DNA of 64,000 bases from Methylophilus sp. (lineage in GTDB: Bacteria > Pseudomonadota > Gammaproteobacteria > Burkholderiales > Methylophilaceae), in contig NZ_SSGF01000007.1 of assembly GCF_008015755.1 (NCBI RefSeq), positions 62,001 to 126,000 of the forward strand, written 5' to 3'. Under the pieces are notes generated by a model. That model was given only the letters and a program-made list of their open reading frames with translations. It did no database searches and was not told where the DNA came from. The position numbers were made by a program, and so were the translations under genes. Within the stretch, counting starts at the first letter, position 1. Every line of letters begins with the position of its first letter. Below are positions 1 to 64,000 of this stretch, piece after piece.

Positions 1-654
1 GGACATATCCAGCAACGTTTCCCCATGCTGCAAACGCAATTTCTGGCAGATCAGCGTCAGTTGCGTTTGCTGGGCTTGCGACAAGCTAGTGCCAGCGCCG
101 GTGAAATACGCACAGGAGTACAACATCTGTTCATCCAGCCAGTATTGATAAAAGGCATCCGCGACTTCGTCATTCAACGGCATCGCTGATGGCGTTTGCG
201 TGCGCGCAGTGGCCGCCGCGCGCGCCGTCGCAATGTCACGCACCTGATGTGCATGCGGGCGATCTGCCAGTGTCAGTGCCCGAAACACCAGGCCAAGTTT
301 TTCATGTAGCGGTAAACACAAGGATTCAACATGCTCGCGCAACTGCATGGCGGCATGAAAGTCGCCATGAATCTGCAGCTCACCTGCGCAGTAGGCTTCT
401 AGCAGTCGTTGCGGGTTACTAAACCAGACCATGTCACGCAACACCGAGGCTTGCTCCAGACAAAAGGTAAACACGGGCGCGCCATCGCCTATGGTCAATA
501 CGCGGCCATTCCACAAACGCACGGCAAACGGATCCGCAAAGCCCTGAAATAAGCGGTTAAGAATGTAACGGGCCTGGGCCATGTCATCATCACTGTTAGT
601 GTCAGGTTGCAGTGGTGATGACATGGCTAAAGCCTGCACGGGATAAGGACTCAT
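1..654 (-). CDS. cfa: Cyclopropane-fatty-acyl-phospholipid synthase, N-terminal part (cut by window edge)
   Basis: The gene runs off the left edge; 218 codons from the ATG at 654 are visible and the catalytic methyltransferase domain is mostly missing. The enzyme uses S-adenosylmethionine to add a methylene bridge to unsaturated acyl chains of membrane phospholipids. Recognition rests on the family motif YWLDEQMLYSCAYF at residues 171-184 and on the start of SAM-binding motif I (ETLLD) at the very edge, where the family usually reads LLDIGCGWG. A good ribosome site (AGGAG, 6 nt spacing) supports the start. The gene is divergent from the cytochrome c gene at 1118. The family call is firm; whether the full gene is intact cannot be seen. 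Confidence 0.85.
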   Translation of the reverse strand, partial: MSPYPVQALAMSSPLQPDTNSDDDMAQARYILNRLFQGFADPFAVRLWNGRVLTIGDGAPVFTFCLEQASVLRDMVWFSNPQRLLEAYCAGELQIHGDFHAAMQLREHVESLCLPLHEKLGLVFRALTLADRPHAHQVRDIATARAAATARTQTPSAMPLNDEVADAFYQYWLDEQMLYSCAYFTGAGTSLSQAQQTQLTLICQKLRLQHGETLLDMS

Positions 655-1117
655 GACGTACTCCTACTCAAAGACTCAAGCGGTCAAAACGTTGTTTTTG
701 AAAAAACTTATTTTTTTAAAAATGATGGTTAATCGATACCCGCCAACCTATGGTGATCAGCCTGCGCGGCTGATTAATTCCTAGGCGCGAATAAGGCGAA
801 TGATTCTCATCTGCGAGCAGTGTAGAAATGAAGCCTGCAGCCAAGTATCGGGCACTGGCTGATTGTCTTGTCAGAGGTGTCTGACACCGTCAGTGAGTCG
901 TCCGTGAGTGAGTCATCATAGTCACGCTATCCAGCACATCGATTTTTGCCGACGATGGCGCTACGATTGCCAGGCTGGTTGAGGCGGGTGGCTGCGTTGT
1001 CCGAATCTTCCTACAGCAAATTCCGCCGTTGTGAGATGGGCGCCGGGAAGTGTTTTATACATAATGAGTGCCGACAACTCGTCAATCAAGAACACACTCA
1101 ACCATTAGGAGAACGAC
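655..1117. promoter_or_regulatory. Divergent intergenic region with Fur-like box and two dyads
   Basis: 463 bp without a convincing gene, between the divergent cfa and cytochrome c genes. It holds an 8-bp hairpin (755-762 with 768-775), a Fur-like core at 799-810 whose reverse complement reads ATGAGAATCATT, and a compound dyad at 870-888 where GTCAGA-4nt-TCTGAC overlaps GGTGTC-1nt-GACACC. The dyads look like operator or attenuator structures, but no regulator can be assigned. The Fur reading is a resemblance to the general Fur consensus only. Confidence 0.3.
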
Positions 1118-1654
1118 ATGAATCGCACCCTTGGCTTCGGCCTGCTGGTATTAGTTGCTGGACTCACCGCCTGTGATAAACAGGCCTCAACGACTGGCGC
1201 TGCGGGCGCCGCTGCCAGCGGCGAAACCATTAAATTCGTCAAAACGCAGGACGGCTCGCCGCTGGAAATCAAGGCTGAGTTGTTTGATACACCTGCGGCC
1301 AAAGAATTTTTAGCCACCGGTAAAAACCCTTATGTGGGTAAAGAAGATGCGATTGCCCAAGGTAAAAAAACCTTTCAGTTGTATTCTTGCACCCAGTGTC
1401 ATGGCCCTGAGGCGGGTGGCCAAGTTGGCCCTGCATTGACCGGACCTAATTACAACTATGCCAAAGACGCGACGAATAAAGGCATGTTTGAAACTGTCTG
1501 GAACGGCACCAATGGCGGCATGGGGGCGAAGGGCAAAGGCCTGATGGATCCTTCAGATCCAAACAATGGCATTACCCCGGATGAGTTGCTGAAAGTGATT
1601 GCCTGGATCCGCAGTCATGGCAGCTTGACTGGTAATGAGGCCGTCGGCTCATAA
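1118..1654 (+). CDS. Lipoprotein-type c-type cytochrome, cytochrome c-L (MxaG/XoxG)-like
   Basis: A 178-residue exported monohaem cytochrome c. The N-terminus is a signal peptide ending in the lipobox LTAC, with Cys19 the likely lipidated residue. The haem site is CTQCH at residues 91-95. The segment ahead of it (GKNPYVGKEDAIAQGKK) and the C-terminal pattern ending in ELLKVIAWIRSHG resemble cytochrome c-L, the electron acceptor of PQQ methanol dehydrogenases, and that role would fit a methylotroph. However, no methanol dehydrogenase gene is nearby, and lipid anchoring is not what I expect for soluble periplasmic c-L. Ribosome site TAGGAG lies about 8 nt upstream. It could equally be a general periplasmic electron carrier. 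Confidence 0.7.
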   Translation: MNRTLGFGLLVLVAGLTACDKQASTTGAAGAAASGETIKFVKTQDGSPLEIKAELFDTPAAKEFLATGKNPYVGKEDAIAQGKKTFQLYSCTQCHGPEAGGQVGPALTGPNYNYAKDATNKGMFETVWNGTNGGMGAKGKGLMDPSDPNNGITPDELLKVIAWIRSHGSLTGNEAVGS

Positions 1655-1690
1655 CACGCTGAGTGCCGATGATCGGCGCGCATGATGCGC

Positions 1691-1730
1691 AGGGCAGAGC
1701 GCCTAGGGGAAATCTTAGGCGTCCTGCCTG
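1691..1730. terminator. Bidirectional hairpin between convergent genes
   Basis: Two stacked stems: 1692-1697 with 1724-1729 and 1700-1705 with 1716-1721, with a 10-nt loop. It lies in the 78-bp gap between the convergent cytochrome c and tail sheath genes, so it probably ends both transcripts. The U tract is weak. Confidence 0.55.
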
Positions 1731-1732
1731 CT

Positions 1733-3199
1733 TTAAACTGCTTGGCGTTGCTCAAGTTTTAAGATGATGAACTCAGCAGGCCTGACCGCTGCCATGCCAA
1801 TCTCAACCCGCATCAATCCTTGCCCAATGTCGGCTGCCGTCATGGTCTTTCCCAGCCCGATATTGACGAAAAAAGCATGCTCAGGCTTGCGGCCTTGTAA
1901 TGCGCCTTGTCGCCATAGCATGGTTAAAAAATTTTCGATCATGGCTTGTGTGCGTACCCAGGTGTTGGCATCGTTAGGTTCAAACATCAGGGCTTGCAAG
2001 CCCTGGCTCACCGAGGCCTCTACCCAGCTAAACAAGCGCCGCACATTGATATAGCGCCATTCGTTGTCATTGCCCGCCAGAGTTCTGGACCCCCAAATCA
2101 GCGTGCCTTTACCACTGAATTTGCGCAGGATGTTGATCGATTTACCGGTGTCCGCATCCACGTTGTAAGATTCCTGTTGAGCGTTGTTGAGGTTAAATAA
2201 GGGCGCAACCACCTGATTCAGCGAGACATTGGCTGGCGCTTTCCACACGCCACGGCTCTGGTCAATGGCGGCATAGGCCCCGGCCACCGCCCCGGTTGTC
2301 GGCAAGGTGTTCAAAGCGATGTTGGCGGCATCTATCCATTGTTTTGCCTGCACATACTGCTGGTAGAGCTGTTGGTTAAGCCGTTGTAATTGTGCCTGAG
2401 AGTCGGGCGTGACAGGCGCCAGACCGGCAGCGCGGATGTCTGCAATCAGCGCCAGCATGGCAGCATCCTGCGTCAGTTGCGCAACATCGACGATGCTGCC
2501 ATCACTTTTGCGGTTAAACACCAGCTGGTTAAAGTCGGTGTTTCTGGTTAGGTTAGCTAGCAACCACGGGCCGTAAGCCGCACCATATTTCAGGTGTTCA
2601 TCCCCCACGTGCTGTTTAAAACGGCTGGCTTCTGCCGCAAAGTCTGTCAGCGTGTTTTTAAACCGCAGGTCAAACAATGCAAAGCGGTTTTGCACCCGAG
2701 CGCATTGCGCTAAGGCTGCCGCCTCCAGGGTGTGCGCTTCTTCGCAGCAGGCCGCCTCCGGCATCACGATCAGGGTCGGCAACGGTGCTGCTTCCAGTGC
2801 GTCCAACCCGGCGGCTAGTTGGCTGGCGTCCACCTCACCACTATAGTCCCCCACCGACATAATCACGCACTGGCTGCCGCCATTGGCAAAAAATAGCCGC
2901 ACGCTGTCATAGAGGTAAAACGGCTGGTCAAGCGTGGCATCGACCACTTGCGCGGGGGCGCCCTGTGCTTGTGCCGCCAGCCACAACGTGATGCGCTGCA
3001 CGGGCGGTCCGCCAAACAAGGCTTCATAATCGAGCAACGAGTACACGGTGGTTGCCACCCGCAATAATGACGCGCCTTGTTGTGTGGCCTGTTCGGTATA
3101 GCCGATAAAAGCAGGGATCGCCGTGTCTAATGCCGGCACACTGGGCGGCAATCTCGTCACTTCTTCTATATAAACGCCAGGTGTATTGAAGGTCGCCAT
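1733..3199 (-). CDS. Orphan contractile-tail sheath protein
   Basis: 488 residues. It resembles the sheath subunit of contractile phage tails, R-type tailocins and contractile injection systems, which polymerises around the tail tube and contracts. The start MATFNTPGVYIEEV is the typical sheath N-terminus, and the C-terminal third (INVRRLFSWVEASVSQGLQ, MIENFLTMLWRQGALQG and a final beta strand) matches the conserved sheath C-terminal domain. The ATG at 3199 is chosen over an upstream in-frame codon because GGAGGAGG sits just ahead of it. There is no tube, baseplate, spike, chaperone or terminase gene on either side; neighbours are a cytochrome and a BON protein. It is either a relic of a larger system or a part acting with genes elsewhere. 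Confidence 0.85.
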   Translation of the reverse strand: MATFNTPGVYIEEVTRLPPSVPALDTAIPAFIGYTEQATQQGASLLRVATTVYSLLDYEALFGGPPVQRITLWLAAQAQGAPAQVVDATLDQPFYLYDSVRLFFANGGSQCVIMSVGDYSGEVDASQLAAGLDALEAAPLPTLIVMPEAACCEEAHTLEAAALAQCARVQNRFALFDLRFKNTLTDFAAEASRFKQHVGDEHLKYGAAYGPWLLANLTRNTDFNQLVFNRKSDGSIVDVAQLTQDAAMLALIADIRAAGLAPVTPDSQAQLQRLNQQLYQQYVQAKQWIDAANIALNTLPTTGAVAGAYAAIDQSRGVWKAPANVSLNQVVAPLFNLNNAQQESYNVDADTGKSINILRKFSGKGTLIWGSRTLAGNDNEWRYINVRRLFSWVEASVSQGLQALMFEPNDANTWVRTQAMIENFLTMLWRQGALQGRKPEHAFFVNIGLGKTMTAADIGQGLMRVEIGMAAVRPAEFIILKLEQRQAV

Positions 3200-3318
3200 G
3201 TGTTGCCTCCTCCCAATTGAGCGATACATTACAGTAGCCAGGGGCTGCATCTATGCTCCCCATTATAGGCGGTTAGGCAAAGCGTGGTGAGGGTTTAGGG
3301 TTGGCGCGCGTAAACGTT

Positions 3319-3357
3319 AAAACGCCCCATAGGAATCGCACTGATTCCTATGGGGCG
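3319..3357 (-). terminator. Intrinsic terminator with a 15-bp perfect stem
   Basis: Arms 3323-3337 and 3343-3357 are perfectly complementary around a 5-nt loop. On the minus strand the stem is followed by TTTT, so it should end transcription of the BON gene and shield the sheath gene from read-through. Confidence 0.85.
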
Positions 3358-3372
3358 CAGGCGGGTAAACGC

Positions 3373-3681
3373 TTATTGAGCCACGACAATGTCGTCTTTC
3401 ACGGCGGTCACACCTTTCACATTTTTAGCTAATAACACCGCTTTATCGGCCTCGGCTTTGGATTTCACCACGCCGGACAATTGCACCAGACCATTGCTGT
3501 CTGTCTCTACTTTAATGTCGGTCGCACTCACTGCTTTATCCTTGGCAAACGCAGTTTTCACTTTAGCCGTGATCACAGAGTCTTCTACCTTAGTGGTTAT
3601 CGAGTCACCATCCGCCGCAAAGCCAGCCATAGGCAATGTCAACGCACTCACTAACAGCAGAGATTTGATTGTGTTTTTCAT
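3373..3681 (-). CDS. Periplasmic BON-domain protein (OsmY-like)
   Basis: 102 residues: a signal peptide (MKNTIKSLLLVSALTLPMAGFAA) and a single BON domain, with the typical pattern of an alpha helix, the DIKVETDSNGLVQLSG strand pair and the final VKGVTAVKDDIVV. BON domains are thought to bind phospholipid or peptidoglycan surfaces, and OsmY-type members are stress-induced. Most OsmY proteins carry two BON domains; this one has one. The start at 3681 has an AAGGA ribosome site. The gene is monocistronic, ends in a strong terminator and is divergent from the esterase at 3875. Confidence 0.85.
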   Translation of the reverse strand: MKNTIKSLLLVSALTLPMAGFAADGDSITTKVEDSVITAKVKTAFAKDKAVSATDIKVETDSNGLVQLSGVVKSKAEADKAVLLAKNVKGVTAVKDDIVVAQ

Positions 3682-3874
3682 GATGATTCCTTGTTGAGTT
3701 AATTTAACGAGGTTTCATTATTAAAAAAACAGCCAAAGTGATATAGACAGAGAACGCTGATAATGCCGTAGGACATGGCTGACGTGGGTTTTCCTACATG
3801 AAGGCCGCACCATTGCACCACCATCGAATCACATATGAGATACCATAGCGCTACCTTGATTTTTCACATTCACC

Positions 3875-4633
3875 ATGCAATTACATACTCAAATCCTCGG
3901 CCAGGGCCAGCCGCTCGTGTTGCTGCACGGACTCTTCGGTTCGGCAGATAACTGGGGTGCGGTGGCCAAGCACTTTGCCCAGCACTACCAAGTGATCAGC
4001 GTCGATTTACGCAACCATGGCCGCTCGCCGCACAGCCCCACGCAGACTTATGCTGAAATGGCAGACGACTTGCACGACACGCTGACTGCGCTTGGCCTAG
4101 ATCAGGTGCAACTGCTCGGCCACTCGCTGGGCGGCAAAGTCGCCATGCAGTTCGCCACGCAATATCCGGACAAAGTGAGCAAGCTGATTGTGGTCGATAT
4201 GGCCATGCGCGCTTATCCTGACCGATATACGCAGTTAATGAACCACATGCTGGCCGTTGATCTCAGCCAAATGGCCTCGCGCAATGAGGTGGATAATGCT
4301 TTAAAGGATGCGATTCCTAATTTAAAGGTACGGCAGTTTTTACTCACTAACCTGGTCAAACACGACACACAGCTACAGTGGCGCATCAACCTGCCAGCGC
4401 TCAAAGCCAATTACGCGACATTGATTGCAGCGATTGACGTCGATTTTGCCCCACCGAGTTTATTTATTCGCGGCGAACGCAGTGATTATGTGCAAGACCA
4501 CGACATCACCGAACTGCAACCACATTTCCCCCAGGCACAATTTGTGACCTTACCCACCGACCATTGGGTGCATGCCGAGCAGCCACAACTGTTTATACAA
4601 ACAGTTGCGGATTTCCTGAACCAGATGGTGTGA
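3875..4633 (+). CDS. Alpha/beta-hydrolase, YbfF-type esterase
   Basis: A 252-residue cytosolic alpha/beta-hydrolase. The oxyanion segment LHGLFGS near residue 19, the DLRNHGRS strand, the nucleophile elbow GHSLGG (Ser84) and a C-terminal histidine in TDHWVHAEQP (His230 or His233) are all in family positions. This layout matches the YbfF acyl-CoA/short-chain esterase group. The natural substrate cannot be told from sequence. The gene stands alone, with a bidirectional hairpin downstream. Confidence 0.8.
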   Translation: MQLHTQILGQGQPLVLLHGLFGSADNWGAVAKHFAQHYQVISVDLRNHGRSPHSPTQTYAEMADDLHDTLTALGLDQVQLLGHSLGGKVAMQFATQYPDKVSKLIVVDMAMRAYPDRYTQLMNHMLAVDLSQMASRNEVDNALKDAIPNLKVRQFLLTNLVKHDTQLQWRINLPALKANYATLIAAIDVDFAPPSLFIRGERSDYVQDHDITELQPHFPQAQFVTLPTDHWVHAEQPQLFIQTVADFLNQMV

Positions 4634-4643
4634 GCAGGAAGCA

Positions 4644-4669
4644 ATCAGGCCACACGCTGGTGGCCTGAT
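4644..4669. terminator. Bidirectional hairpin between convergent genes
   Basis: A perfect 10-bp stem, 4644-4653 with 4660-4669, loop ACGCTG. It sits between the convergent esterase and AhpD-like genes. There is no strong U tract on either side. Confidence 0.55.
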
Positions 4670-4678
4670 CTTGTATGC

Positions 4679-5212
4679 TTATAAAGTCACTACTGGAAAA
4701 TCAATATCTGTCTGGGCGATGTGGTTGGTGTAGTTGGTCAAGGTGTTTAACGCGACATGAGCGATCACTTCCAGAATCAAGCCGTCATCCACACCTGCTA
4801 AATGCGCTTCAATAAAGTCCTGGTCAGAAAGTACGCCGCGTTGTTGCACAATTTTGACCGCCAGTTTTAATAAACCATCTGTCTTGGCATCTACTGCCTC
4901 AGCTTTGCGTGCCGCCTGAATCGCTTCAGTGTTAAGACCTGCGCCTCTGGCAATCAGGCTATGGGCTGACAAGCAATACTGGCAATTATTGGCCTGCCCA
5001 ATGGCCAGCGCCAGGGACTCTTTTTGTTCGGCGGTTAAGCGGCCTTTAGTTACACCTTCACTCAAACTCAGGTAAGCATTTAACGCGACAGGTGCCTGCG
5101 CCAAAGTTGCAATCAAGTTAGGTACTTTACCCAGTTTTGTTTTCACTGCATCCAGTGTTGTGTTCACTTCTGCGCTAGCAGTTTCGCGGTTGATAGTTTG
5201 AATACGTGCCAT
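4679..5212 (-). CDS. Carboxymuconolactone decarboxylase / AhpD-like protein
   Basis: 177 residues with an AhpD fold. The diagnostic stretch is EQKESLALAIGQANNCQYCLSAHSLIA, holding the redox motif CxxC and the following histidine that act as a peroxidase relay in AhpD relatives. The start at 5212 has AAGGAGA 7 nt upstream and gives the usual MARIQTI opening. The gene is divergently transcribed from an AraC-type regulator at 5316, a pairing often seen where the regulator controls the oxidoreductase gene. A detoxification or peroxidase role is likely; the substrate is unknown. Confidence 0.8.
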   Translation of the reverse strand: MARIQTINRETASAEVNTTLDAVKTKLGKVPNLIATLAQAPVALNAYLSLSEGVTKGRLTAEQKESLALAIGQANNCQYCLSAHSLIARGAGLNTEAIQAARKAEAVDAKTDGLLKLAVKIVQQRGVLSDQDFIEAHLAGVDDGLILEVIAHVALNTLTNYTNHIAQTDIDFPVVTL

Positions 5213-5315
5213 GATCAATCTCCTTGTTTGGTTAATGAAGACGCTTTGTGCGTTGGAGATATCATGCAATACTCATGGCTATTAAAGGTCTCGTTATGTT
5301 GATTAGGAGTATCGT

Positions 5316-6125
5316 TTGGATCCGTTATTGCCCTTGTTGAATCAAATCTCGCTCTCAGCCAAAGTCTTTTTTACTGGAGACCTTTGCCAGGTGGTGAATT
5401 TTGATGGATCGGACATGGTGGGCCATATTCATTTGCTGCGCGCCGGCCAACTCGATCTGATGTTCAGGGGCAAGCCGCTCGCGCGCATCGACCAGCCCAG
5501 TGTGGTATTTTTCCCTAAGCCTACCATACACGTACTCACGCCTGTGCCAGATGAGCCATGTGAGCTGGTGTGTGCCATGATTGATCTTGGTGCCAAGGTG
5601 CGCAGCCCGCTGGCGACGGCACTACCTGAGTTTGTGATTGTGCCATTGAGTGATATGCAACAAATTTCACCTACCTTGCAGCTATTGTTTCATGAAGCAT
5701 TTGAGCAAGCATTAGGCAGGCAAGCTGCGCTGGACCGGTTGGCAGAGTATTTCCTGATCCAGATTTTGCGGCATGTGATTCAACATGGACAGTTACAGCA
5801 AAGCATTTTTGCCGCATTGGCAGAGCCGCGTTTGGCACTGGCAGTCAAAGCCATGCATGAAAATCCATCCCATCCGTGGACTCTGGAAACCCTGGCCGAT
5901 GTCTCAGGCATGTCACGCGCCAGATTTGCTGCCAACTTCAAAGCCACGGTCGGCACCACGCCGCTGGATTACCTCACTGACTGGCGGCTCTCAATTGCGC
6001 AAAACATGATCCGGCAGGGCAAGCCGCTCAAAAGTATCGCCGCCCAAGTGGGTTACCAAAGCTCAGCCGCATTCAGCCGTGTGTTTGCAAAACGGCTGGG
6101 CACTACGCCAACGGAATGGCAATAA
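5316..6125 (+). CDS. AraC-family transcriptional regulator with cupin-type N-terminal domain
   Basis: 269 residues. The N-terminal half looks like the cupin domain of the AraC-type subgroup that regulates small oxidoreductase genes. The C-terminal half has two helix-turn-helix units (ETLADVSGMSRARFAANFKATVG and SIAAQVGYQSSAAFSRVFAKRLG). The start is TTG, supported by AGGAG 7 nt upstream and by the absence of a suitable ATG. The 103-bp gap to the divergent AhpD-like gene probably contains its operator, so the neighbour is the likely target. Confidence 0.8.
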   Translation: MDPLLPLLNQISLSAKVFFTGDLCQVVNFDGSDMVGHIHLLRAGQLDLMFRGKPLARIDQPSVVFFPKPTIHVLTPVPDEPCELVCAMIDLGAKVRSPLATALPEFVIVPLSDMQQISPTLQLLFHEAFEQALGRQAALDRLAEYFLIQILRHVIQHGQLQQSIFAALAEPRLALAVKAMHENPSHPWTLETLADVSGMSRARFAANFKATVGTTPLDYLTDWRLSIAQNMIRQGKPLKSIAAQVGYQSSAAFSRVFAKRLGTTPTEWQ

Positions 6126-6200
6126 CCATGCTGCTCAAACTTTATTTAGATATATTTCAGAATTCATACAATATTTCCAAAGCTAAAACGTCTTCACAGC

Positions 6201-6788
6201 ATGGATATACATTTAGAAAACAATTTACGCACAACGCAGCATTATTTGGCACAGCGTGATATGACACAGCAAGACTCTGTGATTACAGATACCTTTAATA
6301 AAGAAAAAGCCAAGCTACGCAATTTCATCCGTAAGAGCGTTCCTAATGCCGGTGACGCGGATGATATTTTGCAGGATGTGTTCTATGAATTTGTTTCAGC
6401 TTACCGTTTACCAGAGCCACTGGAGCAAGTCGGTGCGTGGTTATACCGTGTCGCAAAAAATCGCATTGTTGATCGTTTTAGAAAGCAAAAGCATGAGGTT
6501 GTGCTCACACAAGACGACGATGAAGATGCGCTATGGCTGGAGGCGATTCTTTCCATAGAAACCGAAACCCCTGCGTCAATTTTCGAAAGAAAAATGCTGG
6601 TTGAACATGTGATTGCAACGCTTAACCTGTTGCCCGCTGAACAACGGCAAGTGTTTATTGCACACGAGCTAGACGGCAAGAGCTTTAAACAAATTGCCGC
6701 AGAAAGCGGGGTTGCCATCAACACCTTATTAGCCAGAAAACGGTATGCAGTGACTTTTTTACAAGAGCAACTGCACGCGTATAACTGA
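6201..6788 (+). CDS. ECF-type sigma-70 factor
   Basis: 195 residues with sigma region 2 (DADDILQDVFYEF then GAWLYRVAKNRIVDRFRKQK, the core-binding and -10 recognition segments) and region 4 (LPAEQRQVFIAHELDGKSFKQIAAESGVAINTLLARK, the -35 helix-turn-helix). There is no region 1 or 3, as expected for ECF factors. The ribosome site is poor, and an internal ATG at 6261 is possible. A small His-rich membrane protein follows 33 nt downstream and is the natural candidate for its anti-sigma factor or signal source; no classical RseA or FecR gene is present. Confidence 0.85.
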   Translation: MDIHLENNLRTTQHYLAQRDMTQQDSVITDTFNKEKAKLRNFIRKSVPNAGDADDILQDVFYEFVSAYRLPEPLEQVGAWLYRVAKNRIVDRFRKQKHEVVLTQDDDEDALWLEAILSIETETPASIFERKMLVEHVIATLNLLPAEQRQVFIAHELDGKSFKQIAAESGVAINTLLARKRYAVTFLQEQLHAYN

Positions 6789-6821
6789 ATATATAACTCA
6801 CTGAATTCACTGGAGAAATAA

Positions 6822-7130
6822 ATGAAAAATTGTAAAAGTAAATGTGCTGCTTTCGCTGCGTTGGCTGTTGTCGCCATTGCCGCTTTATCTTATGTGGTGA
6901 TGCTATTGTGGAACCATGTCGTGGTTTCATTAGCCGATGGCATACATGTGATTGATTATTGCCACGCAGTCGGGCTGTTGATTCTCAGCAGAATCCTGTT
7001 TGGCGGGTTTAAAGGGCGCCATGGGCATCACCACAGACATTGCTGCAACGGGGCAATGACAGCAGATGAAGAAGAAAAAGTGCGTTGTGGTTTATTCAGC
7101 CGCTTTAGATCTAAAAAAGACGCTGAATAG
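6822..7130 (+). CDS. Small His/Cys-rich membrane protein downstream of the ECF factor
   Basis: 102 residues, not recognised as a named family. One clear N-terminal transmembrane helix (AAFAALAVVAIAALSYVVMLLW) and a second amphipathic or membrane segment (AVGLLILSRILFGGF) precede a GRHGHHHRHCCN cluster and a charged tail. The His/Cys cluster could bind a metal. Its position in an operon with an ECF sigma factor suggests that it senses something at the membrane or restrains the sigma factor; this is inference from context. The start has a GGAG ribosome site. Confidence 0.65.
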   Translation: MKNCKSKCAAFAALAVVAIAALSYVVMLLWNHVVVSLADGIHVIDYCHAVGLLILSRILFGGFKGRHGHHHRHCCNGAMTADEEEKVRCGLFSRFRSKKDAE

Positions 7131-7229
7131 TGACAGCCGTTTTTTCTGAGTGAAAACCGACAGCCACCTCACCCCAGCTCATGATTTTGTGGGCTGGGTC
7201 TATATATGCTGGACGGGTTTCGGCTGCAT

Positions 7230-8342
7230 TTATAAATAGGGCTTAAATGCGTTACTGTCTTTAGTAAGTAACTGCATCAATTTGGGGTGAATAAATAACT
7301 TTTCTTTTGCCATAGGCGCTTCAACCAACACCCCAATGTCTACCAATTGCTTTAAATACACAGAGGCCGATTGCCGTTTAGCAATCCCCGCATCCACCAG
7401 ACTGCTAATCCGGCAGTAAGGCAGCTCAAAAATTAAACTCACCAATTCGTGGCTATAAATTTTAGGCAGTTTCTGGCGCACAAACGCTACTGTGTGCTCA
7501 TTGAGCGCCTTCAATGCTGCAATTTTGGCCGTTGTCCAAATGGCTGTTTCCTCAATCCCTTTAAGAATATACAGAATCCAGGCCTCCCAATTTTGCTCGC
7601 GCGTGACTTGTAGCAATAGCCTGTAATATTCGGATTTATGTTGAATAATATAGCGGCTTAAATACAAAATTGGCAATGTCAGCAGGCCTTCCTGAATCAA
7701 AAACAAACTATTCACAATGCGGCCTGTTCTACCGTTACCATCGGTAAATGGGTGAATAGCCTCAAACTGATAATGCGTGACCGCCATGCGAATCAAGGGG
7801 TCAATGTCTACCTGGTTATGTAAAAACTGCTCCCAATTAGCGAGCATAGTCCGCAACACATCTTCACCCACTGGCGGCGTATAAATCACTTCGCCTGTTT
7901 TATGGCTGCTTAGTGCTGTGCCAGAGACTTTGCGCACATTCATTTGCACGCCTTTAATCTGCGTACAAATTTCTTCAATCGTTCGTGTGTTTAATGGATG
8001 CTGATTCAGTGCCCGAAATCCCTCAAATAATGCGCGGCTATAACGCAAAGCCTCTTTCGTGGCAGGGTCGGCTTGATCCTCATTACGCAAGTGTTGAAAA
8101 AGCTTATCAGTCGTCGTGACAATATTCTCAATTTCAGAACTCGCCCCTGCTTCAAGCAGTGGCAAAGTATTAATCAGCACAGCTTGATTAGGGATTAACT
8201 CGGCAGCCTGTTTGAGTTCAGCCAAAGCCGCACGTGCAGTAATACACTGCTTTAATATAGCCTTAGTCTCAATATCTACTTGAGGTGGCAAGGAGGGTAA
8301 AGATAAATAAGGCTGGTCTGGCTGCCATGCTTTTAAGTTCAT
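7230..8342 (-). CDS. Fic-domain protein, class II (N-terminal inhibitory helix), probable AMP transferase
   Basis: 370 residues. The Fic core motif [12 protein letters not shown] starts at His197, with the catalytic histidine, the acidic and glycine residues and the distal arginine all intact. Ahead of it SSEIEN (Ser68 to Asn73) fits the (S/T)xxxE(G/N) inhibitory motif, whose glutamate (Glu72) blocks ATP binding, so this is an autoinhibited class II Fic protein. The C-terminal ~90 residues look like a winged-helix domain. Start 8342 is preferred because AAGG is 7 nt upstream, whereas the ATG at 8348 is too close. No antitoxin gene is adjacent. The winged helix and the repeat array just upstream suggest that it may bind its own promoter. 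Confidence 0.85.
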
Positions 8343-8374
8343 ACGCATGCCTTTATGTTTGCAATTGTGAGTTT

Positions 8375-8473
8375 TATCGACAGATGTTGAGTGTATGTCG
8401 ATGCTGTCGACACGTCAATATTTTATGTCGATGTTTTTAATTTTTATCGACACGTGGTGCGGATGTGTCGATA
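8375..8473. repeat. Array of six TGTCGA elements spaced about 20 bp
   Basis: TGTCGA or its complement TCGACA occurs at 8377-8382, 8396-8401, 8405-8412 (as the full palindrome TGTCGACA), 8426-8431, 8447-8452 and 8466-8471. Outside the palindrome the steps are 19, 30, 21 and 19 bp, close to whole helical turns. The array ends about 30 bp before the Fic start codon, where an operator would be. The bound protein is unknown; the Fic winged-helix domain is a candidate. Confidence 0.6.
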
Positions 8474-8641
8474 TTCTTAAAAGATTTGCTCAAATACATA
8501 ACTGACACTGTGTTTTGACTTGGACAGCCCGCAAGAAGCACTATTCTGAACTGAATCTAATCTGACAGATACTCTAAAAATTCGGTCACTGTCGATCAGG
8601 TATGAGTGCGTACAGTTAATTGATGGCGCAGCCAGTTTGCG
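8474..8641. other. Intergenic stretch with no recognisable gene
   Basis: Lies between the TGTCGA array and the 3' end of the LysR gene. No ORF, RNA gene or clear terminator was recognised. Confidence 0.5.
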
Positions 8642-9532
8642 TCATCTTTGCTTCACTTGGCTCGCCAAGTGGTCAATAAATGCACGCACCACTGGCGGTA
8701 GCCCGCGCCGGGTTGTGAATACAATATGCAGAATGCCCATGGTTGTTTTCCACTCTGGGAAAACTCTGACCAGCCGCCCGTTTTTTAAATCCTGGCTGCA
8801 CGTATGGTCAGGCAATAAGGCGACCCCAATGCCTGCAATGGCGGCCTCTCGCACGGTTGAAAAATCCACACAACTCAATATGGGCTCGTGCCAGAGTGAT
8901 TTTGTGCCTAATGCCGCATGATGAAACTGCCATTCAATCGCATGATTCTGGTCTGAGGTCGCAATGGTCGGCAGCGCTGAGAGATTGTCCAGGTTGGATT
9001 GATCAATCTTGCTAGCCAGGGCCGGTGAGGCTACCAGTATGCGCTCAGAGTGACCAAGTGTCCGCATGACTAAAGAGCCATCAGCATCCAATACGGTCCG
9101 CACCCTGATGGCGATATCGATTCTGTCTTCAATTAGATTCACGGGGTTATCGCCCGCCACCAACTGCAATCTGGCTTGAGGAAAAGCCAAGAGGAACGAG
9201 GCAAAAATGGGGCCTAGCGTTTCATATAAGCCCAGCGGGCAACTGCATCGTACCAAGCCTTTAGGCTCGCTGAGCGATTCAGACACGATGGAATCCGCCT
9301 GTTCCACATCCAGCATAATCACTTTGCAGCGCTCATAAAACGATTGCCCGATTTCTGTCACCCGAAATCGCCGGGTTGATCTCTCGATCAAGCGCACGCC
9401 CAGCCTTTCTTCTAACAGGCCAATTCGTCTGCTGATGGTGGATTTAGGGATGCGTACGCGTCTGCTGGCCGCCGCAAAACTGCCGCCACTCACCACTTCA
9501 GCAAACAGGATGTAATCATTAATATCACGCAT
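8642..9532 (-). CDS. LysR-family transcriptional regulator
   Basis: 296 residues: an N-terminal winged helix-turn-helix (GGSFAAASRRVRIPKSTISRRIGLLEERLGVRLIERSTR) and a C-terminal periplasmic-binding-protein-like effector domain, the normal LysR layout and length. It is divergent from the SDR gene at 9651 with a 118-bp gap, the usual arrangement in which the regulator controls its neighbour and itself. The effector is unknown. Confidence 0.9.
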   Translation of the reverse strand: MRDINDYILFAEVVSGGSFAAASRRVRIPKSTISRRIGLLEERLGVRLIERSTRRFRVTEIGQSFYERCKVIMLDVEQADSIVSESLSEPKGLVRCSCPLGLYETLGPIFASFLLAFPQARLQLVAGDNPVNLIEDRIDIAIRVRTVLDADGSLVMRTLGHSERILVASPALASKIDQSNLDNLSALPTIATSDQNHAIEWQFHHAALGTKSLWHEPILSCVDFSTVREAAIAGIGVALLPDHTCSQDLKNGRLVRVFPEWKTTMGILHIVFTTRRGLPPVVRAFIDHLASQVKQR

Positions 9533-9650
9533 ATTGGCTCATTTTTGGAACAATTAAACTCACAAAAGCAGTCTAGTGCATTTATTGGCCCACTGGCAAT
9601 ATTTCATCCATGCAGTAAACGTTCATTTCATCACTTAAAGGAGAAACATC

Positions 9651-10406
9651 ATGTCAGCAACATTTGAAAATAAAGTCGTCGTAGTCACTGGTGGTACTAG
9701 CGGCATTGGTCTCGCCACAGCTAAACACTTTGCAAAACAGGGCGCGTATGTCTATATCACTGGCCGCAGACAAGCCGAGTTAGAAGCCGCAATCAAAACC
9801 ATAGGCGGCAAGGTGACAGGCGTTCAGGCCGATATGTCCAAACTGGCGGATATTGATAAGCTCTATGACGCCGTACAGCAAAACCACGCCCAAATTGACG
9901 TGATCTATGCCAATGCGGGCGGCGGTAATATGTTGCCATTGGGCGCCATCACTGAGGATCACTATGAAGATATTTTTGGCCGTAACGTCAAAGGCGTGAT
10001 TTTCACCGTGCAAAAAGCACTGCCTTTACTCAAAGATAGCGCGTCCATCGTATTGACTGGCTCAACCACCAGCGTCAAAGGCACCGCTGCTTTTAGTATC
10101 TACAGTGCCTCAAAAGCAGCCATTCGCAATCTCGCACGCAGCTGGATTTTAGACCTCAAAGACCGTGGCATCCGCGTCAATGTCGTCAGCCCAGGCCCAA
10201 TCAAAACCCCTGGCTTGGTAGAGTTGGCCGGTAACGACCCAGCGCAACAACAAGGCTTGCTGGATTATTTAGGCTCGCAAGTGCCGATGGGCAGAGTGGG
10301 TGATCCTGACGAAGTGGCGAAAGCCGTGGCGTTTTTATCATCACCGGATGCCAGCTTCATCAACGGCATTGAGTTATTTGTGGATGGTGGTCAGGCGCAG
10401 ATTTAA
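9651..10406 (+). CDS. Short-chain dehydrogenase/reductase
   Basis: 251 residues, a classical SDR. The Rossmann motif TGGTSGIG is at residues 13-20, NAGG follows in the middle, and the catalytic triad is Ser138, Tyr151 and Lys155 (YSASK). The PG motif and the C-terminal FVDGGQAQI are also typical. The cofactor loop reads TGRR after strand 2, which suggests NADP(H). The substrate cannot be deduced. A strong AAAGGAG ribosome site precedes the ATG. It is probably regulated by the divergent LysR protein. Confidence 0.9.
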   Translation: MSATFENKVVVVTGGTSGIGLATAKHFAKQGAYVYITGRRQAELEAAIKTIGGKVTGVQADMSKLADIDKLYDAVQQNHAQIDVIYANAGGGNMLPLGAITEDHYEDIFGRNVKGVIFTVQKALPLLKDSASIVLTGSTTSVKGTAAFSIYSASKAAIRNLARSWILDLKDRGIRVNVVSPGPIKTPGLVELAGNDPAQQQGLLDYLGSQVPMGRVGDPDEVAKAVAFLSSPDASFINGIELFVDGGQAQI

Positions 10407-10420
10407 GTCGCAGCAAAGCT

Positions 10421-10444
10421 AAAAGCCCCGCACGCAGGGCTTTT
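10421..10444 (+). terminator. Intrinsic terminator of the SDR gene
   Basis: AAAAGCCC (10421-10428) pairs with GGGCTTTT (10437-10444) around an 8-nt loop, ending in a T run, 15 bp after the SDR stop codon. Confidence 0.8.
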
Positions 10445-10576
10445 ACATGGCTTAGATAAACCAGAACGGATCGTCAAACATAGCGGCCGCTCTGGTTTTT
10501 TGATGCTATGAAATGAGAGAGGACAATCAAGCGGTTTAAATTTCAAAACTTACTTTAAACCAATAATGGTATGAAA

Positions 10577-11011
10577 CTAAGTACGCCATGGGTGCTTCGG
10601 CACATCACAAACGCCAGCGACATTCACGCCAGCTTGTGCGACCAAATGATCGTTTTCAACCGTGTCACCACTCACGCCAATTGCACCAATCAGCATCCCT
10701 TCTTCATCTACAATCGGTAGACCACCTGGGAAAGTAATCAAGCCGTCATTGGAGTGCTCTATGCCATATAAAGGCGAGCCAGGTACTGAAAGCTTGCCGA
10801 TCTCACCAGAAGGCATAGCGAAGTAACAGGCGGTTTTCGCCTTTTTGATGGCAATATCAATACTGCCGACCCACGCATCATCCATTCTCGTGAAGCTTTT
10901 CAGGTTGCCGCCTGAATCCAGTACGGCGATACACATCTTGACGCCGATTTGTTTGGATTTTTCAACTGCTTTTTCAATGATCTCTTGTGCGACTTCAAAG
11001 CTTACATGCAT
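10577..11011 (-). CDS. GlcG/HbpS-type haem-binding-like protein
   Basis: 144 residues of the GlcG/HbpS (DUF336) family, recognised by [18 protein letters not shown], the FPGGLPI stretch and [20 protein letters not shown]. Members form oligomers; HbpS binds haem extracellularly, while GlcG and relatives lie in metabolic operons with unclear function. No signal peptide is visible, so a cytosolic protein is likely. It is monocistronic here. The 322 bp between its start and pqqA carries no other gene. Confidence 0.8.
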
Positions 11012-11333
11012 GCGATTCCTTATTATTGATTGATTGGTATAAATATGACTCCGACTACAGGGTTAAATTCATTTAAACTTTGCTTTCGCTTGAAATCAGG
11101 GGCTTTGCAGCACATAGCGCGCAAGTAAAAACGGCGACCATTTCTGATAGCTTTTTTGTGTTTGATAAGAGACTCAGCGGAATGAAAATGGCGCGTTAAT
11201 GACGAGAATGAGGGCGTTGCTGGTGAAAATCATGAGCCAGAATCAGGTAAAACAGCCCTGCACAGAACGGATATCGCAGCGCATACTGTGAAAACGTTGT
11301 ACCGATTCATTACTTTCATTTAGGAGAAACACC

Positions 11334-11405
11334 ATGTGGACTAAACCAGCTGCTACAGAAATGCGTTTTGGCTTTGAAGTAACAATGTACGTGATGAACA
11401 AATAA
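11334..11405 (+). CDS. pqqA: PqqA, precursor peptide of pyrroloquinoline quinone (copy 1)
   Basis: A 23-codon gene for the ribosomal peptide that is cross-linked and cut down to PQQ, the cofactor of methanol dehydrogenase. The peptide begins MWTKPA and contains Glu15 and Tyr19 (FEVTMY), the two residues that become the PQQ skeleton. A strong ribosome site (TAGGAGA) lies 7 nt upstream and a rho-independent terminator follows 26 nt after the stop, so it forms its own short transcript. The pqqBCDE genes are not in the window. A second, identical peptide is encoded 464 bp downstream. Confidence 0.97.
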
Positions 11406-11430
11406 TTTTAGCCCAGGCTAAGATGACAAA

Positions 11431-11456
11431 AAACCCGACCGAGTGTCGGGTTTTTT
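11431..11456 (+). terminator. Terminator of pqqA copy 1
   Basis: AAACCCGAC (11431-11439), loop CGAGT, GTCGGG followed by six T. A textbook intrinsic terminator that makes the pqqA message monocistronic. Confidence 0.92.
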
Positions 11457-11797
11457 ATTAGCAACGGGACTTTCAGGCAATGGGTGATATGTTGTTTTGC
11501 AAGACCTGACACAGAAGTCTTTGTATGCTTTTTATTATACAAATATAATAAATTATGAAAATTACATTAATGTAATTTTTGGCTGAATTTATCGTTATTC
11601 AAGATAAAAATAATACGCTTTCATCAACTCACACAGCCTAGCTGAATGAAAGTAATGTGTGAATGACGAGAACGAGGTCATTGCTGGTGAAAATCATGAG
11701 CTAGAATCAGGTAAAACAGCCCTGCACACAACGGATGTAGCAGCGCATACTGTGCACACGTTGTACCGATTCATTACTTTCATTTAGGAGAAACACC

Positions 11798-11869
11798 ATG
11801 TGGACTAAACCAGCTGCTACAGAAATGCGTTTTGGCTTTGAAGTAACAATGTACGTGATGAACAAATAA
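11798..11869 (+). CDS. pqqA: PqqA, precursor peptide of pyrroloquinoline quinone (copy 2)
   Basis: Encodes exactly the same 23 residues as the copy at 11334, including Glu15 and Tyr19, with the same ribosome site and its own terminator. Upstream sequence differs in places (for example GAACGAGGTCATTG here against GAATGAGGGCGTTG), so the two promoters could respond differently. Duplicate pqqA genes would raise the dose of precursor, which is consumed stoichiometrically during PQQ synthesis; methylotrophs need and excrete much PQQ. Confidence 0.96.
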
Positions 11870-11893
11870 TTTTAGCTCAGGCTAAGATGTTAA

Positions 11894-11919
11894 AAACCCG
11901 ACCGAGTGTCGGGTTTTTT
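11894..11919 (+). terminator. Terminator of pqqA copy 2
   Basis: AAACCCGAC (11894-11902), loop CGAGT, GTCGGG and six T, identical in stem and loop to the copy 1 terminator. Confidence 0.92.
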
Positions 11920-11944
11920 GTTAGTAACGGGACTTACAGGCAGT

Positions 11945-12231
11945 GGGTGAAGTCCAACATGAGCTTAAAAGCGGTTGCCTGTGAAGAGGGTAAGTCGCTT
12001 GGCGAAGGTACAGACATACGTGTGTTTGATATTCAGCATATTAAAGGCTTGGAATTTGAAGCCGTATTTTTTGCTGGAGTTGATAAGCTTGCAGCTAACA
12101 AGCCAGAGTTGTTTGATAGATTTATTTATGTAGGCGCAACACGCGCCGCGACTTACCTTGGTATGGTTTGTTATGAGTCTTTACCATCTAAACTAGAGCC
12201 AATAAGAGCTTTGTGTTCTGACAAATGGTAG
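11945..12231 (+). pseudogene. C-terminal remnant of a UvrD/Rep-type helicase
   Basis: Only about 95 codons remain. They contain IRVFDIQHIKGLEFEAVFFAGVD and FDRFIYVGATRAATYL, matching helicase motifs V and VI of the UvrD/Rep superfamily 1 C-terminal domain, where the arginine in GATRA contacts ATP. All earlier motifs, including Walker A, are absent. The reading frame runs upstream only into the pqqA terminator, so the 5' part was lost at the duplication junction. The stop is followed 4 nt later by the HNH gene, so helicase and nuclease were probably once a two-gene unit. Base composition is visibly AT-rich. Confidence 0.75.
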
Positions 12232-12235
12232 CTAT

Positions 12236-13000
12236 ATGAATCAACTGCAAAAAGCCATCATCGAAAAAACAGGCCATGACTTTGGTTTTGAGTATTTGGT
12301 CTCTGAAACAGATAGTGAAGTCACATTAGGTTCTGCCAGGCATGGTATCCATACGGCAATTTCATTAGTTGATGGTATTTACAATATAGGCTTCCAAAAT
12401 GCTAAAGCCAATTTTATAGCTGAGCTTAATAGAGATTTTGCCGCTAAGAGTAACGACCTATTTAATGCGCAAGGTGAGAGCCAACTCGCATTACTTTTAC
12501 AACGCGTCAGCCAACTTGCAAACTCTCTACCAAATCAGGCGGTAGATAATTACGAAACTGAATTAAAAACGGCACTGGCTTTAATACCACCTTCCGCAAA
12601 GGGCACTGAAGTTGAGCGCATGGTGCGCCAACGTATTGGCCAATATGCATACCGTAAAGCGATGCTTGATTATTGGGGTAACGCATGCGCAGTCACTGGT
12701 CTGCAATTGCCTGAAGTTTTAAAAGCCAGTCATGCTAAACCTTGGGCTGAATGCGAAACAGATGCTGAACGTTTGGATGTCTATAACGGCTTTTTATTAA
12801 CTGCCAACTTAGACGCTTTGTTTGACCGCTTTTTAATCAGTTTTGATGAAAATGGCCTAATCATCATATCTAAGGCAATTAGTGATTCACAGAGAGATTT
12901 GTTGAATATTCGTGAGAGTATGCAGTTGCGATGGGTTACCAAAGAGCATGAGAGTTATCTTATTGTTCACAGGTTTAGATTTTATCAATCGGATATTTAA
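12236..13000 (+). CDS. HNH endonuclease
   Basis: 254 residues. The C-terminal half holds an HNH nuclease domain: AYRKAMLDYWGNACAVTG, then KASHAKPWAEC with the catalytic histidine, then YNGFLLTANLDALFDRFLISF with the conserved N and H/D positions. This is the type found in restriction and defence loci. The N-terminal 120 residues have no motif I recognise. It follows the broken helicase by 4 nt and touches the next ORF, so it belongs to a decayed operon. The nuclease itself looks intact. Confidence 0.8.
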   Translation: MNQLQKAIIEKTGHDFGFEYLVSETDSEVTLGSARHGIHTAISLVDGIYNIGFQNAKANFIAELNRDFAAKSNDLFNAQGESQLALLLQRVSQLANSLPNQAVDNYETELKTALALIPPSAKGTEVERMVRQRIGQYAYRKAMLDYWGNACAVTGLQLPEVLKASHAKPWAECETDAERLDVYNGFLLTANLDALFDRFLISFDENGLIIISKAISDSQRDLLNIRESMQLRWVTKEHESYLIVHRFRFYQSDI

Positions 13001-13417
13001 ATGTTACATCTAATTATACGAGGTAAATGGAAGAGCCCCAATCACTCAAAAAATAAAAGTGAAGATGATACGCATGCTGTAAAAAAGCAAATACTGGCAG
13101 CTGTAGGTAAATATTTATATGAGAAAAAAGTAGGTACAAACCCTGACATTGATGTTGATCCTAAGACAGGGAAAATTCAACTAAAAGGTAGGGGGAAGTT
13201 TGACAAAAAAGGTTTTCAATCAGAGTTGGATGCCAATGAATATTTTGAACTACTTTATTTAAATGTTAATGATTTCAGCGATGAAATTAGACTCTTAAAA
13301 ATTATCGAACTCGAGAGTTTTTATGTGATACCACCTAGTATTGAGATACTTGATACTTTGCTAAAGCACCTAATTGATAGCAATAAATTTGAATCATTTG
13401 TTATTGCCATTAGGTGA
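13001..13417 (+). CDS. Hypothetical protein behind the HNH gene
   Basis: 138 residues, no family recognised. The ATG follows the HNH stop codon directly. The N-terminal half is lysine-rich and basic (WKSPNHSKNKSEDD, KTGKIQLKGRGKFDKK); the C-terminal half looks helical and acidic. It is AT-rich like its neighbours and unlike the rest of the window. It could be the third gene of the incoming unit or a truncated one. No ribosome site is evident beyond coupling to the HNH gene. Confidence 0.5.
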   Translation: MLHLIIRGKWKSPNHSKNKSEDDTHAVKKQILAAVGKYLYEKKVGTNPDIDVDPKTGKIQLKGRGKFDKKGFQSELDANEYFELLYLNVNDFSDEIRLLKIIELESFYVIPPSIEILDTLLKHLIDSNKFESFVIAIR

Positions 13418-13667
13418 TAGCTCGTAACAGATCTGACCTTTCCTTAGTTTTTTAAGATAATCAACAAATAACATGCACGTAACGACAAGGCGCAAGATGT
13501 AACCATAAAAAAACTGACCAAAGGTAACCCAACCATGGCAGAAAAATTTAATGCGTTGAAGCAACAAAGCTAGTAGTTACCCTTAGGGTCACATTTCAAG
13601 AATCAGAACTCAATCATTTTGAATGTGGGCTAAATGAGGGCCATAAATGGGCCATGGCCCAAAATGA
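13418..13667. other. AT-rich stretch without a recognisable gene
   Basis: 250 bp between the unknown ORF and the tRNA-Met terminator. It contains only a 12-codon ORF at 13536 and the partial palindrome GGGCCATGGCCC near 13650. Probably decayed mobile DNA. Confidence 0.5.
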
Positions 13668-13695
13668 AAGCGGCTTCCATCTCTGGAAGCCGCTT
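13661..13695 (-). terminator. Terminator of the tRNA-Met gene
   Basis: Perfect 12-bp stem 13668-13679 with 13684-13695, loop TCTC. On the minus strand it is followed by TCATTTT. It lies 6 bp beyond the tRNA 3' end. Confidence 0.75.
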
Positions 13696-13701
13696 AGGTA
13701 T

Positions 13702-13778
13702 TGGTGGTGAAAGAGGGACTTGAACCCTCGACCCCAGGATTATGAATCCTGTGCTCTAACCAGCTGAGCTACATCACC
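13702..13778 (-). tRNA. tRNA with CAT anticodon (elongator Met most likely)
   Basis: 77 nt including an encoded CCA. The cloverleaf is clear: D arm GCTC/GAGC, anticodon stem CAGGA/TCCTG around TTCATAA, T arm GAGGG/CCCTC. The CAT anticodon means elongator Met, or Ile if the C is lysidine-modified; the general pattern favours Met. The acceptor stem GGTGATG against TTTCACC has a U-U mismatch at pair 6-67 and a G-U at 7-66. Its 3' end faces the AT-rich remnant at 11.9-13.7 kb. Confidence 0.93.
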
Positions 13779-13939
13779 ATCTTTGAAAGACGGCGATTAT
13801 AGCAGTTGTATCAGGGCAGGACAACATGCCTTTGTGACCTTTTTACTACGCATTTTCTTGATTTAACGCTGCCGGGGTTTTCAGTGATTTAATTTTGGGA
13901 GTATCCTAGCTTTTAAATCTAATAAAACTCGGGAAAACG

Positions 13940-14551
13940 ATGAACGAGCCTGCTAGCAACCATCGTGGGGTGTTGCATTTGAGCAAGGTGTTTGCGGATG
14001 CGTTGCGCATGCGCGATGCCTATACGCGCTTGCATAGTGATCGGGTGATGTCGCTGTCTAAAGGGATAGGGCAGGCGATTGGTTTAACCAGCAAAGAGCT
14101 GGACGCCCTGGAGTTGGGCGCCTGTTTGCATGATATTGGCAAGATTGTGGTGCCGGATGCGGTGTTGTTAAAGCCGAGCAAGCTGGAAGAGAGTGAGTTT
14201 GCGATCATGCAGTCGCATCCGTCGGTGGGGGCGGATTTAATTGAGGTGTATGACCACGACGATGCGCATCGTATTGCCGATGTGGTGCGGCACCATCATG
14301 AGTGGTTTAACGGCAGTGGCTATCCTGGCCGCCTTGTCGGTGAGGCGATTCCGTTGTTGTCACGCATTGTGACGGTGGTGGATAACTACGATGCGATGGC
14401 GGTGCGGCGGGTATATCAAGGCGCGAGGCCGCATCATGAGATTATGCAGATTATGGAAAGTGAAGCCGGGACCAAGCTGGACCCTGAGATGTTTAAACGT
14501 TTCGTCCAGGTGATTGATGATCCACGTTATGTCATGTTCAAGGCATCTTGA
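13940..14551 (+). CDS. HD-GYP domain phosphodiesterase
   Basis: 203 residues, almost only an HD-GYP domain, which hydrolyses cyclic di-GMP. The metal-binding HDIGK begins at His64 and HHHEWFNGSGYP spans residues 118-129; both are complete. There is no receiver or sensor domain, so it acts as a small stand-alone cytosolic enzyme or needs a partner. Together with the GGDEF-EAL protein at 15917 and the diguanylate cyclase at 31311 it is one of three cyclic di-GMP genes here. Confidence 0.88.
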   Translation: MNEPASNHRGVLHLSKVFADALRMRDAYTRLHSDRVMSLSKGIGQAIGLTSKELDALELGACLHDIGKIVVPDAVLLKPSKLEESEFAIMQSHPSVGADLIEVYDHDDAHRIADVVRHHHEWFNGSGYPGRLVGEAIPLLSRIVTVVDNYDAMAVRRVYQGARPHHEIMQIMESEAGTKLDPEMFKRFVQVIDDPRYVMFKAS

Positions 14552-14561
14552 TAGGCGCATT

Positions 14562-14592
14562 AAAAAAGGCTGGAGAATTCTCCAGCCTTTTT
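14562..14592. terminator. Bidirectional terminator
   Basis: The palindrome GGCTGGAGAATTCTCCAGCC (14568-14587) is flanked by A6 and T5, so it works both for the HD-GYP gene and for the convergent ychF gene. Confidence 0.9.
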
Positions 14593-14613
14593 GTGTATTA
14601 GCGCAATGCGCGC

Positions 14614-15699
14614 TTAAACATTGAATCTAAAGTGCATCACATCGCCATCTTGCACGATGTATTCTTTGCCTTCGAGGCGCATTTTTCCGGCTTCTTGCGC
14701 GCCTTTTTCGCCTTTGTTTTTGACGTATTCATCATAAGCGATGACTTCGGCACGGATAAAACCACGTTCAAAGTCGGTGTGGATAACGCCCGCGGCTTGT
14801 GGCGCGGTAGATCCTTTTTTCACGGTCCAGGCGCGTACTTCTTGCACGCCAGCGGTAAAGTAAGTTTGCAGGCCTAACAAGTCATAAGCGGCGCGAATGA
14901 CGCGGTTGAGGCCGGGTTCTTCCTGGCCGAGTTCTTCTAAAAACAGCAGTTTGTCTTCTTCGTCCAGCTCGGAGATTTCGCCTTCAATTTTGGCGCAAAT
15001 CGTCACCACCGGGGCGTGTTCGGTTTTGGCCAGTGCCAGCACTTTGTCCAGGTGCGGGTTGTTTTCAAAACCGCCTTCGATGACGTTGGTGATATACATG
15101 ACCGGTTTGACGGTGATCAGGCACAACGGTTTGAGCAAGTTGAGTTCGTCGGCATCCAGGCCTAATGTGCGCACGGCTTTGGCGTCGTTTAAGCAAGGCA
15201 CGACTTTTTCGAGGACTTTGATCAGGGCGATGGCGTCTTTGTCACCACTTTTGGCTTTTTTGCCTTCGCGCTGCATGGTTTTTTCAACGGTTTCCATGTC
15301 TGCCAGGGCCAGCTCGGTGTTGATGACTTCGATGTCGGCCAGCGGGTCTACCTTGCCGGAGACGTGAATGACGTTGCCGTCTTCAAAGCAGCGCACGACG
15401 TGGGCAATGGCGTCTGTTTCGCGGATGTTGGCCAAAAACTTGTTACCCAGGCCTTCACCTTTAGAGGCGCCCGCGACGAGACCGGCAATGTCGACAAATT
15501 CGACAATGGCCGGTTGCACTTTTTGCGGTTTAACGATGTCAATGAGCGGTTGCAGGCGCGGGTCTGGCACCTCGACGATGCCAACGTTGGGCTCGATAGT
15601 ACAGAAAGGGTAGTTTTCTGCGGCGATGCCCGCTTTGGTGATGGCGTTAAATAAGGTGGATTTGCCTACATTAGGCAGGCCGACAATACCGCATTTCAT
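14614..15699 (-). CDS. ychF: Obg-like ATPase YchF
   Basis: 361 residues, the usual length. Walker A is GLPNVGKST at residues 7-15, and the switch region [17 protein letters not shown] is diagnostic. The NKxD-type specificity motif is replaced, as expected for YchF, which prefers ATP over GTP. A coiled-coil insert and the C-terminal TGS domain ([25 protein letters not shown]) complete it. YchF binds ribosomes and is linked to oxidative stress and translation start choice. In betaproteobacteria it usually lies next to pth; here a signalling gene at 15917 separates them. Confidence 0.96.
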
Positions 15700-15916
15700 A
15701 ATGGATGAACCTTAGCGTGAGTATTGCCGCAGCATGAAATTGCGGCAAGGATTGAATAAAACCAATATTTTACCGTTAGTATGAAGATAGAGCCAGAATC
15801 AATCTTGATTTGGCACAAGTTGTATACAAGATTTAAGTTTTATTATAAATAAACAATTGCATGACTGCGGGGGCATAATCATATGCGTCATGCGCCTTCC
15901 TGATAAAGGATGAGAA

Positions 15917-18682
15917 ATGTTTCGTTTCAATATGGCATCATTACATCAGTTGTTGTCGTCACGTTGGATCGCTGCGGTGGTCCTGCTGTGTGCATTGCAA
16001 ACCACGTTTTTATTGTGGATGAGCGAACGCAATCATGCAGACGCCTTGCAGGCGGTGAAGTTCAAGCAGGCGGCAGTGTCTGCGTCTGAGTCTATTCAGC
16101 AACGCCTTAATGCTTACCGGCAAATTCTCAAGGGTGTGGAGCAGTTGTATATTTCTTCACAGTTTGTCTCGGCCGAAGAGTTCAGGCTGTATGTTGATGA
16201 CTATCTCAAAAGCACCGAATACAACAGCCTCAATGCGCTGGGCTTTATCAAATATATTGATCTGCATGACCCCGAGACCTTTAAAGATCTCGAGACGCCT
16301 TTGCCGCAGCTGCTCAAGCAGTTGCCAGTGATTAAAGGCGATAACGAAATTGCGCCTGTGCTATACGTGGAGCCGCGCAATGATGCGAATCGCGAAACGC
16401 TGCTAAAAAATACGTTTTTAGATGCGCAGTTGCGCGCAGATCTGCTGGAGGCGGGGGACGGCGACCGGTTGGTGATGTCTGGCCGTTATGCTGAAAGTAA
16501 CAGTGTACATCCCTACAAAAACTATATGTTTCATGCACCGGTGTATCGCCACCATGAGGGCATACAAACCAGTGATCGTCGGCATTGGTTAAATGGCTGG
16601 GTCTTTTTGCGTTTTGATGTGGCGGCCTTGCTGGCAGAGGCCTTGCACCCGATGGAGCTGCGCCTGGTGCATTTTGATGTGTTTGATCTGGGGCGGCAAG
16701 AAGGTCAGGTGCCTTTGTATCACAGCGGCTCAGAAGATGCGCATGTGCATGACAATGAGGCTGAGTATGCCTTGGCGTATACCCTGAATGTGAATGGTCA
16801 GGTATGGCGTTTGCAAGCCCGTTCTACGCCTGCATTTGAGGCGGATGCTGATTATCGTGATGCTAATGACATAGGCATGCTGGGGGTGGTGATCAGCTTG
16901 TTGCTGGGCGCTTTGGCGCAGTTTGCGCTGGTACGTCACCGCACACGCAATACTCTGGCCGAATATGATCAGGCGCTGAGTAGTAGCGAGCAGCGCTGGA
17001 AATTTGCCATGGAAAGCACTGGCGATGGCGTGTGGGACTGGAATGTGCCGGAACATAAGGTGATTTTTTCTGAGCACTGGAAGAAAATACTGGGGTTTGC
17101 TGCGCATGAACTGGATGACAAGCCTGACAGCTGGAATCAGCGCATACACCCCGACGATGCTGGGGCGGCGATGGACTTGCATCAACAGGTGCTTAATGGT
17201 GAACGTGAGCAGTATGCCATTGAGTATCGTATGTTGTGCAAAGATGGTAACTGGAAGTGGGTGTTTGACCGTGGCATGGTGCTGATGCAGGATGTGCAGG
17301 GCAAGCCGACGCGGATTCTGGGCACGCTGGCAGATATTTCAAAAATCAAGCAGTCAGAAGAGGTGGTGTGGCAATATGCCAATGTCGATACCTTGACTGG
17401 TTTGCCTAACCGCCGCTTGTTTTTTGACCGCCTGGACCATGCGCTGCATGGCATTAAAAGCAATGGTCAAAAACTGGCGATTATTTTTTTAGACCTGGAT
17501 CGCTTTAAAGAGGTGAACGATAGCCAGGGTCATGACCAGGGCGACAAGTTGCTGTTGCAGGCGGGCAAGCGCTTGATCGGCTGTGTCGGCAATCATGATC
17601 TGGTCGCCAGATTGGGCGGCGATGAATTTGTGCTGATGCTGAGTGATGCCCATGCCAGCCATGTGGAAGTGCTGGCGCAACGCGTGCTTGAAGCCTTGTC
17701 GCAGCCGTTTCAGCTGGATGAAACACATGCTTATGTCTCTGCCAGTCTGGGGATTGCGATCTATCCCGACGACGCCGGCAACAAAGAAGATCTGATGAAG
17801 CGTGTTGATCAGGCGATGTATGCGTCCAAGCAAAAGGGCGGCAACTGCTTTACGTATTTCACGCCGCGCATGCAGCAAAATGCTGAAAACCGTATGCGTT
17901 TGTCGCATGATTTACGGCAGGCCATCAGTGAGGAGGAGTTTTTCCTTGAGTATCAGCCGGTGGTGAATTTGCAGACCAATATGGTGGTGAAGGCCGAAGC
18001 TTTGCTGCGCTGGCAGCATCCAGTCAAGGGCTTGATCCCGCCTATGGAGTTTATTGGCATTGCTGAAGATAATCTGCTGATTGTGCCTATCGGTGAATGG
18101 GTATTCAAAACCGCGATTGCGCAGTGTCGGCAGTGGCGCCAGTCGCTACACCCGATGTTTCAGTTGGCGGTGAATAAATCACCAGTGCAGTTTGCCGCTG
18201 AGCACAGAAAAAATGAAGACTGGCTGTTCGAGATGGCGAAAAATCATCTTGAGGGCAATATGGTGGTGGTGGAAATCACTGAGCGCTTGTTGTTGGATGG
18301 CAGTACACACGTCAGCGAACGCTTGGCGCAATATCAGCAGGCGGGCGTACAAGTGGCGCTGGATGACTTCGGCACCGGTTATTCGGCCTTGTCTTACCTG
18401 AAGAAATTTCCGATTGATTATGTGAAGATTGACCGCTCGTTTGTGCGCGAGCTGGGCACGTCGAGCCAAGATGAGGCCTTGTGCCGCGCGATTATTGTCA
18501 TGGCGCATAGCTTGGGCATGCAGGTCATTGCCGAGGGGATTGAGAACCAGCGCCAGTTACGCATGTTGCAAGAGATGGGCTGCGATTTTGGCCAGGGCTA
18601 TTATTTCTCGCCACCGCTACGTGCAGAAGCATTTACCGTCTGGCATCATGCTTGGCACCAGCAGGCCATCCAGCCGCGCTAA
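15917..18682 (+). CDS. CHASE-PAS-GGDEF-EAL membrane protein (cyclic di-GMP turnover)
   Basis: 921 residues. An N-terminal membrane helix (residues ~15-32), a periplasmic CHASE-type sensor domain (to ~310), a second membrane helix (~315-335), a PAS domain (~355-475), a GGDEF domain with intact GGDEF at 567-571, and an EAL domain with EAL at 694-696, ITERLL and DDFGTGYSALSYL. Both catalytic motifs are complete, so it could make and degrade cyclic di-GMP in response to a periplasmic ligand. It has its own promoter region (15700-15916), divergent from ychF, and is convergent with pth, separated by 3 bp. Confidence 0.92.
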   Translation: MFRFNMASLHQLLSSRWIAAVVLLCALQTTFLLWMSERNHADALQAVKFKQAAVSASESIQQRLNAYRQILKGVEQLYISSQFVSAEEFRLYVDDYLKSTEYNSLNALGFIKYIDLHDPETFKDLETPLPQLLKQLPVIKGDNEIAPVLYVEPRNDANRETLLKNTFLDAQLRADLLEAGDGDRLVMSGRYAESNSVHPYKNYMFHAPVYRHHEGIQTSDRRHWLNGWVFLRFDVAALLAEALHPMELRLVHFDVFDLGRQEGQVPLYHSGSEDAHVHDNEAEYALAYTLNVNGQVWRLQARSTPAFEADADYRDANDIGMLGVVISLLLGALAQFALVRHRTRNTLAEYDQALSSSEQRWKFAMESTGDGVWDWNVPEHKVIFSEHWKKILGFAAHELDDKPDSWNQRIHPDDAGAAMDLHQQVLNGEREQYAIEYRMLCKDGNWKWVFDRGMVLMQDVQGKPTRILGTLADISKIKQSEEVVWQYANVDTLTGLPNRRLFFDRLDHALHGIKSNGQKLAIIFLDLDRFKEVNDSQGHDQGDKLLLQAGKRLIGCVGNHDLVARLGGDEFVLMLSDAHASHVEVLAQRVLEALSQPFQLDETHAYVSASLGIAIYPDDAGNKEDLMKRVDQAMYASKQKGGNCFTYFTPRMQQNAENRMRLSHDLRQAISEEEFFLEYQPVVNLQTNMVVKAEALLRWQHPVKGLIPPMEFIGIAEDNLLIVPIGEWVFKTAIAQCRQWRQSLHPMFQLAVNKSPVQFAAEHRKNEDWLFEMAKNHLEGNMVVVEITERLLLDGSTHVSERLAQYQQAGVQVALDDFGTGYSALSYLKKFPIDYVKIDRSFVRELGTSSQDEALCRAIIVMAHSLGMQVIAEGIENQRQLRMLQEMGCDFGQGYYFSPPLRAEAFTVWHHAWHQQAIQPR

Positions 18683-18685
18683 GGG

Positions 18686-19258
18686 TTATTTGCTATGCAG
18701 CTGCAACATGGCTTTTTCAAATTGGCCTTGTGCCAATAAGTCAGTGACCGTGGTGGCTTTGATAATGCTGTCATCAATCGCCTGCTGTTCCTCTTTGCCT
18801 GCTGCTTTTAAGACAAAATTGACCACTTCTGCCTTGTTGCCTGGGTGGCCAATGCCGATGCGCAAACGCCAGTAATCCGGCGTGCCGAGCGCTGCGTGAA
18901 TATCGCGCAGGCCATTATGGCCGCCATGGCCACCGCCAAATTTCAGCTTGGCCTGGCCGGGCGGCAGGTCGAGTTCGTCATGCACTACCAGTACTTCTGC
19001 GGGCTGGATTTTGTAGTAATTGGCAATCGCCGCCACAGATTTACCGCTGGCATTCATAAAGGTGGTTGGTTTGAGCAGCCATTTGTCGCTATGTGGTTGC
19101 CATTTGCCTGCAATACCAAACAATTTGGCCTCCGCCGCCAGACGGCTTGCAGATTGCTCTGCCAGTAAATCAACCAGCCAAAACCCGGCATTGTGACGGG
19201 TCATGGTGTATTTTTCACCCGGGTTGCCCAGGCCAACAATGAGTTTTATTCCATGCAT
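18686..19258 (-). CDS. pth: Peptidyl-tRNA hydrolase
   Basis: 190 residues, full length. It releases peptides from peptidyl-tRNA that has dropped off ribosomes. LIVGLGNPGEKYTMTRHNAGF carries the catalytic-site Asn and His, and HDELDLPPGQAKLKFGGGHGGHNGLRDI the substrate-binding loop and catalytic Asp. It is the last gene of the prs-rplY-pth run typical of betaproteobacteria. The start at 19258 is the only one preserving the N-terminal motif. A strong terminator at 19318-19351 separates it from rplY, so it probably has its own promoter. Confidence 0.96.
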   Translation of the reverse strand: MHGIKLIVGLGNPGEKYTMTRHNAGFWLVDLLAEQSASRLAAEAKLFGIAGKWQPHSDKWLLKPTTFMNASGKSVAAIANYYKIQPAEVLVVHDELDLPPGQAKLKFGGGHGGHNGLRDIHAALGTPDYWRLRIGIGHPGNKAEVVNFVLKAAGKEEQQAIDDSIIKATTVTDLLAQGQFEKAMLQLHSK

Positions 19259-19317
19259 GTATAGGGTCTAGCTTGCTTATGTATGATCTGGCTCGGTGTG
19301 GCATGCGATGCACGCAC

Positions 19318-19351
19318 GCCAAAAAAAACGCGCACAATGTTGTGCGCGTTT
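19318..19351 (-). terminator. Intrinsic terminator after rplY
   Basis: 12-bp perfect stem 19326-19337 with 19340-19351, followed on the minus strand by a run of eight T. It would end most prs-rplY transcripts before pth. Confidence 0.88.
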
Positions 19352-19378
19352 ATTGTAGCGGATAACCGCTGTACCTGC

Positions 19379-19990
19379 TTAGGCTGCTGGTGTTTCTTCA
19401 GCGGCTTCGTCGCTGCTACCACCGCGTGGTTTAGCAATAGAAACCACTGCCGCGTCATCACCGTGCGCCAGTTGAACGAACTCAAGACCTTTTTTCAGTT
19501 TGATTTCGGACAAGTGGATAGAGTGACCCGCTTCCAGTGTGGCCAGGTCAACTTCGATAAACTCAGGCAAGTCTTTCGCCAGGCAGCTTACGTCCGCTTC
19601 AGTCTGGATGTGGGAGATGTTACCACCACCGGTTTTAACGCCAGGTGCTACATCTTCGTTAATGAAGTGGAAAGGCACTTTCACGTGGATTTTCTCAGTC
19701 GCAGACACGCGCTGGAAATCGATGTGTTGAATCGTGTTGCGCACTGGGTGCAGTTGATAGTCACGCAGTAACACGCTTTCAGCTTTACCATCCAGCACCA
19801 GGCTCAGGATAGACGCGTGAAAAGCTTCATGGCGGAATTCCATGAACAGTTCTTTGTGGTTCAACTCGATAGATACAGCGGCTTGATCGCCACCGTAAAC
19901 AACACCAGGCACGCTGCCAGCGCGACGCAGGCGGCGGCTCGCACCCGTACCTTGAACGTCACGTTTGACTGCTTTAATTTCGATACTCAT
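19379..19990 (-). CDS. rplY: Ribosomal protein L25 (long form, Ctc-like)
   Basis: 203 residues: N-terminal 5S-rRNA-binding L25 domain (MSIEIKAVKRDVQGTGASRRLRRAG, VVYGG, HPVRNTIQHIDF) plus the C-terminal TL5/Ctc beta domain and an acidic alanine-rich tail. The start at 19990 is chosen because GGAGTT lies 7 nt upstream and it gives the usual opening; an earlier in-frame start would add 17 atypical residues. It follows prs by 79 bp in the conserved prs-rplY-pth order. Confidence 0.96.
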   Translation of the reverse strand: MSIEIKAVKRDVQGTGASRRLRRAGSVPGVVYGGDQAAVSIELNHKELFMEFRHEAFHASILSLVLDGKAESVLLRDYQLHPVRNTIQHIDFQRVSATEKIHVKVPFHFINEDVAPGVKTGGGNISHIQTEADVSCLAKDLPEFIEVDLATLEAGHSIHLSEIKLKKGLEFVQLAHGDDAAVVSIAKPRGGSSDEAAEETPAA

Positions 19991-20069
19991 AAGAGAACTC
20001 CTAAAAACGCCTTGATCAGGCGGTACTACACTAAAATCCACCTGCCGCGACCAGCAGGTGGTGTAAAAC

Positions 20070-21020
20070 TTAATCCATAAATAAAGAAGAAACCGATTCT
20101 TCCTGGCTGATGCGCTTGATGGTTTCTGCCAGCAAAGTAGCCGCGCTCAACTGGCGGATTTTGCTGCAGGCCTGCGCGCCAGCGTTTAATGCAATGGTGT
20201 TAGTGACCACCAACTCATCCAGAGCCGAAGCCGTGATGCGCTCACCAGCACCGCCGGACAATACCGGATGCGTGGCATAGGCCACCACTTTGGTCGCGCC
20301 ACGGTCTTTCAAGGCGGCAGCGGCTTCACACAAGGTGTTCGCGGTATCCACCATGTCATCCATGATGACGCAGGTGCGGCCTTCGACCTCACCAATGATG
20401 TTCATGACCTTGGCGACGTTTGCTTTCGGCCGACGTTTGTCGATAATCGCCAGGTCGGCATTCAGTTGTTTGGCGGCTGCACGTGCACGCACGACGCCAC
20501 CAACGTCTGGTGAAACGACGACTAGATTTTCGTGACCTTGTTTGGCCAGGTCATCAAGCAAAATCGGCGTTGCATAAATATTGTCGACCGGGATATCAAA
20601 AAAGCCCTGAATCTGGTCTGAGTGCAAATCCATGGTCAGCAAACGGTTCACACCGACGCTGGTCAGCATATTGGCCACCACTTTTGCGGTAATCGCCACA
20701 CGGGCAGAGCGCGGACGTCTATCTTGGCGCGAATACCCCAGGTAAGGGATGGCAGCGGTAATGCGGCCAGCAGAGGAGCGACGCAGCGCATCGACCATGA
20801 CCATGACTTCCATCAGGCTGTCATTGGTCGGGTAGCTGGTGGACTGCAATACAAATACGTCACGGCCACGCACGTTTTCCAGCAGTTCCAACATGATTTC
20901 ACCGTCTGAAAAACGGCCAACATCAGCACGTCCTAATTCAATGCCCAAATGCTGGGCAACTTCTTGTGCCAGTACCGGATTGGCATTGCCGGTAAATACC
21001 ATCATGTTGGCGTTACTCAA
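20070..21020 (-). CDS. prs: Ribose-phosphate pyrophosphokinase
   Basis: 316 residues. It makes PRPP from ribose 5-phosphate and ATP for nucleotide, histidine, tryptophan and NAD synthesis. The family landmarks are complete: the catalytic flexible loop ([11 protein letters not shown]), [20 protein letters not shown], and the PRPP-binding motif [18 protein letters not shown]. tRNA-Gln lies directly upstream on the same strand, with ispE beyond it, so the tRNA, prs and rplY are probably co-transcribed. Confidence 0.97.
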
Positions 21021-21131
21021 CGTTGTACCCTTTTTTAGCGATGACGATGTCTTGAAACCTGATTCTGGTCACGTGGCCGGAATCTACAAAAAATTTAAGC
21101 GTGTAAATCGTTAAATCTACACGCTTATGTT

Positions 21132-21208
21132 TGGCTGAGGAGGAAGGATTCGAACCTTCGCATGCCGGAATCAAAATCCGGTGCCTTAACCAGCTTGGCG
21201 ACTCCCCA
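21132..21208 (-). tRNA. tRNA-Gln (TTG anticodon)
   Basis: 77 nt with encoded CCA. The acceptor stem is TGGGGAG/CTCCTCA with U1-A72, a hallmark of tRNA-Gln; the anticodon loop is TTTTGAT and the T arm GAAGG/CCTTC. It lies between ispE and prs on the same strand, the conserved betaproteobacterial position. Confidence 0.96.
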
Positions 21209-21240
21209 ATAACTTGTCTTACTCACACGCTTTTTGTGTC

Positions 21241-22122
21241 TTAGTCATCATCTCTGACCGAAGCAAAAAGCGGATGGTATTTTAACCCTTTTGACCAAAA
21301 ACCGGAAGTGTTTTTTGGTCTATTTTCAATCAATTCGCGCGCTTTTTGTTCACTCTCCACCGCCACGAACACCGATGCCCCAGAACCACTCATGCGGGCA
21401 TCGCCATGTTGTTTTAACCAGCTTAAGGTATTGGCAACGTCGGGATATAACGCACAAACGACAGCTTCCATATCGTTTCTGACTTGCTGCCAGAACGCGC
21501 TGGAATTAGCGCCGTTTGAAAAGTCCGCCATTCTCAATGGTTTCGAGTCTCTTGTCAATGCTTGATGTGCAAATATTTTTGCCGTGGGCACTGCGACCTC
21601 TGGCGTGATCACCACGTAGTATTTTTCCAGCATGGCAGGCGGCAGGGCAATGGCAGCCAATTGTTCGCCTACGCCTTCTGCCCAGGCGGTTTGGCCAAAA
21701 ATAAACACCGGGACATCTGCGCCCAATGTGAGCCCTATCGTCATCAGTTGTTGCCTGGAATAGCCTAATTGCCATTGTTGATTTAATGCCATGAGTACGG
21801 TGGCCGCATCAGAACTGCCGCCGCCCAGGCCGCCACCCATGGGCGTGCGTTTGATGCATTGAATGTTTGCGCCCAGTATCGTGCCGCTGGCCTGCTGCAA
21901 GGCGCGCGCGGCGCGTATGCTTAAATCACTTTCTTCAGGCACGCCCGGCAAAGGGTTCAGGTGTACGATTTGCCCGTCCTGACGCGGGCTGATGCGCAGT
22001 TCGTCACCGTGATCCAGCAGCAAAAAAACGCTTTGCAGGGCATGATAACCGTCAGCACGGCGGCCGGTAATGTGCAGAAACAGGTTGATTTTGCAGGGGG
22101 CGGGGTAGGTCAGCAGTTCCAT
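21241..22122 (-). CDS. ispE: 4-diphosphocytidyl-2-C-methyl-D-erythritol kinase
   Basis: 293 residues, a GHMP kinase of the MEP isoprenoid pathway that phosphorylates CDP-methylerythritol with ATP. It shows [20 protein letters not shown] at the N-terminus, the ATP-binding loop [17 protein letters not shown] and the C-terminal motif [11 protein letters not shown]. It is normally preceded directly by lolB in betaproteobacteria; here a carbonic-anhydrase-like gene is inserted between them. Confidence 0.96.
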
Positions 22123-22207
22123 GTCCGCTATTGTAAAGCATGCCTGCGTCGTGCAGGCATGCTGATTCAGGGCTTGTTTGTTCTAGTTTTGTGCAATCGA
22201 AGCCTGT

Positions 22208-23620
22208 TTATTCCAGAATCATGCGGCCTTGGCCGTCTTGAAGTGGGCGTTGGTTGGGGGCACCAATCGCCTGCTGTAATGCACCAAGCTGGAATTTAGA
22301 CACTTTGAGTGTTTCTTTCATGATCACCCACTGCACGCCTTCGGTACATGGTGGGGCTGTCAGCGAGCCGCTGTATCTGTAATAGGCAGGCTTGGCCGGC
22401 ATCAGGTCGCCAGGCGTCACGCGTATTGCCAGCGCCTTGCTTTGCTCTTTTTCTTTAGGCAGGCTGCCTAACAGTTTTTCCAGTCCGGCGTGCGTGCTGC
22501 CTTCTTCCAGCATGACCGCGATAATCACCCGGTGTCCGGCCTTATCTTCATGCACCATTTGCAGTTCTGCCGCATAAGATTTTTGCTTGATCTGATGCTC
22601 GCTAGGCACATGCACGCTGATATATTTGAGCTGATAAGGTTTTTGGTCCAGCACCATCATATTGCCGGTACCCGCATCCATGATCAGGCTATTGTCTTTG
22701 AGTACAATATTTTTGAGCGGAAACTTCTGCAAGCGTTTGATCGGTTTAAGTGCTGCCGTGATTGTGTTATCTATATTGATTGGCGATTGCTGGCTGCCAG
22801 CGTTGCAGACGGCATAGTCCGGGTTCAGGCTGCCCCATTTTTCTGGGCCGCGTGCGCCGCTATAGGCCCAGGATGGATCATTGGCCTTGTCTGTTTTGGC
22901 CGTTTTTTCTTTGTCTTTAGGGTTGGCGGTGTTTTTGTCGGCACCTTTATCTGTTGCTTTGTCGGTTTTGTTCACTGCTGATTTGTCTGCACCCGGTTTA
23001 GCCGCTGGTTTAGACTCTGCAGGTTTTGCTTCAGCCGCTTTATCTTCAGGGTTAGTGGCTGGCGGCGTGGCTGCGGGTTCGGCAACGCTGTCAGGTGCGG
23101 CCGGTTTATCTTTGTTGCTGGCAACAGCAGGCACCACCGGGTTGGCGGCGCGTCTGGCGGCAGCTTCTATGCGCTGTTTTTCCTTGGTCTGCCATTTGCA
23201 TACATATTGTTGCGCCACTTCTACTTCGGATTCCGGCAGTGGTTCAATAAAATCGGCTTGTTTAGCGGTGGTGCCCGCCGAATAGACCAGCTCTTGATCA
23301 TCGTATTGAAACACCTGGATGGTTGCGGCTTTGCGTTTGTCGCAGTCAAAATACCACAAGGCTTTGGCATGGTTGTAGACGCGATCGACCGACTCTACGT
23401 TTTTTTGCGGATTACGGTAATCGACTTTTACCCAGGCTTTGATATAAGGTTTTTCTTCGAGCAAAGACTGTTTGTCTATCATGAGCTGGTTGTCATCAGT
23501 TTTTTTGATCGACAGCCATTGCGAGGCGTGGCCTTGGCCAGGCATCATGGCGAGCACTAGCCATAAGCTAAATGCCAGCCAACGTCGGTAATAAATGGGG
23601 ATAAGAAGATCACAGCTCAT
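22208..23620 (-). CDS. Exported alpha-carbonic-anhydrase-like protein lacking two zinc ligands
   Basis: 470 residues. Signal peptide to about residue 32, an N-terminal domain (~33-150) with WYFDCDKRKAATIQVFQYDD, like short secreted domains of unknown role, a low-complexity Lys/Ala/Pro/Asp linker (~165-245), and a C-terminal alpha-carbonic anhydrase fold (QQSPINI, VHVPSEH, YRYSGSLTAPPCTEGVQW). Of the three zinc histidines only His337 (H96 equivalent) remains: the H94 position is Ser335 and the H119 position is Gln354. It is therefore unlikely to hydrate CO2, and may be a binding or structural protein like eukaryotic carbonic-anhydrase-related proteins. It sits between lolB and ispE. The ribosome site is weak. 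Confidence 0.8.
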   Translation of the reverse strand: MSCDLLIPIYYRRWLAFSLWLVLAMMPGQGHASQWLSIKKTDDNQLMIDKQSLLEEKPYIKAWVKVDYRNPQKNVESVDRVYNHAKALWYFDCDKRKAATIQVFQYDDQELVYSAGTTAKQADFIEPLPESEVEVAQQYVCKWQTKEKQRIEAAARRAANPVVPAVASNKDKPAAPDSVAEPAATPPATNPEDKAAEAKPAESKPAAKPGADKSAVNKTDKATDKGADKNTANPKDKEKTAKTDKANDPSWAYSGARGPEKWGSLNPDYAVCNAGSQQSPINIDNTITAALKPIKRLQKFPLKNIVLKDNSLIMDAGTGNMMVLDQKPYQLKYISVHVPSEHQIKQKSYAAELQMVHEDKAGHRVIIAVMLEEGSTHAGLEKLLGSLPKEKEQSKALAIRVTPGDLMPAKPAYYRYSGSLTAPPCTEGVQWVIMKETLKVSKFQLGALQQAIGAPNQRPLQDGQGRMILE

Positions 23621-23693
23621 AGTGTCATTATCGACGCCTTGCGCTGAATCTTTAATCAGCCTCGGACGGGATAAGCGACCTATTCGCCGCTAT

Positions 23694-24335
23694 TTACCAG
23701 TGCTGAATCACCAGCTTCAGGCGCACATCCTGCTGTTGCAGGCGCGTGGTATAGGGTAGTTGTTCCAGCGCACCGTTAAAGGCCGTCTGCCGATAATCGT
23801 CATAGCTGATTTGCCACTGGTCCTGTGTCAGGCTGGCCGGCGCGCCATTCTCCAGGTAGTTGGCCTGGAAAGGGCTGGCCGGGTGTGGGATGCCTAATAT
23901 CCACTGGCTCAAGCCTGAGAGTGGCAGGCGCCAGCCGAGTAGCCGCTCGGTCAGGCTGGCGACATCTGCGGCGGTGTGTTGTTTGCCGCTTTGGTCGGTC
24001 AGAGTTACCGCTTGCTGATTACGCTGAATCAGCGCCACTTGTTGCCCCAGGGGGCTGAAAATACGCATGGTGTCTGCTTGATCATCATGCTGCCATTCCA
24101 GGCGCGCGGTGTAGCCTTTGCCCGCATATTGCACCGCCAGCTTAGCCTCGAGTGCAAAGGGGTGGTTGGCTTGTAAGCGTTGGGTGCGTTGTTGCGCCGC
24201 GCTATTGGCAGTGGCTTGTGTCGGTGGCGCAGGTAAAGTGCTGCAACCGGCCATGACTAAGCCTAGTAAGCCAGCCATAGCCGAGCCTGTGACACGTGAT
24301 TTGCCGCGCAAAAACAGAGGCCACGCAACTCGCAT
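23694..24335 (-). CDS. lolB: Outer-membrane lipoprotein receptor LolB
   Basis: 213 residues. LolB takes lipoproteins from the carrier LolA and inserts them into the outer membrane. It has a signal peptide with lipobox MAGC, followed by the family domain (KLAVQYAGKGYTARLEWQHDD, LIQRNQQAVTLTDQSG, LSQWILGIPHP). The ATG at 24335 overlaps the stop of the TPR gene in the sequence TGATG, so translation is coupled; a GTG one codon earlier is possible. The TPR-lolB-ispE order is common in betaproteobacteria. Confidence 0.9.
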   Translation of the reverse strand: MRVAWPLFLRGKSRVTGSAMAGLLGLVMAGCSTLPAPPTQATANSAAQQRTQRLQANHPFALEAKLAVQYAGKGYTARLEWQHDDQADTMRIFSPLGQQVALIQRNQQAVTLTDQSGKQHTAADVASLTERLLGWRLPLSGLSQWILGIPHPASPFQANYLENGAPASLTQDQWQISYDDYRQTAFNGALEQLPYTTRLQQQDVRLKLVIQHW

Positions 24336-26041
24336 CACAAAGTAGATTTCAATTTTTGTGCGGTAGCGACCAATATTTCATTCTCAGGGTTGGCTGACAG
24401 AGCCTGATCTAGGATTTGTTGCGCTTCGTCACGCTGACCCTGCTTCCACAAGACTTCAGCCAAGTGGGCAGCAATTTCAGGGTCCTGCTGGATAGCATAG
24501 GCACGACGCAGCTCTTCTGTGGCATGGTTCAAATCGCCCAGTCGGTAATACACCCAGCCCAGGCTATCCATAATGTAATGATCTTCTGGCGCCAGCTTGG
24601 TCGCCGTTTCGATCAGGCTTTTGGCTTCCATGAGCTTGATATTGCGGTCGGCATAAGAGTAGCCCAGCGCATTGTAGGCAGCAGCCATGTCTGGCTTCAT
24701 TTTAATGACCTTATATAAGGTCTCTTCCATGATGTCGAATTTGCCTTTGCGCTCGGCATTGAGTGCATAGTCGTACTGCAGCTCCGGGCTCTCAGGAAAG
24801 CTTTGCACCGCTTTGCCGAGTAAGGCATAGGCTTCGTCCGTGCGTTTGGCCTGGTTGAGCAATAATGCCTGGTTCTGGATGACGACTGCTTGCTGCTCCG
24901 GTGTCAAGCCATCGACATTGTCCAGCATGGTAATCGCGGCATCGATGCCGTCACGGCGTGCGATGATGGCGGCGGCGGCCAGGCGGCCTGCCAAAAATTG
25001 TTCACCTTCACCGATTTTGTCAAACCATTGTAAGGCGCGTGCATCATCTTTTTGCTCAGCGGCAGAGCGGCCAAGGTTAAAGTAAAGTTTATTGGGCTCT
25101 TTAAAGCCGACTTCTAGGCCGTGTTGCAGATAGCGGTCAGCAAAGCTGTACTCTTTGGCGTCCAGCGCCAGCAGGCCGACAATCACGTTCATCTCCGGAT
25201 TGTTTTTATGGCGATCCAGTAATTTGGTGAATTCTGCCTTGGCATCAGTGGTGTTTTTTTGCACAAGCAAGGCGCGCGCCAGTGCCAGGCGGATCTGGTC
25301 TGCTTCGGGATACGTTTTTAAAAAGTCTTGGTAAAAAGCGATGCCTTTTTGCGGGTCTTGTTCACTGAGCATCTGGCCGCGGATTTGCGCCGGTGGCTCC
25401 CAGCCTGGGCGCAGTTTGGAGGCTTCCTTGAGCTCAGCGACCATCAGACTTTCGTTATGGGCAAAATAGGCGGCTTGCGACACGGCAAAGTGCGCTTCTG
25501 GCAGTTTGGGGTAGGGCTTGGCCAATTGCTGGATCGCTTCCAGCACACTGGTTTTGTCCGTCACGCGCATCATCAGGCCATTCAGCTCCATAAACGCATT
25601 TGGCCTGATACTCTCGTTGGCGAGTACTTTCTGGATCTGTGGAATGGCCTTTTTCAGATTGCCATTGGCAATCAATAACTGGCTAGCTGTTTGTGCAGCA
25701 GGAATGGAGTCTGGCGCTAGTTCTGACCACAATTCGGCTGAAGGTAAAGCCAGTTGCGGTGTGCGCGCAATGCTCGCTGCTTGGGTCGCGCGTTCCGCCA
25801 GCAAGGGGTCGCGCGTCTGTTTAGCTAAATCGAGGAATAATTGACCTGCCAGCACAAACTCACCACGCTGTGCAGCCACTTCACCCAGCAGGTATTTATA
25901 GACAAACTCTGCGGTGGGGGTGGTGATGGTCGGCGCGCTGCTGGCTGACCAGGCAGGCGTTGTCAGCAATGCCAGGCAAAGTGCCAGCGTTGTGCGGCGC
26001 TTTGCTATTGGGGTGTGCGTGAAGCGACTGGTTTGGGGCAT
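24335..26041 (-). CDS. Exported tetratricopeptide-repeat protein
   Basis: 568 residues: signal peptide (cleavage after AWSA near residue 33) and many TPR units through the rest, clearest near the C-terminus (AAAYNALGYSYADRN, HYIMDSLGWVYYRLGDLNHA, PEIAAHLAEVLWKQGQRDEA). It is probably periplasmic or outer-membrane attached and scaffolds protein interactions; the position before lolB hints at envelope assembly. The start at 26041 is supported by an AGGAA site; an upstream in-frame start would spoil the signal peptide. Translation is coupled to lolB. Confidence 0.88.
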   Translation of the reverse strand: MPQTSRFTHTPIAKRRTTLALCLALLTTPAWSASSAPTITTPTAEFVYKYLLGEVAAQRGEFVLAGQLFLDLAKQTRDPLLAERATQAASIARTPQLALPSAELWSELAPDSIPAAQTASQLLIANGNLKKAIPQIQKVLANESIRPNAFMELNGLMMRVTDKTSVLEAIQQLAKPYPKLPEAHFAVSQAAYFAHNESLMVAELKEASKLRPGWEPPAQIRGQMLSEQDPQKGIAFYQDFLKTYPEADQIRLALARALLVQKNTTDAKAEFTKLLDRHKNNPEMNVIVGLLALDAKEYSFADRYLQHGLEVGFKEPNKLYFNLGRSAAEQKDDARALQWFDKIGEGEQFLAGRLAAAAIIARRDGIDAAITMLDNVDGLTPEQQAVVIQNQALLLNQAKRTDEAYALLGKAVQSFPESPELQYDYALNAERKGKFDIMEETLYKVIKMKPDMAAAYNALGYSYADRNIKLMEAKSLIETATKLAPEDHYIMDSLGWVYYRLGDLNHATEELRRAYAIQQDPEIAAHLAEVLWKQGQRDEAQQILDQALSANPENEILVATAQKLKSTL

Positions 26042-26344
26042 ACTGAATTCCTGTGTAGTGAAACTGTTAGTGAGCACTGTCATGATGGTGGTTTGGGTGG
26101 CTGATTTATAAGGCTGATTTTTTGTTTAGTCCGTGACAGTTGCTGCAAGTTCATCCATAATGTGCGATTTGTAACTGAATTGTAATTGAGGGTTAAAGCG
26201 CAGCTTGAAACCTCATGCTACATCAGTCGTATCACTTTAGCACTATAACTTTTTGATGAAATCCTTGTCTAGGGATTTGCGAGTCGGCGGTGGGTATGTC
26301 GGCGCCTCGCGGTGATCTCTCGTCGGTAGGTGTGTGAAAAAATC
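26042..26344. other. Divergent promoter region
   Basis: 303 bp between the TPR gene and the ABC transporter operon. No ORF, RNA gene or clear operator was recognised; it must carry both promoters. Confidence 0.5.
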
Positions 26345-27295
26345 ATGGCAAATTTGACAGTTGAAGCAATTGAGTTGACCCGTTTGTATGGCGGCCGTGC
26401 GGCCGTCAGTGACGTAACCTTTAGTCTGCAACAAGGGCAGGTGTTGGGCTTTTTGGGGCCGAATGGCGCTGGTAAGTCGACCACCATGAAAATGTTGACC
26501 GGCAATCTGGCACCCAGCGCTGGTAGCGTGAAAATCTGCGGTATCGATATGATAGAGCAGCCCAAAGAGGCCAAGGCCTTGATTGGCTACTTGCCGGAAA
26601 TGCGACCTTTATATAAAGAATTCACCGTTGATGAGTATTTGACCATTGCTGCGCGTTTGCACAATGTGTCGGGCAAGCATATTAAAAAAGCGGTAGAGCA
26701 TGCCAAAGAGCGCTGTGGCCTGACGCACATGAGCAAGCGCCTGATTGAAAACCTGTCTAACGGCTATCAGCAGCGCGTGGGCATTGCCCAGGCTATTATT
26801 CATAACCCGATGGTGGTGATTCTGGATGAGCCGACGGTGGGGCTGGACCCGATCCAGATTCGTGATATCCGTGCCTTAATCAAAGAGATTGGCCAGGCGC
26901 ATAGTGTGATTGTGTCTACCCATATTCTGCCAGAAGTCGAAATGGTGTGTGACCATGTACAGATTATCGATAAAGGCAAACTGGTGTTTAACGGCGGCAT
27001 TGATGTGCTTAAAAAGCAGCGCATAGGTAACAAACTGCTGGTTGGTTTGCGTCAAGCGCCACAAGCGGCGCAACTGATGGCGATTGCCGGTGTAGCAGAA
27101 GTGGAGCCTGCTGATGGCCTGTGGCGCATCCGCTTTGAGGAGGGTGCGCAGCCGCACGAGGCGATTGTGCAGGCGGCGGTCCAGCATGGTTGGGGCTTAT
27201 ATCATATTGCGCCAGACCAGACCAGCCTGGAAGATGTGTTTGTGCAGCTGACTTATCACGAGACCGCTAATGCGGATGAGGCCAAAGCGGCCTAA
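26345..27295 (+). CDS. ABC transporter ATP-binding protein (Gld-type exporter)
   Basis: 316 residues. Walker A GPNGAGKST, a signature segment ENLSNGYQQRVGIAQAI (C-loop LSNGY), Walker B VVILDEPTVGLDP and the H-loop STHILPEVE are all present. The ~80-residue C-terminal extension is typical of ABC-2 export ATPases such as GldA, NatA or NosF. It is the first gene of a four-gene operon whose third and fourth products are the auxiliary GldG-like and DUF4340 proteins. ATG 26345 is preferred over a GTG 15 nt upstream. The substrate is unknown. Confidence 0.92.
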   Translation: MANLTVEAIELTRLYGGRAAVSDVTFSLQQGQVLGFLGPNGAGKSTTMKMLTGNLAPSAGSVKICGIDMIEQPKEAKALIGYLPEMRPLYKEFTVDEYLTIAARLHNVSGKHIKKAVEHAKERCGLTHMSKRLIENLSNGYQQRVGIAQAIIHNPMVVILDEPTVGLDPIQIRDIRALIKEIGQAHSVIVSTHILPEVEMVCDHVQIIDKGKLVFNGGIDVLKKQRIGNKLLVGLRQAPQAAQLMAIAGVAEVEPADGLWRIRFEEGAQPHEAIVQAAVQHGWGLYHIAPDQTSLEDVFVQLTYHETANADEAKAA

Positions 27296-27330
27296 GCCCC
27301 CATTGAGCGTGTAGAAGGAAAGATTTAAGT

Positions 27331-28074
27331 ATGTTGAATATTGCAAGAAAAGAACTCAAAAGTATGTTCGCCTCGCCAATGGGGTGGATTATTTTGGCAT
27401 TGCTGACATTTTCGTTCGGCACCTATTACCTTAACGGGGTAAACAATTACTTTGAGGTCATGTCCGGCTCGATTCGTCCGGCGGAGCGTATCGGTGTGAC
27501 CCAGTTTGTTGGCCAAACCGTGTATGGCCTGGCGTCTTTTATCATGCTGTTTGCGGTGCCGTTGCTCTCTATGCGTTTGATTTCAGAAGAGCGCCGCAGC
27601 CAAACCTTGCCGTTTTTATTCAGTGCCCCGCTGTCTATCAGCGAGATTGTGGTGGGCAAGTTTTTGGGCCTGGTGGTGTTTTTGAGCATTTTGGTGGTGT
27701 ATATCGCTGTCATGTTGACTACGCTCAACATTTGGGCTGACATTGATTTTGGCTATATTTTTGCCAATTCGCTGGGCTTGCTGTTGCTAGTGTCGAGCTT
27801 TGCGGCGCTTGGCCTGTATTTTTCCAGCCTCACTGCGCAGCCGATTATTGCCGGTATCCTCAGTTTTATTGCGTTGTTTGTACTGATGATTCTGGACCGC
27901 TTTTTTGCCGGGGACCCGACCAGCACCATGCTCAAGTTTTCCTTGATGCGACACTTTCAGTCTTTCGCCGGTGGCTTGATGGATACGGCAGATCTGGCTT
28001 ATTTTGGCTTGTTTATCCTCACGTTTATTACCCTGACGATACGTCGTCTGGATGCGGATCGTTTACGCGGTTAG
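27331..28074 (+). CDS. ABC-2 type permease (GldF-like)
   Basis: 247 residues with about six membrane helices, beginning with the pattern ARKELKSMFASPMGWIILALLTFSFGTYYL. The conserved stretch LLSMRLISEERRSQTLPFLFSAPLSISEIVVGKFLG is diagnostic of GldF/NosY-like ABC-2 permeases. It follows the ATPase by 35 bp with an AAGGAA ribosome site. Together they form the membrane part of the exporter. Confidence 0.9.
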   Translation: MLNIARKELKSMFASPMGWIILALLTFSFGTYYLNGVNNYFEVMSGSIRPAERIGVTQFVGQTVYGLASFIMLFAVPLLSMRLISEERRSQTLPFLFSAPLSISEIVVGKFLGLVVFLSILVVYIAVMLTTLNIWADIDFGYIFANSLGLLLLVSSFAALGLYFSSLTAQPIIAGILSFIALFVLMILDRFFAGDPTSTMLKFSLMRHFQSFAGGLMDTADLAYFGLFILTFITLTIRRLDADRLRG

Positions 28075-28104
28075 TCGCGACATTGTTTTTGAGCAGAATG
28101 CATT

Positions 28105-29499
28105 ATGAAAATTAACCGTAAATTTAAATGGCAGTTATTGGCACAAAACTGGATGTTTGTGCTGGTGTTTTTAGCACTGGTGGTCATGCTGGGCTATTTG
28201 TCCGGTCAATATCGCTGGGCCAAGGATATTACCCAGGCAAACCGTAATATCCTCACACAGGGCAGTGTGAATGTGCTTAAGCAAATGGATGGCGACGTCA
28301 ATATCACCGTGTTTGCGACCAATGATGACGCCAACAATGGCGATACCTTCCGCAAAGGGATGCTGGATTTTGTCGCCCGTTACCAGCGCGAAAAGAAAAA
28401 CGTCTTCATCAAGTTCATCAACCCGTCAGAAGAGCCAAAACTGGCGCAAGAAGCAGGGGTGAAGGTCGATGGTGAGACGATTGTGGAATACAACAAGCGT
28501 TCCGAGCACATCACGCCACCGTTTGCCGAACAGGAAATGACCAACCTGCTGGTGCGCTTGTCTCGCACCAATAATCAGCCAGTGATGTATCTGGATGGCC
28601 ATGGTGAGCGTTTGTTGCAAGGCCTGAAAAACCATGACCTCGGTGAGTTTGGTAAACAGCTGGAAAGCAAGGGCTTTAAGTTTGCCAACCCAGATCTGAC
28701 CATTGCCCAGGCGGTGCCTGCCAATGGTGCCATGCTGGTGATTGCGGCGCCACAAGTCGATCTTAGCGCGGTAGAAGCCAAAAAAATCAAAGCCTATATT
28801 GAAGCAGGCGGTAACGTGTTGTGGTTGCTGGATGACGACAATCTGCATGGCTTGCAAGACGTCGCCGAATACCTGGGCATTAAAGTGTCGCCTGGCATTG
28901 TGGTCGATAAAGCGGCTGAGCAATATGGCGCAGACCCGAAAATGGCCTTTGCCAGCTTGTATGGTGACCATGCGATTACACGTAACTTTATGTTGCGCAC
29001 GGTGTTCCCAGAGGCGCATCAGATTGACGGCCAGGCCTCAGATGACTTGGGCTGGAAAGTCGGTCGCCTGATTGACGTTGCACCGAATGGCTGGTTAGAG
29101 TCTGATAAGATTCCAGCGGGTGCGCAAAACCTCAAAGTGAGTTTTGACCAGGGCAAAGACAAAGCAGGCCCGATTAACGTCGGCGTGGCGTTGGAGCGTG
29201 AATACGGTAAAAAAGGCCAGCGCGTGGTGGTGATCGGCAATGCCAACTTTCTCGCCAACACCTTTATTACCAACGGCGGCAACCTCGACCTCGGTATTAA
29301 CATCATTAACTGGCTGGCTGGCGATGATCGCCTGATTACCATACAGCCAATGCCACTCAAAGACATCAACGTGACGATTCCAGCCACTGATCAAGGTCGC
29401 CTGGTGGCCTGGATCGTCTTCCATGCGTTCCAGTACCTGATCCCGGTCGGTTTGTTTGTGGCTGGCTTGTTTTTGTGGTGGAAGCGCCGCAAGGCTTAA
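28105..29499 (+). CDS. GldG-family auxiliary protein of the ABC exporter
   Basis: 464 residues: one membrane helix near the N-terminus (WMFVLVFLALVVMLGYLSG), a long periplasmic part with the features of the uncharacterised GldG/DUF7088 family (DVNITVFATND, VMYLDGHGERLL, GGNVLWLLDDDNLHGL, VVVIGNANFLAN) and a C-terminal helix (LIPVGLFVAGLFLWWKRRK). In Bacteroidetes GldG partners GldA and GldF in gliding; in proteobacteria the same trio occurs without gliding. A 30-bp gap separates it from the permease. Confidence 0.88.
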   Translation: MKINRKFKWQLLAQNWMFVLVFLALVVMLGYLSGQYRWAKDITQANRNILTQGSVNVLKQMDGDVNITVFATNDDANNGDTFRKGMLDFVARYQREKKNVFIKFINPSEEPKLAQEAGVKVDGETIVEYNKRSEHITPPFAEQEMTNLLVRLSRTNNQPVMYLDGHGERLLQGLKNHDLGEFGKQLESKGFKFANPDLTIAQAVPANGAMLVIAAPQVDLSAVEAKKIKAYIEAGGNVLWLLDDDNLHGLQDVAEYLGIKVSPGIVVDKAAEQYGADPKMAFASLYGDHAITRNFMLRTVFPEAHQIDGQASDDLGWKVGRLIDVAPNGWLESDKIPAGAQNLKVSFDQGKDKAGPINVGVALEREYGKKGQRVVVIGNANFLANTFITNGGNLDLGINIINWLAGDDRLITIQPMPLKDINVTIPATDQGRLVAWIVFHAFQYLIPVGLFVAGLFLWWKRRKA

Positions 29500-29530
29500 T
29501 GTCTAACGGTGTGGTTGTCGGAGTGGCGTC

Positions 29531-30436
29531 ATGAAAAAAAGATGGATATTGAACCTGTTGTTGTTAGCGGTCGTCGTAGGCATCGCCGTGTTCCTGCATT
29601 TGCAGCCCAAGGAGCAGACGCAGTCCGCTAAGTTTGAAGTCTCCAGCCTCAAGATGGCAGATTTTAATCAAGTGAAAGCTGAGTTCCCGGCTAAAGCACC
29701 GACCATTTTTGAAAAACAAGACGGTTACTGGATGATGCGCAAGCCGTACGCGGCGCGCGCCGATCAGGCGTCCGTACAGCGTGTCATGTCTATTATTGCA
29801 GCCACCACTGCGACTAAACTACCATTGCAGGATGCAGCCAAATACGGCCTCGATCAACCGGTGTTGAAGTTGACGCTGTCTGGCGCCAAAGGTGACCAGG
29901 TGTTTACGTTTGGTACTTATAATCCGGTGTCAGAGGAGCAGTATGTCGGTTATGCTGGCCAAGTGTATTTGTTGCCTGGGCAATACAGCGAAGCGGCGTC
30001 TACGCAGCCAATAGAAATGGTCGACAAAACACCGTTGTCGCCAGTTGAGCGCAAACAGCTGGCCGGGTTTGACCTCGCACATCTGGAGCAATGGGAAGAG
30101 AATGCACTTAAAGTGCAGATGTCTAACGAAGGCAAGTGGGTGGTTAATGACCCCAAAGCCAAGCCCACGCAAAATGACATGAACGAATGGATGGATTTTA
30201 GCTGGGTGCAGGCGCAAGCCACCTCAGTTGAGTTCTATACGCCAGATCGAAAACTGTCTTATCCATCGTTTGAAGTGTTGTTGCGCAATGGCAAAAAGGT
30301 CCATTTCGACAAAGTGCAAGAATCGCCGGAGTATTTGCTGGCGCGCCCTGACGAAGGCATTATCTATCACTTTAGCAATGACACCGGCTTTACCATGGTG
30401 AACCCGCCAGTCAATATCCAAGCGCCTAAACCATAG
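29531..30436 (+). CDS. DUF4340-containing membrane-anchored protein
   Basis: 301 residues with an N-terminal membrane anchor (WILNLLLLAVVVGIAVFLHL) and a periplasmic body of two similar halves, where phrases such as DGYWMMRKPYAARADQASVQRVMSII and EGKWVVNDPKAKPTQNDMNEWM recur in equivalent places; that is the DUF4340 pattern. It is regularly found behind GldG-like genes and is presumably a subunit of the same exporter. mutM follows after 1 bp, so it joins this operon. Confidence 0.85.
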   Translation: MKKRWILNLLLLAVVVGIAVFLHLQPKEQTQSAKFEVSSLKMADFNQVKAEFPAKAPTIFEKQDGYWMMRKPYAARADQASVQRVMSIIAATTATKLPLQDAAKYGLDQPVLKLTLSGAKGDQVFTFGTYNPVSEEQYVGYAGQVYLLPGQYSEAASTQPIEMVDKTPLSPVERKQLAGFDLAHLEQWEENALKVQMSNEGKWVVNDPKAKPTQNDMNEWMDFSWVQAQATSVEFYTPDRKLSYPSFEVLLRNGKKVHFDKVQESPEYLLARPDEGIIYHFSNDTGFTMVNPPVNIQAPKP

Positions 30437-30437
30437 C

Positions 30438-31289
30438 ATGCCCGAATTACCCGAGGTTGAGGTCACGCGACGCGGTTTGCTGCCCGTTGAGGGCGCGCAG
30501 ATCGCGCACGTGACGATTCGCCATCACGGCCTGCGCTGGCCGATTCCGGCTGATTTACCGCAACATCTGCATGGCCGCCGTGTGCTTAAACTCACCCGCC
30601 GTGCCAAATATATTCTGGCCGAAATTGGCACCACTGACACCGAGGGCGTATTGTTGTTGCATCTTGGGATGTCTGGTCGTTTATGTCTGCTTGAGCGCGA
30701 TTTTCCTGCTGAAAAACATGACCACTTTGATATTCGTTTTGAAGATGGTCGTGTGATCCGTTTGCGTGACCCTAGACGCTTTGGCGCGGTGTTGTGGCTG
30801 GATAACAATCCATTGCAGCATGCGCTGCTCAGCAGTTTGGGGCCAGAGCCGCTAGAAGCTGCTTTTAACGCTGACTATTTGTATCAGCATATCCGTACGC
30901 GCAGCGCACCGATCAAAACCACCATCATGGATGCGCATCTGGTGGTTGGCGTGGGAAATATTTATGCCAGCGAGTCCTTATTCAGGGCCCGTATACACCC
31001 AGAAACGCCCGCTAATGCACTGACGCTGGCGCAATGTGCCTTGCTGGTACAAGAGATCAAGTTAACCTTGCAGGCCGCGCTAGACGCTGGTGGTAGCAGT
31101 TTGCGGGATTTTTTTGGGGCGGATGGGAATCCTGGTTATTTTCAGCAGACGTATAACGTGTATGGCCGCACGGGCGAGCCTTGCCGTGTGTGCGCCAGCC
31201 CGATTCTGAATATCCGGCTTGGCCAGCGTTCAACTTTTTATTGTTCATATTGCCAGCCGCGCCCGGCTGGCCCCAAAGCTAAAAAATAA
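30438..31289 (+). CDS. mutM: Formamidopyrimidine-DNA glycosylase
   Basis: 283 residues. It removes 8-oxoguanine and ring-opened purines and nicks the abasic site. Pro2 (the nucleophile), Glu3 and Glu6 are in MPELPEVEVTRRGL; HLGMSGRL, DPRRFG, the H2TH motif (VVGVGNIYASESLFRARIHP) and a C-terminal zinc finger (CRVC and YCSYC) are complete. The gene starts 2 bp after the DUF4340 stop. In many betaproteobacteria mutM sits beside the TPR-lolB-ispE block; the exporter operon intervenes here. Confidence 0.97.
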   Translation: MPELPEVEVTRRGLLPVEGAQIAHVTIRHHGLRWPIPADLPQHLHGRRVLKLTRRAKYILAEIGTTDTEGVLLLHLGMSGRLCLLERDFPAEKHDHFDIRFEDGRVIRLRDPRRFGAVLWLDNNPLQHALLSSLGPEPLEAAFNADYLYQHIRTRSAPIKTTIMDAHLVVGVGNIYASESLFRARIHPETPANALTLAQCALLVQEIKLTLQAALDAGGSSLRDFFGADGNPGYFQQTYNVYGRTGEPCRVCASPILNIRLGQRSTFYCSYCQPRPAGPKAKK

Positions 31290-31310
31290 GCAGATGCTTG
31301 CGTACACGCT

Positions 31311-32771
31311 TTAGGTCGCTTCATTTTCGTCAATATCCGGCTGGATGCAATTGCGCCCGGCCCGTTTGGCGGCATAGAGATGATGGTCTGCGCGCTCCAC
31401 CACCTGGCCCAGTATTTCATCGGTTTGCATTTCGGCAATGCCAGCGCTGACGGTGATGTGTACCACTTGATTGCTAAAGTGAAACTGCAGCCCGGCAACC
31501 GCTGAGCGTATGAGTTCGGTGATGTCTCTGGCATGTTGCAAGTTGCAGCCGGAAAGCAGAATTAAAAACTCCTCGCCACCCCAGCGGCATACCACATCCT
31601 CTTCGCGCACGTGCGATTTGATCAGTTGCGCCACGCGTGTGAGCACGCGATCCCCTGCTTCATGCCCATAGGTATCATTCACCGCTTTAAACAGGTCTAT
31701 ATCAAGCAACACCAATGACAACGGTTCGTCACGGCGCTTACCGCGGGCGACGGCCTGCTTGAAGTAAAACTCGAATACCTGCCGACTGGCCACGCCGGTC
31801 AGCTTGTCCTGGGTGGCCATCATCTCCAGTTTGTCGTGATAGCCACGCACCGTAAAATGCGCCAGTGCCAGCACGATCATACTGATCACCACCGCCACCG
31901 CCAGGTTGATCAAGAAGGCCGTTTCAATGCGTGCGGAGCTCGGGTCGTTGACCTGCTCGACAATTAAATACCAGTCAAACTCGGGCACCAGTCGGCTATT
32001 GAGGTACAGCATGTTGCCGCTGCTGGTTTTAAACGACAGCGACGCACTGGGCGATGTCAGCACTTGCAAAAAGGCTTTATCCAGTCCAGATTTGTTCTGC
32101 AGGTGCAGCTCTGAGCGGTATTGGCTGCTTTGCAGCATGACCTCGCCCTGGCGGTTCACAAAGTAGATTTCACGGCCATAGCGTTTCTGGTAGTTTTCAA
32201 TCAGTTCTACCACCGTTTGCAAGGATAAGCCGACACCAATCACACCAATAAACTTGCCGGATTTGTCTTCAATACGATAGTTAACAAAAATACTCAGGCG
32301 TTTTTTATCTGCGGTGTCGCGGTCAATATTAATAACATAGGGGTGATGCGAATTTCTGGCCTCAAAATACCAGTGATCATCGGGGTTGGTCGTTGATACC
32401 CGCTTTAATACGCCAGAAGGATGGTAATAATTGCCCGAACTTTCGGAGACGAAAAACGCGGTGATGGTGTTATATTTTTGCTGGATTTGTGACAGGTAGC
32501 TGGTCATTTTATTGGCATCTTGTTCGCCATTGTTGATCCAGTCAAACACAAACACATCATTGGCCATCAATGACGAAATGAGCAGTGGCTGTAGCAGGTC
32601 GCGCTGAATTTCAGAGTAGATGTTGTCGCTGGTCAGTGGCAACATTTCTTGTTGCAGACGGTCTGTCAGCGAGTCTTTGGCCACAAAGTAACCCATCAGA
32701 CTGGTCGCTACAAAGCCAATAAGCACGATAACGCTTAAGAGTAGAGTGTAGTAACGCTTGTTAACGACCAT
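31311..32771 (-). CDS. Cache-domain diguanylate cyclase
   Basis: 486 residues: membrane helix (~12-32), a periplasmic double Cache sensor (~40-280) with YNTITAFFVSESSGNYYHPSG and FIGVIGVGLSLQTVVELIE, a second helix (~290-312) and a GGDEF domain whose active site is GGEEF. An inhibitory I-site RxxD (REED) lies five residues ahead of it, so the enzyme should be feedback-inhibited by cyclic di-GMP. There is no EAL domain. ATG 32771 is used; the upstream TTG would add three residues. No strong ribosome site is seen. It is convergent with mutM. Confidence 0.92.
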   Translation of the reverse strand: MVVNKRYYTLLLSVIVLIGFVATSLMGYFVAKDSLTDRLQQEMLPLTSDNIYSEIQRDLLQPLLISSLMANDVFVFDWINNGEQDANKMTSYLSQIQQKYNTITAFFVSESSGNYYHPSGVLKRVSTTNPDDHWYFEARNSHHPYVINIDRDTADKKRLSIFVNYRIEDKSGKFIGVIGVGLSLQTVVELIENYQKRYGREIYFVNRQGEVMLQSSQYRSELHLQNKSGLDKAFLQVLTSPSASLSFKTSSGNMLYLNSRLVPEFDWYLIVEQVNDPSSARIETAFLINLAVAVVISMIVLALAHFTVRGYHDKLEMMATQDKLTGVASRQVFEFYFKQAVARGKRRDEPLSLVLLDIDLFKAVNDTYGHEAGDRVLTRVAQLIKSHVREEDVVCRWGGEEFLILLSGCNLQHARDITELIRSAVAGLQFHFSNQVVHITVSAGIAEMQTDEILGQVVERADHHLYAAKRAGRNCIQPDIDENEAT

Positions 32772-32888
32772 AGAATTCAATTGCCCAAAGGCGAATCATG
32801 CCCAAAAAAAGTATTATCATCAATATAAATCGGCTTTGTTTACTTGAATAGTCGCTGTTTTCAGGAGGTATTCCCGGCTTGGCGAGAA

Positions 32889-34358
32889 TTAGTGTGGGTG
32901 GTGACGTGCGGCGTGCTCGTGCAAATAGCCGGAAGCGGTATGCGGCGTACCGCCTACTTTTTGTGGCAATAATGAGCCGATGACCATGGCGACGGCACTG
33001 ATCAATAGTCCGACCAATTGTGCAGGCACCAAGCTGGCTTCGCCGACCAGGACTTCAATCAGCACCCAGCTGCCGATGCCGAAAATAATCGCTGCCAGCG
33101 CACCCTGGCTGGTGGCACGCTGCCAGAAAGCACCGAAGAACAATGGCACAAACGCGCCTGCCAGCGTCACTTTATAGGCGCTTTCTACCATGCCAAAAAT
33201 CGATAGTTCTGAGTTGAGTGCATAAAACAGCACCATAGCAGCAAAGCCGACCAGGCATAAACGCATCACGCGCAAAAAGGCATGGTCGTTCATGTGCGGC
33301 ATAAAGCCTTTGACCACGTTTTCGGCAAAGGTGACCGACGGCGCCAGCAGAGTGGCTGATGAGCAACTCATAATGGCTGAGAGCACGGCACCAAAGAAGA
33401 TGGCCTGTGCCAGTAACGGTGTGTGCGTGAGTACCAGCGTTGGCAACACGCGCTGCGAATCGGTGTTGACCAGTGCGCCGAAGGTCGCCGGGTCTATCAG
33501 CGTCGCGGCATAGGCGATAAACATGGGCACAAAGGTAAAGCAAAAGTAGATGCTGGCGCCAAGGATAGACCCCCACAAAGCAATGTTGGCCGTTTTGGCT
33601 GACGTGATGCGCTGAAACACATCCTGCTGCGGAATCGAGCCCAGCATCATGGTCAGCCAGCCGCCGAGAAAGGTCAGCCAGACACTCCAGTGGGTCGATT
33701 GTGGAAAGAAATGCAGTTTGCCTGCATTGCGTGCATGCTCAATCACCGGCGCGACGCCACCGGTTTGGCCAGACACAATGCTGGCGATATACAGCAGGCC
33801 GCTGATGACGACAATCATCTGCACAAAGTCGAGAATGGCAACTGACAGCATGCCGCCCAACGTGGTGTAGGTGAGCACAATGGCGGTGCCCAAGATCATG
33901 CCGTTAGATTCTGAAATAGCGCCATCGCTGATCAGGTTGAAAATCAGCCCGAGCGCCTTGATTTGTGCCGCGACCCAGCCCATGTAAGAAATGACGATGG
34001 CAATGGTGGTGAGCACCTCGACCGAGCGGTTATAGCGCATGCGGTAAAAGTCGCCCAGGGTGAGGATGTTGAGTTTATACAGGCGGCTGGAGAAGAAAAT
34101 GCCGGCGATGATCAGGCACATGCTGGAGCCGAACGGATCCGCTGCGACGCCGGTTAAGCCCTCACGCACAAAGGTGGCAGAGACGCCAAACACGGCTTCG
34201 GCGCCGAACCAGGTGGCAAACACCGTGGCCATGACCACGGGTAGCGGCAGGTGACGGCCAGCCACGGCATAATCTTTGGTGCTGTGCACATTGCGGGCCG
34301 CAATCAGGCCAATGCCGATTGAAACCAGTAAATACGCCACCACAAACCAGATCAGCAC
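32889..34358 (-). CDS. Sodium:solute symporter (SSS family)
   Basis: 489 residues with about 13 membrane helices. The N-terminal DYAVAGRHLPLPVVMATVFATWFGAEAVFG and the TYTTLGGMLSVAILDFVQMIV segment are typical of the SSS/SLC5 family (proline, pantothenate, acetate and related carriers). GSIPQQDVFQRITSAKTANIA matches the conserved central loop. The C-terminus is His-rich (HEHAARHHPH). The substrate cannot be named. The start is GTG with AAGGAA about 9 nt upstream. No kinase domain is attached, unlike CbrA-type sensors. Confidence 0.9.
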   Translation of the reverse strand: MLIWFVVAYLLVSIGIGLIAARNVHSTKDYAVAGRHLPLPVVMATVFATWFGAEAVFGVSATFVREGLTGVAADPFGSSMCLIIAGIFFSSRLYKLNILTLGDFYRMRYNRSVEVLTTIAIVISYMGWVAAQIKALGLIFNLISDGAISESNGMILGTAIVLTYTTLGGMLSVAILDFVQMIVVISGLLYIASIVSGQTGGVAPVIEHARNAGKLHFFPQSTHWSVWLTFLGGWLTMMLGSIPQQDVFQRITSAKTANIALWGSILGASIYFCFTFVPMFIAYAATLIDPATFGALVNTDSQRVLPTLVLTHTPLLAQAIFFGAVLSAIMSCSSATLLAPSVTFAENVVKGFMPHMNDHAFLRVMRLCLVGFAAMVLFYALNSELSIFGMVESAYKVTLAGAFVPLFFGAFWQRATSQGALAAIIFGIGSWVLIEVLVGEASLVPAQLVGLLISAVAMVIGSLLPQKVGGTPHTASGYLHEHAARHHPH

Positions 34359-34445
34359 AGCCAGAGTTCCTTAGAGTTGATTGCAACAGGCCGATTTTAA
34401 AACAAAACCATGCCTAAACAGGAGGTTGTGCTGTGCGTAAAAGCT

Positions 34446-34473
34446 AAAAAGACCTGAAAATCAGGTCTTTTTT
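34446..34473 (-). terminator. Intrinsic terminator after the DUF2147 gene
   Basis: AAAAAGACCTGA and TCAGGTCTTTTTT pair around a 3-nt loop; T-rich on both strands. It lies 15 bp after the DUF2147 stop and ahead of the symporter gene. Confidence 0.9.
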
Positions 34474-34487
34474 ACAATTCTGCACAA

Positions 34488-34931
34488 TTACTCGACCCGC
34501 TTCCAGGTTTGTGAGCGCCCGAGCAGCGAGAAGCCAATAAAACCACGCACCTCAAGTGCATTGCCATTGGCGCTCAGCGTCATTTTGCATTTGTAGGTTT
34601 TGCCGTTTTCAGGGTCCAGAATCTCGCCGCCATCATACACATGGTTGTCAGCACTGGGCTTTAAATGCCTGGCGATGGTCATGCCGATAATTTTCTGGCC
34701 TTTACGTTCGTCCGTACATTTGTCACAGACCGCATCGCCGGTGTCTGAAGCTAGCAAGCCTTTTTCTACAATCGCGCTATATTCGCCTGCGTTTTCAACA
34801 ATGCGCACCAACGATCTCGGTTTGCCGGTTTTGTCGTCTGTGGTTTGCCACAGGCCGCCGAGGTCTGCCGCCTGTAGTGTATAGGGCAGCATGCATAACG
34901 CAGTGACTAGCAGTGACTTGATAAATGGCAT
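34488..34931 (-). CDS. Exported DUF2147 protein
   Basis: 147 residues with a signal peptide (cleavage after LQAA near residue 20). The mature part has the DUF2147 pattern: GLWQTTDDKTGKPRSLVRIVE at the start, a central CDKCTDERKGQKIIGM and the end RGFIGFSLLGRSQTWKR. The family has a beta-barrel lipocalin-like fold in the periplasm and no established function. ATG 34931 has AAGGAG 7 nt upstream. It follows ubiB by 12 bp but has its own strong ribosome site, so it may be the tail gene of the ubi operon. Confidence 0.85.
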   Translation of the reverse strand: MPFIKSLLVTALCMLPYTLQAADLGGLWQTTDDKTGKPRSLVRIVENAGEYSAIVEKGLLASDTGDAVCDKCTDERKGQKIIGMTIARHLKPSADNHVYDGGEILDPENGKTYKCKMTLSANGNALEVRGFIGFSLLGRSQTWKRVE

Positions 34932-34943
34932 GGTCAATCTCCT

Positions 34944-36491
34944 TTAGTGGTTAAACAGCAGGAACAAACTTGCACATTGTAGCAATACCAGCACGATGAT
35001 GGCGGTGGTCGCCCATTTTTGCCAGGTGGCTTGCTGGTGCTGGGCGTTGAGCAGGTTGTCTATGCGGCTTTGCTGTTTACCCAGCTCGGTCTGATTGCGC
35101 AGATATTGCTCAAACAGGCGTGGCATATCTGCCGCATGCGTCAGGATATAAGGTAATTCGCGCTTGGCAGATTTGAGCAGACTGCGCCAGCCGATCTGCT
35201 CGCTCATCCAGCGTTTAAGGAACGGTTTAGCGCTTTGCCATAAATCAATATTGGGGTCGAGTTCGCGCCCCAGGCCCTCAATATTGAGCAGCGTTTTTTG
35301 CAGCATCACCAGCTGCGGCTGGATATTCACCCCAAAGCGGCGCGACATTTGAAACAGGCTGAGTAAGGTGCGGCCAAACGAAATATCTTTAAGCGGTTTT
35401 TCAAAGATCGGTTCGCAAATGGCGCGGACGGCGGTTTCCAGCGCCTCGACGTTGGTGTCTGCAGGCACCCAGCCAGATTCTATGTGTGCCACAGCGACAT
35501 CACGGTAATCGCGGTTAAAAAACGCCAGGAAGTTGCGTGCCAGATAGTATTGGTCAGTGGCTGACAGGCTACCCATGATGCCAAAATCAAGCGCGATAAA
35601 TTTGCCCTTGTCTGGGCCTTGAGTCACGACCTGGATATTGCCCGGGTGCATATCGGCATGAAAAAAACCATCGCGGAATACTTGCGTGAAGAAGATTTCT
35701 ACGCCTTCGTGTGCCAGTTTGGTCAGGTTGATGCCGTGCGCCATCAGCGCCGCAGTGTCGCGCACAGGCAGGCCAAACATGCGCTGCATGGTCATGACGT
35801 GTTTATGCGAGTAATCCCAGTAAACGCTAGGCACCAGCAAGCTGCGATCGCTGAAATTGCGGCCCAGTTGCGCGCATTGTGCGGCTTCCAGAGTAAGGTC
35901 TAGCTCATGCTCGGTGTGGCGCGCAAATTCATCGACCATTTCGTCAGGTTTCAGGCGGCGGCCTTCAGCAGACAGTTTTTTAACCCACCAGGCCAGTGTG
36001 CGCAGCAGGGCGATGTCACGGTGAATAATGGCGGCAATGCCGGGGCGCAACACTTTCACCGCTACTTGTTCGCCACTATGCAGTTTGGCAAAGTGCACTT
36101 GGGCCACTGAGGCGCTGGCAACCGGCGTCGTATTAAATTCTGTGTACACGGTACTCAAAGGCGCGGCGAATGCCTCTTCAATAATAGCCTCTACCTGTGC
36201 GTAGGGGAATGGTGGCACCTGGTCTTGCAGTTTTGTGAGTTCGTCGGCAACGTCTGTTGGCAGTAAATCGCGGCGTGTTGACAGCATTTGACCGAATTTA
36301 ACGAAAATGGGCCCTAGTTTTTCTAGTGCCAAGCGTAAACGTACGGCGCGTTTTTCAGGCGCATGACGCCAAAACAACAGAGTATTCAGCAGGCGAGAAC
36401 TAATATTGGGGCGGTCTTCGCGGACAAAGAAAACATCCAGGCGATACCAGATCAACACACCGATAATATGAAAAAAACGTAACCAATGCAT
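34944..36491 (-). CDS. ubiB: UbiB, ubiquinone biosynthesis atypical kinase/ATPase
   Basis: 515 residues. The ABC1/ADCK atypical kinase core shows the family-specific KFGQ motif (FVKFGQMLSTRRDLLP), the ATP-binding lysine in VAVKVLRPGI, and FHADMHPGN plus DFG in the catalytic loop. Two C-terminal membrane helices (ATTAIIVLVLLQCASLFLLF) anchor it. UbiB supports aerobic ubiquinone synthesis, probably by making lipid intermediates accessible. It is the third gene of the ubiE-ubiJ-ubiB operon, starting 2 bp after ubiJ. Confidence 0.95.
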   Translation of the reverse strand: MHWLRFFHIIGVLIWYRLDVFFVREDRPNISSRLLNTLLFWRHAPEKRAVRLRLALEKLGPIFVKFGQMLSTRRDLLPTDVADELTKLQDQVPPFPYAQVEAIIEEAFAAPLSTVYTEFNTTPVASASVAQVHFAKLHSGEQVAVKVLRPGIAAIIHRDIALLRTLAWWVKKLSAEGRRLKPDEMVDEFARHTEHELDLTLEAAQCAQLGRNFSDRSLLVPSVYWDYSHKHVMTMQRMFGLPVRDTAALMAHGINLTKLAHEGVEIFFTQVFRDGFFHADMHPGNIQVVTQGPDKGKFIALDFGIMGSLSATDQYYLARNFLAFFNRDYRDVAVAHIESGWVPADTNVEALETAVRAICEPIFEKPLKDISFGRTLLSLFQMSRRFGVNIQPQLVMLQKTLLNIEGLGRELDPNIDLWQSAKPFLKRWMSEQIGWRSLLKSAKRELPYILTHAADMPRLFEQYLRNQTELGKQQSRIDNLLNAQHQQATWQKWATTAIIVLVLLQCASLFLLFNH

Positions 36492-36493
36492 TG

Positions 36494-37087
36494 TTACTGA
36501 CTTTCTGCAGGGAGGGTGGCTGCGAGCAGCTTGTCGACGCGCTGCTGCAGGCGGTCGGTGTCTTCGCGTAATTGGTCAACAGACTGGTTGAATTGTTCAA
36601 CGCGGGTTTTTTTGGCAATGATGGGTTGCTCTTCTTGCCAGTATTCCACCAGCATCTCGCCCAGGTTTTTGGCCTGGCTCTGCCAGCGTTGTAATTTTTC
36701 CTGGCTTATCTGTACCACCTGATACGCGGCGATATCGCCGACAACTTTACTCAAGTCGTCTTCGATATCCCAGCGCACGGCAGACAGTATTTTGCCGACC
36801 GCCATGCCAAGCGCGGCATCGCCGTCAATTTTAATCAGGCTGTGCGCCAGCGGGTCCTGGCGTAGCAATCGCATGGCCAGGCTGGGTGGCATGTGTATGG
36901 TGGCATCGGCCTGTGCCGACTCCCCAGCGACGGCCAGCTCGCCATTATTTAAGATGGTGAGTGTGGTCTGAGAAACTTTAAAGTCTATACACACATTTTT
37001 GTGTGCATAAGGCTCTAGCAGCGGCGCGGTCCAGCTGTTTTGCTGCATTAAGTGCTGCAGGACAAATTGAATTAATGGCTTAAACAT
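36494..37087 (-). CDS. ubiJ: UbiJ, SCP2-domain ubiquinone biosynthesis accessory factor
   Basis: 197 residues: an SCP2 lipid-binding domain (~25-120; DATIHMPPSLAMRLLRQDPLAHSLIKIDGDAALG) and a C-terminal coiled coil (RVEQFNQSVDQLREDTDRLQQRVDKL). In E. coli UbiJ forms the soluble Ubi complex with UbiK and binds hydrophobic intermediates. The position between ubiE and ubiB (gaps of 4 and 2 bp) fixes the identification. Confidence 0.92.
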   Translation of the reverse strand: MFKPLIQFVLQHLMQQNSWTAPLLEPYAHKNVCIDFKVSQTTLTILNNGELAVAGESAQADATIHMPPSLAMRLLRQDPLAHSLIKIDGDAALGMAVGKILSAVRWDIEDDLSKVVGDIAAYQVVQISQEKLQRWQSQAKNLGEMLVEYWQEEQPIIAKKTRVEQFNQSVDQLREDTDRLQQRVDKLLAATLPAESQ

Positions 37088-37091
37088 GTGC

Positions 37092-37859
37092 TTAGATCTT
37101 GATGCCTTTGTGCAAGGCCACGACGCCCGCGGTCAGATTGTAATAATCCACTTTGCCAAACCCTGCCTCGTGCATCATCTGTTTCAGGGTTTCCTGGTCT
37201 GGGTGCATGCGGATGCTTTCTGCCAGGTAGCGGTAACTAGGTTCGTCGTTGGCGATCCATTTGCCAAACTTGGGCAGCAGTTTAAATGAGTAGGTGTCGT
37301 AGAGCTTTTCCAGTGGTTGCCAGACTTTTGAGAATTCCAGCACCAGCAAGCGGCCACCCGGTTTGAGCACACGATGCATTTCACGCAGCGCAACGTCTTT
37401 ATGGGTCATGTTGCGCAGACCAAAGGCGACAATGACACAGTTAAATGTTTCGTCGGCAAACGGCAGCACTTCTGCATTGCATTGTGTTGCCGGAATACTG
37501 AGCCCGGCATCGATCATGCGGTCACGGCCCACGCCCAGCATCGAGGCATTAATGTCGGTGAGAATCACCGTGCCCGGATTCACCGCCGCTTGCGTGCCGA
37601 CTTTTTTGGCAAACAGGCGTGACAAGTCACCGCTACCACCGGCAATATCCAGCACTTTGTCGCCCTGGCCAACGCCACTCACATCGACTGCAAAGCGTTT
37701 CCATAAGCGGTGCATGCCTGCGGACATGACGTCGTTCATGATGTCGTACTTTTGTGCGACCGAATGAAAGACCTCGCCCACTTTTTTCTGTTTGTCGTTT
37801 TCGGCGACGGTGTCAAAGCCAAAGTGGGTGGTTTTTGCCTGATCAGTGTTTTGCTGCAT
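37092..37859 (-). CDS. ubiE: Ubiquinone/menaquinone C-methyltransferase
   Basis: 255 residues. SAM-binding motif I is [15 protein letters not shown] and the family blocks [40 protein letters not shown] and [14 protein letters not shown] are complete. It methylates the benzoquinone ring in ubiquinone synthesis. It overlaps the upstream DUF971 gene by 17 bp, so the four genes from 38238 down to 34944 form one operon. Confidence 0.97.
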
Positions 37860-38238
37860 GTGTCGGTTCCTTGCGGGTGTGGCCAGCCATGGCTAGTTTA
37901 GCGATGTAGTCTTGCCACAAGCTTTCATAATGTTGCGCCAGATAATACAAATAATCCCATGAATAAAGGCCGGTATCATGACCATCGTCAAAAATGAGTT
38001 TGATTGCATAGCGACCAACCGGTTCAATGTCTGCAATATTGACATTCTCTTTATCCAGTTGCAGGACCTCTTGCCCGGCGCCATGTCCACGCACTTCGGC
38101 CGAGGGCGAATACACGCGCAAAAACTCGCAAGACAGCATACATTCTGTGTGATTATCGAAATGTATTTCGAGCAAGTGTGAGGCCTGATGCAGTTGTATC
38201 AGGGTCGGGGTCGGGCAATCGGGATGTAGACCGCTCAT
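37843..38238 (-). CDS. DUF971 domain protein
   Basis: 131 residues. The DUF971 domain ([37 protein letters not shown], then [25 protein letters not shown]) also forms the N-terminal part of gamma-butyrobetaine hydroxylases; stand-alone members accompany ubiE in betaproteobacteria and may take part in iron-sulfur or cofactor handling, which is unproven. It is the first gene of the ubi operon and overlaps ubiE. Confidence 0.85.
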
Positions 38239-38472
38239 AACATTGAAGAAAGTGGTGAATGGAGTCGTTAACTTTAATTATGTGCATGATAGCAGATGCA
38301 TGGTGGCCACGCATGGCTACTGATTGTTGTATCTTAGGGTTGATAATTCATTTTATTTATGAATTAATGGCTATACCTACATGATTTATTTGAACTTTTA
38401 TCTTTTCATGATAGATTACTAAAAAAACAAACCATCATGAATAGGTCACCCTACAATACTTAAGCAGGTCCT

Positions 38473-40428
38473 ATGGAAAATAACAGACTGGCACAACAAT
38501 TTGATTTATACACGCGATGGCGTCAATCGATTGCTGATGTCTTGGGGGAGTATCGGCGCTGGTTGGCCGATAAACAGCTCAGCGATGTGCAAATAGAAGA
38601 GCGGATACAGCAGCAACTTAACCGTTTGCGTGAGGACAAGTTAAACGTGGCATTTGTCGCCGAGTTTTCGCGTGGCAAATCCGAGCTCATTAACGCGATT
38701 TTCTTTTCTGGTTACGGTCATCGTTTGCTGCCATCCGGTGCAGGCCGCACCACCATGTGCCCGACCGAGCTGCGTTATGACACCGGCAAGCCGGTCAGTT
38801 TGTCTTTATTGCCCATAGAAACCAGCACCCACCAGATCTCCATCAGCGACTATCGCCGCATGCCACAAGCCTGGTCTGCGGTCGAGTTTGATGCCCATTC
38901 CCGCGAAAGCATGGTTGAAGCGTTTAAAGAGGTCAGCCGTACCCGCCGCGTCACAGTCGATGAAGCGCAATCGTTGGGTCTCTATAATCCAGACCAGCCC
39001 GATGATGCCATGTTGATTGGCATGGATGGCCTGCTTGAAATTCCGTGCTGGCGCTATGCCGTGATTAATTTCCCCCATCCTTTGCTCAAGCAAGGGCTGG
39101 TGATTTTGGACACCCCGGGTTTAAACGCAATCGGGGCCGAGCCAGAGTTGACCATGAGCATGTTGCCAAATGCCCATGCCGTGTTGTTTATTCTGGGTGC
39201 CGATACCGGCGTCACTAAATCCGAGATGGAAGTCTGGCGCCGTTATATCAGTGGTGCGCGCTGGAAGCAAAAAGGCCGTATGGCCGTGCTGAACAAGATT
39301 GACGGCTTGTGGGACCCTCTCAAAACCGATGATGAAGTGGAAACCGAACTCTATCGCCAGTTACAAAATACGGCTGAATTATTAGGCTTGCCGCGCGAGC
39401 AGATTTTACCGACCTCGGCACAAAAAGGCTTGCTGGCCAAAGTGAAGGGCGACCAGCAGTTGCTGCATAAGAGCCGTTTGCTACAACTGGAAAAAAACCT
39501 GTCTGATGAGCTGATCCCGGCCAAGCAGGAAATTGTGCGCGAAAGCATACAGGGCGAAATTGAAGACATGATGCATCAAACGCGCACCACGCTGGAGACG
39601 CGTTTGCAAAGTGTGCTCGATCAGGCCGATGAATTGCGATGCCTGCAAGGCAAAAATGAAGACGTGATTGCGCAGATGATGCGCAAGGTCAAGCAGGACA
39701 AGGTGAACTTTGAAGTCGGCTTGCAACGTTACCAGGCCTTACGCAGTGTATTTTCGGTGCAGTCTAATCAGGTGTTCCATCATTTGGGCCTGCCAGCGCT
39801 CAAGAGCAAAGTGCGCGAAACCCGCGATACCATGATGAAAGCCGCATTTACCAAAACCATGCGGCAAGCCATGGATGACTTTTTTAGTGATCTCAAGCGC
39901 CGGATGATGGATGCCGATGTGCATGTGCATGAAATCAAAAAAATGATGGAAGCCATGTACGAGAAGTTCTCCAAAGAACATGGTCTGGTGCAAAAAACAC
40001 CGCCGCCATTTTCTACTTCACGCTATTTAAAAGCGCTCAATAAATTGGAAGCCATTTACCGCGACCAGTTTAATACCACCTTCAACATGATTGCCCACGA
40101 AAAGCTGACGCTGACCAGTAAGTTTTTTGAAACGCTGGCCAGTCATGTGATTCTCGAATACGAAGCGGCTAACCGCGATACCGAAAGCTGGCTCAAAGCG
40201 GTGATTGCGCCGATGGAAAGCCAGATGCGTGAGCATCACGTGCAACTCAAGCGCCGCGTGGAAAGTATCAAGCGTATCTATCAGGCCACTGATACCTTAG
40301 AAGAGCGCATCGCAGATTTGGAACAGGTAGAGTTGTCGATACGCCAGCAACTGGCTGATCTGGACCAGCTGAATGGCAAAGCCATGTTTGCCTTAGCGCA
40401 TGAAGAAGTGATCGTTCGAGCGGCTTAA
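38473..40428 (+). CDS. Bacterial dynamin-like GTPase
   Basis: 651 residues. The GTPase domain has AEFSRGKSELINA (P-loop Lys69-Ser70, with Ala in place of the first glycine), the switch Thr in GRTTMCPTELRY, ILDTPGLNAIG (G3) and NKID (G4). The rest is long alpha-helical coiled coil (~340-640), as in dynamin stalks, with no obvious membrane-spanning helix. Members remodel membranes or act at the cell envelope; none of the usual tandem dynamin partners is present, and this one is monocistronic beside rpoH. A terminator shared with rpoH follows. Confidence 0.85.
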   Translation: MENNRLAQQFDLYTRWRQSIADVLGEYRRWLADKQLSDVQIEERIQQQLNRLREDKLNVAFVAEFSRGKSELINAIFFSGYGHRLLPSGAGRTTMCPTELRYDTGKPVSLSLLPIETSTHQISISDYRRMPQAWSAVEFDAHSRESMVEAFKEVSRTRRVTVDEAQSLGLYNPDQPDDAMLIGMDGLLEIPCWRYAVINFPHPLLKQGLVILDTPGLNAIGAEPELTMSMLPNAHAVLFILGADTGVTKSEMEVWRRYISGARWKQKGRMAVLNKIDGLWDPLKTDDEVETELYRQLQNTAELLGLPREQILPTSAQKGLLAKVKGDQQLLHKSRLLQLEKNLSDELIPAKQEIVRESIQGEIEDMMHQTRTTLETRLQSVLDQADELRCLQGKNEDVIAQMMRKVKQDKVNFEVGLQRYQALRSVFSVQSNQVFHHLGLPALKSKVRETRDTMMKAAFTKTMRQAMDDFFSDLKRRMMDADVHVHEIKKMMEAMYEKFSKEHGLVQKTPPPFSTSRYLKALNKLEAIYRDQFNTTFNMIAHEKLTLTSKFFETLASHVILEYEAANRDTESWLKAVIAPMESQMREHHVQLKRRVESIKRIYQATDTLEERIADLEQVELSIRQQLADLDQLNGKAMFALAHEEVIVRAA

Positions 40429-40462
40429 GAATAGCAGTGATTGAAATAGCTGCCATGAAAAC

Positions 40463-40490
40463 AAAAACGGGAGCATCTGCTCCCGTTTTT
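40463..40490. terminator. Bidirectional terminator
   Basis: AAAAACGGGAGCA pairs with TGCTCCCGTTTTT around a 2-nt loop, between the convergent dynamin-like gene and rpoH. Suitable T runs occur on both strands. Confidence 0.92.
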
Positions 40491-40491
40491 G

Positions 40492-41349
40492 TTATTTGCT
40501 TTCCAGCATATAGGTTTTGATTTTTTGCATCGCCTTCTGCTCAATCTGGCGGATACGTTCTGCTGACACATTAAACTCAGCAGCCAGTTCATGCAGCGTG
40601 GAAGCATTGCCTTCGGTCAACCAGCGCGCTTGCAGCACGCGGCGGCTACGCTCATCCAGTTGTTGCAACGCCATGCTCAAGCCTTCGGTTTGCAAATGCT
40701 CGTTTTGCAGGTTTTCCAGCAAGGTCGATGGCTCAGGGCCTTCATCTTCCAAAAACGCAATCGGGCTGTACACCTCTTCGCCGTCATCATCCACTTGTGC
40801 GTCCAGCGAAATCTCCTGACCGTTCAAGCGGTATTCCATTTCGGACACTTCTTCCGGTTTCACGTTCAGCTCGGTGGCAATGCGTTGCACGTCGTCCTGG
40901 CTCAGCGTTTCAAAGCCTTGTTTCATGCTACGCAAATTAAAGAATAATTTACGTTGTGCTTTGGTGGTCGCAGTTTTCACCAGACGCCAGTTACGCACAA
41001 TGTATTCATGAATCTCGGCTTTAATCCAATGCATGGCAAATGAGACCAGGCGTACGCCACGGTCAGGGTCAAAGCGTTTCACCGCTTTCATCAAGCCAAT
41101 ATTGCCTTCCTGAATCAGGTCAGACTGTGGCAAACCATAACCGCTATAGCCACGGGCAATGCTGGCAACCAACCGCAGGTGCGACACAATTAGCGCGCGC
41201 GCAGCCTCCAGGTCACCACTTTGTTTCAACTCAGTCGCATAGCTGTACTCTTCTTCAGCCGTGAGCACAGGAAACTGCTTGATGGTACGCAGATAATGAT
41301 CCAGGCTGTCAGCCGATGCAATGACAGGTAATGTTAACGCCTTGATAAT
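40492..41349 (-). CDS. rpoH: Heat-shock sigma factor RpoH (sigma-32)
   Basis: 285 residues if translation starts at ATT 41349, matching the usual RpoH length. Region 2 (ARALIVSHLRLVASIARGYSGYGLPQSDLIQEGNIGLMKAV), the RpoH box QRKLFFNLR and region 4 (STLHELAAEFNVSAERIRQIEQKAMQKIK) are present. The conserved N-terminal region (ALTLPVIASADSLDHYLRTIKQFPVLTAEEE in two pieces) is in frame, but between the upstream in-frame stop and GTG 41268 there is no ATG, GTG or TTG. A TAAGGA site at 41359-41354 points to ATT 41349 or ATC 41346 as the start. GTG 41268 would delete region 1. A CIRCE element lies just upstream. Confidence 0.93.
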   Translation of the reverse strand: MIKALTLPVIASADSLDHYLRTIKQFPVLTAEEEYSYATELKQSGDLEAARALIVSHLRLVASIARGYSGYGLPQSDLIQEGNIGLMKAVKRFDPDRGVRLVSFAMHWIKAEIHEYIVRNWRLVKTATTKAQRKLFFNLRSMKQGFETLSQDDVQRIATELNVKPEEVSEMEYRLNGQEISLDAQVDDDGEEVYSPIAFLEDEGPEPSTLLENLQNEHLQTEGLSMALQQLDERSRRVLQARWLTEGNASTLHELAAEFNVSAERIRQIEQKAMQKIKTYMLESK

Positions 41350-41385
41350 AAAATCCTTATTGAAAGAAGATGTATGGAAATCATT

Positions 41386-41412
41386 TTAGCACTCAAAGCT
41401 TGAGAGTGCTAG
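41386..41412. promoter_or_regulatory. CIRCE element (HrcA operator) upstream of rpoH
   Basis: TTAGCACTC, nine bases, GAGTGCTAG: 17 of 18 arm positions match the CIRCE consensus bound by the heat-shock repressor HrcA. It lies 37 bp upstream of the proposed rpoH start. It implies that rpoH itself is under HrcA control, linking the two heat-shock circuits. hrcA, groESL and dnaK are not in the window. Confidence 0.92.
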
Positions 41413-41855
41413 CCCATTTAAAAGTTCAACGCAATTGAGGTCAATCCTTTGGTATTCGCGCGCATCATATCGGCAAGACCGCACTATTTAGGGTGTGGTT
41501 TGGGAAAGGGGTTTGGAATAATCGGCGGGTATTCGTAAGGTGGGCTTGAAATACTACTGGTTGTATTTGCCAGTGGGTGGTTCAAAAAAAAATGCTGCAA
41601 AGTCTTGTGTTCCTTGTTACACAAGCGACTGAATAAGATTTCTCTACGCGCATGTTCATTAAAGCGCAGGCGCAGCAATCAACCACTATTCAATCATTTG
41701 TGTCATTTAAATCTGACTGAGATGCCAGTTCTGGCCTGACATTGTCTCGGGCAATACATTAACAGCAGTCACTGACGGAATGCTTACATCTTTTAAAAAA
41801 CACTGATAGCCTGCCTTGCAGATTTCCTGCCCGCGTGAAGGCAGGAAAATTCGAT
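41413..41855. other. Long intergenic region without a convincing gene
   Basis: 443 bp between the rpoH promoter and the 3' end of the His-rich protein gene. It includes a hairpin at 41823-41848 (9-bp stem TTTCCTGCC/GGCAGGAAA) just beyond that gene and a weaker one at 41603-41625 (TTGTG/CACAA). Short ORFs here have no coding character. Confidence 0.5.
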
Positions 41856-42323
41856 TTAGTCACGTCCGCGACCACGACCATTCCCTGGACCATGTCCATT
41901 GCCATGGCCGTGACCATGGTCGTCATGCCAATGACCGTGATCGTGGTGGTCATGGTCATATCTGCCTCCAGGCCCACCGCCGTAAGCGTTATACCGTGGT
42001 GCATAGACATTTTGATACCAGCTATCCTGCACAAAATAGACCTGGCGGCCGCAGGCACCATATTGACCACAGTAGCGGCCCCATTTTTTCATGTGGCCGG
42101 GCGGCACGCGCAAATACATCGGTGGTTGCACCACGGCCACGGGTGGCGGCTGGATAATCACTGGTTGTGGATAGATCACTTGTGGCGCAGGGTAGGGGTT
42201 GCCCAGCACAATTTGTCCATAAAATCCCGGTTGACCGACGCTCACGGCCACACCCACATCTCCTGCGAAGGCCGTGACTGCACTAACCATTAATACGGCA
42301 CCCATCGCTAATTTTTTCATCAT
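41856..42323 (-). CDS. Exported protein with His/Gly-rich tail
   Basis: 155 residues: signal peptide (cleavage near AFAG, residue ~21), a Pro/Gln/Tyr-rich segment (QVIYPQPVIIQPPPVAVVQPP), a conserved core (YLRVPPGHMKKWGRYCGQYGACGRQVYFVQDSWY) and a tail made of His, Asp and Gly (about 13 His in the last 35 residues). Similar small proteins are common in betaproteobacteria but have no known function. The tail could bind nickel or another metal, of interest this close to a urease cluster, but that is speculation. GAGGG ribosome site. Confidence 0.75.
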   Translation of the reverse strand: MMKKLAMGAVLMVSAVTAFAGDVGVAVSVGQPGFYGQIVLGNPYPAPQVIYPQPVIIQPPPVAVVQPPMYLRVPPGHMKKWGRYCGQYGACGRQVYFVQDSWYQNVYAPRYNAYGGGPGGRYDHDHHDHGHWHDDHGHGHGNGHGPGNGRGRGRD

Positions 42324-42490
42324 TTTTCATCCCTCTTAATAAGGCGTATTTGCCTGTCGATACGCATTAAATTTCACGCGTATGCGCATCTTAAAAAGTT
42401 GGACAATTTGATGACAGTCTCATGATTCTGATAGTCCTGTCAGAAAGCGCTGACGATGATGCGCGCTTCAAATCATCGTCTGGCGACCAC

Positions 42491-43099
42491 TTATTTTAGA
42501 TTGCGAATCGCCATCCAGCCGAGATCGTGCATGCAGGCCACAAACGCGCGTTTGTAGGTTTGCGTTTTGTAATCCGGTAAATAGTCCGGTCCCAGTTTTT
42601 TCTCACAAGTGCCTTGATCCTGTTTGAGCTGATTCGGGAAGGCGCCCATTTTCCACCACGAGTTAATCGAATATTGCACATCCGGGCCATCGTTGGCAGT
42701 TGAGTGGCTGGCTGTCGTTGCCGCTTCTGCAACAGCAACTGGCACGGCTGGCTGCTTGGCCGACTCCACTGTTTGTGAGGCTGGTTGTGGTGTTTTCGCA
42801 ACAGCGGCGGCAACCGGTTTTTGCGGCGTCTCCGTCGATAACTCTATAAAAGGACTGGGCTTGGCCTGGCTGGCCTGTTTGTTATCCGTGACTTCTATGG
42901 TCGCGAATAAGGGGTCAAAGGCATCGACCGTGGGTTTTTGCCAGCCATGTTCAGCCAGACACTTGGTCAACTGGTCACCGCTGCCGCGGCAGGCCTGGTG
43001 CGCGCGGTCTATGTCTTGCTGCGAGCCGCCGCGCTTATAAGAAACCTCGCCGCAGCCTGCTAATACAGTGGTGAATAGGATGTAAGTTAAAAGACGCAT
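42491..43099 (-). CDS. Putative lipoprotein of unknown function
   Basis: 202 residues. Lipobox LAGC (Cys near residue 16) after a short signal sequence; then a domain with two cysteines (HQACRGSGDQLTKCLAEHGW), a low-complexity Ala/Pro/Gln/Thr linker (~75-130), and a second domain with CEKKLG and CMHDLGW, which echoes the first (each has paired cysteines and a xHGW or DLGW end). The two halves may be divergent copies of one small module. ATG 43099 is preferred for its AGGG site. Divergent from fmdC, sharing the region that holds the 43160 operator-like site. Confidence 0.65.
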   Translation of the reverse strand: MRLLTYILFTTVLAGCGEVSYKRGGSQQDIDRAHQACRGSGDQLTKCLAEHGWQKPTVDAFDPLFATIEVTDNKQASQAKPSPFIELSTETPQKPVAAAVAKTPQPASQTVESAKQPAVPVAVAEAATTASHSTANDGPDVQYSINSWWKMGAFPNQLKQDQGTCEKKLGPDYLPDYKTQTYKRAFVACMHDLGWMAIRNLK

Positions 43100-43159
43100 T
43101 GCGAGCCCTGTTCTCAATTTGTTATGTGCAGTCTAGCGGTGTTTACCCACCGTCGCCAC

Positions 43160-43175
43160 TACGCAAATTGACGTA
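43160..43175. promoter_or_regulatory. 7-2-7 inverted repeat operator upstream of fmdC
   Basis: TACGCAAATTGACGTA: half-sites TACGCAA and TGACGTA (complement TACGTCA) around AT. It lies 87 bp upstream of the fmdC ATG. The same architecture recurs at 57515-57530, and related sites at 48432-48447 and 46079-46087. A 7-2-7 inverted pair is the arrangement used by NarL/LuxR-type response regulators; such a regulator is encoded at 61033. Confidence 0.6.
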
Positions 43176-43261
43176 TTTGTCCTACATGCCCGGCTCGTTA
43201 AGCTGAGCGCAAGTTTTGATTAACTGTGTTGGTTTGAATTTAACGAGAAAGGGAGTTTTTG

Positions 43262-44437
43262 ATGATGAACTTGAAAAAATGTGCTTTGCATACAGCAGTA
43301 GCAATGGCTTGCGGCTTGGGTGCACAAATGGCAAATGCCGGTGCCACGATTACTTTTGGTGAAGACAAGTATATCAGTGCTGGCTTCGGTTTTATTGGAG
43401 GCTATTCATCAGTCGAGGATGCCGCTGCCAACGGCAAGGATCGTTCTAACGACTTTTCTTTAGACAGTGCGCGTATTTACTTGTCTGGCTCGTTCAACAA
43501 ATACATCAAGGGTATGTTGAACACAGAGAAAAACATTGCTGCACCAGGTGGCGGAAGCAGTGACACCATTCAAGTGATTGATGCCAACGTACAGTTCCAG
43601 TTAACACCAGAAGTGGCTATCTGGGCGGGGCGCTTTCTGTCCCCAAGTGATCGCGCCAACTTGGCCGGCCCTTACTACTCAATGGGTGGTGGCTACTGGA
43701 GCGGCATTGCTTCACGTTATGGCTTTAACGGTGGTGTGATTGGCCGTGATGAGGGTGTAGCGGTGGTGAGTAGCTTCCTGGAAGACCATCTGGCTGTGTC
43801 CTTCGGTGCGTTTGAAGGCGATAACATCTTCCGCTTGAGCGGTGTGGGTGCGCAATCAGAAACGGCAGGCACTAAAGACAAATTGATGTATGCAGGCCGT
43901 GTGCAATATAACTTCTGGGACGCAGAACCAGGCTATTACGGCACAGGTAGCTACTTTGGTGCCAAAGACATTCTGGCCATTGGTGTGGCTGGGCGTGTGA
44001 AAAAAGATGGTGTGGTGAGCGGCTTGGGCGCGGTGGGCGATTACAGCTCTTACAGCGTGGACTTCTTGTTAGAGAAAAAAGATGTCGGTCCTGGCACCTT
44101 CTCTACTGAAGCGGCTTACTACTACTACGACACTGACAACGCCATTTTGGGTGAACAAGGTAAAGCCTATTCAGCTGCTGTGGCCTATTTGTTCCAGGAC
44201 GAAATCGGCTGGGGCAAATTCAAGCCGTTTATCCGTTATCAAAAGTTTGACGCAGATGGTGTAACGACAGCGACCTCAAACGTGCGCACCGGTGCAGATA
44301 CCAAGCGTGTGGAAATTGGTACCAGCTACGTGATTGCGCCTTACAACGCCATGATTACTGCCAGCTACGGTAAGACTGACCTTTCAAACGCCTCTGATAC
44401 CAACGACTTCAAAGTCGCTTTGCAGATGCAGTTCTAA
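43262..44437 (+). CDS. fmdC: Outer-membrane porin of the amide/urea module (FmdC-like)
   Basis: 391 residues: signal peptide (cleavage after QMANA, residue ~22) and a beta-strand-rich barrel of alternating aromatic and glycine residues, ending in the outer-membrane signature QMQF with terminal Phe. In Methylophilus methylotrophus an amide-inducible porin, FmdC, precedes the formamidase gene; the same position and size here support the name. It would admit short-chain amides and urea at low concentration. GGGAG ribosome site; ATG 43262 or 43265. fmdA follows after 41 bp with no terminator. Confidence 0.8.
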   Translation: MMNLKKCALHTAVAMACGLGAQMANAGATITFGEDKYISAGFGFIGGYSSVEDAAANGKDRSNDFSLDSARIYLSGSFNKYIKGMLNTEKNIAAPGGGSSDTIQVIDANVQFQLTPEVAIWAGRFLSPSDRANLAGPYYSMGGGYWSGIASRYGFNGGVIGRDEGVAVVSSFLEDHLAVSFGAFEGDNIFRLSGVGAQSETAGTKDKLMYAGRVQYNFWDAEPGYYGTGSYFGAKDILAIGVAGRVKKDGVVSGLGAVGDYSSYSVDFLLEKKDVGPGTFSTEAAYYYYDTDNAILGEQGKAYSAAVAYLFQDEIGWGKFKPFIRYQKFDADGVTTATSNVRTGADTKRVEIGTSYVIAPYNAMITASYGKTDLSNASDTNDFKVALQMQF

Positions 44438-44478
44438 TCAACACCTTATAACCCTTTCTCACAAAGGAGATGAGCGTA

Positions 44479-45702
44479 ATGAAAACAATAGTGAAATTGG
44501 ATTTGGATAAAAAGCCCTGGGAGCAGGACGGTCAGATTCACAACCGTTGGCATCCTGACTTGCCGATGATTGCCATGGTCAAGCCAGGCGATGAGTTCCG
44601 CGTGGAATGTATGGACTGGACCGGTGGCCAGATTGGCAACAACGACAGCGCCAATGACATTCGTGACGTGGACCTGACCCAGGTGCACTACCTGAGTGGC
44701 CCGATTGGCGTCGAAGGCGCTGAACCGGGTGACCTGATGGTGGTGGAAATTTTGGATGTCGGCACCTTTGATGACCAGCAATGGGGCTTTAACGGCCTGT
44801 TTGCTAAAGAGAATGGCGGTGGTTTCCTGACTGACCATTTCCCTGAGGCCAGCAAATCCATCTGGGATTTTCACGGTGTCTACACCACCTCCCGCCATGT
44901 GCCAAAAGTCCGTTATGCCGGCATCATGCATCCGGGCTTGATTGGTTGTTTGCCCTCACGTGAGTTGCTGGAAAAATGGAACGAACGTGAAGCTGCGCTG
45001 ATTGCTACTGACCCTGACCGCGTACCAGCGCTGGCGCTGCCGCCTGAGCCTCAATCTGCCGTGATGGGTAAATTGAGCGGTGATGCAGCTAAAAAAGCAG
45101 CGATGGAGGGCGCACGTACCGTGCCACCTCGCGACCACGGTGGTAACTGTGACATTAAGAACCTGACCAAAGGCTCCAAGATTTTCTTCCCGGTCTACGT
45201 GAAGGATGGCGGTCTCTCCATGGGTGACCTGCACTTCTCGCAAGGCGATGGCGAAATCACCTTCTGTGGCGCGATTGAGATGGCGGGTTACCTCGACATC
45301 AAGGTCAGTCTGATTAAAGAAGGTGTGAAGAAATACGGCATTAAAAACCCAATCTTCCAGCCTAGCCCGATCACACCAACTTATCGCGATTATGTGATTT
45401 TTGAAGGTATCTCGGTGGATGAAGCAGGCAAACAGCACTATTTGGACGTGCATGTAGCGTACCGCCAGGCGTGTTTGAACGCGATTGAGTATCTGAAGAA
45501 ATTTGGTTACAGCGGCGAACAGGCGGTGTCTATCCTCGGCACTGCGCCGGTAGAAGGGCATATCAGCGGCATTGTTGATATCCCTAACGCCTGCGCCACC
45601 TTGTGGATCCCGACCGAAATCTTCGAGTTTGATATCCGGCCAAATGCGGATGGACCGAAGATCATGGTGCCACCGGGTGTAGATGTTTCCTTTACGTCAT
45701 AA
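44479..45702 (+). CDS. fmdA: Formamidase
   Basis: 407 residues of the acetamidase/formamidase family, hydrolysing formamide (and some short amides) to ammonia and the acid. The N-terminal LDLDKKPWEQDGQIHNRWHPDLP and MDWTGGQIGNNDSANDIRDVDLTQVHYLSGP, HPGLIGCLPS, PPRDHGGNCDIKNL and MGDLHFSQGDGEITFCGAIEM are the family blocks, including the conserved acidic and His residues. The start at 44479 has AAAGGAG 9 nt upstream; the ATG at 44470 abuts that site and is unlikely. The enzyme is cytosolic and supplies nitrogen. Confidence 0.96.
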   Translation: MKTIVKLDLDKKPWEQDGQIHNRWHPDLPMIAMVKPGDEFRVECMDWTGGQIGNNDSANDIRDVDLTQVHYLSGPIGVEGAEPGDLMVVEILDVGTFDDQQWGFNGLFAKENGGGFLTDHFPEASKSIWDFHGVYTTSRHVPKVRYAGIMHPGLIGCLPSRELLEKWNEREAALIATDPDRVPALALPPEPQSAVMGKLSGDAAKKAAMEGARTVPPRDHGGNCDIKNLTKGSKIFFPVYVKDGGLSMGDLHFSQGDGEITFCGAIEMAGYLDIKVSLIKEGVKKYGIKNPIFQPSPITPTYRDYVIFEGISVDEAGKQHYLDVHVAYRQACLNAIEYLKKFGYSGEQAVSILGTAPVEGHISGIVDIPNACATLWIPTEIFEFDIRPNADGPKIMVPPGVDVSFTS

Positions 45703-45713
45703 GGAGTGCGCAG

Positions 45714-46052
45714 ATGCCTTTATACGAATATGAGTGTGACAGTTGTGGCGTGTTTACCGCGCTACGCAAAATGAGTGATTCCAGTTTGCCTGCCGAGTGT
45801 GATTGCTGCGGTGCCATCAGCCCGCGCATCCTGTCGGTGCCCAAGCTGGCCATCATGGACAAGCATCAACGGTCCGCTCATGAACGTAACGAGAAGTCTG
45901 CGCATGAACCACGAAGCGCTCGCCGGTCTAGCTGTGGTTGCACAGGGTCTCATACCTGCAAAACCACCAGCAAAGTGAATGAAGACACCGGCAAGCTGCC
46001 GATGCAGATGCAAACCAAGAAAACAGCACGTCCCTGGATGGTCGGCCATTAA
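45714..46052 (+). CDS. fmdB: FmdB-family zinc-ribbon protein
   Basis: 112 residues. The N-terminal MPLYEYECDSCG and CDCCG form the small zinc ribbon that names the FmdB/CxxC-regulatory family. A Cys-containing middle (SSCGCTGSHTC) and a basic C-terminus follow. FmdB was proposed to regulate the formamidase genes in Methylophilus; direct DNA binding is not established for the family in general. It follows fmdA by 11 bp and is probably co-transcribed. Confidence 0.9.
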   Translation: MPLYEYECDSCGVFTALRKMSDSSLPAECDCCGAISPRILSVPKLAIMDKHQRSAHERNEKSAHEPRSARRSSCGCTGSHTCKTTSKVNEDTGKLPMQMQTKKTARPWMVGH

Positions 46053-46078
46053 TTCGCCTGCCACCAGTGAAGCAACAG

Positions 46079-46087
46079 ATTGACGTA
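46079..46087 (+). promoter_or_regulatory. Half-site of the amide/urea operator upstream of urtA
   Basis: ATTGACGTA, identical to the right half of the 43160 site, 42 bp before the urtA ATG. The left half-site is not conserved, but a second CGTA follows 4 bp later (TAATAATCGTA). This suggests a separate promoter for urtA inside the cluster. Confidence 0.45.
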
Positions 46088-46128
46088 ATAATCGTATTTA
46101 ATTGATTTATCCATAAAGGAGAGAAGTA

Positions 46129-47367
46129 ATGAGTACCTTGAACAGAAGGGGTTTTATCAAAGGCGCAATGTTAGGCGCGATGATGGCAGCAGGTCTCGTT
46201 ACCGGCCACGCGTTTGCTGCTGATTATCCAACGGCAAAAGTAAACACGACTGGTTTGGCAGTGACTGACACGACTGTTAAAGTTGGTATCCTGCACTCCG
46301 CCACCGGCACCATGGCGATTAGTGAAACGGGTTCTATCCAGGCTGAAAAACTGGCCATTGAGCAAATTAACGCCATGGGCGGCATTTTGGGTCGCAAGAT
46401 CGAAGTCGTGCAGGAAGATGGCGCGTCTGACTGGCCAACCTTTGCTGAAAAAGCAAAAAAACTGCTAGAAAAAGACAAAGTAGCTTCTGTGATGGGATGC
46501 TGGACCTCTGCCTCACGTAAGGCCGCTTTGCCAGTGTTTGAAAAAGACAATGGCTTGCTGTTCTACCCAACGTTCTACGAAGGTCTTGAGCAATCCAAAA
46601 ACGTATTCTATACCGGCCAGGAAGCCACTCAACAAATCCTGGCGGGCTTAGACTGGATCGCTAAAGAGAAAAAAGCCAAGACGTTCTACCTGATTGGTTC
46701 TGACTACATCTGGCCACGTACTTCCATGAAAATTGCCCGTAAACACATCGAGCAACATCTGGGCGGCAAAGTGGTGGGTGAAGAGTACATCGCTTTGGGC
46801 GACACACAATTTGGTTCTGTGATCAACAAAATCAAACTGAAAAAACCTGACGTGATCTACGCAGCGGTGGTGGGCGGCAGTAACGTGGCCTGGTTCAAAC
46901 AATTGAACGCGGCTGGTTTGAACTCTAGCAAACAAACCATGTTGACCATCTCTGTGACCGAAGACGAGGTATTGGGCATTGGCGGTGAAAACTTAGCCGG
47001 CTTCTACTCAGCCATGAAGTACTTCCAGTCTCAGGACAATGATTCAAACAAGAAATTTGTTGAAGCATTCAAAAAACGCTGGGGTAAAGATGCTGTGATC
47101 GGCGACGTGACACAAGCGGCTTACCTGGGCCCATGGTTGTACAAAGCGGCTGTTGAGCGCGCAGGCAGCTTCGACGTAGACAAAGTACAAGCGGCATTGC
47201 CTGGCTACGAGTTCAAAGACGCACCAGAAGGCCCAGTGACGGTTGAGGCTAACCATCACCTGACGACCAAACTGCGTATTGGTCAATGGGGTAAAGATGG
47301 CCAGGCCAAAGTGGTTTATACCTCTGGCTACATCAAACCAGATCCATTTCCAAAAGGCTATCAATAA
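46129..47367 (+). CDS. urtA: Urea/short-chain amide ABC transporter, substrate-binding protein
   Basis: 412 residues. A twin-arginine signal (NRRGFIKGAML, Arg6-Arg7; cleavage after HAFA near residue 30) implies Tat export to the periplasm. The mature protein is a type I binding protein of the Leu/Ile/Val-BP class with UrtA/AmiC features (VGILHSATGTMAISETGSIQAEKLAIEQINAMGGILGRK, GCWTSASRKA, PTFYEGLEQSKNVFYTGQ). It corresponds to fmdD of Methylophilus, reported to bind short-chain amides and urea. AAAGGAGAG ribosome site; a strong intercistronic hairpin follows. Confidence 0.94.
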   Translation: MSTLNRRGFIKGAMLGAMMAAGLVTGHAFAADYPTAKVNTTGLAVTDTTVKVGILHSATGTMAISETGSIQAEKLAIEQINAMGGILGRKIEVVQEDGASDWPTFAEKAKKLLEKDKVASVMGCWTSASRKAALPVFEKDNGLLFYPTFYEGLEQSKNVFYTGQEATQQILAGLDWIAKEKKAKTFYLIGSDYIWPRTSMKIARKHIEQHLGGKVVGEEYIALGDTQFGSVINKIKLKKPDVIYAAVVGGSNVAWFKQLNAAGLNSSKQTMLTISVTEDEVLGIGGENLAGFYSAMKYFQSQDNDSNKKFVEAFKKRWGKDAVIGDVTQAAYLGPWLYKAAVERAGSFDVDKVQAALPGYEFKDAPEGPVTVEANHHLTTKLRIGQWGKDGQAKVVYTSGYIKPDPFPKGYQ

Positions 47368-47392
47368 ATTAGTCCTGTCGTAAAAGCTTAAG

Positions 47393-47418
47393 CGGTAGCC
47401 GGTGTTTGCCGGCTGCCG
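47393..47418 (+). promoter_or_regulatory. Intercistronic hairpin between urtA and urtB
   Basis: 10-bp stem 47393-47402 with 47409-47418 (one G-U), loop TGTTTG, no T run. Hairpins here commonly protect the binding-protein message and lower permease expression, which would give the usual excess of binding protein. Confidence 0.65.
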
Positions 47419-47472
47419 TTTGGCGCAAGTAGTCAACATCTAATATAGAAATTGCATTTTAAGGAGACCGAT

Positions 47473-48390
47473 ATGTTTGGTTATTCGATGGCTGAGATAG
47501 GCAATATTGTGGTGATGCAGGGCTTTTCCGGCCTGAGCATGTTTACAGTGTTGCTACTGATGGCTCTGGGTCTCGCGATTATTTTCGGGCAGATGGGGGT
47601 GATTAACATGGCCCACGGTGAGTTTATGACCATCGGTGCCTACACCACGGTGCTGATTTCCAAAGTCGCCGCGACGTATGGGTTCACCAATTATTATTTT
47701 GTGTTTGCCATTGCGATTGCCTTTGTTCTGGCGTTCGCCGTTGGTTACTTTATTGAATTCATTATGATCCGGCACCTGTACAAGCGGCCGCTGGATACCT
47801 TGCTGGCGACCTGGGGCCTGAGCCTGGTCATGCAGCAAATCTTTCGCTCCAGCTTTGGTGCCAAAGAGGTGAGTGCCGAGCTGCCGGAATGGATGCTGGG
47901 CTCGTTCCAGCCAACACCAGACATTGATATCCCGATTAACGGCGTGTTTGTGATGGTGCTGGCGGCGCTAGTGACCTTTGGCGTTTATATGTTCATGTTC
48001 AAATCACGCTGGGGCCTGCGTGTGCGTGCCACCGTGCAAAACCGCACCATGGCTGGCGCGGTGGGGATTAACACTGCCAAGGTCGACCGTGTGACCTTTG
48101 CGCTGGGTTGTGGCATTGCCGGTATCGCCGGGGCGGCCTTCACCACCATTGCGTCTACCGGCCCGACTACCGGCACCTTGTATATCGTCGACAGCTTTAT
48201 GGTGGTGGTATTTGGCGGCGCAGCCAGCATCGTCGGCACCATTGCCTCGGCCTTCGGTATTGCCCAGGCGCAATCTGTATTGCAATTCTTTATGACCAGC
48301 TCGATGGGCAAGGTGTCTACTCTGCTCGTCATCGTCAGCATCCTGATGATGAAACCAGAGGGCTTGTTTGCCTCCAAACTGCGTAAATAA
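47473..48390 (+). CDS. urtB: Urea/amide ABC transporter permease UrtB
   Basis: 305 residues with about eight membrane helices, LivH type. GLAIIFGQMGVINMAHGEFMTIGAYT is the LivH/UrtB start, and RHLYKRPLDTLLATWGLSLVMQQ and the EAA-like region RVRATVQNRTMAGAVGINTAKVDRVTFALG follow. It corresponds to fmdE. The start at 47473 has AAGGAG 6 nt upstream; an upstream TTG frame extension would overlap that site. Co-transcribed with urtA through the hairpin. Confidence 0.93.
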   Translation: MFGYSMAEIGNIVVMQGFSGLSMFTVLLLMALGLAIIFGQMGVINMAHGEFMTIGAYTTVLISKVAATYGFTNYYFVFAIAIAFVLAFAVGYFIEFIMIRHLYKRPLDTLLATWGLSLVMQQIFRSSFGAKEVSAELPEWMLGSFQPTPDIDIPINGVFVMVLAALVTFGVYMFMFKSRWGLRVRATVQNRTMAGAVGINTAKVDRVTFALGCGIAGIAGAAFTTIASTGPTTGTLYIVDSFMVVVFGGAASIVGTIASAFGIAQAQSVLQFFMTSSMGKVSTLLVIVSILMMKPEGLFASKLRK

Positions 48391-48397
48391 CAGGGTT

Positions 48398-48430
48398 GGC
48401 GACTGATGAACATCTTTTTCATCCGTCGCC
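48398..48430 (+). promoter_or_regulatory. Intercistronic hairpin between urtB and urtC
   Basis: 13-nt arms 48398-48410 and 48418-48430 with one mismatch, loop CATCTTT. No T run follows, so it is more likely an RNA-stability or processing element, or a partial terminator ahead of an internal promoter. Confidence 0.6.
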
Positions 48431-48431
48431 A

Positions 48432-48447
48432 TAAGTAAATAGACGTA
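48432..48447 (+). promoter_or_regulatory. Operator-like site upstream of urtC
   Basis: TAAGTAAATAGACGTA matches the fmdC site in 13 of 16 positions, with the same orientation and 57 bp before the urtC start, just after a strong hairpin. It may drive a separate urtCDE transcript. Confidence 0.45.
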
Positions 48448-48503
48448 TTAATTGTTTACATCTGTCGCAATAGAATCAACGCATCAACAGAGGAGAAATC
48501 TTG

Positions 48504-49787
48504 ATGACATTATGGGAAAAAATGAAAGCCAGCCCAATATTGGGTGGTAAGGAAGGGGTGATCAGCCTGGCCGTTCTGGCTGCGATCATCTTCGTCGTAC
48601 TGCCGCTAAGTGTGGATATTTTCCGTCTCAACCTGATTGGCAAATACTTGACCTACGCCTTTGTCGCGGTGGGTCTGGTCATGTTGTGGGGCCATGGCGG
48701 TATCCTGAGTTTAGGCCAGGGTATCTTCTTCGGTCTCGGTGGTTACGCCATGGCCATGTTCCTCAAGCTCGAGGCTTCTGATCCACTCAGCACCAAAATT
48801 CAGTCTACCCCAGGTATTCCTGACTTTATGGACTGGAACCAGCTGACCGCCTTGCCCTGGTTCTGGGAGCCGTTCAAGAGCTTGCCATTTACCATCTTTG
48901 CCGTGCTAACGATTCCAGCCTTCTTTGCTTACCTCATTGGCTACGCCATGTTTAAGCGTCGGGTGGGTGGGGTATATTTCTCCATCATCACGCAAGCGGT
49001 TGCGTTAATTCTGAGTATTTTAATTGTGGGTCAGCAAGGCTACACCGGCGGTGTCAACGGCATGACCGATTTGCGTACTATGCTAGGCTGGGATATCCGC
49101 ACTGACTCTGCCAAATACATTCTCTACTTTGTAAACGGCCTGTTGTTATTTGGCGCGATTTTCTTGTCCAAATACATCATGAGCAGCAAGTTCGGCATGT
49201 TGTTGCTGGCCATGCGTGACAAAGAAGAGCGCGTGCGTTTTTCTGGCTACGACGTCTCCAATTTCAAAATCTTTATCTTCTGCCTGGCCGCCATGATGTC
49301 TGCGGTGGGTGGCGCCATGTTTACCCTGCAGGTGGGCTTTATGTCGCCTTCTTTTGTCGGCATTGTGCCTTCGATTGAAATGGTGATTTTCTGTGCCGTC
49401 GGTGGCCGCGCGTCACTGGTTGGTGCGGTGTATGGCACCTTGCTGGTCAATTACGGCAAAACCGTATTCTCCGAAACTTACCCTGAAATGTGGCTGTTCC
49501 TGATGGGCGGGCTGTTTATTGCAGTGGTGATGTTCTTCCCAAGTGGCCTGGCGGGTATCTGGGATAAATATGCGACCAAATACGGCTGGTTTAAAGACAA
49601 GGCTGAAGCAAAAAAGCCTGAGGTAAGTACTTCTGAGGTAGAAGCACCAGCAGTACTTACCGACACATCCCGTGAAACAATCACTGCCACTGAATCTACC
49701 GATGTGGCCAGCAAACAAGTCACGCGCAAGAAAGCGGATCAAGTATCTGCGATCGACAGTAGCAACATGAGAGGAGCAGAAGCATGA
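48504..49787 (+). CDS. urtC: Urea/amide ABC transporter permease UrtC, with C-terminal extension
   Basis: 427 residues, LivM type with about ten membrane helices (WGHGGILSLGQGIFFGLGGYAMAM; MRDKEERVRFSGYDVSNFKIFIFCLAAMMSAVGGAMFTLQVGFMSP; VGGRASLVGAVYGTLLVNYGKTVFSE). It corresponds to fmdF. After the last helix and WDKYATKYGWFKDK it carries a ~60-residue hydrophilic tail rich in Ser, Thr, Glu and Lys (AKKPEVSTSEVEAPAVL...), not needed for the permease fold. ATG 48504 has AGAGGAGA upstream. It overlaps urtD by 4 bp. Confidence 0.92.
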   Translation: MTLWEKMKASPILGGKEGVISLAVLAAIIFVVLPLSVDIFRLNLIGKYLTYAFVAVGLVMLWGHGGILSLGQGIFFGLGGYAMAMFLKLEASDPLSTKIQSTPGIPDFMDWNQLTALPWFWEPFKSLPFTIFAVLTIPAFFAYLIGYAMFKRRVGGVYFSIITQAVALILSILIVGQQGYTGGVNGMTDLRTMLGWDIRTDSAKYILYFVNGLLLFGAIFLSKYIMSSKFGMLLLAMRDKEERVRFSGYDVSNFKIFIFCLAAMMSAVGGAMFTLQVGFMSPSFVGIVPSIEMVIFCAVGGRASLVGAVYGTLLVNYGKTVFSETYPEMWLFLMGGLFIAVVMFFPSGLAGIWDKYATKYGWFKDKAEAKKPEVSTSEVEAPAVLTDTSRETITATESTDVASKQVTRKKADQVSAIDSSNMRGAEA

Positions 49788-50527
49788 GTAATACCGACTT
49801 CGTCTTAGCAGTAGAAGATTTGACCGTCTCCTTCGATGGCTTTAAAGCGGTGGATAGCCTCACCATGTATATCGATAAAAATGAGTTGCGTGTGCTGGTG
49901 GGGCCTAACGGCGCCGGTAAAACCACGGTGCTGGACCTGATCTGCGGTAAAACCAAATCAACCTCGGGTTCGATCAAGTTTAACAATACCGAATTGACCA
50001 AGCTGTCTGAGCACGAGATCGTTCGCTCGGGCGTTGGCCGCAAGTTTCAGAATCCGTCGATTTACGAAAACCTGTCGGTGTACCAAAACCTAGAAGTATC
50101 GTACCCGAAAGGCCGCGGCGTGTTTGGTAGCCTGACCTTCAAACGCACCAAAGAGGTCGAAGACCGTGTACGCAAGGTGGCTCAAGACATCATGCTGACT
50201 GAGTTTTTAGACATGGAATCTGCCTTGCTTAGCCACGGCCAGAAACAGTGGCTGGAAATCGGCATGTTGCTGATGCAAGAGCCTGAGTTATTGATGCTGG
50301 ATGAACCGGTGGCTGGCATGAGTGCGAAAGAACGCGATCAGACCGCTGAGTTGCTCAACCGCATTTGCCAGAACCGCTCAGTGATTGTGATTGAGCACGA
50401 CATGGAGTTTGTGAAGAAAATTGCGCACAAAGTCACCGTGTTGCACCAAGGCAAAATCCTGGCAGAAGGGCCGATGGAAAAAGTCCAGGCAGATGAAAAA
50501 GTGATTGAAGTCTATCTAGGCCACTAA
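49784..50527 (+). CDS. urtD: Urea/amide ABC transporter ATP-binding protein UrtD
   Basis: 247 residues, LivG type. Walker A GPNGAGKTT, Q-loop region GVGRKFQNPSIYENLSVYQNLE, signature LSHGQKQWLEIG, Walker B LLMLDEPVAGMS and the H-loop IEHDMEFV are intact. LSHGQ instead of LSGGQ is the usual UrtD variant. The start overlaps the urtC stop (ATGA). Confidence 0.95.
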   Translation: MSNTDFVLAVEDLTVSFDGFKAVDSLTMYIDKNELRVLVGPNGAGKTTVLDLICGKTKSTSGSIKFNNTELTKLSEHEIVRSGVGRKFQNPSIYENLSVYQNLEVSYPKGRGVFGSLTFKRTKEVEDRVRKVAQDIMLTEFLDMESALLSHGQKQWLEIGMLLMQEPELLMLDEPVAGMSAKERDQTAELLNRICQNRSVIVIEHDMEFVKKIAHKVTVLHQGKILAEGPMEKVQADEKVIEVYLGH

Positions 50528-50556
50528 CTGAAGCGCCATTACTTGAGGAGTATTGC

Positions 50557-51246
50557 ATGTTTGAAATTGAAAATTTGCAGGTGAGTTATGGCCAAAGTCA
50601 GGTGATTCATGGCCTGAACTTTAAAGCCAACAAAAACGAAACCCTGGCCATTATGGGCCGCAACGGCATGGGTAAAACCACTTTGTTTAAATCGCTAATG
50701 GGCATTTTGCCGAGCAAAGCGACCAAGGCGACAGTGGATGGTGTCGACTTGCAAGGCGCCGCCACGCATGACCGCGTGATGAAAGGCCTGGCCTATGTAC
50801 CCCAAGGGCGCTGGATTTTCCCGAATATGACGGTGCAGGAAAATATCGAAACCGGGCTGGAAAAGTCTGGCTCTGGCGAAATTCCTGAGGATATTTTTGC
50901 CTTGTTCCCGGTGTTGCATGAAATGCGCAAACGCAAGGGCGGCAACTTGTCCGGCGGTCAGCAACAGCAACTGGCCATCGCCCGTGCGCTGGTGACTAAC
51001 CCTAAAGTACTGTTGTTGGATGAACCAACTGAGGGCATCCAGCCATCGATTATTAAAGACATTGCCAAAGTCCTGAATGAAATCCGTAAGATGCGTGAAA
51101 TCACAATCATCGTGTCTGAGCAGGTGTTGAGCTTCACCATGGAAGTGGCCGACCGCATTATCGTTATTGATAAAGGCCGCTTTATTCATGAAGATACGCG
51201 CGACAATGTCGATGCCGCCAAGGTGAAAAGTTATCTGTCTGTTTAG
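50557..51246 (+). CDS. urtE: Urea/amide ABC transporter ATP-binding protein UrtE
   Basis: 229 residues, LivF type. Walker A GRNGMGKTT, LSGGQQQQLAIARAL, Walker B VLLLDEPTEGIQPS and the typical C-terminal SEQVLSFTMEVADRIIVIDKGRF. With UrtD it powers the transporter. A TTGAGGAG ribosome site lies ahead of the ATG. The 120 bp to ureD contain a palindromic repeat. Confidence 0.95.
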   Translation: MFEIENLQVSYGQSQVIHGLNFKANKNETLAIMGRNGMGKTTLFKSLMGILPSKATKATVDGVDLQGAATHDRVMKGLAYVPQGRWIFPNMTVQENIETGLEKSGSGEIPEDIFALFPVLHEMRKRKGGNLSGGQQQQLAIARALVTNPKVLLLDEPTEGIQPSIIKDIAKVLNEIRKMREITIIVSEQVLSFTMEVADRIIVIDKGRFIHEDTRDNVDAAKVKSYLSV

Positions 51247-51255
51247 GTGCTTTTT

Positions 51256-51325
51256 TAGCCACAGAGGGCACCGAGTTCACAGAGAAAAACGAATTTGTAG
51301 TTCCTCCGTGTCTTCTGTGGCTGAT
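51256..51325. repeat. Palindromic interspersed-type repeat before ureD
   Basis: AGCCACAGAGGGCACCGAG near 51256 is mirrored by CTCCGTGTCTTCTGTGGCT near 51305, forming a long imperfect hairpin. The wording GCCACAGAG...CACAGAG is familiar from dispersed non-coding repeats in several bacterial genomes; copies elsewhere in this genome cannot be checked from one window. Confidence 0.55.
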
Positions 51326-51369
51326 AGAAAAAGTGAATAATCAGGGTTTGTCTGTGGCATGATGCGGTG

Positions 51370-52236
51370 ATGGATGATTTGAAGCAAACGGCAATATTGC
51401 CAACGCAAACGAAAGCCGCCAAACACTGGCAAGCCAGACTGGAACTCGGCTTTTGCAAACGTGACGCGCGTTCTTATCTGGCACATCGTCTGCATAAAGG
51501 GCCGCTGGTGGTACAAAAATCACTGCATCCCGAAGGCGAGGCTGTGTGCCATGCGGTGATTGTGCATCCGCCGGGCGGTGTGGCAGGCGGCGACGCCTTG
51601 CAGCTTCAAGTCACGGTGGGCGAGGGCGCGCAAGCGTTGCTGACCACGCCAGGCGCCGGCAAGTGGTATAAAGCCAATGGCACGCTGGCTTCGCAGGATT
51701 TAAACTTCACCTTAGAGGCTGGTAGTGGCCTAGAGTGGTTGCCGCAAGAAAATATCTTGTTTGACGCCGCCGAGGTGCGGTTTACGGCAGACATTCGCCT
51801 GGCAACAGGTGCCACGCTGGCTGCCTGGGATATCGTCTGCCTGGGCCGACAGGCGCAGCAGGAGGCCTGGCAAACAGGTGTTTATCAGTTAAAACAGCAG
51901 ATTTGGCGTGAAGATCGCCTGATCTGGAATGAGCGCGCCCATCTGCGCGCAGCCGATGCGCTAGCGACGAGTAGCGTCGGCTTGGGCGGCGCGGTTGTCT
52001 TCGGCACCTTTTTAGTCTGTGCGGGCGCCGTGCCTGCTGACGTAGTGCAAGCTTGCCGCGCGCTGGTGCCAGCAGGCGCCAAGACCGGCATCACCGCATT
52101 GCCAGACGTGCTGGCGATACGCTATGTTGGCCATGCCTCGCAACAGGCCAGGCAATATTTCGAGCAATGCTGGCAGATTCTGCGGCCCTGGTATTATCAG
52201 CGTGACGCGGTCAGGCCACGCATCTGGAACACTTAA
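51370..52236 (+). CDS. ureD: Urease accessory protein UreD
   Basis: 288 residues. UreD binds apo-urease and forms the UreDFG activation complex that delivers nickel. Diagnostic blocks: RLELGFCKRDARSYLAHRLHKGPLVVQKSLHPEG, VHPPGGVAGGDALQLQVTVGEGAQALLTTPGAGKWYK and a C-terminal ALVPAGAKTGITALPDVLAIRYVG. ATG 51370, or GTG one codon earlier; no strong ribosome site. First gene of the urease operon, ahead of ureA by 27 bp. Confidence 0.94.
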   Translation: MDDLKQTAILPTQTKAAKHWQARLELGFCKRDARSYLAHRLHKGPLVVQKSLHPEGEAVCHAVIVHPPGGVAGGDALQLQVTVGEGAQALLTTPGAGKWYKANGTLASQDLNFTLEAGSGLEWLPQENILFDAAEVRFTADIRLATGATLAAWDIVCLGRQAQQEAWQTGVYQLKQQIWREDRLIWNERAHLRAADALATSSVGLGGAVVFGTFLVCAGAVPADVVQACRALVPAGAKTGITALPDVLAIRYVGHASQQARQYFEQCWQILRPWYYQRDAVRPRIWNT

Positions 52237-52263
52237 AATAAGAATACTTAAAGAGACTCAGCG

Positions 52264-52566
52264 ATGGAACTCACCCCTAGAGAAAAAGACAAGTTACTGA
52301 TCTTCACCGCCGCGCTGCTCGCCGAGCGGCGCAAGGCGCGTGGACTCAAACTCAATTATCCGGAAGCGATCGCGTTTATCACCGCGGCGATAATGGAAGG
52401 CGCGCGCGATGGCAATACGGTGGCCGAGCTGATGAGCTTCGGCACCACCTTATTGTCGCGCGATGACGTCATGGAAGGCGTGCCGGAAATGATCCCGGAT
52501 ATCCAGGTGGAAGCGACTTTCCCAGATGGCACGAAGCTGGTCACGGTGCACCACCCCATTCCATAG
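52264..52566 (+). CDS. ureA: Urease gamma subunit
   Basis: 100 residues, exact family length. [37 protein letters not shown] opens it and [24 protein letters not shown] closes it. It is the small structural subunit of the three-chain bacterial urease. It is unusual that 205 bp, containing a repeat-like element, separate it from ureB. Confidence 0.98.
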
Positions 52567-52574
52567 GTGTGAAT

Positions 52575-52771
52575 GATGAACATGGCAAATTGCGGCGTTG
52601 CGCGGTTTTTTAGTTACGGCATAACCTTAAGGTTAGCCTACACTGAAACTACGTTTTCGAAATCCTCATGTACTACATGTACATACCGGTTTCTGCGTTC
52701 CGTGCGCCTTGCACCTCATCCATTTTGATCATTCACTAATGCATCGATAAAAGTTCAATAGGCAAAAAAAC
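52575..52771. repeat. Repeat-like insertion between ureA and ureB
   Basis: The ureA-ureB gap is 205 bp, where a few bases are usual. It contains the palindrome GTACTACATGTAC near 52670-52682 and a stretch ending in GTTCCGTGCGCCTTGCACC near 52716, which reads like a dispersed intergenic element rather than a promoter. No ORF is supported. Confidence 0.45.
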
Positions 52772-53080
52772 ATGATTCCCGGCGAAATGCAGGTCGCAGC
52801 AGGCGACATCGAACTCAACACAGGGCGCGCAACGGTGACGCTGGATGTGGCTAATAAAGGTGACCGGCCGATTCAGGTCGGCTCGCATTACCATTTTTAT
52901 GAAACTAACGATGCTTTGGCGTTTGACCGGGCGCTGGCGTATGGCTGCCGCTTGAATATTGCCGCTGGTACGGCGGTACGTTTTGAGCCGGGGCAAACGC
53001 GCACGGTGCAATTGGTACAACTGGCCGGGGATCGAAACGTGTATGGCTTTGCCGGACGCGTGATGGGGGCTTTGAAATGA
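52772..53080 (+). CDS. ureB: Urease beta subunit
   Basis: 102 residues. [40 protein letters not shown] and [23 protein letters not shown] are the family blocks. It overlaps ureC by 4 bp (ATGA), so their translation is coupled. The ribosome site is weak, so its expression relative to ureA is hard to judge. Confidence 0.98.
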
Positions 53081-54780
53081 GCATCAAGATGGATAAACGC
53101 GCTTATGCCGAAATGTTCGGGCCAACGGTGGGCGACAAGGTGCGCTTGGCGGATACCGAGTTGTGGGTAGAGGTGGAAAAAGATTTTACCATCTATGGTG
53201 AAGAGGTCAAATTTGGCGGCGGCAAGGTCATTCGTGATGGCATGGGACAAGGCCAGGGCCTGGCGGCAGAAGTCGCCGATACCGTCATCACCAACGCCCT
53301 GATTATCGACCACTGGGGCATCGTCAAAGCCGATATTGGCATTAAGGGTGGCTATATTTCTGCCATTGGCAAAGCAGGCAACCCGGATATTCAGCCAGGC
53401 GTAACCATTGCGATTGGCGCGGGCACCGAGGTGATTGCCGGTGAGGGCATGATTATTACTGCTGGTGGTATCGATACGCATATCCACTTTATTTGCCCGC
53501 AGCAGATTGAAGAGGCGCTGATGTCTGGTGTGACCACTATGATAGGCGGCGGCACCGGGCCAGCCACGGGTACGTTTGCTACCACCTGTACGCCGGGGCC
53601 ATGGCATATCCACCGCATGTTGCAATCGGCGGATGCGTTCCCCATGAACCTGGGTTTTTTGGGCAAAGGGAATGCCAGCCTGCCAGAGCCTTTACGTGAG
53701 CAAGTCCGCGCAGGTGTGATCGGTCTCAAGCTGCACGAAGACTGGGGCACCACGCCAGCGGCCATTGATAATTGCCTGAGTGTGGCTGACGAGATGGATG
53801 TGCAGGTGGCCATTCACTCAGATACGCTGAATGAATCGGGTTTTGTAGAAACGACCATAGGCGCATTTAAAGGCCGCACCATCCATACTTTCCATACCGA
53901 AGGGGCGGGCGGCGGTCATGCGCCGGATATTATCAAGGCGGCCAGTCATCCGAATGTGTTGCCGTCGTCGACTAACCCGACGCGGCCATTTACGGTCAAC
54001 ACTATCGATGAGCATCTGGATATGCTGATGGTGTGCCATCACCTGGACCCGGCGATTGCCGAAGATATTGCGTTTGCCGAAAGCCGCATCCGCCGCGAAA
54101 CCATTGCCGCGGAGGATATTTTCCATGACCTTGGTGCGTTCTCCATGATGTCGTCCGACTCGCAAGCGATGGGCCGCGTGGGCGAGGTGATTATCCGCAC
54201 CTGGCAAACGGCGCACAAAATGAAGATACAGCGCGGGCCATTGGCAGAAGACGCGCCGGGCAATGATAACTTCCGTATCAAACGCTATATCGCCAAATAC
54301 ACCATTAACCCGGCCATTACGCACGGCGTTTCACACGTGGTGGGTTCGGTTGAGGTCGGCAAATTGGCTGATCTGGTGGTGTGGAAACCCGCCTTCTTTG
54401 GCGTGAAGCCATTTACCATCATCAAAGGCGGCATGATTGCGGCGGCAGCGATGGGCGATCCGAATGCGTCTATCCCAACCCCGCAGCCCGTGCATTACCG
54501 CCCGATGTTTGGCGCGTATGGCGGTGGCTTAAAAACTGCAGTGACCTTTATCTCACAAGCCGGGCTAGATAATCCGGAAGTACATGCATTAGGTCTGCAA
54601 AAGCCACTGGTCGCGGTCAAAGGCACGCGCGATGTCAAAAAGTCAGACATGGTGCACAATACCTGGATGCCCAAGATTGAGGTCGACCCCGAAACCTATG
54701 AAGTACTCGCTGATGGCATGCCTTTAGTCTGTGAACCAGCCGAAGTATTGCCGATGGCGCAGCGCTACTTTTTGTTTTAA
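53077..54780 (+). CDS. ureC: Urease alpha (catalytic) subunit
   Basis: 567 residues, full length. All active-site residues are present, each one position later than in Klebsiella urease: nickel ligands His135 and His137 (DTHIHF), carbamylated Lys218 (GLKLHEDWG), flap Cys320 and catalytic His321 (VCHH), and the nickel ligand Asp361 (SSDSQAMGR). It hydrolyses urea to ammonia and carbamate in the cytoplasm. The downstream 123 bp hold another palindromic element before ureE. Confidence 0.99.
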
Positions 54781-54789
54781 CGATTGATT

Positions 54790-54893
54790 GACCGCCGATA
54801 AACGCAGATACACGCCGATAGAGCGATTCAGGTGAAATATGTATTTGTTTTTATCCGCGTTCATGGGCGTGCATCTGCGGCCAAATAAAATAA
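54790..54893. repeat. Palindromic repeat between ureC and ureE
   Basis: CCGCCGATAAACGCAGATACACG (54791 on) is mirrored by ATCCGCGTTCATGGGCGTGCATCTGCGG (ending near 54882), giving an imperfect inverted pair with a ~30-nt spacer. Such CGCAGAT/ATCTGCG repeats are typical dispersed non-coding elements. This is the third repeat-like insert in the urtE-ureE stretch. Confidence 0.55.
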
Positions 54894-54903
54894 GAGTTTT
54901 AAC

Positions 54904-55386
54904 ATGATTCATTTAACCGAACGTATTGCCGTGAGTGGCCAGATTGATGACACTCTGGAGCTGCCATTTGATCAACGGCAGAAAAGCCGTTTGCGCGTGA
55001 AGCTGGCCTCCGGTCGTGAAGCGGCCTTGTTTTTAACGCGCGGCATTATTCTGCGTGGTGGTGATTTGCTTAAATCTGAAGAGGGTATGGTGGTGCAGAT
55101 TGTTGCCGCCCAAGAGCCTGTGTATAACGTCATTGCACCGACCCCGCGCGAGCTCATGTGTGCGGCTTATCATTTGGGTAACCGGCATGTCCCGCTGCAA
55201 ATTGGCGATGGCTGGCTCCGGCTGGAGCAAGATTATGTGTTGAGAGATATGCTGCTTGGACTAGGTATGCAAGTCAGTGAAGTGCATGCCCCGTTTGAGC
55301 CAGAAGCTGGCGCTTACGGTGGTGGCCATCGGCATGGTGATGAGGCCCCGCATTCACTGAAACCGCGAGGGCACGGTCATGGCTGA
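54904..55386 (+). CDS. ureE: Urease accessory protein UreE
   Basis: 160 residues. A nickel metallochaperone with an N-terminal peptide-binding domain (QRQKSRLRVKLASGREAALFLTRG) and the central metal-binding domain (YHLGNRHVPLQI with its conserved His), followed by a His-rich C-terminal tail (GGGHRHGDE...GHGHG) that binds extra nickel. It overlaps ureF by 8 bp. Confidence 0.97.
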   Translation: MIHLTERIAVSGQIDDTLELPFDQRQKSRLRVKLASGREAALFLTRGIILRGGDLLKSEEGMVVQIVAAQEPVYNVIAPTPRELMCAAYHLGNRHVPLQIGDGWLRLEQDYVLRDMLLGLGMQVSEVHAPFEPEAGAYGGGHRHGDEAPHSLKPRGHGHG

Positions 55387-56062
55387 TGCGCTGGCACTTA
55401 GCCGTTTATTACAACTGGCCAGCCCATTGTTGCCGGTGGGGGCTTATTGTTACTCGCAGGGCCTAGAGTGGGCCATTGAGTCTGGTGAGGTCAAAGACGT
55501 TGCGACCGCGCAGGCCTGGATAGGAGATAGCTTGCAGGTGTATCAGGCGCGGTTTGAGTTGCCGCTTTTATATCGCTTGTATCAGGCTTGGCAGGCAAAC
55601 GATATGCAACAGGTGCAGGCCTGGGACCACTTTTACCAGGCCGGGCGCGACACCGCCGAAGGCTGGGCCGAGACGCGGCAGATGGGTTATTCTTTGCGGC
55701 GCTTGTTGAATGACTTAAAGCCGATGTCTCCCGCACTGATTGCGCAGGTCAACAGGCTGGAAACGCCCGCTTTTCCGACCTTATATGCGGCGATTGCCCA
55801 GCACTGGCAGATTGCGCCCGAACAGATGCTGCATGGTTATGCCTGGGGTTGGCTGGAGAATCAGGCCAGTGCCGCCATGAAAGCCGTGCCGCTTGGCCAG
55901 GTCGCCGGGCAGACCATTTTGTTCGCTCTGGGGTCGCAATTGCCCCAGGTGATACAGGCAGCAATGCAGTTGCCTGACGATGAAATGAGTAATTTTAACC
56001 CCTTGCTCAGCATCGCGGGCTGCCAACACGAAACACAATACAGCAGGTTATTTAGATCATGA
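55379..56062 (+). CDS. ureF: Urease accessory protein UreF
   Basis: 227 residues. UreF bridges UreD and UreG in the activation complex. [50 protein letters not shown] and the all-helical remainder ([25 protein letters not shown]) match the family. It overlaps ureE at the start and ureG at the end, so ureEFG are translationally coupled. Confidence 0.97.
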
Positions 56063-56712
56063 AAATACATACCCAGTTTGACACCCCTACGCCTAATGTT
56101 ACTGACTACAAAGAGCCCTTGCGCGTAGGCATTGGTGGCCCGGTGGGCTCAGGCAAGACCGCACTGACATTGGCTTTGTGCCAGCGCCTGCGCGAGGTGT
56201 ATAACATCGCCGTGGTAACTAACGATATTTACACCAAGGAAGATGCCGAGTTTTTAACCCGCAATCAAGCGCTGACCCCTGAGCGCATTATTGGCGTGGA
56301 AACCGGCGGCTGCCCGCATACCGCCATTCGCGAGGATGCTTCCATGAATCTCGAAGCTGTTGATCAGCTGAGTAAACGATTTCAAACGCTGGATATCGTG
56401 TTTGTGGAAAGTGGTGGCGACAACCTGGCGGCGACCTTTAGCCCCGAGTTGTCTGATTTGACGATTTATGTGATTGACGTGGCTGCCGGGGAAAAAATTC
56501 CGCGCAAAGGCGGACCCGGCATCACCAAATCTGACTTGCTGGTGATTAACAAGATAGACCTTGCGCCGATGGTAGGTGCCTCGCTGGAAGTGATGGATCA
56601 GGATGCCAAACGCATGCGTGGCGACAAGCCATTTGTGTTCAGCAACCTCAAAAGCGGGCAGGGCCTGGAAGACATTGTCAGGTTTATTGAGAAACAAGGT
56701 CTCATGCTTTGA
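56059..56712 (+). CDS. ureG: Urease accessory GTPase UreG
   Basis: 217 residues. A SIMIBI-class GTPase that drives nickel insertion: P-loop [24 protein letters not shown], the nickel-binding CPH motif in [28 protein letters not shown] and NKIDLAP. It starts inside the end of ureF (4-bp overlap). Last accessory gene before ureJ. Confidence 0.98.
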
Positions 56713-56856
56713 TCATTGGCACTGCGGGTGCGTGGCGGTGTTGTATCGGCTTGCCACAAATGCACATTGCCAATGTTGGCCGTTAAATCAATATAGAAAA
56801 TTTGGTGTGTGAACGACTTCACTCATCTTGAATGCAATTCGTTTGGAGAAGATTGA

Positions 56857-57420
56857 ATGAAAAAAAATATTCTAGTCGGTATTGCTGGGCTCGTCGCATC
56901 CACCAGCGCGCTGGCCCATCCAGGTCACGGCCTGGCGTCTGGCTTTGCAGCAGGCTTTTTGCACCCACTCACAGGGTGGGATCACTTGTTGGTGATGTTA
57001 TCACTCGGTGTCTGGGCCGCGCGGCGTCCAAAGGGGCAGGGTTGGCAGCTGCCTGTCATGTTTGTGGTGGCGATGGCAGTTGCCGCTTTTACCGCAATGA
57101 CCTGGTTGTCAGCTTCAATGGCTGAGGTATTAGTCGCGGCAAGCGTATTGCTGATGGGCGGTTTGTTGTTGGCTGATGTCGCTATATCGCGCGGTATCCA
57201 GCTTGCTGGTGTGGCGGTGATCGCCGCCGCCCATGGTTATTTGCATGGTATAGAGTTAGGTAGCCATTGGGTTGCACTGGCAGGCATGCTACTGGCTACT
57301 GCGCTTTTACATGCTTTAGGTTGGTGGTTGGGGCGTCAGCCACAGTTATGGGCGCGCTCTGCATCCAGACTACTAGGTGGGCTGATGCTGGTATTTGGCG
57401 CTAGCTTGCTCTGGGTTTAA
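56857..57420 (+). CDS. ureJ: HupE/UreJ family nickel permease
   Basis: 187 residues: signal-like N-terminus ending ALAHPGHG and about six membrane helices. HPLTGWDHLLVM carries the family motif HPxxGxDH, which together with HGYLHGIE is thought to bind nickel or cobalt during import. It follows ureG by 144 bp with its own ribosome site (TGGAG), and a strong terminator closes the urease operon after it. Confidence 0.92.
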   Translation: MKKNILVGIAGLVASTSALAHPGHGLASGFAAGFLHPLTGWDHLLVMLSLGVWAARRPKGQGWQLPVMFVVAMAVAAFTAMTWLSASMAEVLVAASVLLMGGLLLADVAISRGIQLAGVAVIAAAHGYLHGIELGSHWVALAGMLLATALLHALGWWLGRQPQLWARSASRLLGGLMLVFGASLLWV

Positions 57421-57456
57421 ATGACTCCTGCGGCCGCGCCAGGCCGTGGCAAACGT

Positions 57457-57490
57457 AAAATGCGGATAAGTTTGTTATCCGCATTTTTTA
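57457..57490 (+). terminator. Intrinsic terminator of the urease operon
   Basis: Perfect 13-bp stem 57457-57469 with 57475-57487, loop GTTTG, ending in a T run. It isolates the following sensor kinase gene as a separate transcription unit. Confidence 0.92.
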
Positions 57491-57514
57491 TTTGTGGCAT
57501 GCTTACAGCTGCAT

Positions 57515-57530
57515 TACGTCAATTAACGTA
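57515..57530. promoter_or_regulatory. 7-2-7 inverted repeat operator upstream of the permease-kinase gene
   Basis: TACGTCAATTAACGTA: half-sites TACGTCA and TAACGTA around AT. Its reverse complement matches the fmdC site at 14 of 16 positions. It lies 84 bp before the kinase start, so the sensor-regulator pair may regulate itself. Confidence 0.6.
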
Positions 57531-57613
57531 GTGATTGATGTTATCACCTGCTCTAGTATAGCTTGGGGCGCATATTTCTCTACTGACGGTCCCGTCTTTT
57601 TAAGGATTGTTGA

Positions 57614-60600
57614 TTGTTACACCCTTCCGAAATGTCATCCGCCACTCAGGCAGAGCCGATACAGCGTATCGTCAAGATTCGTCGCGACTATAACAATTGG
57701 GTGGCCAATGAAACCATAGAGGATTATGCCCTGCGGTATACGCCGTGCGCGTTTCGCAAATGGTCGATTCTTCGTGTGTCCAACACAGCTTTGGGTGCGA
57801 TTTCTTTCCTGGTGCTAGAGGCGATTGGCGGCACCATTACCATCAATTATGGCTTCCCTAATGCCTTGTGGGCTATTTTAGCGGTTGGCCTGATTATCTT
57901 TTTAACTGGCTTACCGATCAGCTATTACGCCGCCAAATACGGCTTAGATATGGACTTGCTGACGCGTGGTGCGGGCTTTGGCTATATCGGCTCGACCATC
58001 TCTTCGTTTATTTACGCCTCGTTCACCTTTATCCTGTTTTCGCTCGAAGCGGCGATTATGGGCTATGCGCTTGAGCTGTATTTTCATCTGCCTTTGTATC
58101 TCGGCTATCTGGTCAGTGCGCTGATTGTGATTCCGCTAGTGACGCATGGTGTGACCTTGATTAGCCGCATTCAGATGATCACGCAACCGATCTGGATTGC
58201 GCTGATGTTTTTGCCGTTTTTCGCCATTATCCGAATGGACCCGGATGTGCTGCATCGTTTAAGTACATTTGCGGGGGTGTCAACCAACGGTGGGCACTTT
58301 AACTGGGTGATGTTTGGCACGGCGACAGCTGTTGGCGTGGCGCTGATTCCGCAGATTGGTGAGCAGGTCGACTTTTTGCGCTTTATGCCTGAGCGCAACA
58401 AAGAAAATTACTGGCGCTGGAATCTGGGCGTGTTAATGGCCGGGCCCGGCTGGGTCATCCTTGGCATGCTCAAAATGCTGGCGGGCGCGTTACTGGCCTA
58501 CCTGGTGTTTAACCGGGATATGCCCTTGAGTTCGGCGGTGAATCCGACCCATATGTACTGGATCGGTTTTGAACACGTATTCAGTAATCACCAGGTAGCG
58601 TTAGCAGTCACGGCTTTGTTTGTCTGCGTGTCGCAAATCAAGGTCAACATGACCAATGCTTACGCTGGTTCGCTGGCGTGGTCCAACTTTTTTGCTCGCC
58701 TCACGCACAGCCATCCAGGGCGTATTGTCTGGGTGGCGTTCAACGTCATGATTGCCATTGTGCTGATGGAGCTCAATGTGTTTCAGGCGCTGGAGGAGAT
58801 TTTAGGTCTGTATGCCAATATCGCTATCGCCTGGATCGCCGCCGTGGTCGCTGATCTGGTCATTAACAAGCCACTGGGATTAAGCCCCAAAGGCATTGAG
58901 TTCAGACGCGCCTATTTATACGATATTAACCCGGTTGGTGTCGGCGCTATGTTTATTGCGTCGGCGATTTCAATCGCCGCCTACACCGGCATTATGGGGG
59001 TGCTGGCGCAGTCGTTTTCCACCTTTATTTCGCTGTTTACCGCCTTGCTTATGTCGCCGCTGATTGCCTGGTACACCAAAGGTAAATATTACCTGGCCAG
59101 GCAGCGCCCCACTTATTTGCAACCATCGACCACCAAGCAATGTGTGATCTGTGAGCGTGAGTATGAAGTGAGTGACATGGCGCATTGCCCGGCTTATGGC
59201 GGTGCGATTTGCTCGCTGTGCTGTTGCCTGGATGCGCGTTGCCATGACGCCTGTAAACCGCAAGCGCGGCTCAGTGCGCAGTGGGAGGCACTGAATAAGA
59301 AGTTTTTGCCGCCGCGTTTATGGCCGCATTTAAACGGCGGCGTGGCACACTTTTTGTTGTTGATGCTGATTGCCATGCTGTTGTTTGGAGCGACCATCGG
59401 CTTGATTTACCTGCATGATGCGCTGACGGTCGGCCGCGAGTACCCCGGGCTGATGCAGCACTTCCGCTCCGGGTATTTAAAAGTGTTTGTCGCCTTGTTG
59501 TTTTTGGGCGGGATTGTCGCCTGGTGGCTGGTGCTGACTTCTGCCAGTCGCCGTGTGGCACAGGAAGAGTCTAACCGGCAAACCGGCTTGCTGCTCGAAG
59601 AAATCGAGTCACACAAAAAAACCGATGCGCAGTTGCAAAAGGCGCGCAGACTGGCAGAAGAAGCCAACCAGGCCAAGAGCCGCTATATTACCGGCATCAG
59701 CCACGAGCTACGCACACCGCTCAATAGTATTTTGGGCTACGCACAATTGCTCACCAATGATGCCAGCATCCCCGAGCATCGCAAGCAGGCGATTAAAACC
59801 ATCAGCCGCGGGGGCGAGCACCTGCTGTCGCTGATTGAAAGCACCTTGGACATTGCCCGCATTGAAAGCGGCAAGATGACGTTTGACGTCAAGCCGCTGC
59901 ATTTGCCGGAATTTATCAGCCAGATGGTCAGCATGTTTGAAATCCAGGCGCAAAACAAAGGGCTGGCGTTTTATTTTGAGCAGTCGGGCAATTTGCCTGA
60001 CTACGTGCGGGCCGACCACAAGCGCCTGATGCAGATTCTGGTGAATATTTTAGGCAATGCGGTCAAGTTCACCACCAAGGGCAGTGTGACCTTCAGAGTG
60101 AGTTATGCGCGCGAAATCGCCCAGATTGATATTGAAGATACCGGCCCGGGCATCGCGCCCAACGAGGTGGAAAAAATCTTTGAGCCGTTTGAACGCGGCA
60201 GCGCGGCAGATGTGGTGGGTATAGGCGGCACCGGCTTAGGCTTAACCATTAGCAAACTACTCACGCAACTCATGGGCGGCGAAATGCACTTTGACAGTGT
60301 GCTGGGGCAAGGCACACGGTTTGAGATTCGTCTGTTTTTACCGCAGATTCGTGAAACCGCGCACTTATCTAAAAAAGCCGTGCGCCAACGCATCGGTTAC
60401 CAAGGGCCGATCAAGACGATATTGGTGGTGGATAATGAGGAAGCCGACCGTGCATTATTGCGCGATGCCTTGCAACCCCTGGGCTTTATTGTGCAAGAAG
60501 CAGGCAATGGTCAGGCTTGTGTTGATCAATACCGGACGCTGCATGCTGACTTGATCTTGATGGATCTGGCCATGCCGATGATGGATGGCTGGGAAGCCGC

Positions 60601-61036
60601 TTATATCATTCGCCAAGTGCATCAATCCAAATTGCCGATTGCCATTATCTCGGCCAATGCTTATGACCGTAGTCTGGATAATCAAGCCAAAATTCCAGCA
60701 CAGGATTTCTTTGTCAAACCCGTCAATCTAGACGAAGTACTCGACTGGATCGGCAATCAACTAGACCTGGCGTGGCGCTACGCGGATAGTGCTACCGCCA
60801 CGCCAGAACCGCTGTCTGCCAGCGATAGAGAGGCACTCGCGCCTATTCCTGCCGCCTTGCTTGACCATATGGCTGAGTTTGCACGCATGGGCTATGTCAA
60901 GGGCGTGCGCGAGGTGCTAGCGACGCTCAACCGCGACCATGCGCAACATCAACCTTTTATTCACGCATTACAACAAGCCATGGAACGCTTTGATTTTGCC
61001 AAACTACAACGCTTGATTGAGGAGTACACCGAATGA
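57614..61036 (+). CDS. NCS1-type permease fused to hybrid sensor histidine kinase
   Basis: 1140 residues. Residues ~20-495 form an NCS1 (purine/cytosine/allantoin) permease with about 12 helices (RRDYNNWVANETIEDYALRY; FGYIGSTISSF; PQIGEQVDFLRFMPE). Residues 510-547 are a cysteine cluster (nine Cys: 510, 513, 525, 533, 536-538, 543, 547), probably metal-binding. Two more helices (~578-605 and ~625-650) precede a coiled linker, HisKA with His697 (ISHELRTPL), HATPase (NAVKF, DTGPGIA, GTGLGL) and a receiver domain with Asp984. It looks like a transceptor that senses a nitrogen compound, perhaps urea or an amide. Start TTG has TAAGGA 7 nt upstream. It overlaps the regulator gene by 4 bp. Confidence 0.9.
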   Translation: MLHPSEMSSATQAEPIQRIVKIRRDYNNWVANETIEDYALRYTPCAFRKWSILRVSNTALGAISFLVLEAIGGTITINYGFPNALWAILAVGLIIFLTGLPISYYAAKYGLDMDLLTRGAGFGYIGSTISSFIYASFTFILFSLEAAIMGYALELYFHLPLYLGYLVSALIVIPLVTHGVTLISRIQMITQPIWIALMFLPFFAIIRMDPDVLHRLSTFAGVSTNGGHFNWVMFGTATAVGVALIPQIGEQVDFLRFMPERNKENYWRWNLGVLMAGPGWVILGMLKMLAGALLAYLVFNRDMPLSSAVNPTHMYWIGFEHVFSNHQVALAVTALFVCVSQIKVNMTNAYAGSLAWSNFFARLTHSHPGRIVWVAFNVMIAIVLMELNVFQALEEILGLYANIAIAWIAAVVADLVINKPLGLSPKGIEFRRAYLYDINPVGVGAMFIASAISIAAYTGIMGVLAQSFSTFISLFTALLMSPLIAWYTKGKYYLARQRPTYLQPSTTKQCVICEREYEVSDMAHCPAYGGAICSLCCCLDARCHDACKPQARLSAQWEALNKKFLPPRLWPHLNGGVAHFLLLMLIAMLLFGATIGLIYLHDALTVGREYPGLMQHFRSGYLKVFVALLFLGGIVAWWLVLTSASRRVAQEESNRQTGLLLEEIESHKKTDAQLQKARRLAEEANQAKSRYITGISHELRTPLNSILGYAQLLTNDASIPEHRKQAIKTISRGGEHLLSLIESTLDIARIESGKMTFDVKPLHLPEFISQMVSMFEIQAQNKGLAFYFEQSGNLPDYVRADHKRLMQILVNILGNAVKFTTKGSVTFRVSYAREIAQIDIEDTGPGIAPNEVEKIFEPFERGSAADVVGIGGTGLGLTISKLLTQLMGGEMHFDSVLGQGTRFEIRLFLPQIRETAHLSKKAVRQRIGYQGPIKTILVVDNEEADRALLRDALQPLGFIVQEAGNGQACVDQYRTLHADLILMDLAMPMMDGWEAAYIIRQVHQSKLPIAIISANAYDRSLDNQAKIPAQDFFVKPVNLDEVLDWIGNQLDLAWRYADSATATPEPLSASDREALAPIPAALLDHMAEFARMGYVKGVREVLATLNRDHAQHQPFIHALQQAMERFDFAKLQRLIEEYTE

Positions 61037-61965
61037 CCAGCCATAGCCATACCGTGTTAATTGTGGATGATGTGCCAGAAAACCTGGCCTATCTGCATGA
61101 CGCACTGGATGAATCCGGCTACCAGGTCTATGTCGCCAACTCTGGCGAGATGGCATTGCAGGTCGCGCACCTGATGCAGCCGCATGTGATTTTGATGGAT
61201 GCCATGATGCCTGGCCTGGATGGGTTTGCCACTTGCCGACGCATCAAAGCCGCCACAGAAACCCAGCATATCCCGGTGATTTTCATGACTGGTCTGACTG
61301 AAATTGAACACGTCACCATGGCGTTTGATGCCGGTGGTGTTGATTATGTGACCAAGCCAGTGCGTCCGGCAGAGGTGCTGGCCCGCCTCAAGGTGCACGT
61401 ACAAAATGCCACAAAAATGCATCAGGCGACCACTGCACTGGATGCATTTGGCCAGGCAACCATTGCCATTTTGCCGACGGATAAGCGCCTGGTATGGCAA
61501 ACGCCGCTGGCCAAACATTATCTGGCGCAGTATTTTGCTGAGTGGGCAGCCAAAGAAGCCTACAGCGCCGTGCAAACGCTGCCGCCCATGATTTACCAAT
61601 GGCTAGAAAGCTCAATACAACAATTCTCGAGTGGGCAGTCCATGCAAACCCTGAGCGTCAATCAGGGCAGTGCACGCCTCAGCCTGACCGTGGCGAATAC
61701 CAGCGAAGAACAGTGGGTAGTGGTGTTGCGCGAGCATTCAGACGAAGCGCAGATTGAGTCCTTAGGTAAGTTGTTCCAGCTGACCAAGCGTGAATCAGAA
61801 GTGCTGTACTGGACGGTGAAAGGTAAAACCAATAAGGACGTCGGCGAGATTTTAGGCACCAGCCCGCGCACCATCAACAAACACCTGGAGCATGTGTTCC
61901 AGAAGCTGGGGGTAGAAACCAGGACCGCTGCGGCGTCACTGGTGGCTTCAAAAATCAAGTTTTAG
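61033..61965 (+). CDS. LuxR/NarL-type response regulator
   Basis: 310 residues: receiver domain with phospho-acceptor Asp56 (VILMDAMMPGLDG) and Lys in TKPVRP, a middle segment (~135-245) of unknown type that may be PAS-like, and a C-terminal LuxR helix-turn-helix (LTKRESEVLYWTVKGKTNKDVGEILGTSPRTINKHLEHVFQKLGV). The start overlaps the kinase stop (ATGA), so they are co-translated. It is the obvious output partner of the permease-kinase and the best candidate to bind the TACG-N8-CGTA sites. Confidence 0.92.
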   Translation: MTSHSHTVLIVDDVPENLAYLHDALDESGYQVYVANSGEMALQVAHLMQPHVILMDAMMPGLDGFATCRRIKAATETQHIPVIFMTGLTEIEHVTMAFDAGGVDYVTKPVRPAEVLARLKVHVQNATKMHQATTALDAFGQATIAILPTDKRLVWQTPLAKHYLAQYFAEWAAKEAYSAVQTLPPMIYQWLESSIQQFSSGQSMQTLSVNQGSARLSLTVANTSEEQWVVVLREHSDEAQIESLGKLFQLTKRESEVLYWTVKGKTNKDVGEILGTSPRTINKHLEHVFQKLGVETRTAAASLVASKIKF

Positions 61966-61970
61966 CGGCT

Positions 61971-61994
61971 TGACTCAGGCGCGGGCCTGAGTCA
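61971..61994. terminator. Bidirectional terminator-like hairpin
   Basis: TGACTCAGGC pairs perfectly with GCCTGAGTCA around GCGG, between the convergent regulator and outer-membrane protein genes; GTCTTT follows on the plus strand. Confidence 0.75.
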
Positions 61995-62005
61995 GTCTTT
62001 GGCGT

Positions 62006-62572
62006 TTAGAAGTGATAAACCACGCCTACAGTGGTCACGTTGGAGTCAAAAGATTTGCTGCCGCCGCCATTGACGTCAACTTCGGCTTTGTAGTGATCCC
62101 AGCCGACACGCATCGAGACGGTTTTGTCAAAATGGTACTCCGCACCCAGGCCGTAGGTGGCGCCCATGCGGGTGGCATCGTCATATGCACTGATACCTGA
62201 GACTTTGCTGCTGGTGGCGGCAACGCCTAATTTGCCATAGACATCAAAGGCATCGTTCAGCGGCAAAATGCCGACGGCGGTCAGGCTCAAGGCGTCTGCC
62301 TTAGCGCTGCCATGTATATTGTCGGTGACTTTGCCGATGCCGGTATATTGGCCTTCAACGGCAAAATACGGGTTGAATTTGTAACCAGCCAGCACACCGG
62401 CCACGGCCTGGCTGTCTTTGTCGACCCCGTTAGGGGTTTTTAAGTTGGGCATGCCTACGCCCAGATTTGCGCCGGCATAAAAGCCTTCTGTACGCGCGCC
62501 TTCTGCACTGGCACACAGGGGTGCCACGAATGTCAGGCTGCTCATCAACCATAAAATAGCGTGTTTACGCAT
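62006..62572 (-). CDS. Small outer-membrane beta-barrel protein
   Basis: 188 residues: signal peptide (cleavage after CASA near residue 23) and an eight-strand barrel of the OmpA/OmpX-like porin class (GFYAGANLGVGMPNL, GYKFNPYFAVEGQYTGIG, FDVYGKLGVAA, TYGLGAEYHFDKTVSMRVGWDHYK), ending in VGVVYHF with the terminal Phe needed for barrel assembly. There is no OmpA peptidoglycan-binding domain. ATG 62572 has GGAGA upstream. Function unknown; probably structural or adhesive. Confidence 0.82.
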   Translation of the reverse strand: MRKHAILWLMSSLTFVAPLCASAEGARTEGFYAGANLGVGMPNLKTPNGVDKDSQAVAGVLAGYKFNPYFAVEGQYTGIGKVTDNIHGSAKADALSLTAVGILPLNDAFDVYGKLGVAATSSKVSGISAYDDATRMGATYGLGAEYHFDKTVSMRVGWDHYKAEVDVNGGGSKSFDSNVTTVGVVYHF

Positions 62573-62603
62573 GTTGCTTTCTCCAATCAATGATTGATCA
62601 TTC

Positions 62604-63254
62604 TTATTTAAGTTTGCTTTGTGCCAGTTTCAGGCCTTCTTCAATATCCTGTTTGCGGCCAGCATCTGCATCTTCACGCCCAGGGCGCGCCGGTGCCTGC
62701 AAGGCTTTCTGGTAATAGGTCACGGCCTGGCTGTAATCGCCTTGTGCGCGCAGATAATCGGCATAAAAGTAATTGCTATCAATGCCTGTTGGGTTGAGTT
62801 GTAGGGCTTTTTCGAGGTATTCACGACCTTTTTTCTTATCGCCAAAGCCAATCGGCCAGCCGGGTACGCGGAAATATAACGAACCTAAGGTGGTGTAGGC
62901 GGAACCATTCAGTGCCTGCGGATTGCTTTTGATGCTGGCTTGTAACAGGTCGCGTGCTTGCTCGGCCGCTTTGAGGGCATTGACCGGGTGTAGCGGCCCC
63001 ATGCTTTTAGCATAACCACTCAATACAATCGCTTCCCAGATTTGAGCCTCATTCGCCTCCGGATTTTTTGCCGTCAGTTGATGTGCCTGCTCAGACAAGC
63101 TTTTAAAAGCGGTTTCTTGCTGATCTTTGCTGGTTTGGTAAGTGGCTTTTGCCCAGGCATGTTGCAGGTTGGCCAGTTCGTTATCCAGGGCTTCATCGGC
63201 AAAAGCGGCATGCGTCAGCAAGGCCAGGCAGGTATACATGATCAAACGTTTCAC
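62604..63254 (-). CDS. Exported TPR protein
   Basis: 216 residues with a signal peptide (MKRLIMYTCLALLTHAAFA) and several TPR-like helices (EAIVLSGYAKSMG; AYTTLGSLYFRVPGWPIGFGDKKKGREYLEKALQLNPTGIDSNYFYADYLRAQGDYSQAVTYYQKAL). The family appears in periplasmic or outer-membrane-associated proteins without a defined role. It lies 31 bp ahead of the barrel gene on the same strand, so both may be one operon. Confidence 0.8.
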   Translation of the reverse strand: MKRLIMYTCLALLTHAAFADEALDNELANLQHAWAKATYQTSKDQQETAFKSLSEQAHQLTAKNPEANEAQIWEAIVLSGYAKSMGPLHPVNALKAAEQARDLLQASIKSNPQALNGSAYTTLGSLYFRVPGWPIGFGDKKKGREYLEKALQLNPTGIDSNYFYADYLRAQGDYSQAVTYYQKALQAPARPGREDADAGRKQDIEEGLKLAQSKLK

Positions 63255-63508
63255 ATTGGCTCCCAGTTTAAATAAGGGTATTTTTGCAATAAGAGTGCCA
63301 GCCTGAGAGGTGTCTGAGTGTTGATATATTGTTTAAATAAATCAAGTGGTTACGATTTGTGCTTTACTGCAGATGCGCGTGCTAGGGCTTAAACTGGGCG
63401 TAAAGCCTGCTTTTTTTGCAGGGCAAGCGCAGGTGACTCTGCAAAAAATGCATGCTATGGTCGCACTGCTACAGATCCTCTCCAGTAGAAAAGACAGGGT
63501 GAATTAAG
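63255..63508. other. Divergent promoter region
   Basis: 254 bp between the divergent TPR and MFS genes. No ORF or clear operator was recognised. Confidence 0.5.
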
Positions 63509-64000
63509 ATGCACACGCAAACACAACTCCGCTCATTTGAGGCGCTGTCGCAGCGCTATGGTGAGCGTTATAAATGGATGGTGTTGCTCATTATCGGTGT
63601 TGGCACCATTGCCGGTGTGTTGTGTACCTCTAGCTTTAATGTGGCGGTGCCCGCGCTGACGCACACTTTTCACCTGGGGCAAGACCATGTGCAGTGGGCG
63701 ATGACGGCATTTTTAGCGGCGATGACCATCGGCATGCTGCCCGCTGCGTGGTGGCTGGAGCGTTTCGGCCTGCGCCGCATATTTATCACCACGCTGTGGT
63801 TGCTGATTGCCGCCAGTGTTGCAGGTTTTTATGCGCACTCATTTGTCGAGGTGGTGATTGCGCGTTTGCTGCAAGGCCTGGCCGCGGGCGTGTTGCAGCC
63901 GCTGGGGGTGATGGCGCTGATGCGGTTGTTTCCTCCCAATATTCAGGGGCGTGCCTCGGGTATTTTGATCGTGGGCATTGCCTTTACGCCAGCGATTGCA
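63509..64000 (+). CDS. MFS transporter, DHA2/EmrB-like (cut by window edge)
   Basis: The first 164 codons are visible; the gene continues beyond the right edge. Helix 1 (WMVLLIIGVGTIAGVLCTSSFNVAVPAL), helix 2 with QWAMTAFLAAMTIGMLPAAWW, the loop LERFGLRRIF (a variant of the MFS motif A GxxxDRxGRR) and the segment ARLLQGLAAGVLQPLGVMALM (motif of DHA2 drug exporters) identify a 14-helix EmrB/QacA-type carrier. A drug or metabolite export role is likely. Weak ribosome site. Confidence 0.88.
   Translation, partial: MHTQTQLRSFEALSQRYGERYKWMVLLIIGVGTIAGVLCTSSFNVAVPALTHTFHLGQDHVQWAMTAFLAAMTIGMLPAAWWLERFGLRRIFITTLWLLIAASVAGFYAHSFVEVVIARLLQGLAAGVLQPLGVMALMRLFPPNIQGRASGILIVGIAFTPAIA

Follow-up and report, generated by a model that had tools for sequence, protein, structure and literature searches.

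In Methylophilus methylotrophus the fmdCABDEF cluster is induced by formamide and urea and repressed by high ammonia, as summarized in a review (PMC10781810) citing Mills 1998 and Wyborn 1996 for this cluster; the passage on the cluster names a putative positive regulator and mentions neither an operator nor a two-component system, the term "two-component" occurring 0 times in the review. For the promoter side, two regulators offer a comparison. NarL has a site around −40 to −49 at napF, an engineered NarL site carries the heptamer TACCCCT, and one of its sites at frdA, which it represses, consists of two heptamers separated by 2 bp (7-2-7; PMC4549865). Activation by CrbR requires an imperfect inverted repeat that covers −52 to −36 and directly precedes the RpoD promoter (PMC5715377).

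The stretch of 64,000 nucleotides analysed here (the window) belongs to a Methylophilus genome of 2.75 Mb and harbors, on the forward strand, a cluster corresponding to that of the congeneric M. methylotrophus (PMC10781810). It opens with fmdC (43259–44437), named by gene order and literature as an outer-membrane porin for amides and urea, the sole family match of its product being the porin ExtI, below that model's cut-off. The formamidase gene fmdA (44470–45702; NF045496 above cut-off) and fmdB (45714–46052) follow, the latter encoding a zinc-ribbon protein that, going by gene order, corresponds to the "putative positive regulator" described for M. methylotrophus. Then come the genes for a urea ABC transporter, namely urtA for the binding protein (46129–47367; TIGR03407 above cut-off), urtB and urtC for the permeases (47452–48390 and 48501–49787) and urtD and urtE for the ATPases (49784–51246), and the urease genes ureD, ureA, ureB, ureC, ureE, ureF and ureG (51367–56712). 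A terminator-like hairpin (57457–57487, from a consensus scan only) separates these genes from the promoter of a sensor kinase gene (57614–61036), which overlaps by 4 nt with a response regulator gene (61033–61965), an overlap that counts in favour of a shared system.

Two sites of the form TACG-N8-CGTA precede fmdC and the kinase gene, respectively: TACGCAAATTGACGTA at 43160–43175 (TACGCAA-AT-TGACGTA) and TACGTCAATTAACGTA at 57515–57530 (TACGTCA-AT-TAACGTA; TACGTTAATTGACGTA on the opposite strand), identical at 14 of 16 positions in the same orientation. The site before urtC, TAAGTAAATAGACGTA (48432–48447), agrees with the fmdC site at 13 of 16 positions, and the half-site ATTGACGTA is present upstream of urtA (46079–46087). 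A sequence-only reading had presented these four elements as marks of an amide/urea regulon; their coordinates, sequences and mutual agreements were reproduced, and the inverted 7-2-7 layout, matching the one described for NarL, was borne out. The window by itself is weakly significant, since its count of TACG-N8-CGTA (2 observed vs. 0.30 expected) was reached in 5 of 100 shuffles, which lends some support to the notion that AT-rich intergenic DNA produced the four matches by chance. When up to 3 mismatches were allowed, the 16-mer occurred 8 times against 1.35 (0 of 100 shuffles matched this), a count that takes both palindromes twice, once per strand. Across the genome, TACGNNAATTNACGTA was found in exact form at the fmdC and kinase sites and nowhere else, as was the operator followed after 23 nt by TANNNT, so that the 16-mer did not turn out to be common in unrelated places. 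With 2 mismatches allowed, both patterns were rarer than their reversed controls, and degenerate matches are therefore uninformative by themselves.

Conservation in orthologous promoters, which the sequence-only reading had set as its test, was found for both sites: among the Methylophilaceae loci, the 220 nt ahead of the gene contain an exact operator in 28/28 cases for fmdC and in 32/48 for the kinase gene, while shuffled upstream regions gave an average of at most 0.1. The same search returned 9/33 for fmdA, 1/39 for urtC (a site within urtB and lacking a −10), and none for urtA (0/36), ureD (0/41), ureA (0/41), hupE (0/44) and the regulator gene (0/47). A set of 20 pieces from the family, partly picked for the known operator and thus no independent count, had the exact site at fmdC in 19 instances; locus L235 (genome G121), picked by formamidase alone, has a TAAG form at fmdC and the exact site at fmdA. 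The 16 kinase promoters of the 48 devoid of the exact operator comprise five g7 loci, the six of g11, among which one has a broken kinase gene, the loci L086 and L096, and three from g18, the last carrying the one-mismatch form TACGTCATTTGACGCA, and autoregulation is therefore not universal. Before urtC, TA[AC]G-N8-CGTA was present in 11 loci including the window, all of them in its genus, and to judge by sequence the urtC site is a variant confined to Methylophilus that keeps the 23-nt spacing to a −10. The urtA half-site was rejected as a conserved element, as it occurred in 1 of 36 urtA upstream regions, that of the window, and it is probably a chance match. Of the proposed regulon sites, those of fmdC and the kinase gene hence stood, that of urtC was narrowed to one genus and that of urtA fell. 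Given their conservation and fixed spacing in relatives, the fmdC and kinase sites exceed chance; coincidence, scarcely credible for the four matches taken together, is refuted for these two and stands for the urtA half-site.

The surroundings of the operator were equally regular. Immediately after the fmdC operator lies a poor −35-like hexamer, TTTGTC (43176–43181), and the hexamer in this position begins with TTT in 26 of 28 fmdC promoters. A −10-like hexamer follows 23 nt past each site, TAAGCT at fmdC (43199–43204), TAGTAT at the kinase gene (57554–57559) and TAGAAT at the urtC variant (48471–48476), and TANNNT stands exactly at +23 for 28/28 sites at fmdC, 31/32 at the kinase gene (the remaining one at +22), 9/9 at fmdA and 11/12 at urtC; with identical flanks counted once, 74 of 76 have it there. 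With a −10-like box at this distance the operator lies directly beside the −35 region, a placement shared with activator sites, and the arrangement is, as far as sequence can define it, that of a class-II-type activator promoter, with the operator beside the −35 and at a fixed distance from the −10. Both the fmdC and the kinase promoter were missing from the output of a generic sigma-70 scan, in agreement with the poor −35. A site through which the regulator represses these genes, or its own operon, would have a precedent in the 7-2-7 site of NarL at frdA, which NarL represses (PMC4549865); nevertheless, the fixed place upstream of the −35 in 74/76 distinct flanks and the poor −35 correspond to the geometry of an activator site, CrbR needs its site at −52 to −36 for activation (PMC5715377), and the cluster is reported as inducible by formamide and urea in M. 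methylotrophus (PMC10781810), which speaks for activation. We thus deem repression improbable, and continue with the sites as putative activator operators.

The protein acting on these sites is suggested by their distribution. In the family the operator occurred in 48/49 genomes with the kinase vs. 8/101 without it (Fisher 1.3e-29), and the strict operator with −10 in 25/65 vs. 8/334 genomes of the order (1.2e-15) and in 18/58 vs. 8/328 of those outside the family (7.7e-11), Fisher values that overstate certainty because related genomes are not independent. The reversed control pattern was also commoner in kinase-bearing genomes (24/49 vs. 20/101 in the family, 15/65 vs. 40/334 in the order), so that genome size and composition account for part of the effect, yet the real contrast is far larger. 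Among genomes encoding UrtA, strict sites were present in 13/41 with the kinase and 0/12 without (p = 0.026); none of these 12 had TACG-N8-CGTA with a −10 near urtA, including three whose UrtA is 83–85% identical (G305, G369, G528), the set being a looser control in that 8/12 have a UrtA of only 57–60% identity.

Elsewhere in the order, 60 kinase loci were examined, one kinase match (G309) being left out, and 30 of them have TACG-N8-CGTA near the kinase gene, urtA or fmdC. TANNNT at +23/24 accompanied it in 23 of these 30, in 8 as TAATCT on the side facing urtA, and was absent in 7. In the other 30 the exact promoter operator was absent from the examined stretch, some likely targets lying beyond it; one-mismatch forms precede fmdC in L162 and L193. 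Of 13 named loci in which the start of a downstream porin gene or of urtA was covered, 12 had the exact site, each time with TANNNT at +23, at least two of the loci (L312, L331) repeating genomes counted before; L320, a named locus with its urtA start included, had no exact site.

The operator might nonetheless be bound by another regulator, of the LuxR type or not, and simply be inherited together with the cluster, as the genome encodes 12 GerE domains and the operator with −10 also occurs in 8 of 334 order genomes devoid of the kinase. Against this, the site precedes the kinase-regulator pair even where the pair lies on a separate contig from fmdC (genome G036, kinase on C34 and fmdC on C27), it accompanies the kinase in G001, G004 and G008, where formamidase was not found, and with a −10 it is missing near urtA in all 12 genomes having UrtA and no kinase. 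Moreover, recognition helix and half-site differ together in four related loci: regulators with the helix SPRTVDKH[LMI]ER have, in 4/4 loci, half-sites TACGTGA with TACGTAG or TACGTAC, while those with ..NKH.EH mostly have TACGTCA/TACGCAA. All four loci carry the same genus label (f29 g52), so that a single event may lie behind them; L073, with a fifth D-type helix, has TACGCTA/TACGCAA, and the comparison was made without L158, L184, L209 and L215, whose helix was unreadable. We therefore hold binding by another regulator to be unlikely, and the 16-letter site is very probably the control site of the sensor system itself. An association of operator loss with SPAT[VA]KKH helices was also considered; five such regulators had no site within the examined stretch, but the picture was not clean, as in the genome of L177, a locus with this helix, a site of the TACGCCA type lies some 9.7 kb away from the start of the kinase gene.

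The operator consensus consists of the inverted heptamers TACGYMA-N2-TKRCGTA, drawn from 63 distinct sites that were picked for TACG-N8-CGTA, which restricts its information to the inner bases. Of these, base 7 is A at a frequency of 0.93 after symmetrising the profile; base 4 is G in both window sites, and in the profile is fixed by site choice. NarL recognizes the heptamer TACYYMT, with a recognition helix different from that of the 61033 regulator. The operator resembles E. coli NarL operators in its inverted heptamers 2 bp apart, the TAC...GTA outer ends and the LuxR/GerE domain of the regulator, and differs in the heptamer itself, TACGYMA, which is not of the NarL type, vs. TACCCCT of the engineered NarL site (PMC4549865); the sensor, in addition, is not a nitrate receptor.

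The 61033 product matched PF00072 (receiver, 1.2e-26) and PF00196 (GerE helix-turn-helix, 1.6e-17), and its domain layout is by these matches that of a LuxR/NarL-type response regulator. The sensor comprises a domain with a predicted NCS1-transporter fold, a Cys-rich linker and a HisKA-HATPase-receiver hybrid kinase. The model of the sensor domain (pLDDT 75, pTM 0.79) retrieved Mhp1 and CodB, both NCS1, as best matches in a fold search, with SLC5 members lower, and compared with 2jln, 4d1a, 2x79 and 7qoa it gave target-normalised TM values of 0.68–0.74 at rmsd 5–6 and 15–19% identity. Pfam, NCBIfam and PDB sequence searches with the N-terminal part yielded nothing usable, so that the Mhp1/CodB-like fold is predicted without sequence-profile support; alignment A2 excludes L147 (21% identity, probably misframed). 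The pair resembles CrbS/CrbR (MxtR/ErdR; PMC5715377) in uniting a transporter-fold hybrid kinase with a LuxR-type regulator and a repeat abutting the promoter. A kinase of the SLC5-type CrbS was disfavoured by the precedence of NCS1 members in the fold search and by the lack of a Pfam SLC5 match. CrbS combines an SLC5 symporter with a STAC domain, compared with the predicted NCS1 fold and Cys-rich linker of the present sensor, and the published examples of the CrbR ACTU motif have 17 bp (e.g., TACTACCATCGTCGAAT) and serve acetate genes (acs/actP), in contrast to the 16 bp, the other sequence and the amide/urea genes found here.

FmdB could instead be the positive regulator of the cluster, with another role for the two-component system, given that the review calls one cluster product a putative positive regulator (PMC10781810) and that FmdB has a zinc ribbon. 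However, Pfam and NCBIfam gave only this zinc ribbon and a RPWMISH domain (below cut-off), with no helix-turn-helix, and tblastn found no fmdB in L090, L093 (checked in L233), L216 and L217, whose fmdC has the operator; a leading role of FmdB is thus very improbable. Our strongly favoured reading is that the 16-bp sites act as activator operators of the 61033 regulator, which would belong to a two-component system with a transporter-like receptor for amides and urea. NCS1 transporters transport or bind nucleobases, hydantoins or ureides. The membrane kinase would sense urea or short-chain amides, its presumed ligands, or their passage, and phosphorylate the regulator, a dimer of which would bind the two inverted heptamers spanning about −51 to −36 from the putative start site, beside the poor −35 hexamer. 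So bound, it would recruit RNA polymerase to the promoter of fmdC, from which transcription may reach the porin, formamidase and transporter genes, and to that of its own kinase-regulator pair.

A search of open-licence papers by topic and operator strings found no literature on this system or its operator sequences. The locus likely exemplifies a widespread two-component family of beta- and partly gammaproteobacteria, in which an NCS1-fold hybrid kinase would be the amide/urea receptor, and a LuxR-type regulator would drive the genes for porin and transporter, and in many cases also its own, via one 7-2-7 operator with a distinct heptamer, at a fixed 23 nt before the −10. Formamide/urea induction, for which the review names only a putative regulator (PMC10781810), thereby gains candidates for its sensor, regulator, operator and promoter, both in a genus that can be cultured and in named relatives. 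If this holds true, NCS1 would be the second transporter fold among transporter-fused kinases, and the motif could be used to predict urea/amide regulons.

The amide and urea cluster of the window, in a genome of 2.75 Mb, runs in the order fmdC, fmdA, fmdB, urtA-E, ureD-A-B-C-E-F-G, a gene between ureG and the kinase that we take to be hupE-like (no NCBIfam match was found for it), a sensor kinase of 1140 amino acids (57614-61036) and a receiver-GerE regulator (61033), whose gene overlaps that of the kinase by 4 nt. The two TACG-N8-CGTA sites that the sequence-only reading placed upstream of fmdC (43160-43175) and of the kinase gene (57515-57530) were confirmed and are identical at 14 of 16 positions, as was the 13/16 match to the fmdC site upstream of urtC (48432-48447); the half-site proposed before urtA (46079-46087) is present but not conserved, occurring in 1 of 36 urtA upstream regions, the window's own. 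Evidence from the window alone is modest, since 5 of 100 shuffles also reached its two sites. Genome-wide, exact matches to TACGNNAATTNACGTA were limited to the fmdC and kinase sites, and the same held for the operator followed by 23 nt and TANNNT. With up to two mismatches this longer pattern matched 14 + 14 times in the whole genome, vs. 69 + 71 for its reversed control, and because it is rarer than the control such degenerate matches are meaningless alone. The observed sites themselves are real.

The kinase was found in 49 of 150 Methylophilaceae genomes (E <= 1e-100), and stretches around the other 48 were fetched, the loci being selected by the kinase and not by the motif; genes were placed by tblastn, and upstream counts cover only genes with 220 nt of upstream DNA in hand. 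The exact operator preceded fmdC in 28/28 family loci, the kinase gene in 32/48, fmdA in 9/33 (wherever fmdC was in hand, a wide gap separates it from fmdA in these genomes) and urtC in 1/39, that match lying within urtB, while dinucleotide shuffles of the upstream regions gave a mean of at most 0.1 site. It was absent from the 220 nt upstream of urtA (0/36), ureD (0/41), ureA (0/41), hupE (0/44) and the regulator gene (0/47). The 16 kinase promoters lacking an exact site belonged to five loci of genus g7, six of g11, L086, L096 and three of g18, the last three carrying a one-mismatch form. The urtC site (TAAG..CGTA) was shared by 11 loci including the window, all of the window's genus and all with TANNNT at +23 (11/11), and we consider it a plausible weak operator because TAAG variants, again with the -10 box at +23, recur before fmdC in L235 and before urtA in L246 and L248. 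In genus g11 an extra operator with a -10 box was noted at G010:C3:479566 (L107), G030:C1:679698 (L253), G053:C1:1288687 and G043:C11:176360; in L107 and L253 it precedes a gene for an MFS-like transporter, by eye similar to CynX, that may also belong to the regulon. Sites of the TACGTCATAT[CA/CG] type with TAATAT at +23 were also seen at G022:C1:985457 (L251, 1787-1802, at the start of a gene MOSC-like by eye), G096:C24, G059:C6 and G095:C20.

The strongest single result is the fixed spacing, which does not follow from the way the sites were chosen: TANNNT began exactly 23 nt past the operator at 28/28 fmdC, 31/32 kinase, 9/9 fmdA and 11/12 urtC sites, the exceptions being one kinase site at 22 nt and the match inside urtB. 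Among 76 distinct flanks, 74 had the box at +23, and other offsets from 0 to 30 had at most five, save +28 with 24. The -10-like boxes read TAATCT, TAAGCT, TAGTAT and similar; given a 17-nt spacer, the -35 hexamer directly adjoins the operator and is a poor match (TTTGTC, GTGATT). The operator would thus span about -51 to -36, a position like that of the CrbR ACTU motif (-52 to -36; PMC5715377). On the reverse strand of the fmdC operator a -10 box lies at +23 in several relatives and at +24 (TAGACT) in the window, and an ORF, lipoprotein-like by eye, diverges from fmdC (42491-43117, minus strand), making a two-way promoter possible in this intergenic region. A hairpin was also noticed between urtB and urtC (48391-48432), whose stem letters seem by eye to covary among Methylophilus loci.

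The pattern TACGYMANNTKRCGTA was detected in 48 of 49 kinase-bearing vs. 8 of 101 kinase-lacking family genomes, one of these eight (G133) being a fragmented assembly with fmdC and the operator present (L230). Formamidase, found in 44 of 150 family genomes, occurred without the kinase only in the fragmented assemblies G121 and G133. Across the order, the strict operator with -10 box was present in 25/65 genomes with and 8/334 without the kinase. The reversed control, counted from printed rows, gave 24/49 vs. 20/101 in the family and 15/65 vs. 40/334 in the order, a mild excess that comes from genome size and composition and is far below the real contrast. UrtA (E <= 1e-120) was found in 53 order genomes, of which 41 also carry the kinase and 12 lack it; strict sites were present in 13/41 and 0/12 of them, respectively (p = 0.026; relatedness of the genomes inflates all these co-occurrence tests). 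TACG-N8-CGTA with a -10 box was not found near urtA in the 12 genomes, three of which (G305, G369, G528) have a UrtA 83-85% identical to the window's, the remaining nine having 78% (G165) or only 57-60% (eight genomes). Tandem TACG-N8-CGTA sites were seen in kinase-lacking G172:C16:11620-11689 (TAATCT at +23) and G299:C512:7519-7588, perhaps reflecting a related regulator. As a prediction from comparative sequence data, the earlier proposal that the site is the operator of the regulator encoded at 61033 is well supported.

In the wider order the kinase occurred in 65 of 399 genomes (E <= 1e-150), and 58 of the 65 do not belong to the Methylophilaceae. The exact operator lay near the kinase gene, urtA or fmdC in 30 of 60 fetched loci, and in some it is a perfect palindrome (TACGTCAATTGACGTA). 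TANNNT followed at +23 or +24 in 23 of the 30, eight of these being TAATCT on the urtA-facing side. L162 and L193 carried a one-mismatch operator before fmdC with the -10 box at +23. Five more short pieces (L246-L250) reached upstream of urtA: L246 and L247 had the exact operator before fmdC with the box at +24, L249 and L250 exact outer and unusual inner bases before urtA, L249 without a -10 box. Among the best 80 of at least 560 relatives in named genomes, 12 of 13 loci for which the start of a downstream fmdC or urtA was available had the exact operator, all 12 with TANNNT at +23; the thirteenth, L320, had none. This named set overlaps the counts above in at least two genomes (L312 and L331), and Massilia/Duganella-type loci fall outside the count, because urtA began beyond the stretch or was not seen. 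The same kinase at 59-61% identity was noted in Methylophaga or Gammaproteobacteria records (L283, L286, L288, L295, L296, L299), which suggests transfer between methylotrophs; the first three have the exact operator upstream of the kinase gene, there with no TANNNT at +23.

Regulators of site-bearing loci mostly had the helix SPRT[VI]NKH[LM]EH and half-sites TACGTCA or TACGCAA. SPRTVDKH[LMI]ER, in L183, L190, L192 and L196, went with TACGTGA and TACGTAG or TACGTAC; because these loci share one genus label (f29 g52, as do other loci such as L170-L172, which have the N-type helix and TACGTCA sites), the change may be a single evolutionary event. A fifth D-type helix (SYRTVDKHLQH, L073) had half-sites TACGCTA/TACGCAA. 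The fetched stretches of five SPAT[VA]KKH regulators had no site; the genome of one, L177, has a site farther away.

Residues 1-543 of the sensor matched no Pfam family. An AlphaFold model of the N-terminal part from 30 relatives (pLDDT 75, pTM 0.79) found its best structural matches in Mhp1 and CodB, so that the predicted domain matches the NCS1 transporter fold best. Between it and the kinase lies a Cys-rich linker (about residues 510-547, CVICEREYE...CPAYGGAICSLCCCLDARC) that has invariant cysteines and resembles a metal-binding module. NCS1 proteins take as ligands rings with ureide and amide groups, and for this reason the fold would suit an amide/urea receptor, the ligand being inferred.

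The system combines a hybrid kinase of predicted transporter fold with an operator in the NarL layout, and differs from CrbS/R or NarL in transporter fold, heptamer and regulon. In Methylophilus methylotrophus, fmdCABDEF is induced by formamide and urea and repressed by high ammonia (PMC10781810). Ammonia repression of the cluster is not explained by the proposed two-component system; induction of the amide/urea cluster is what the system at the window would account for.
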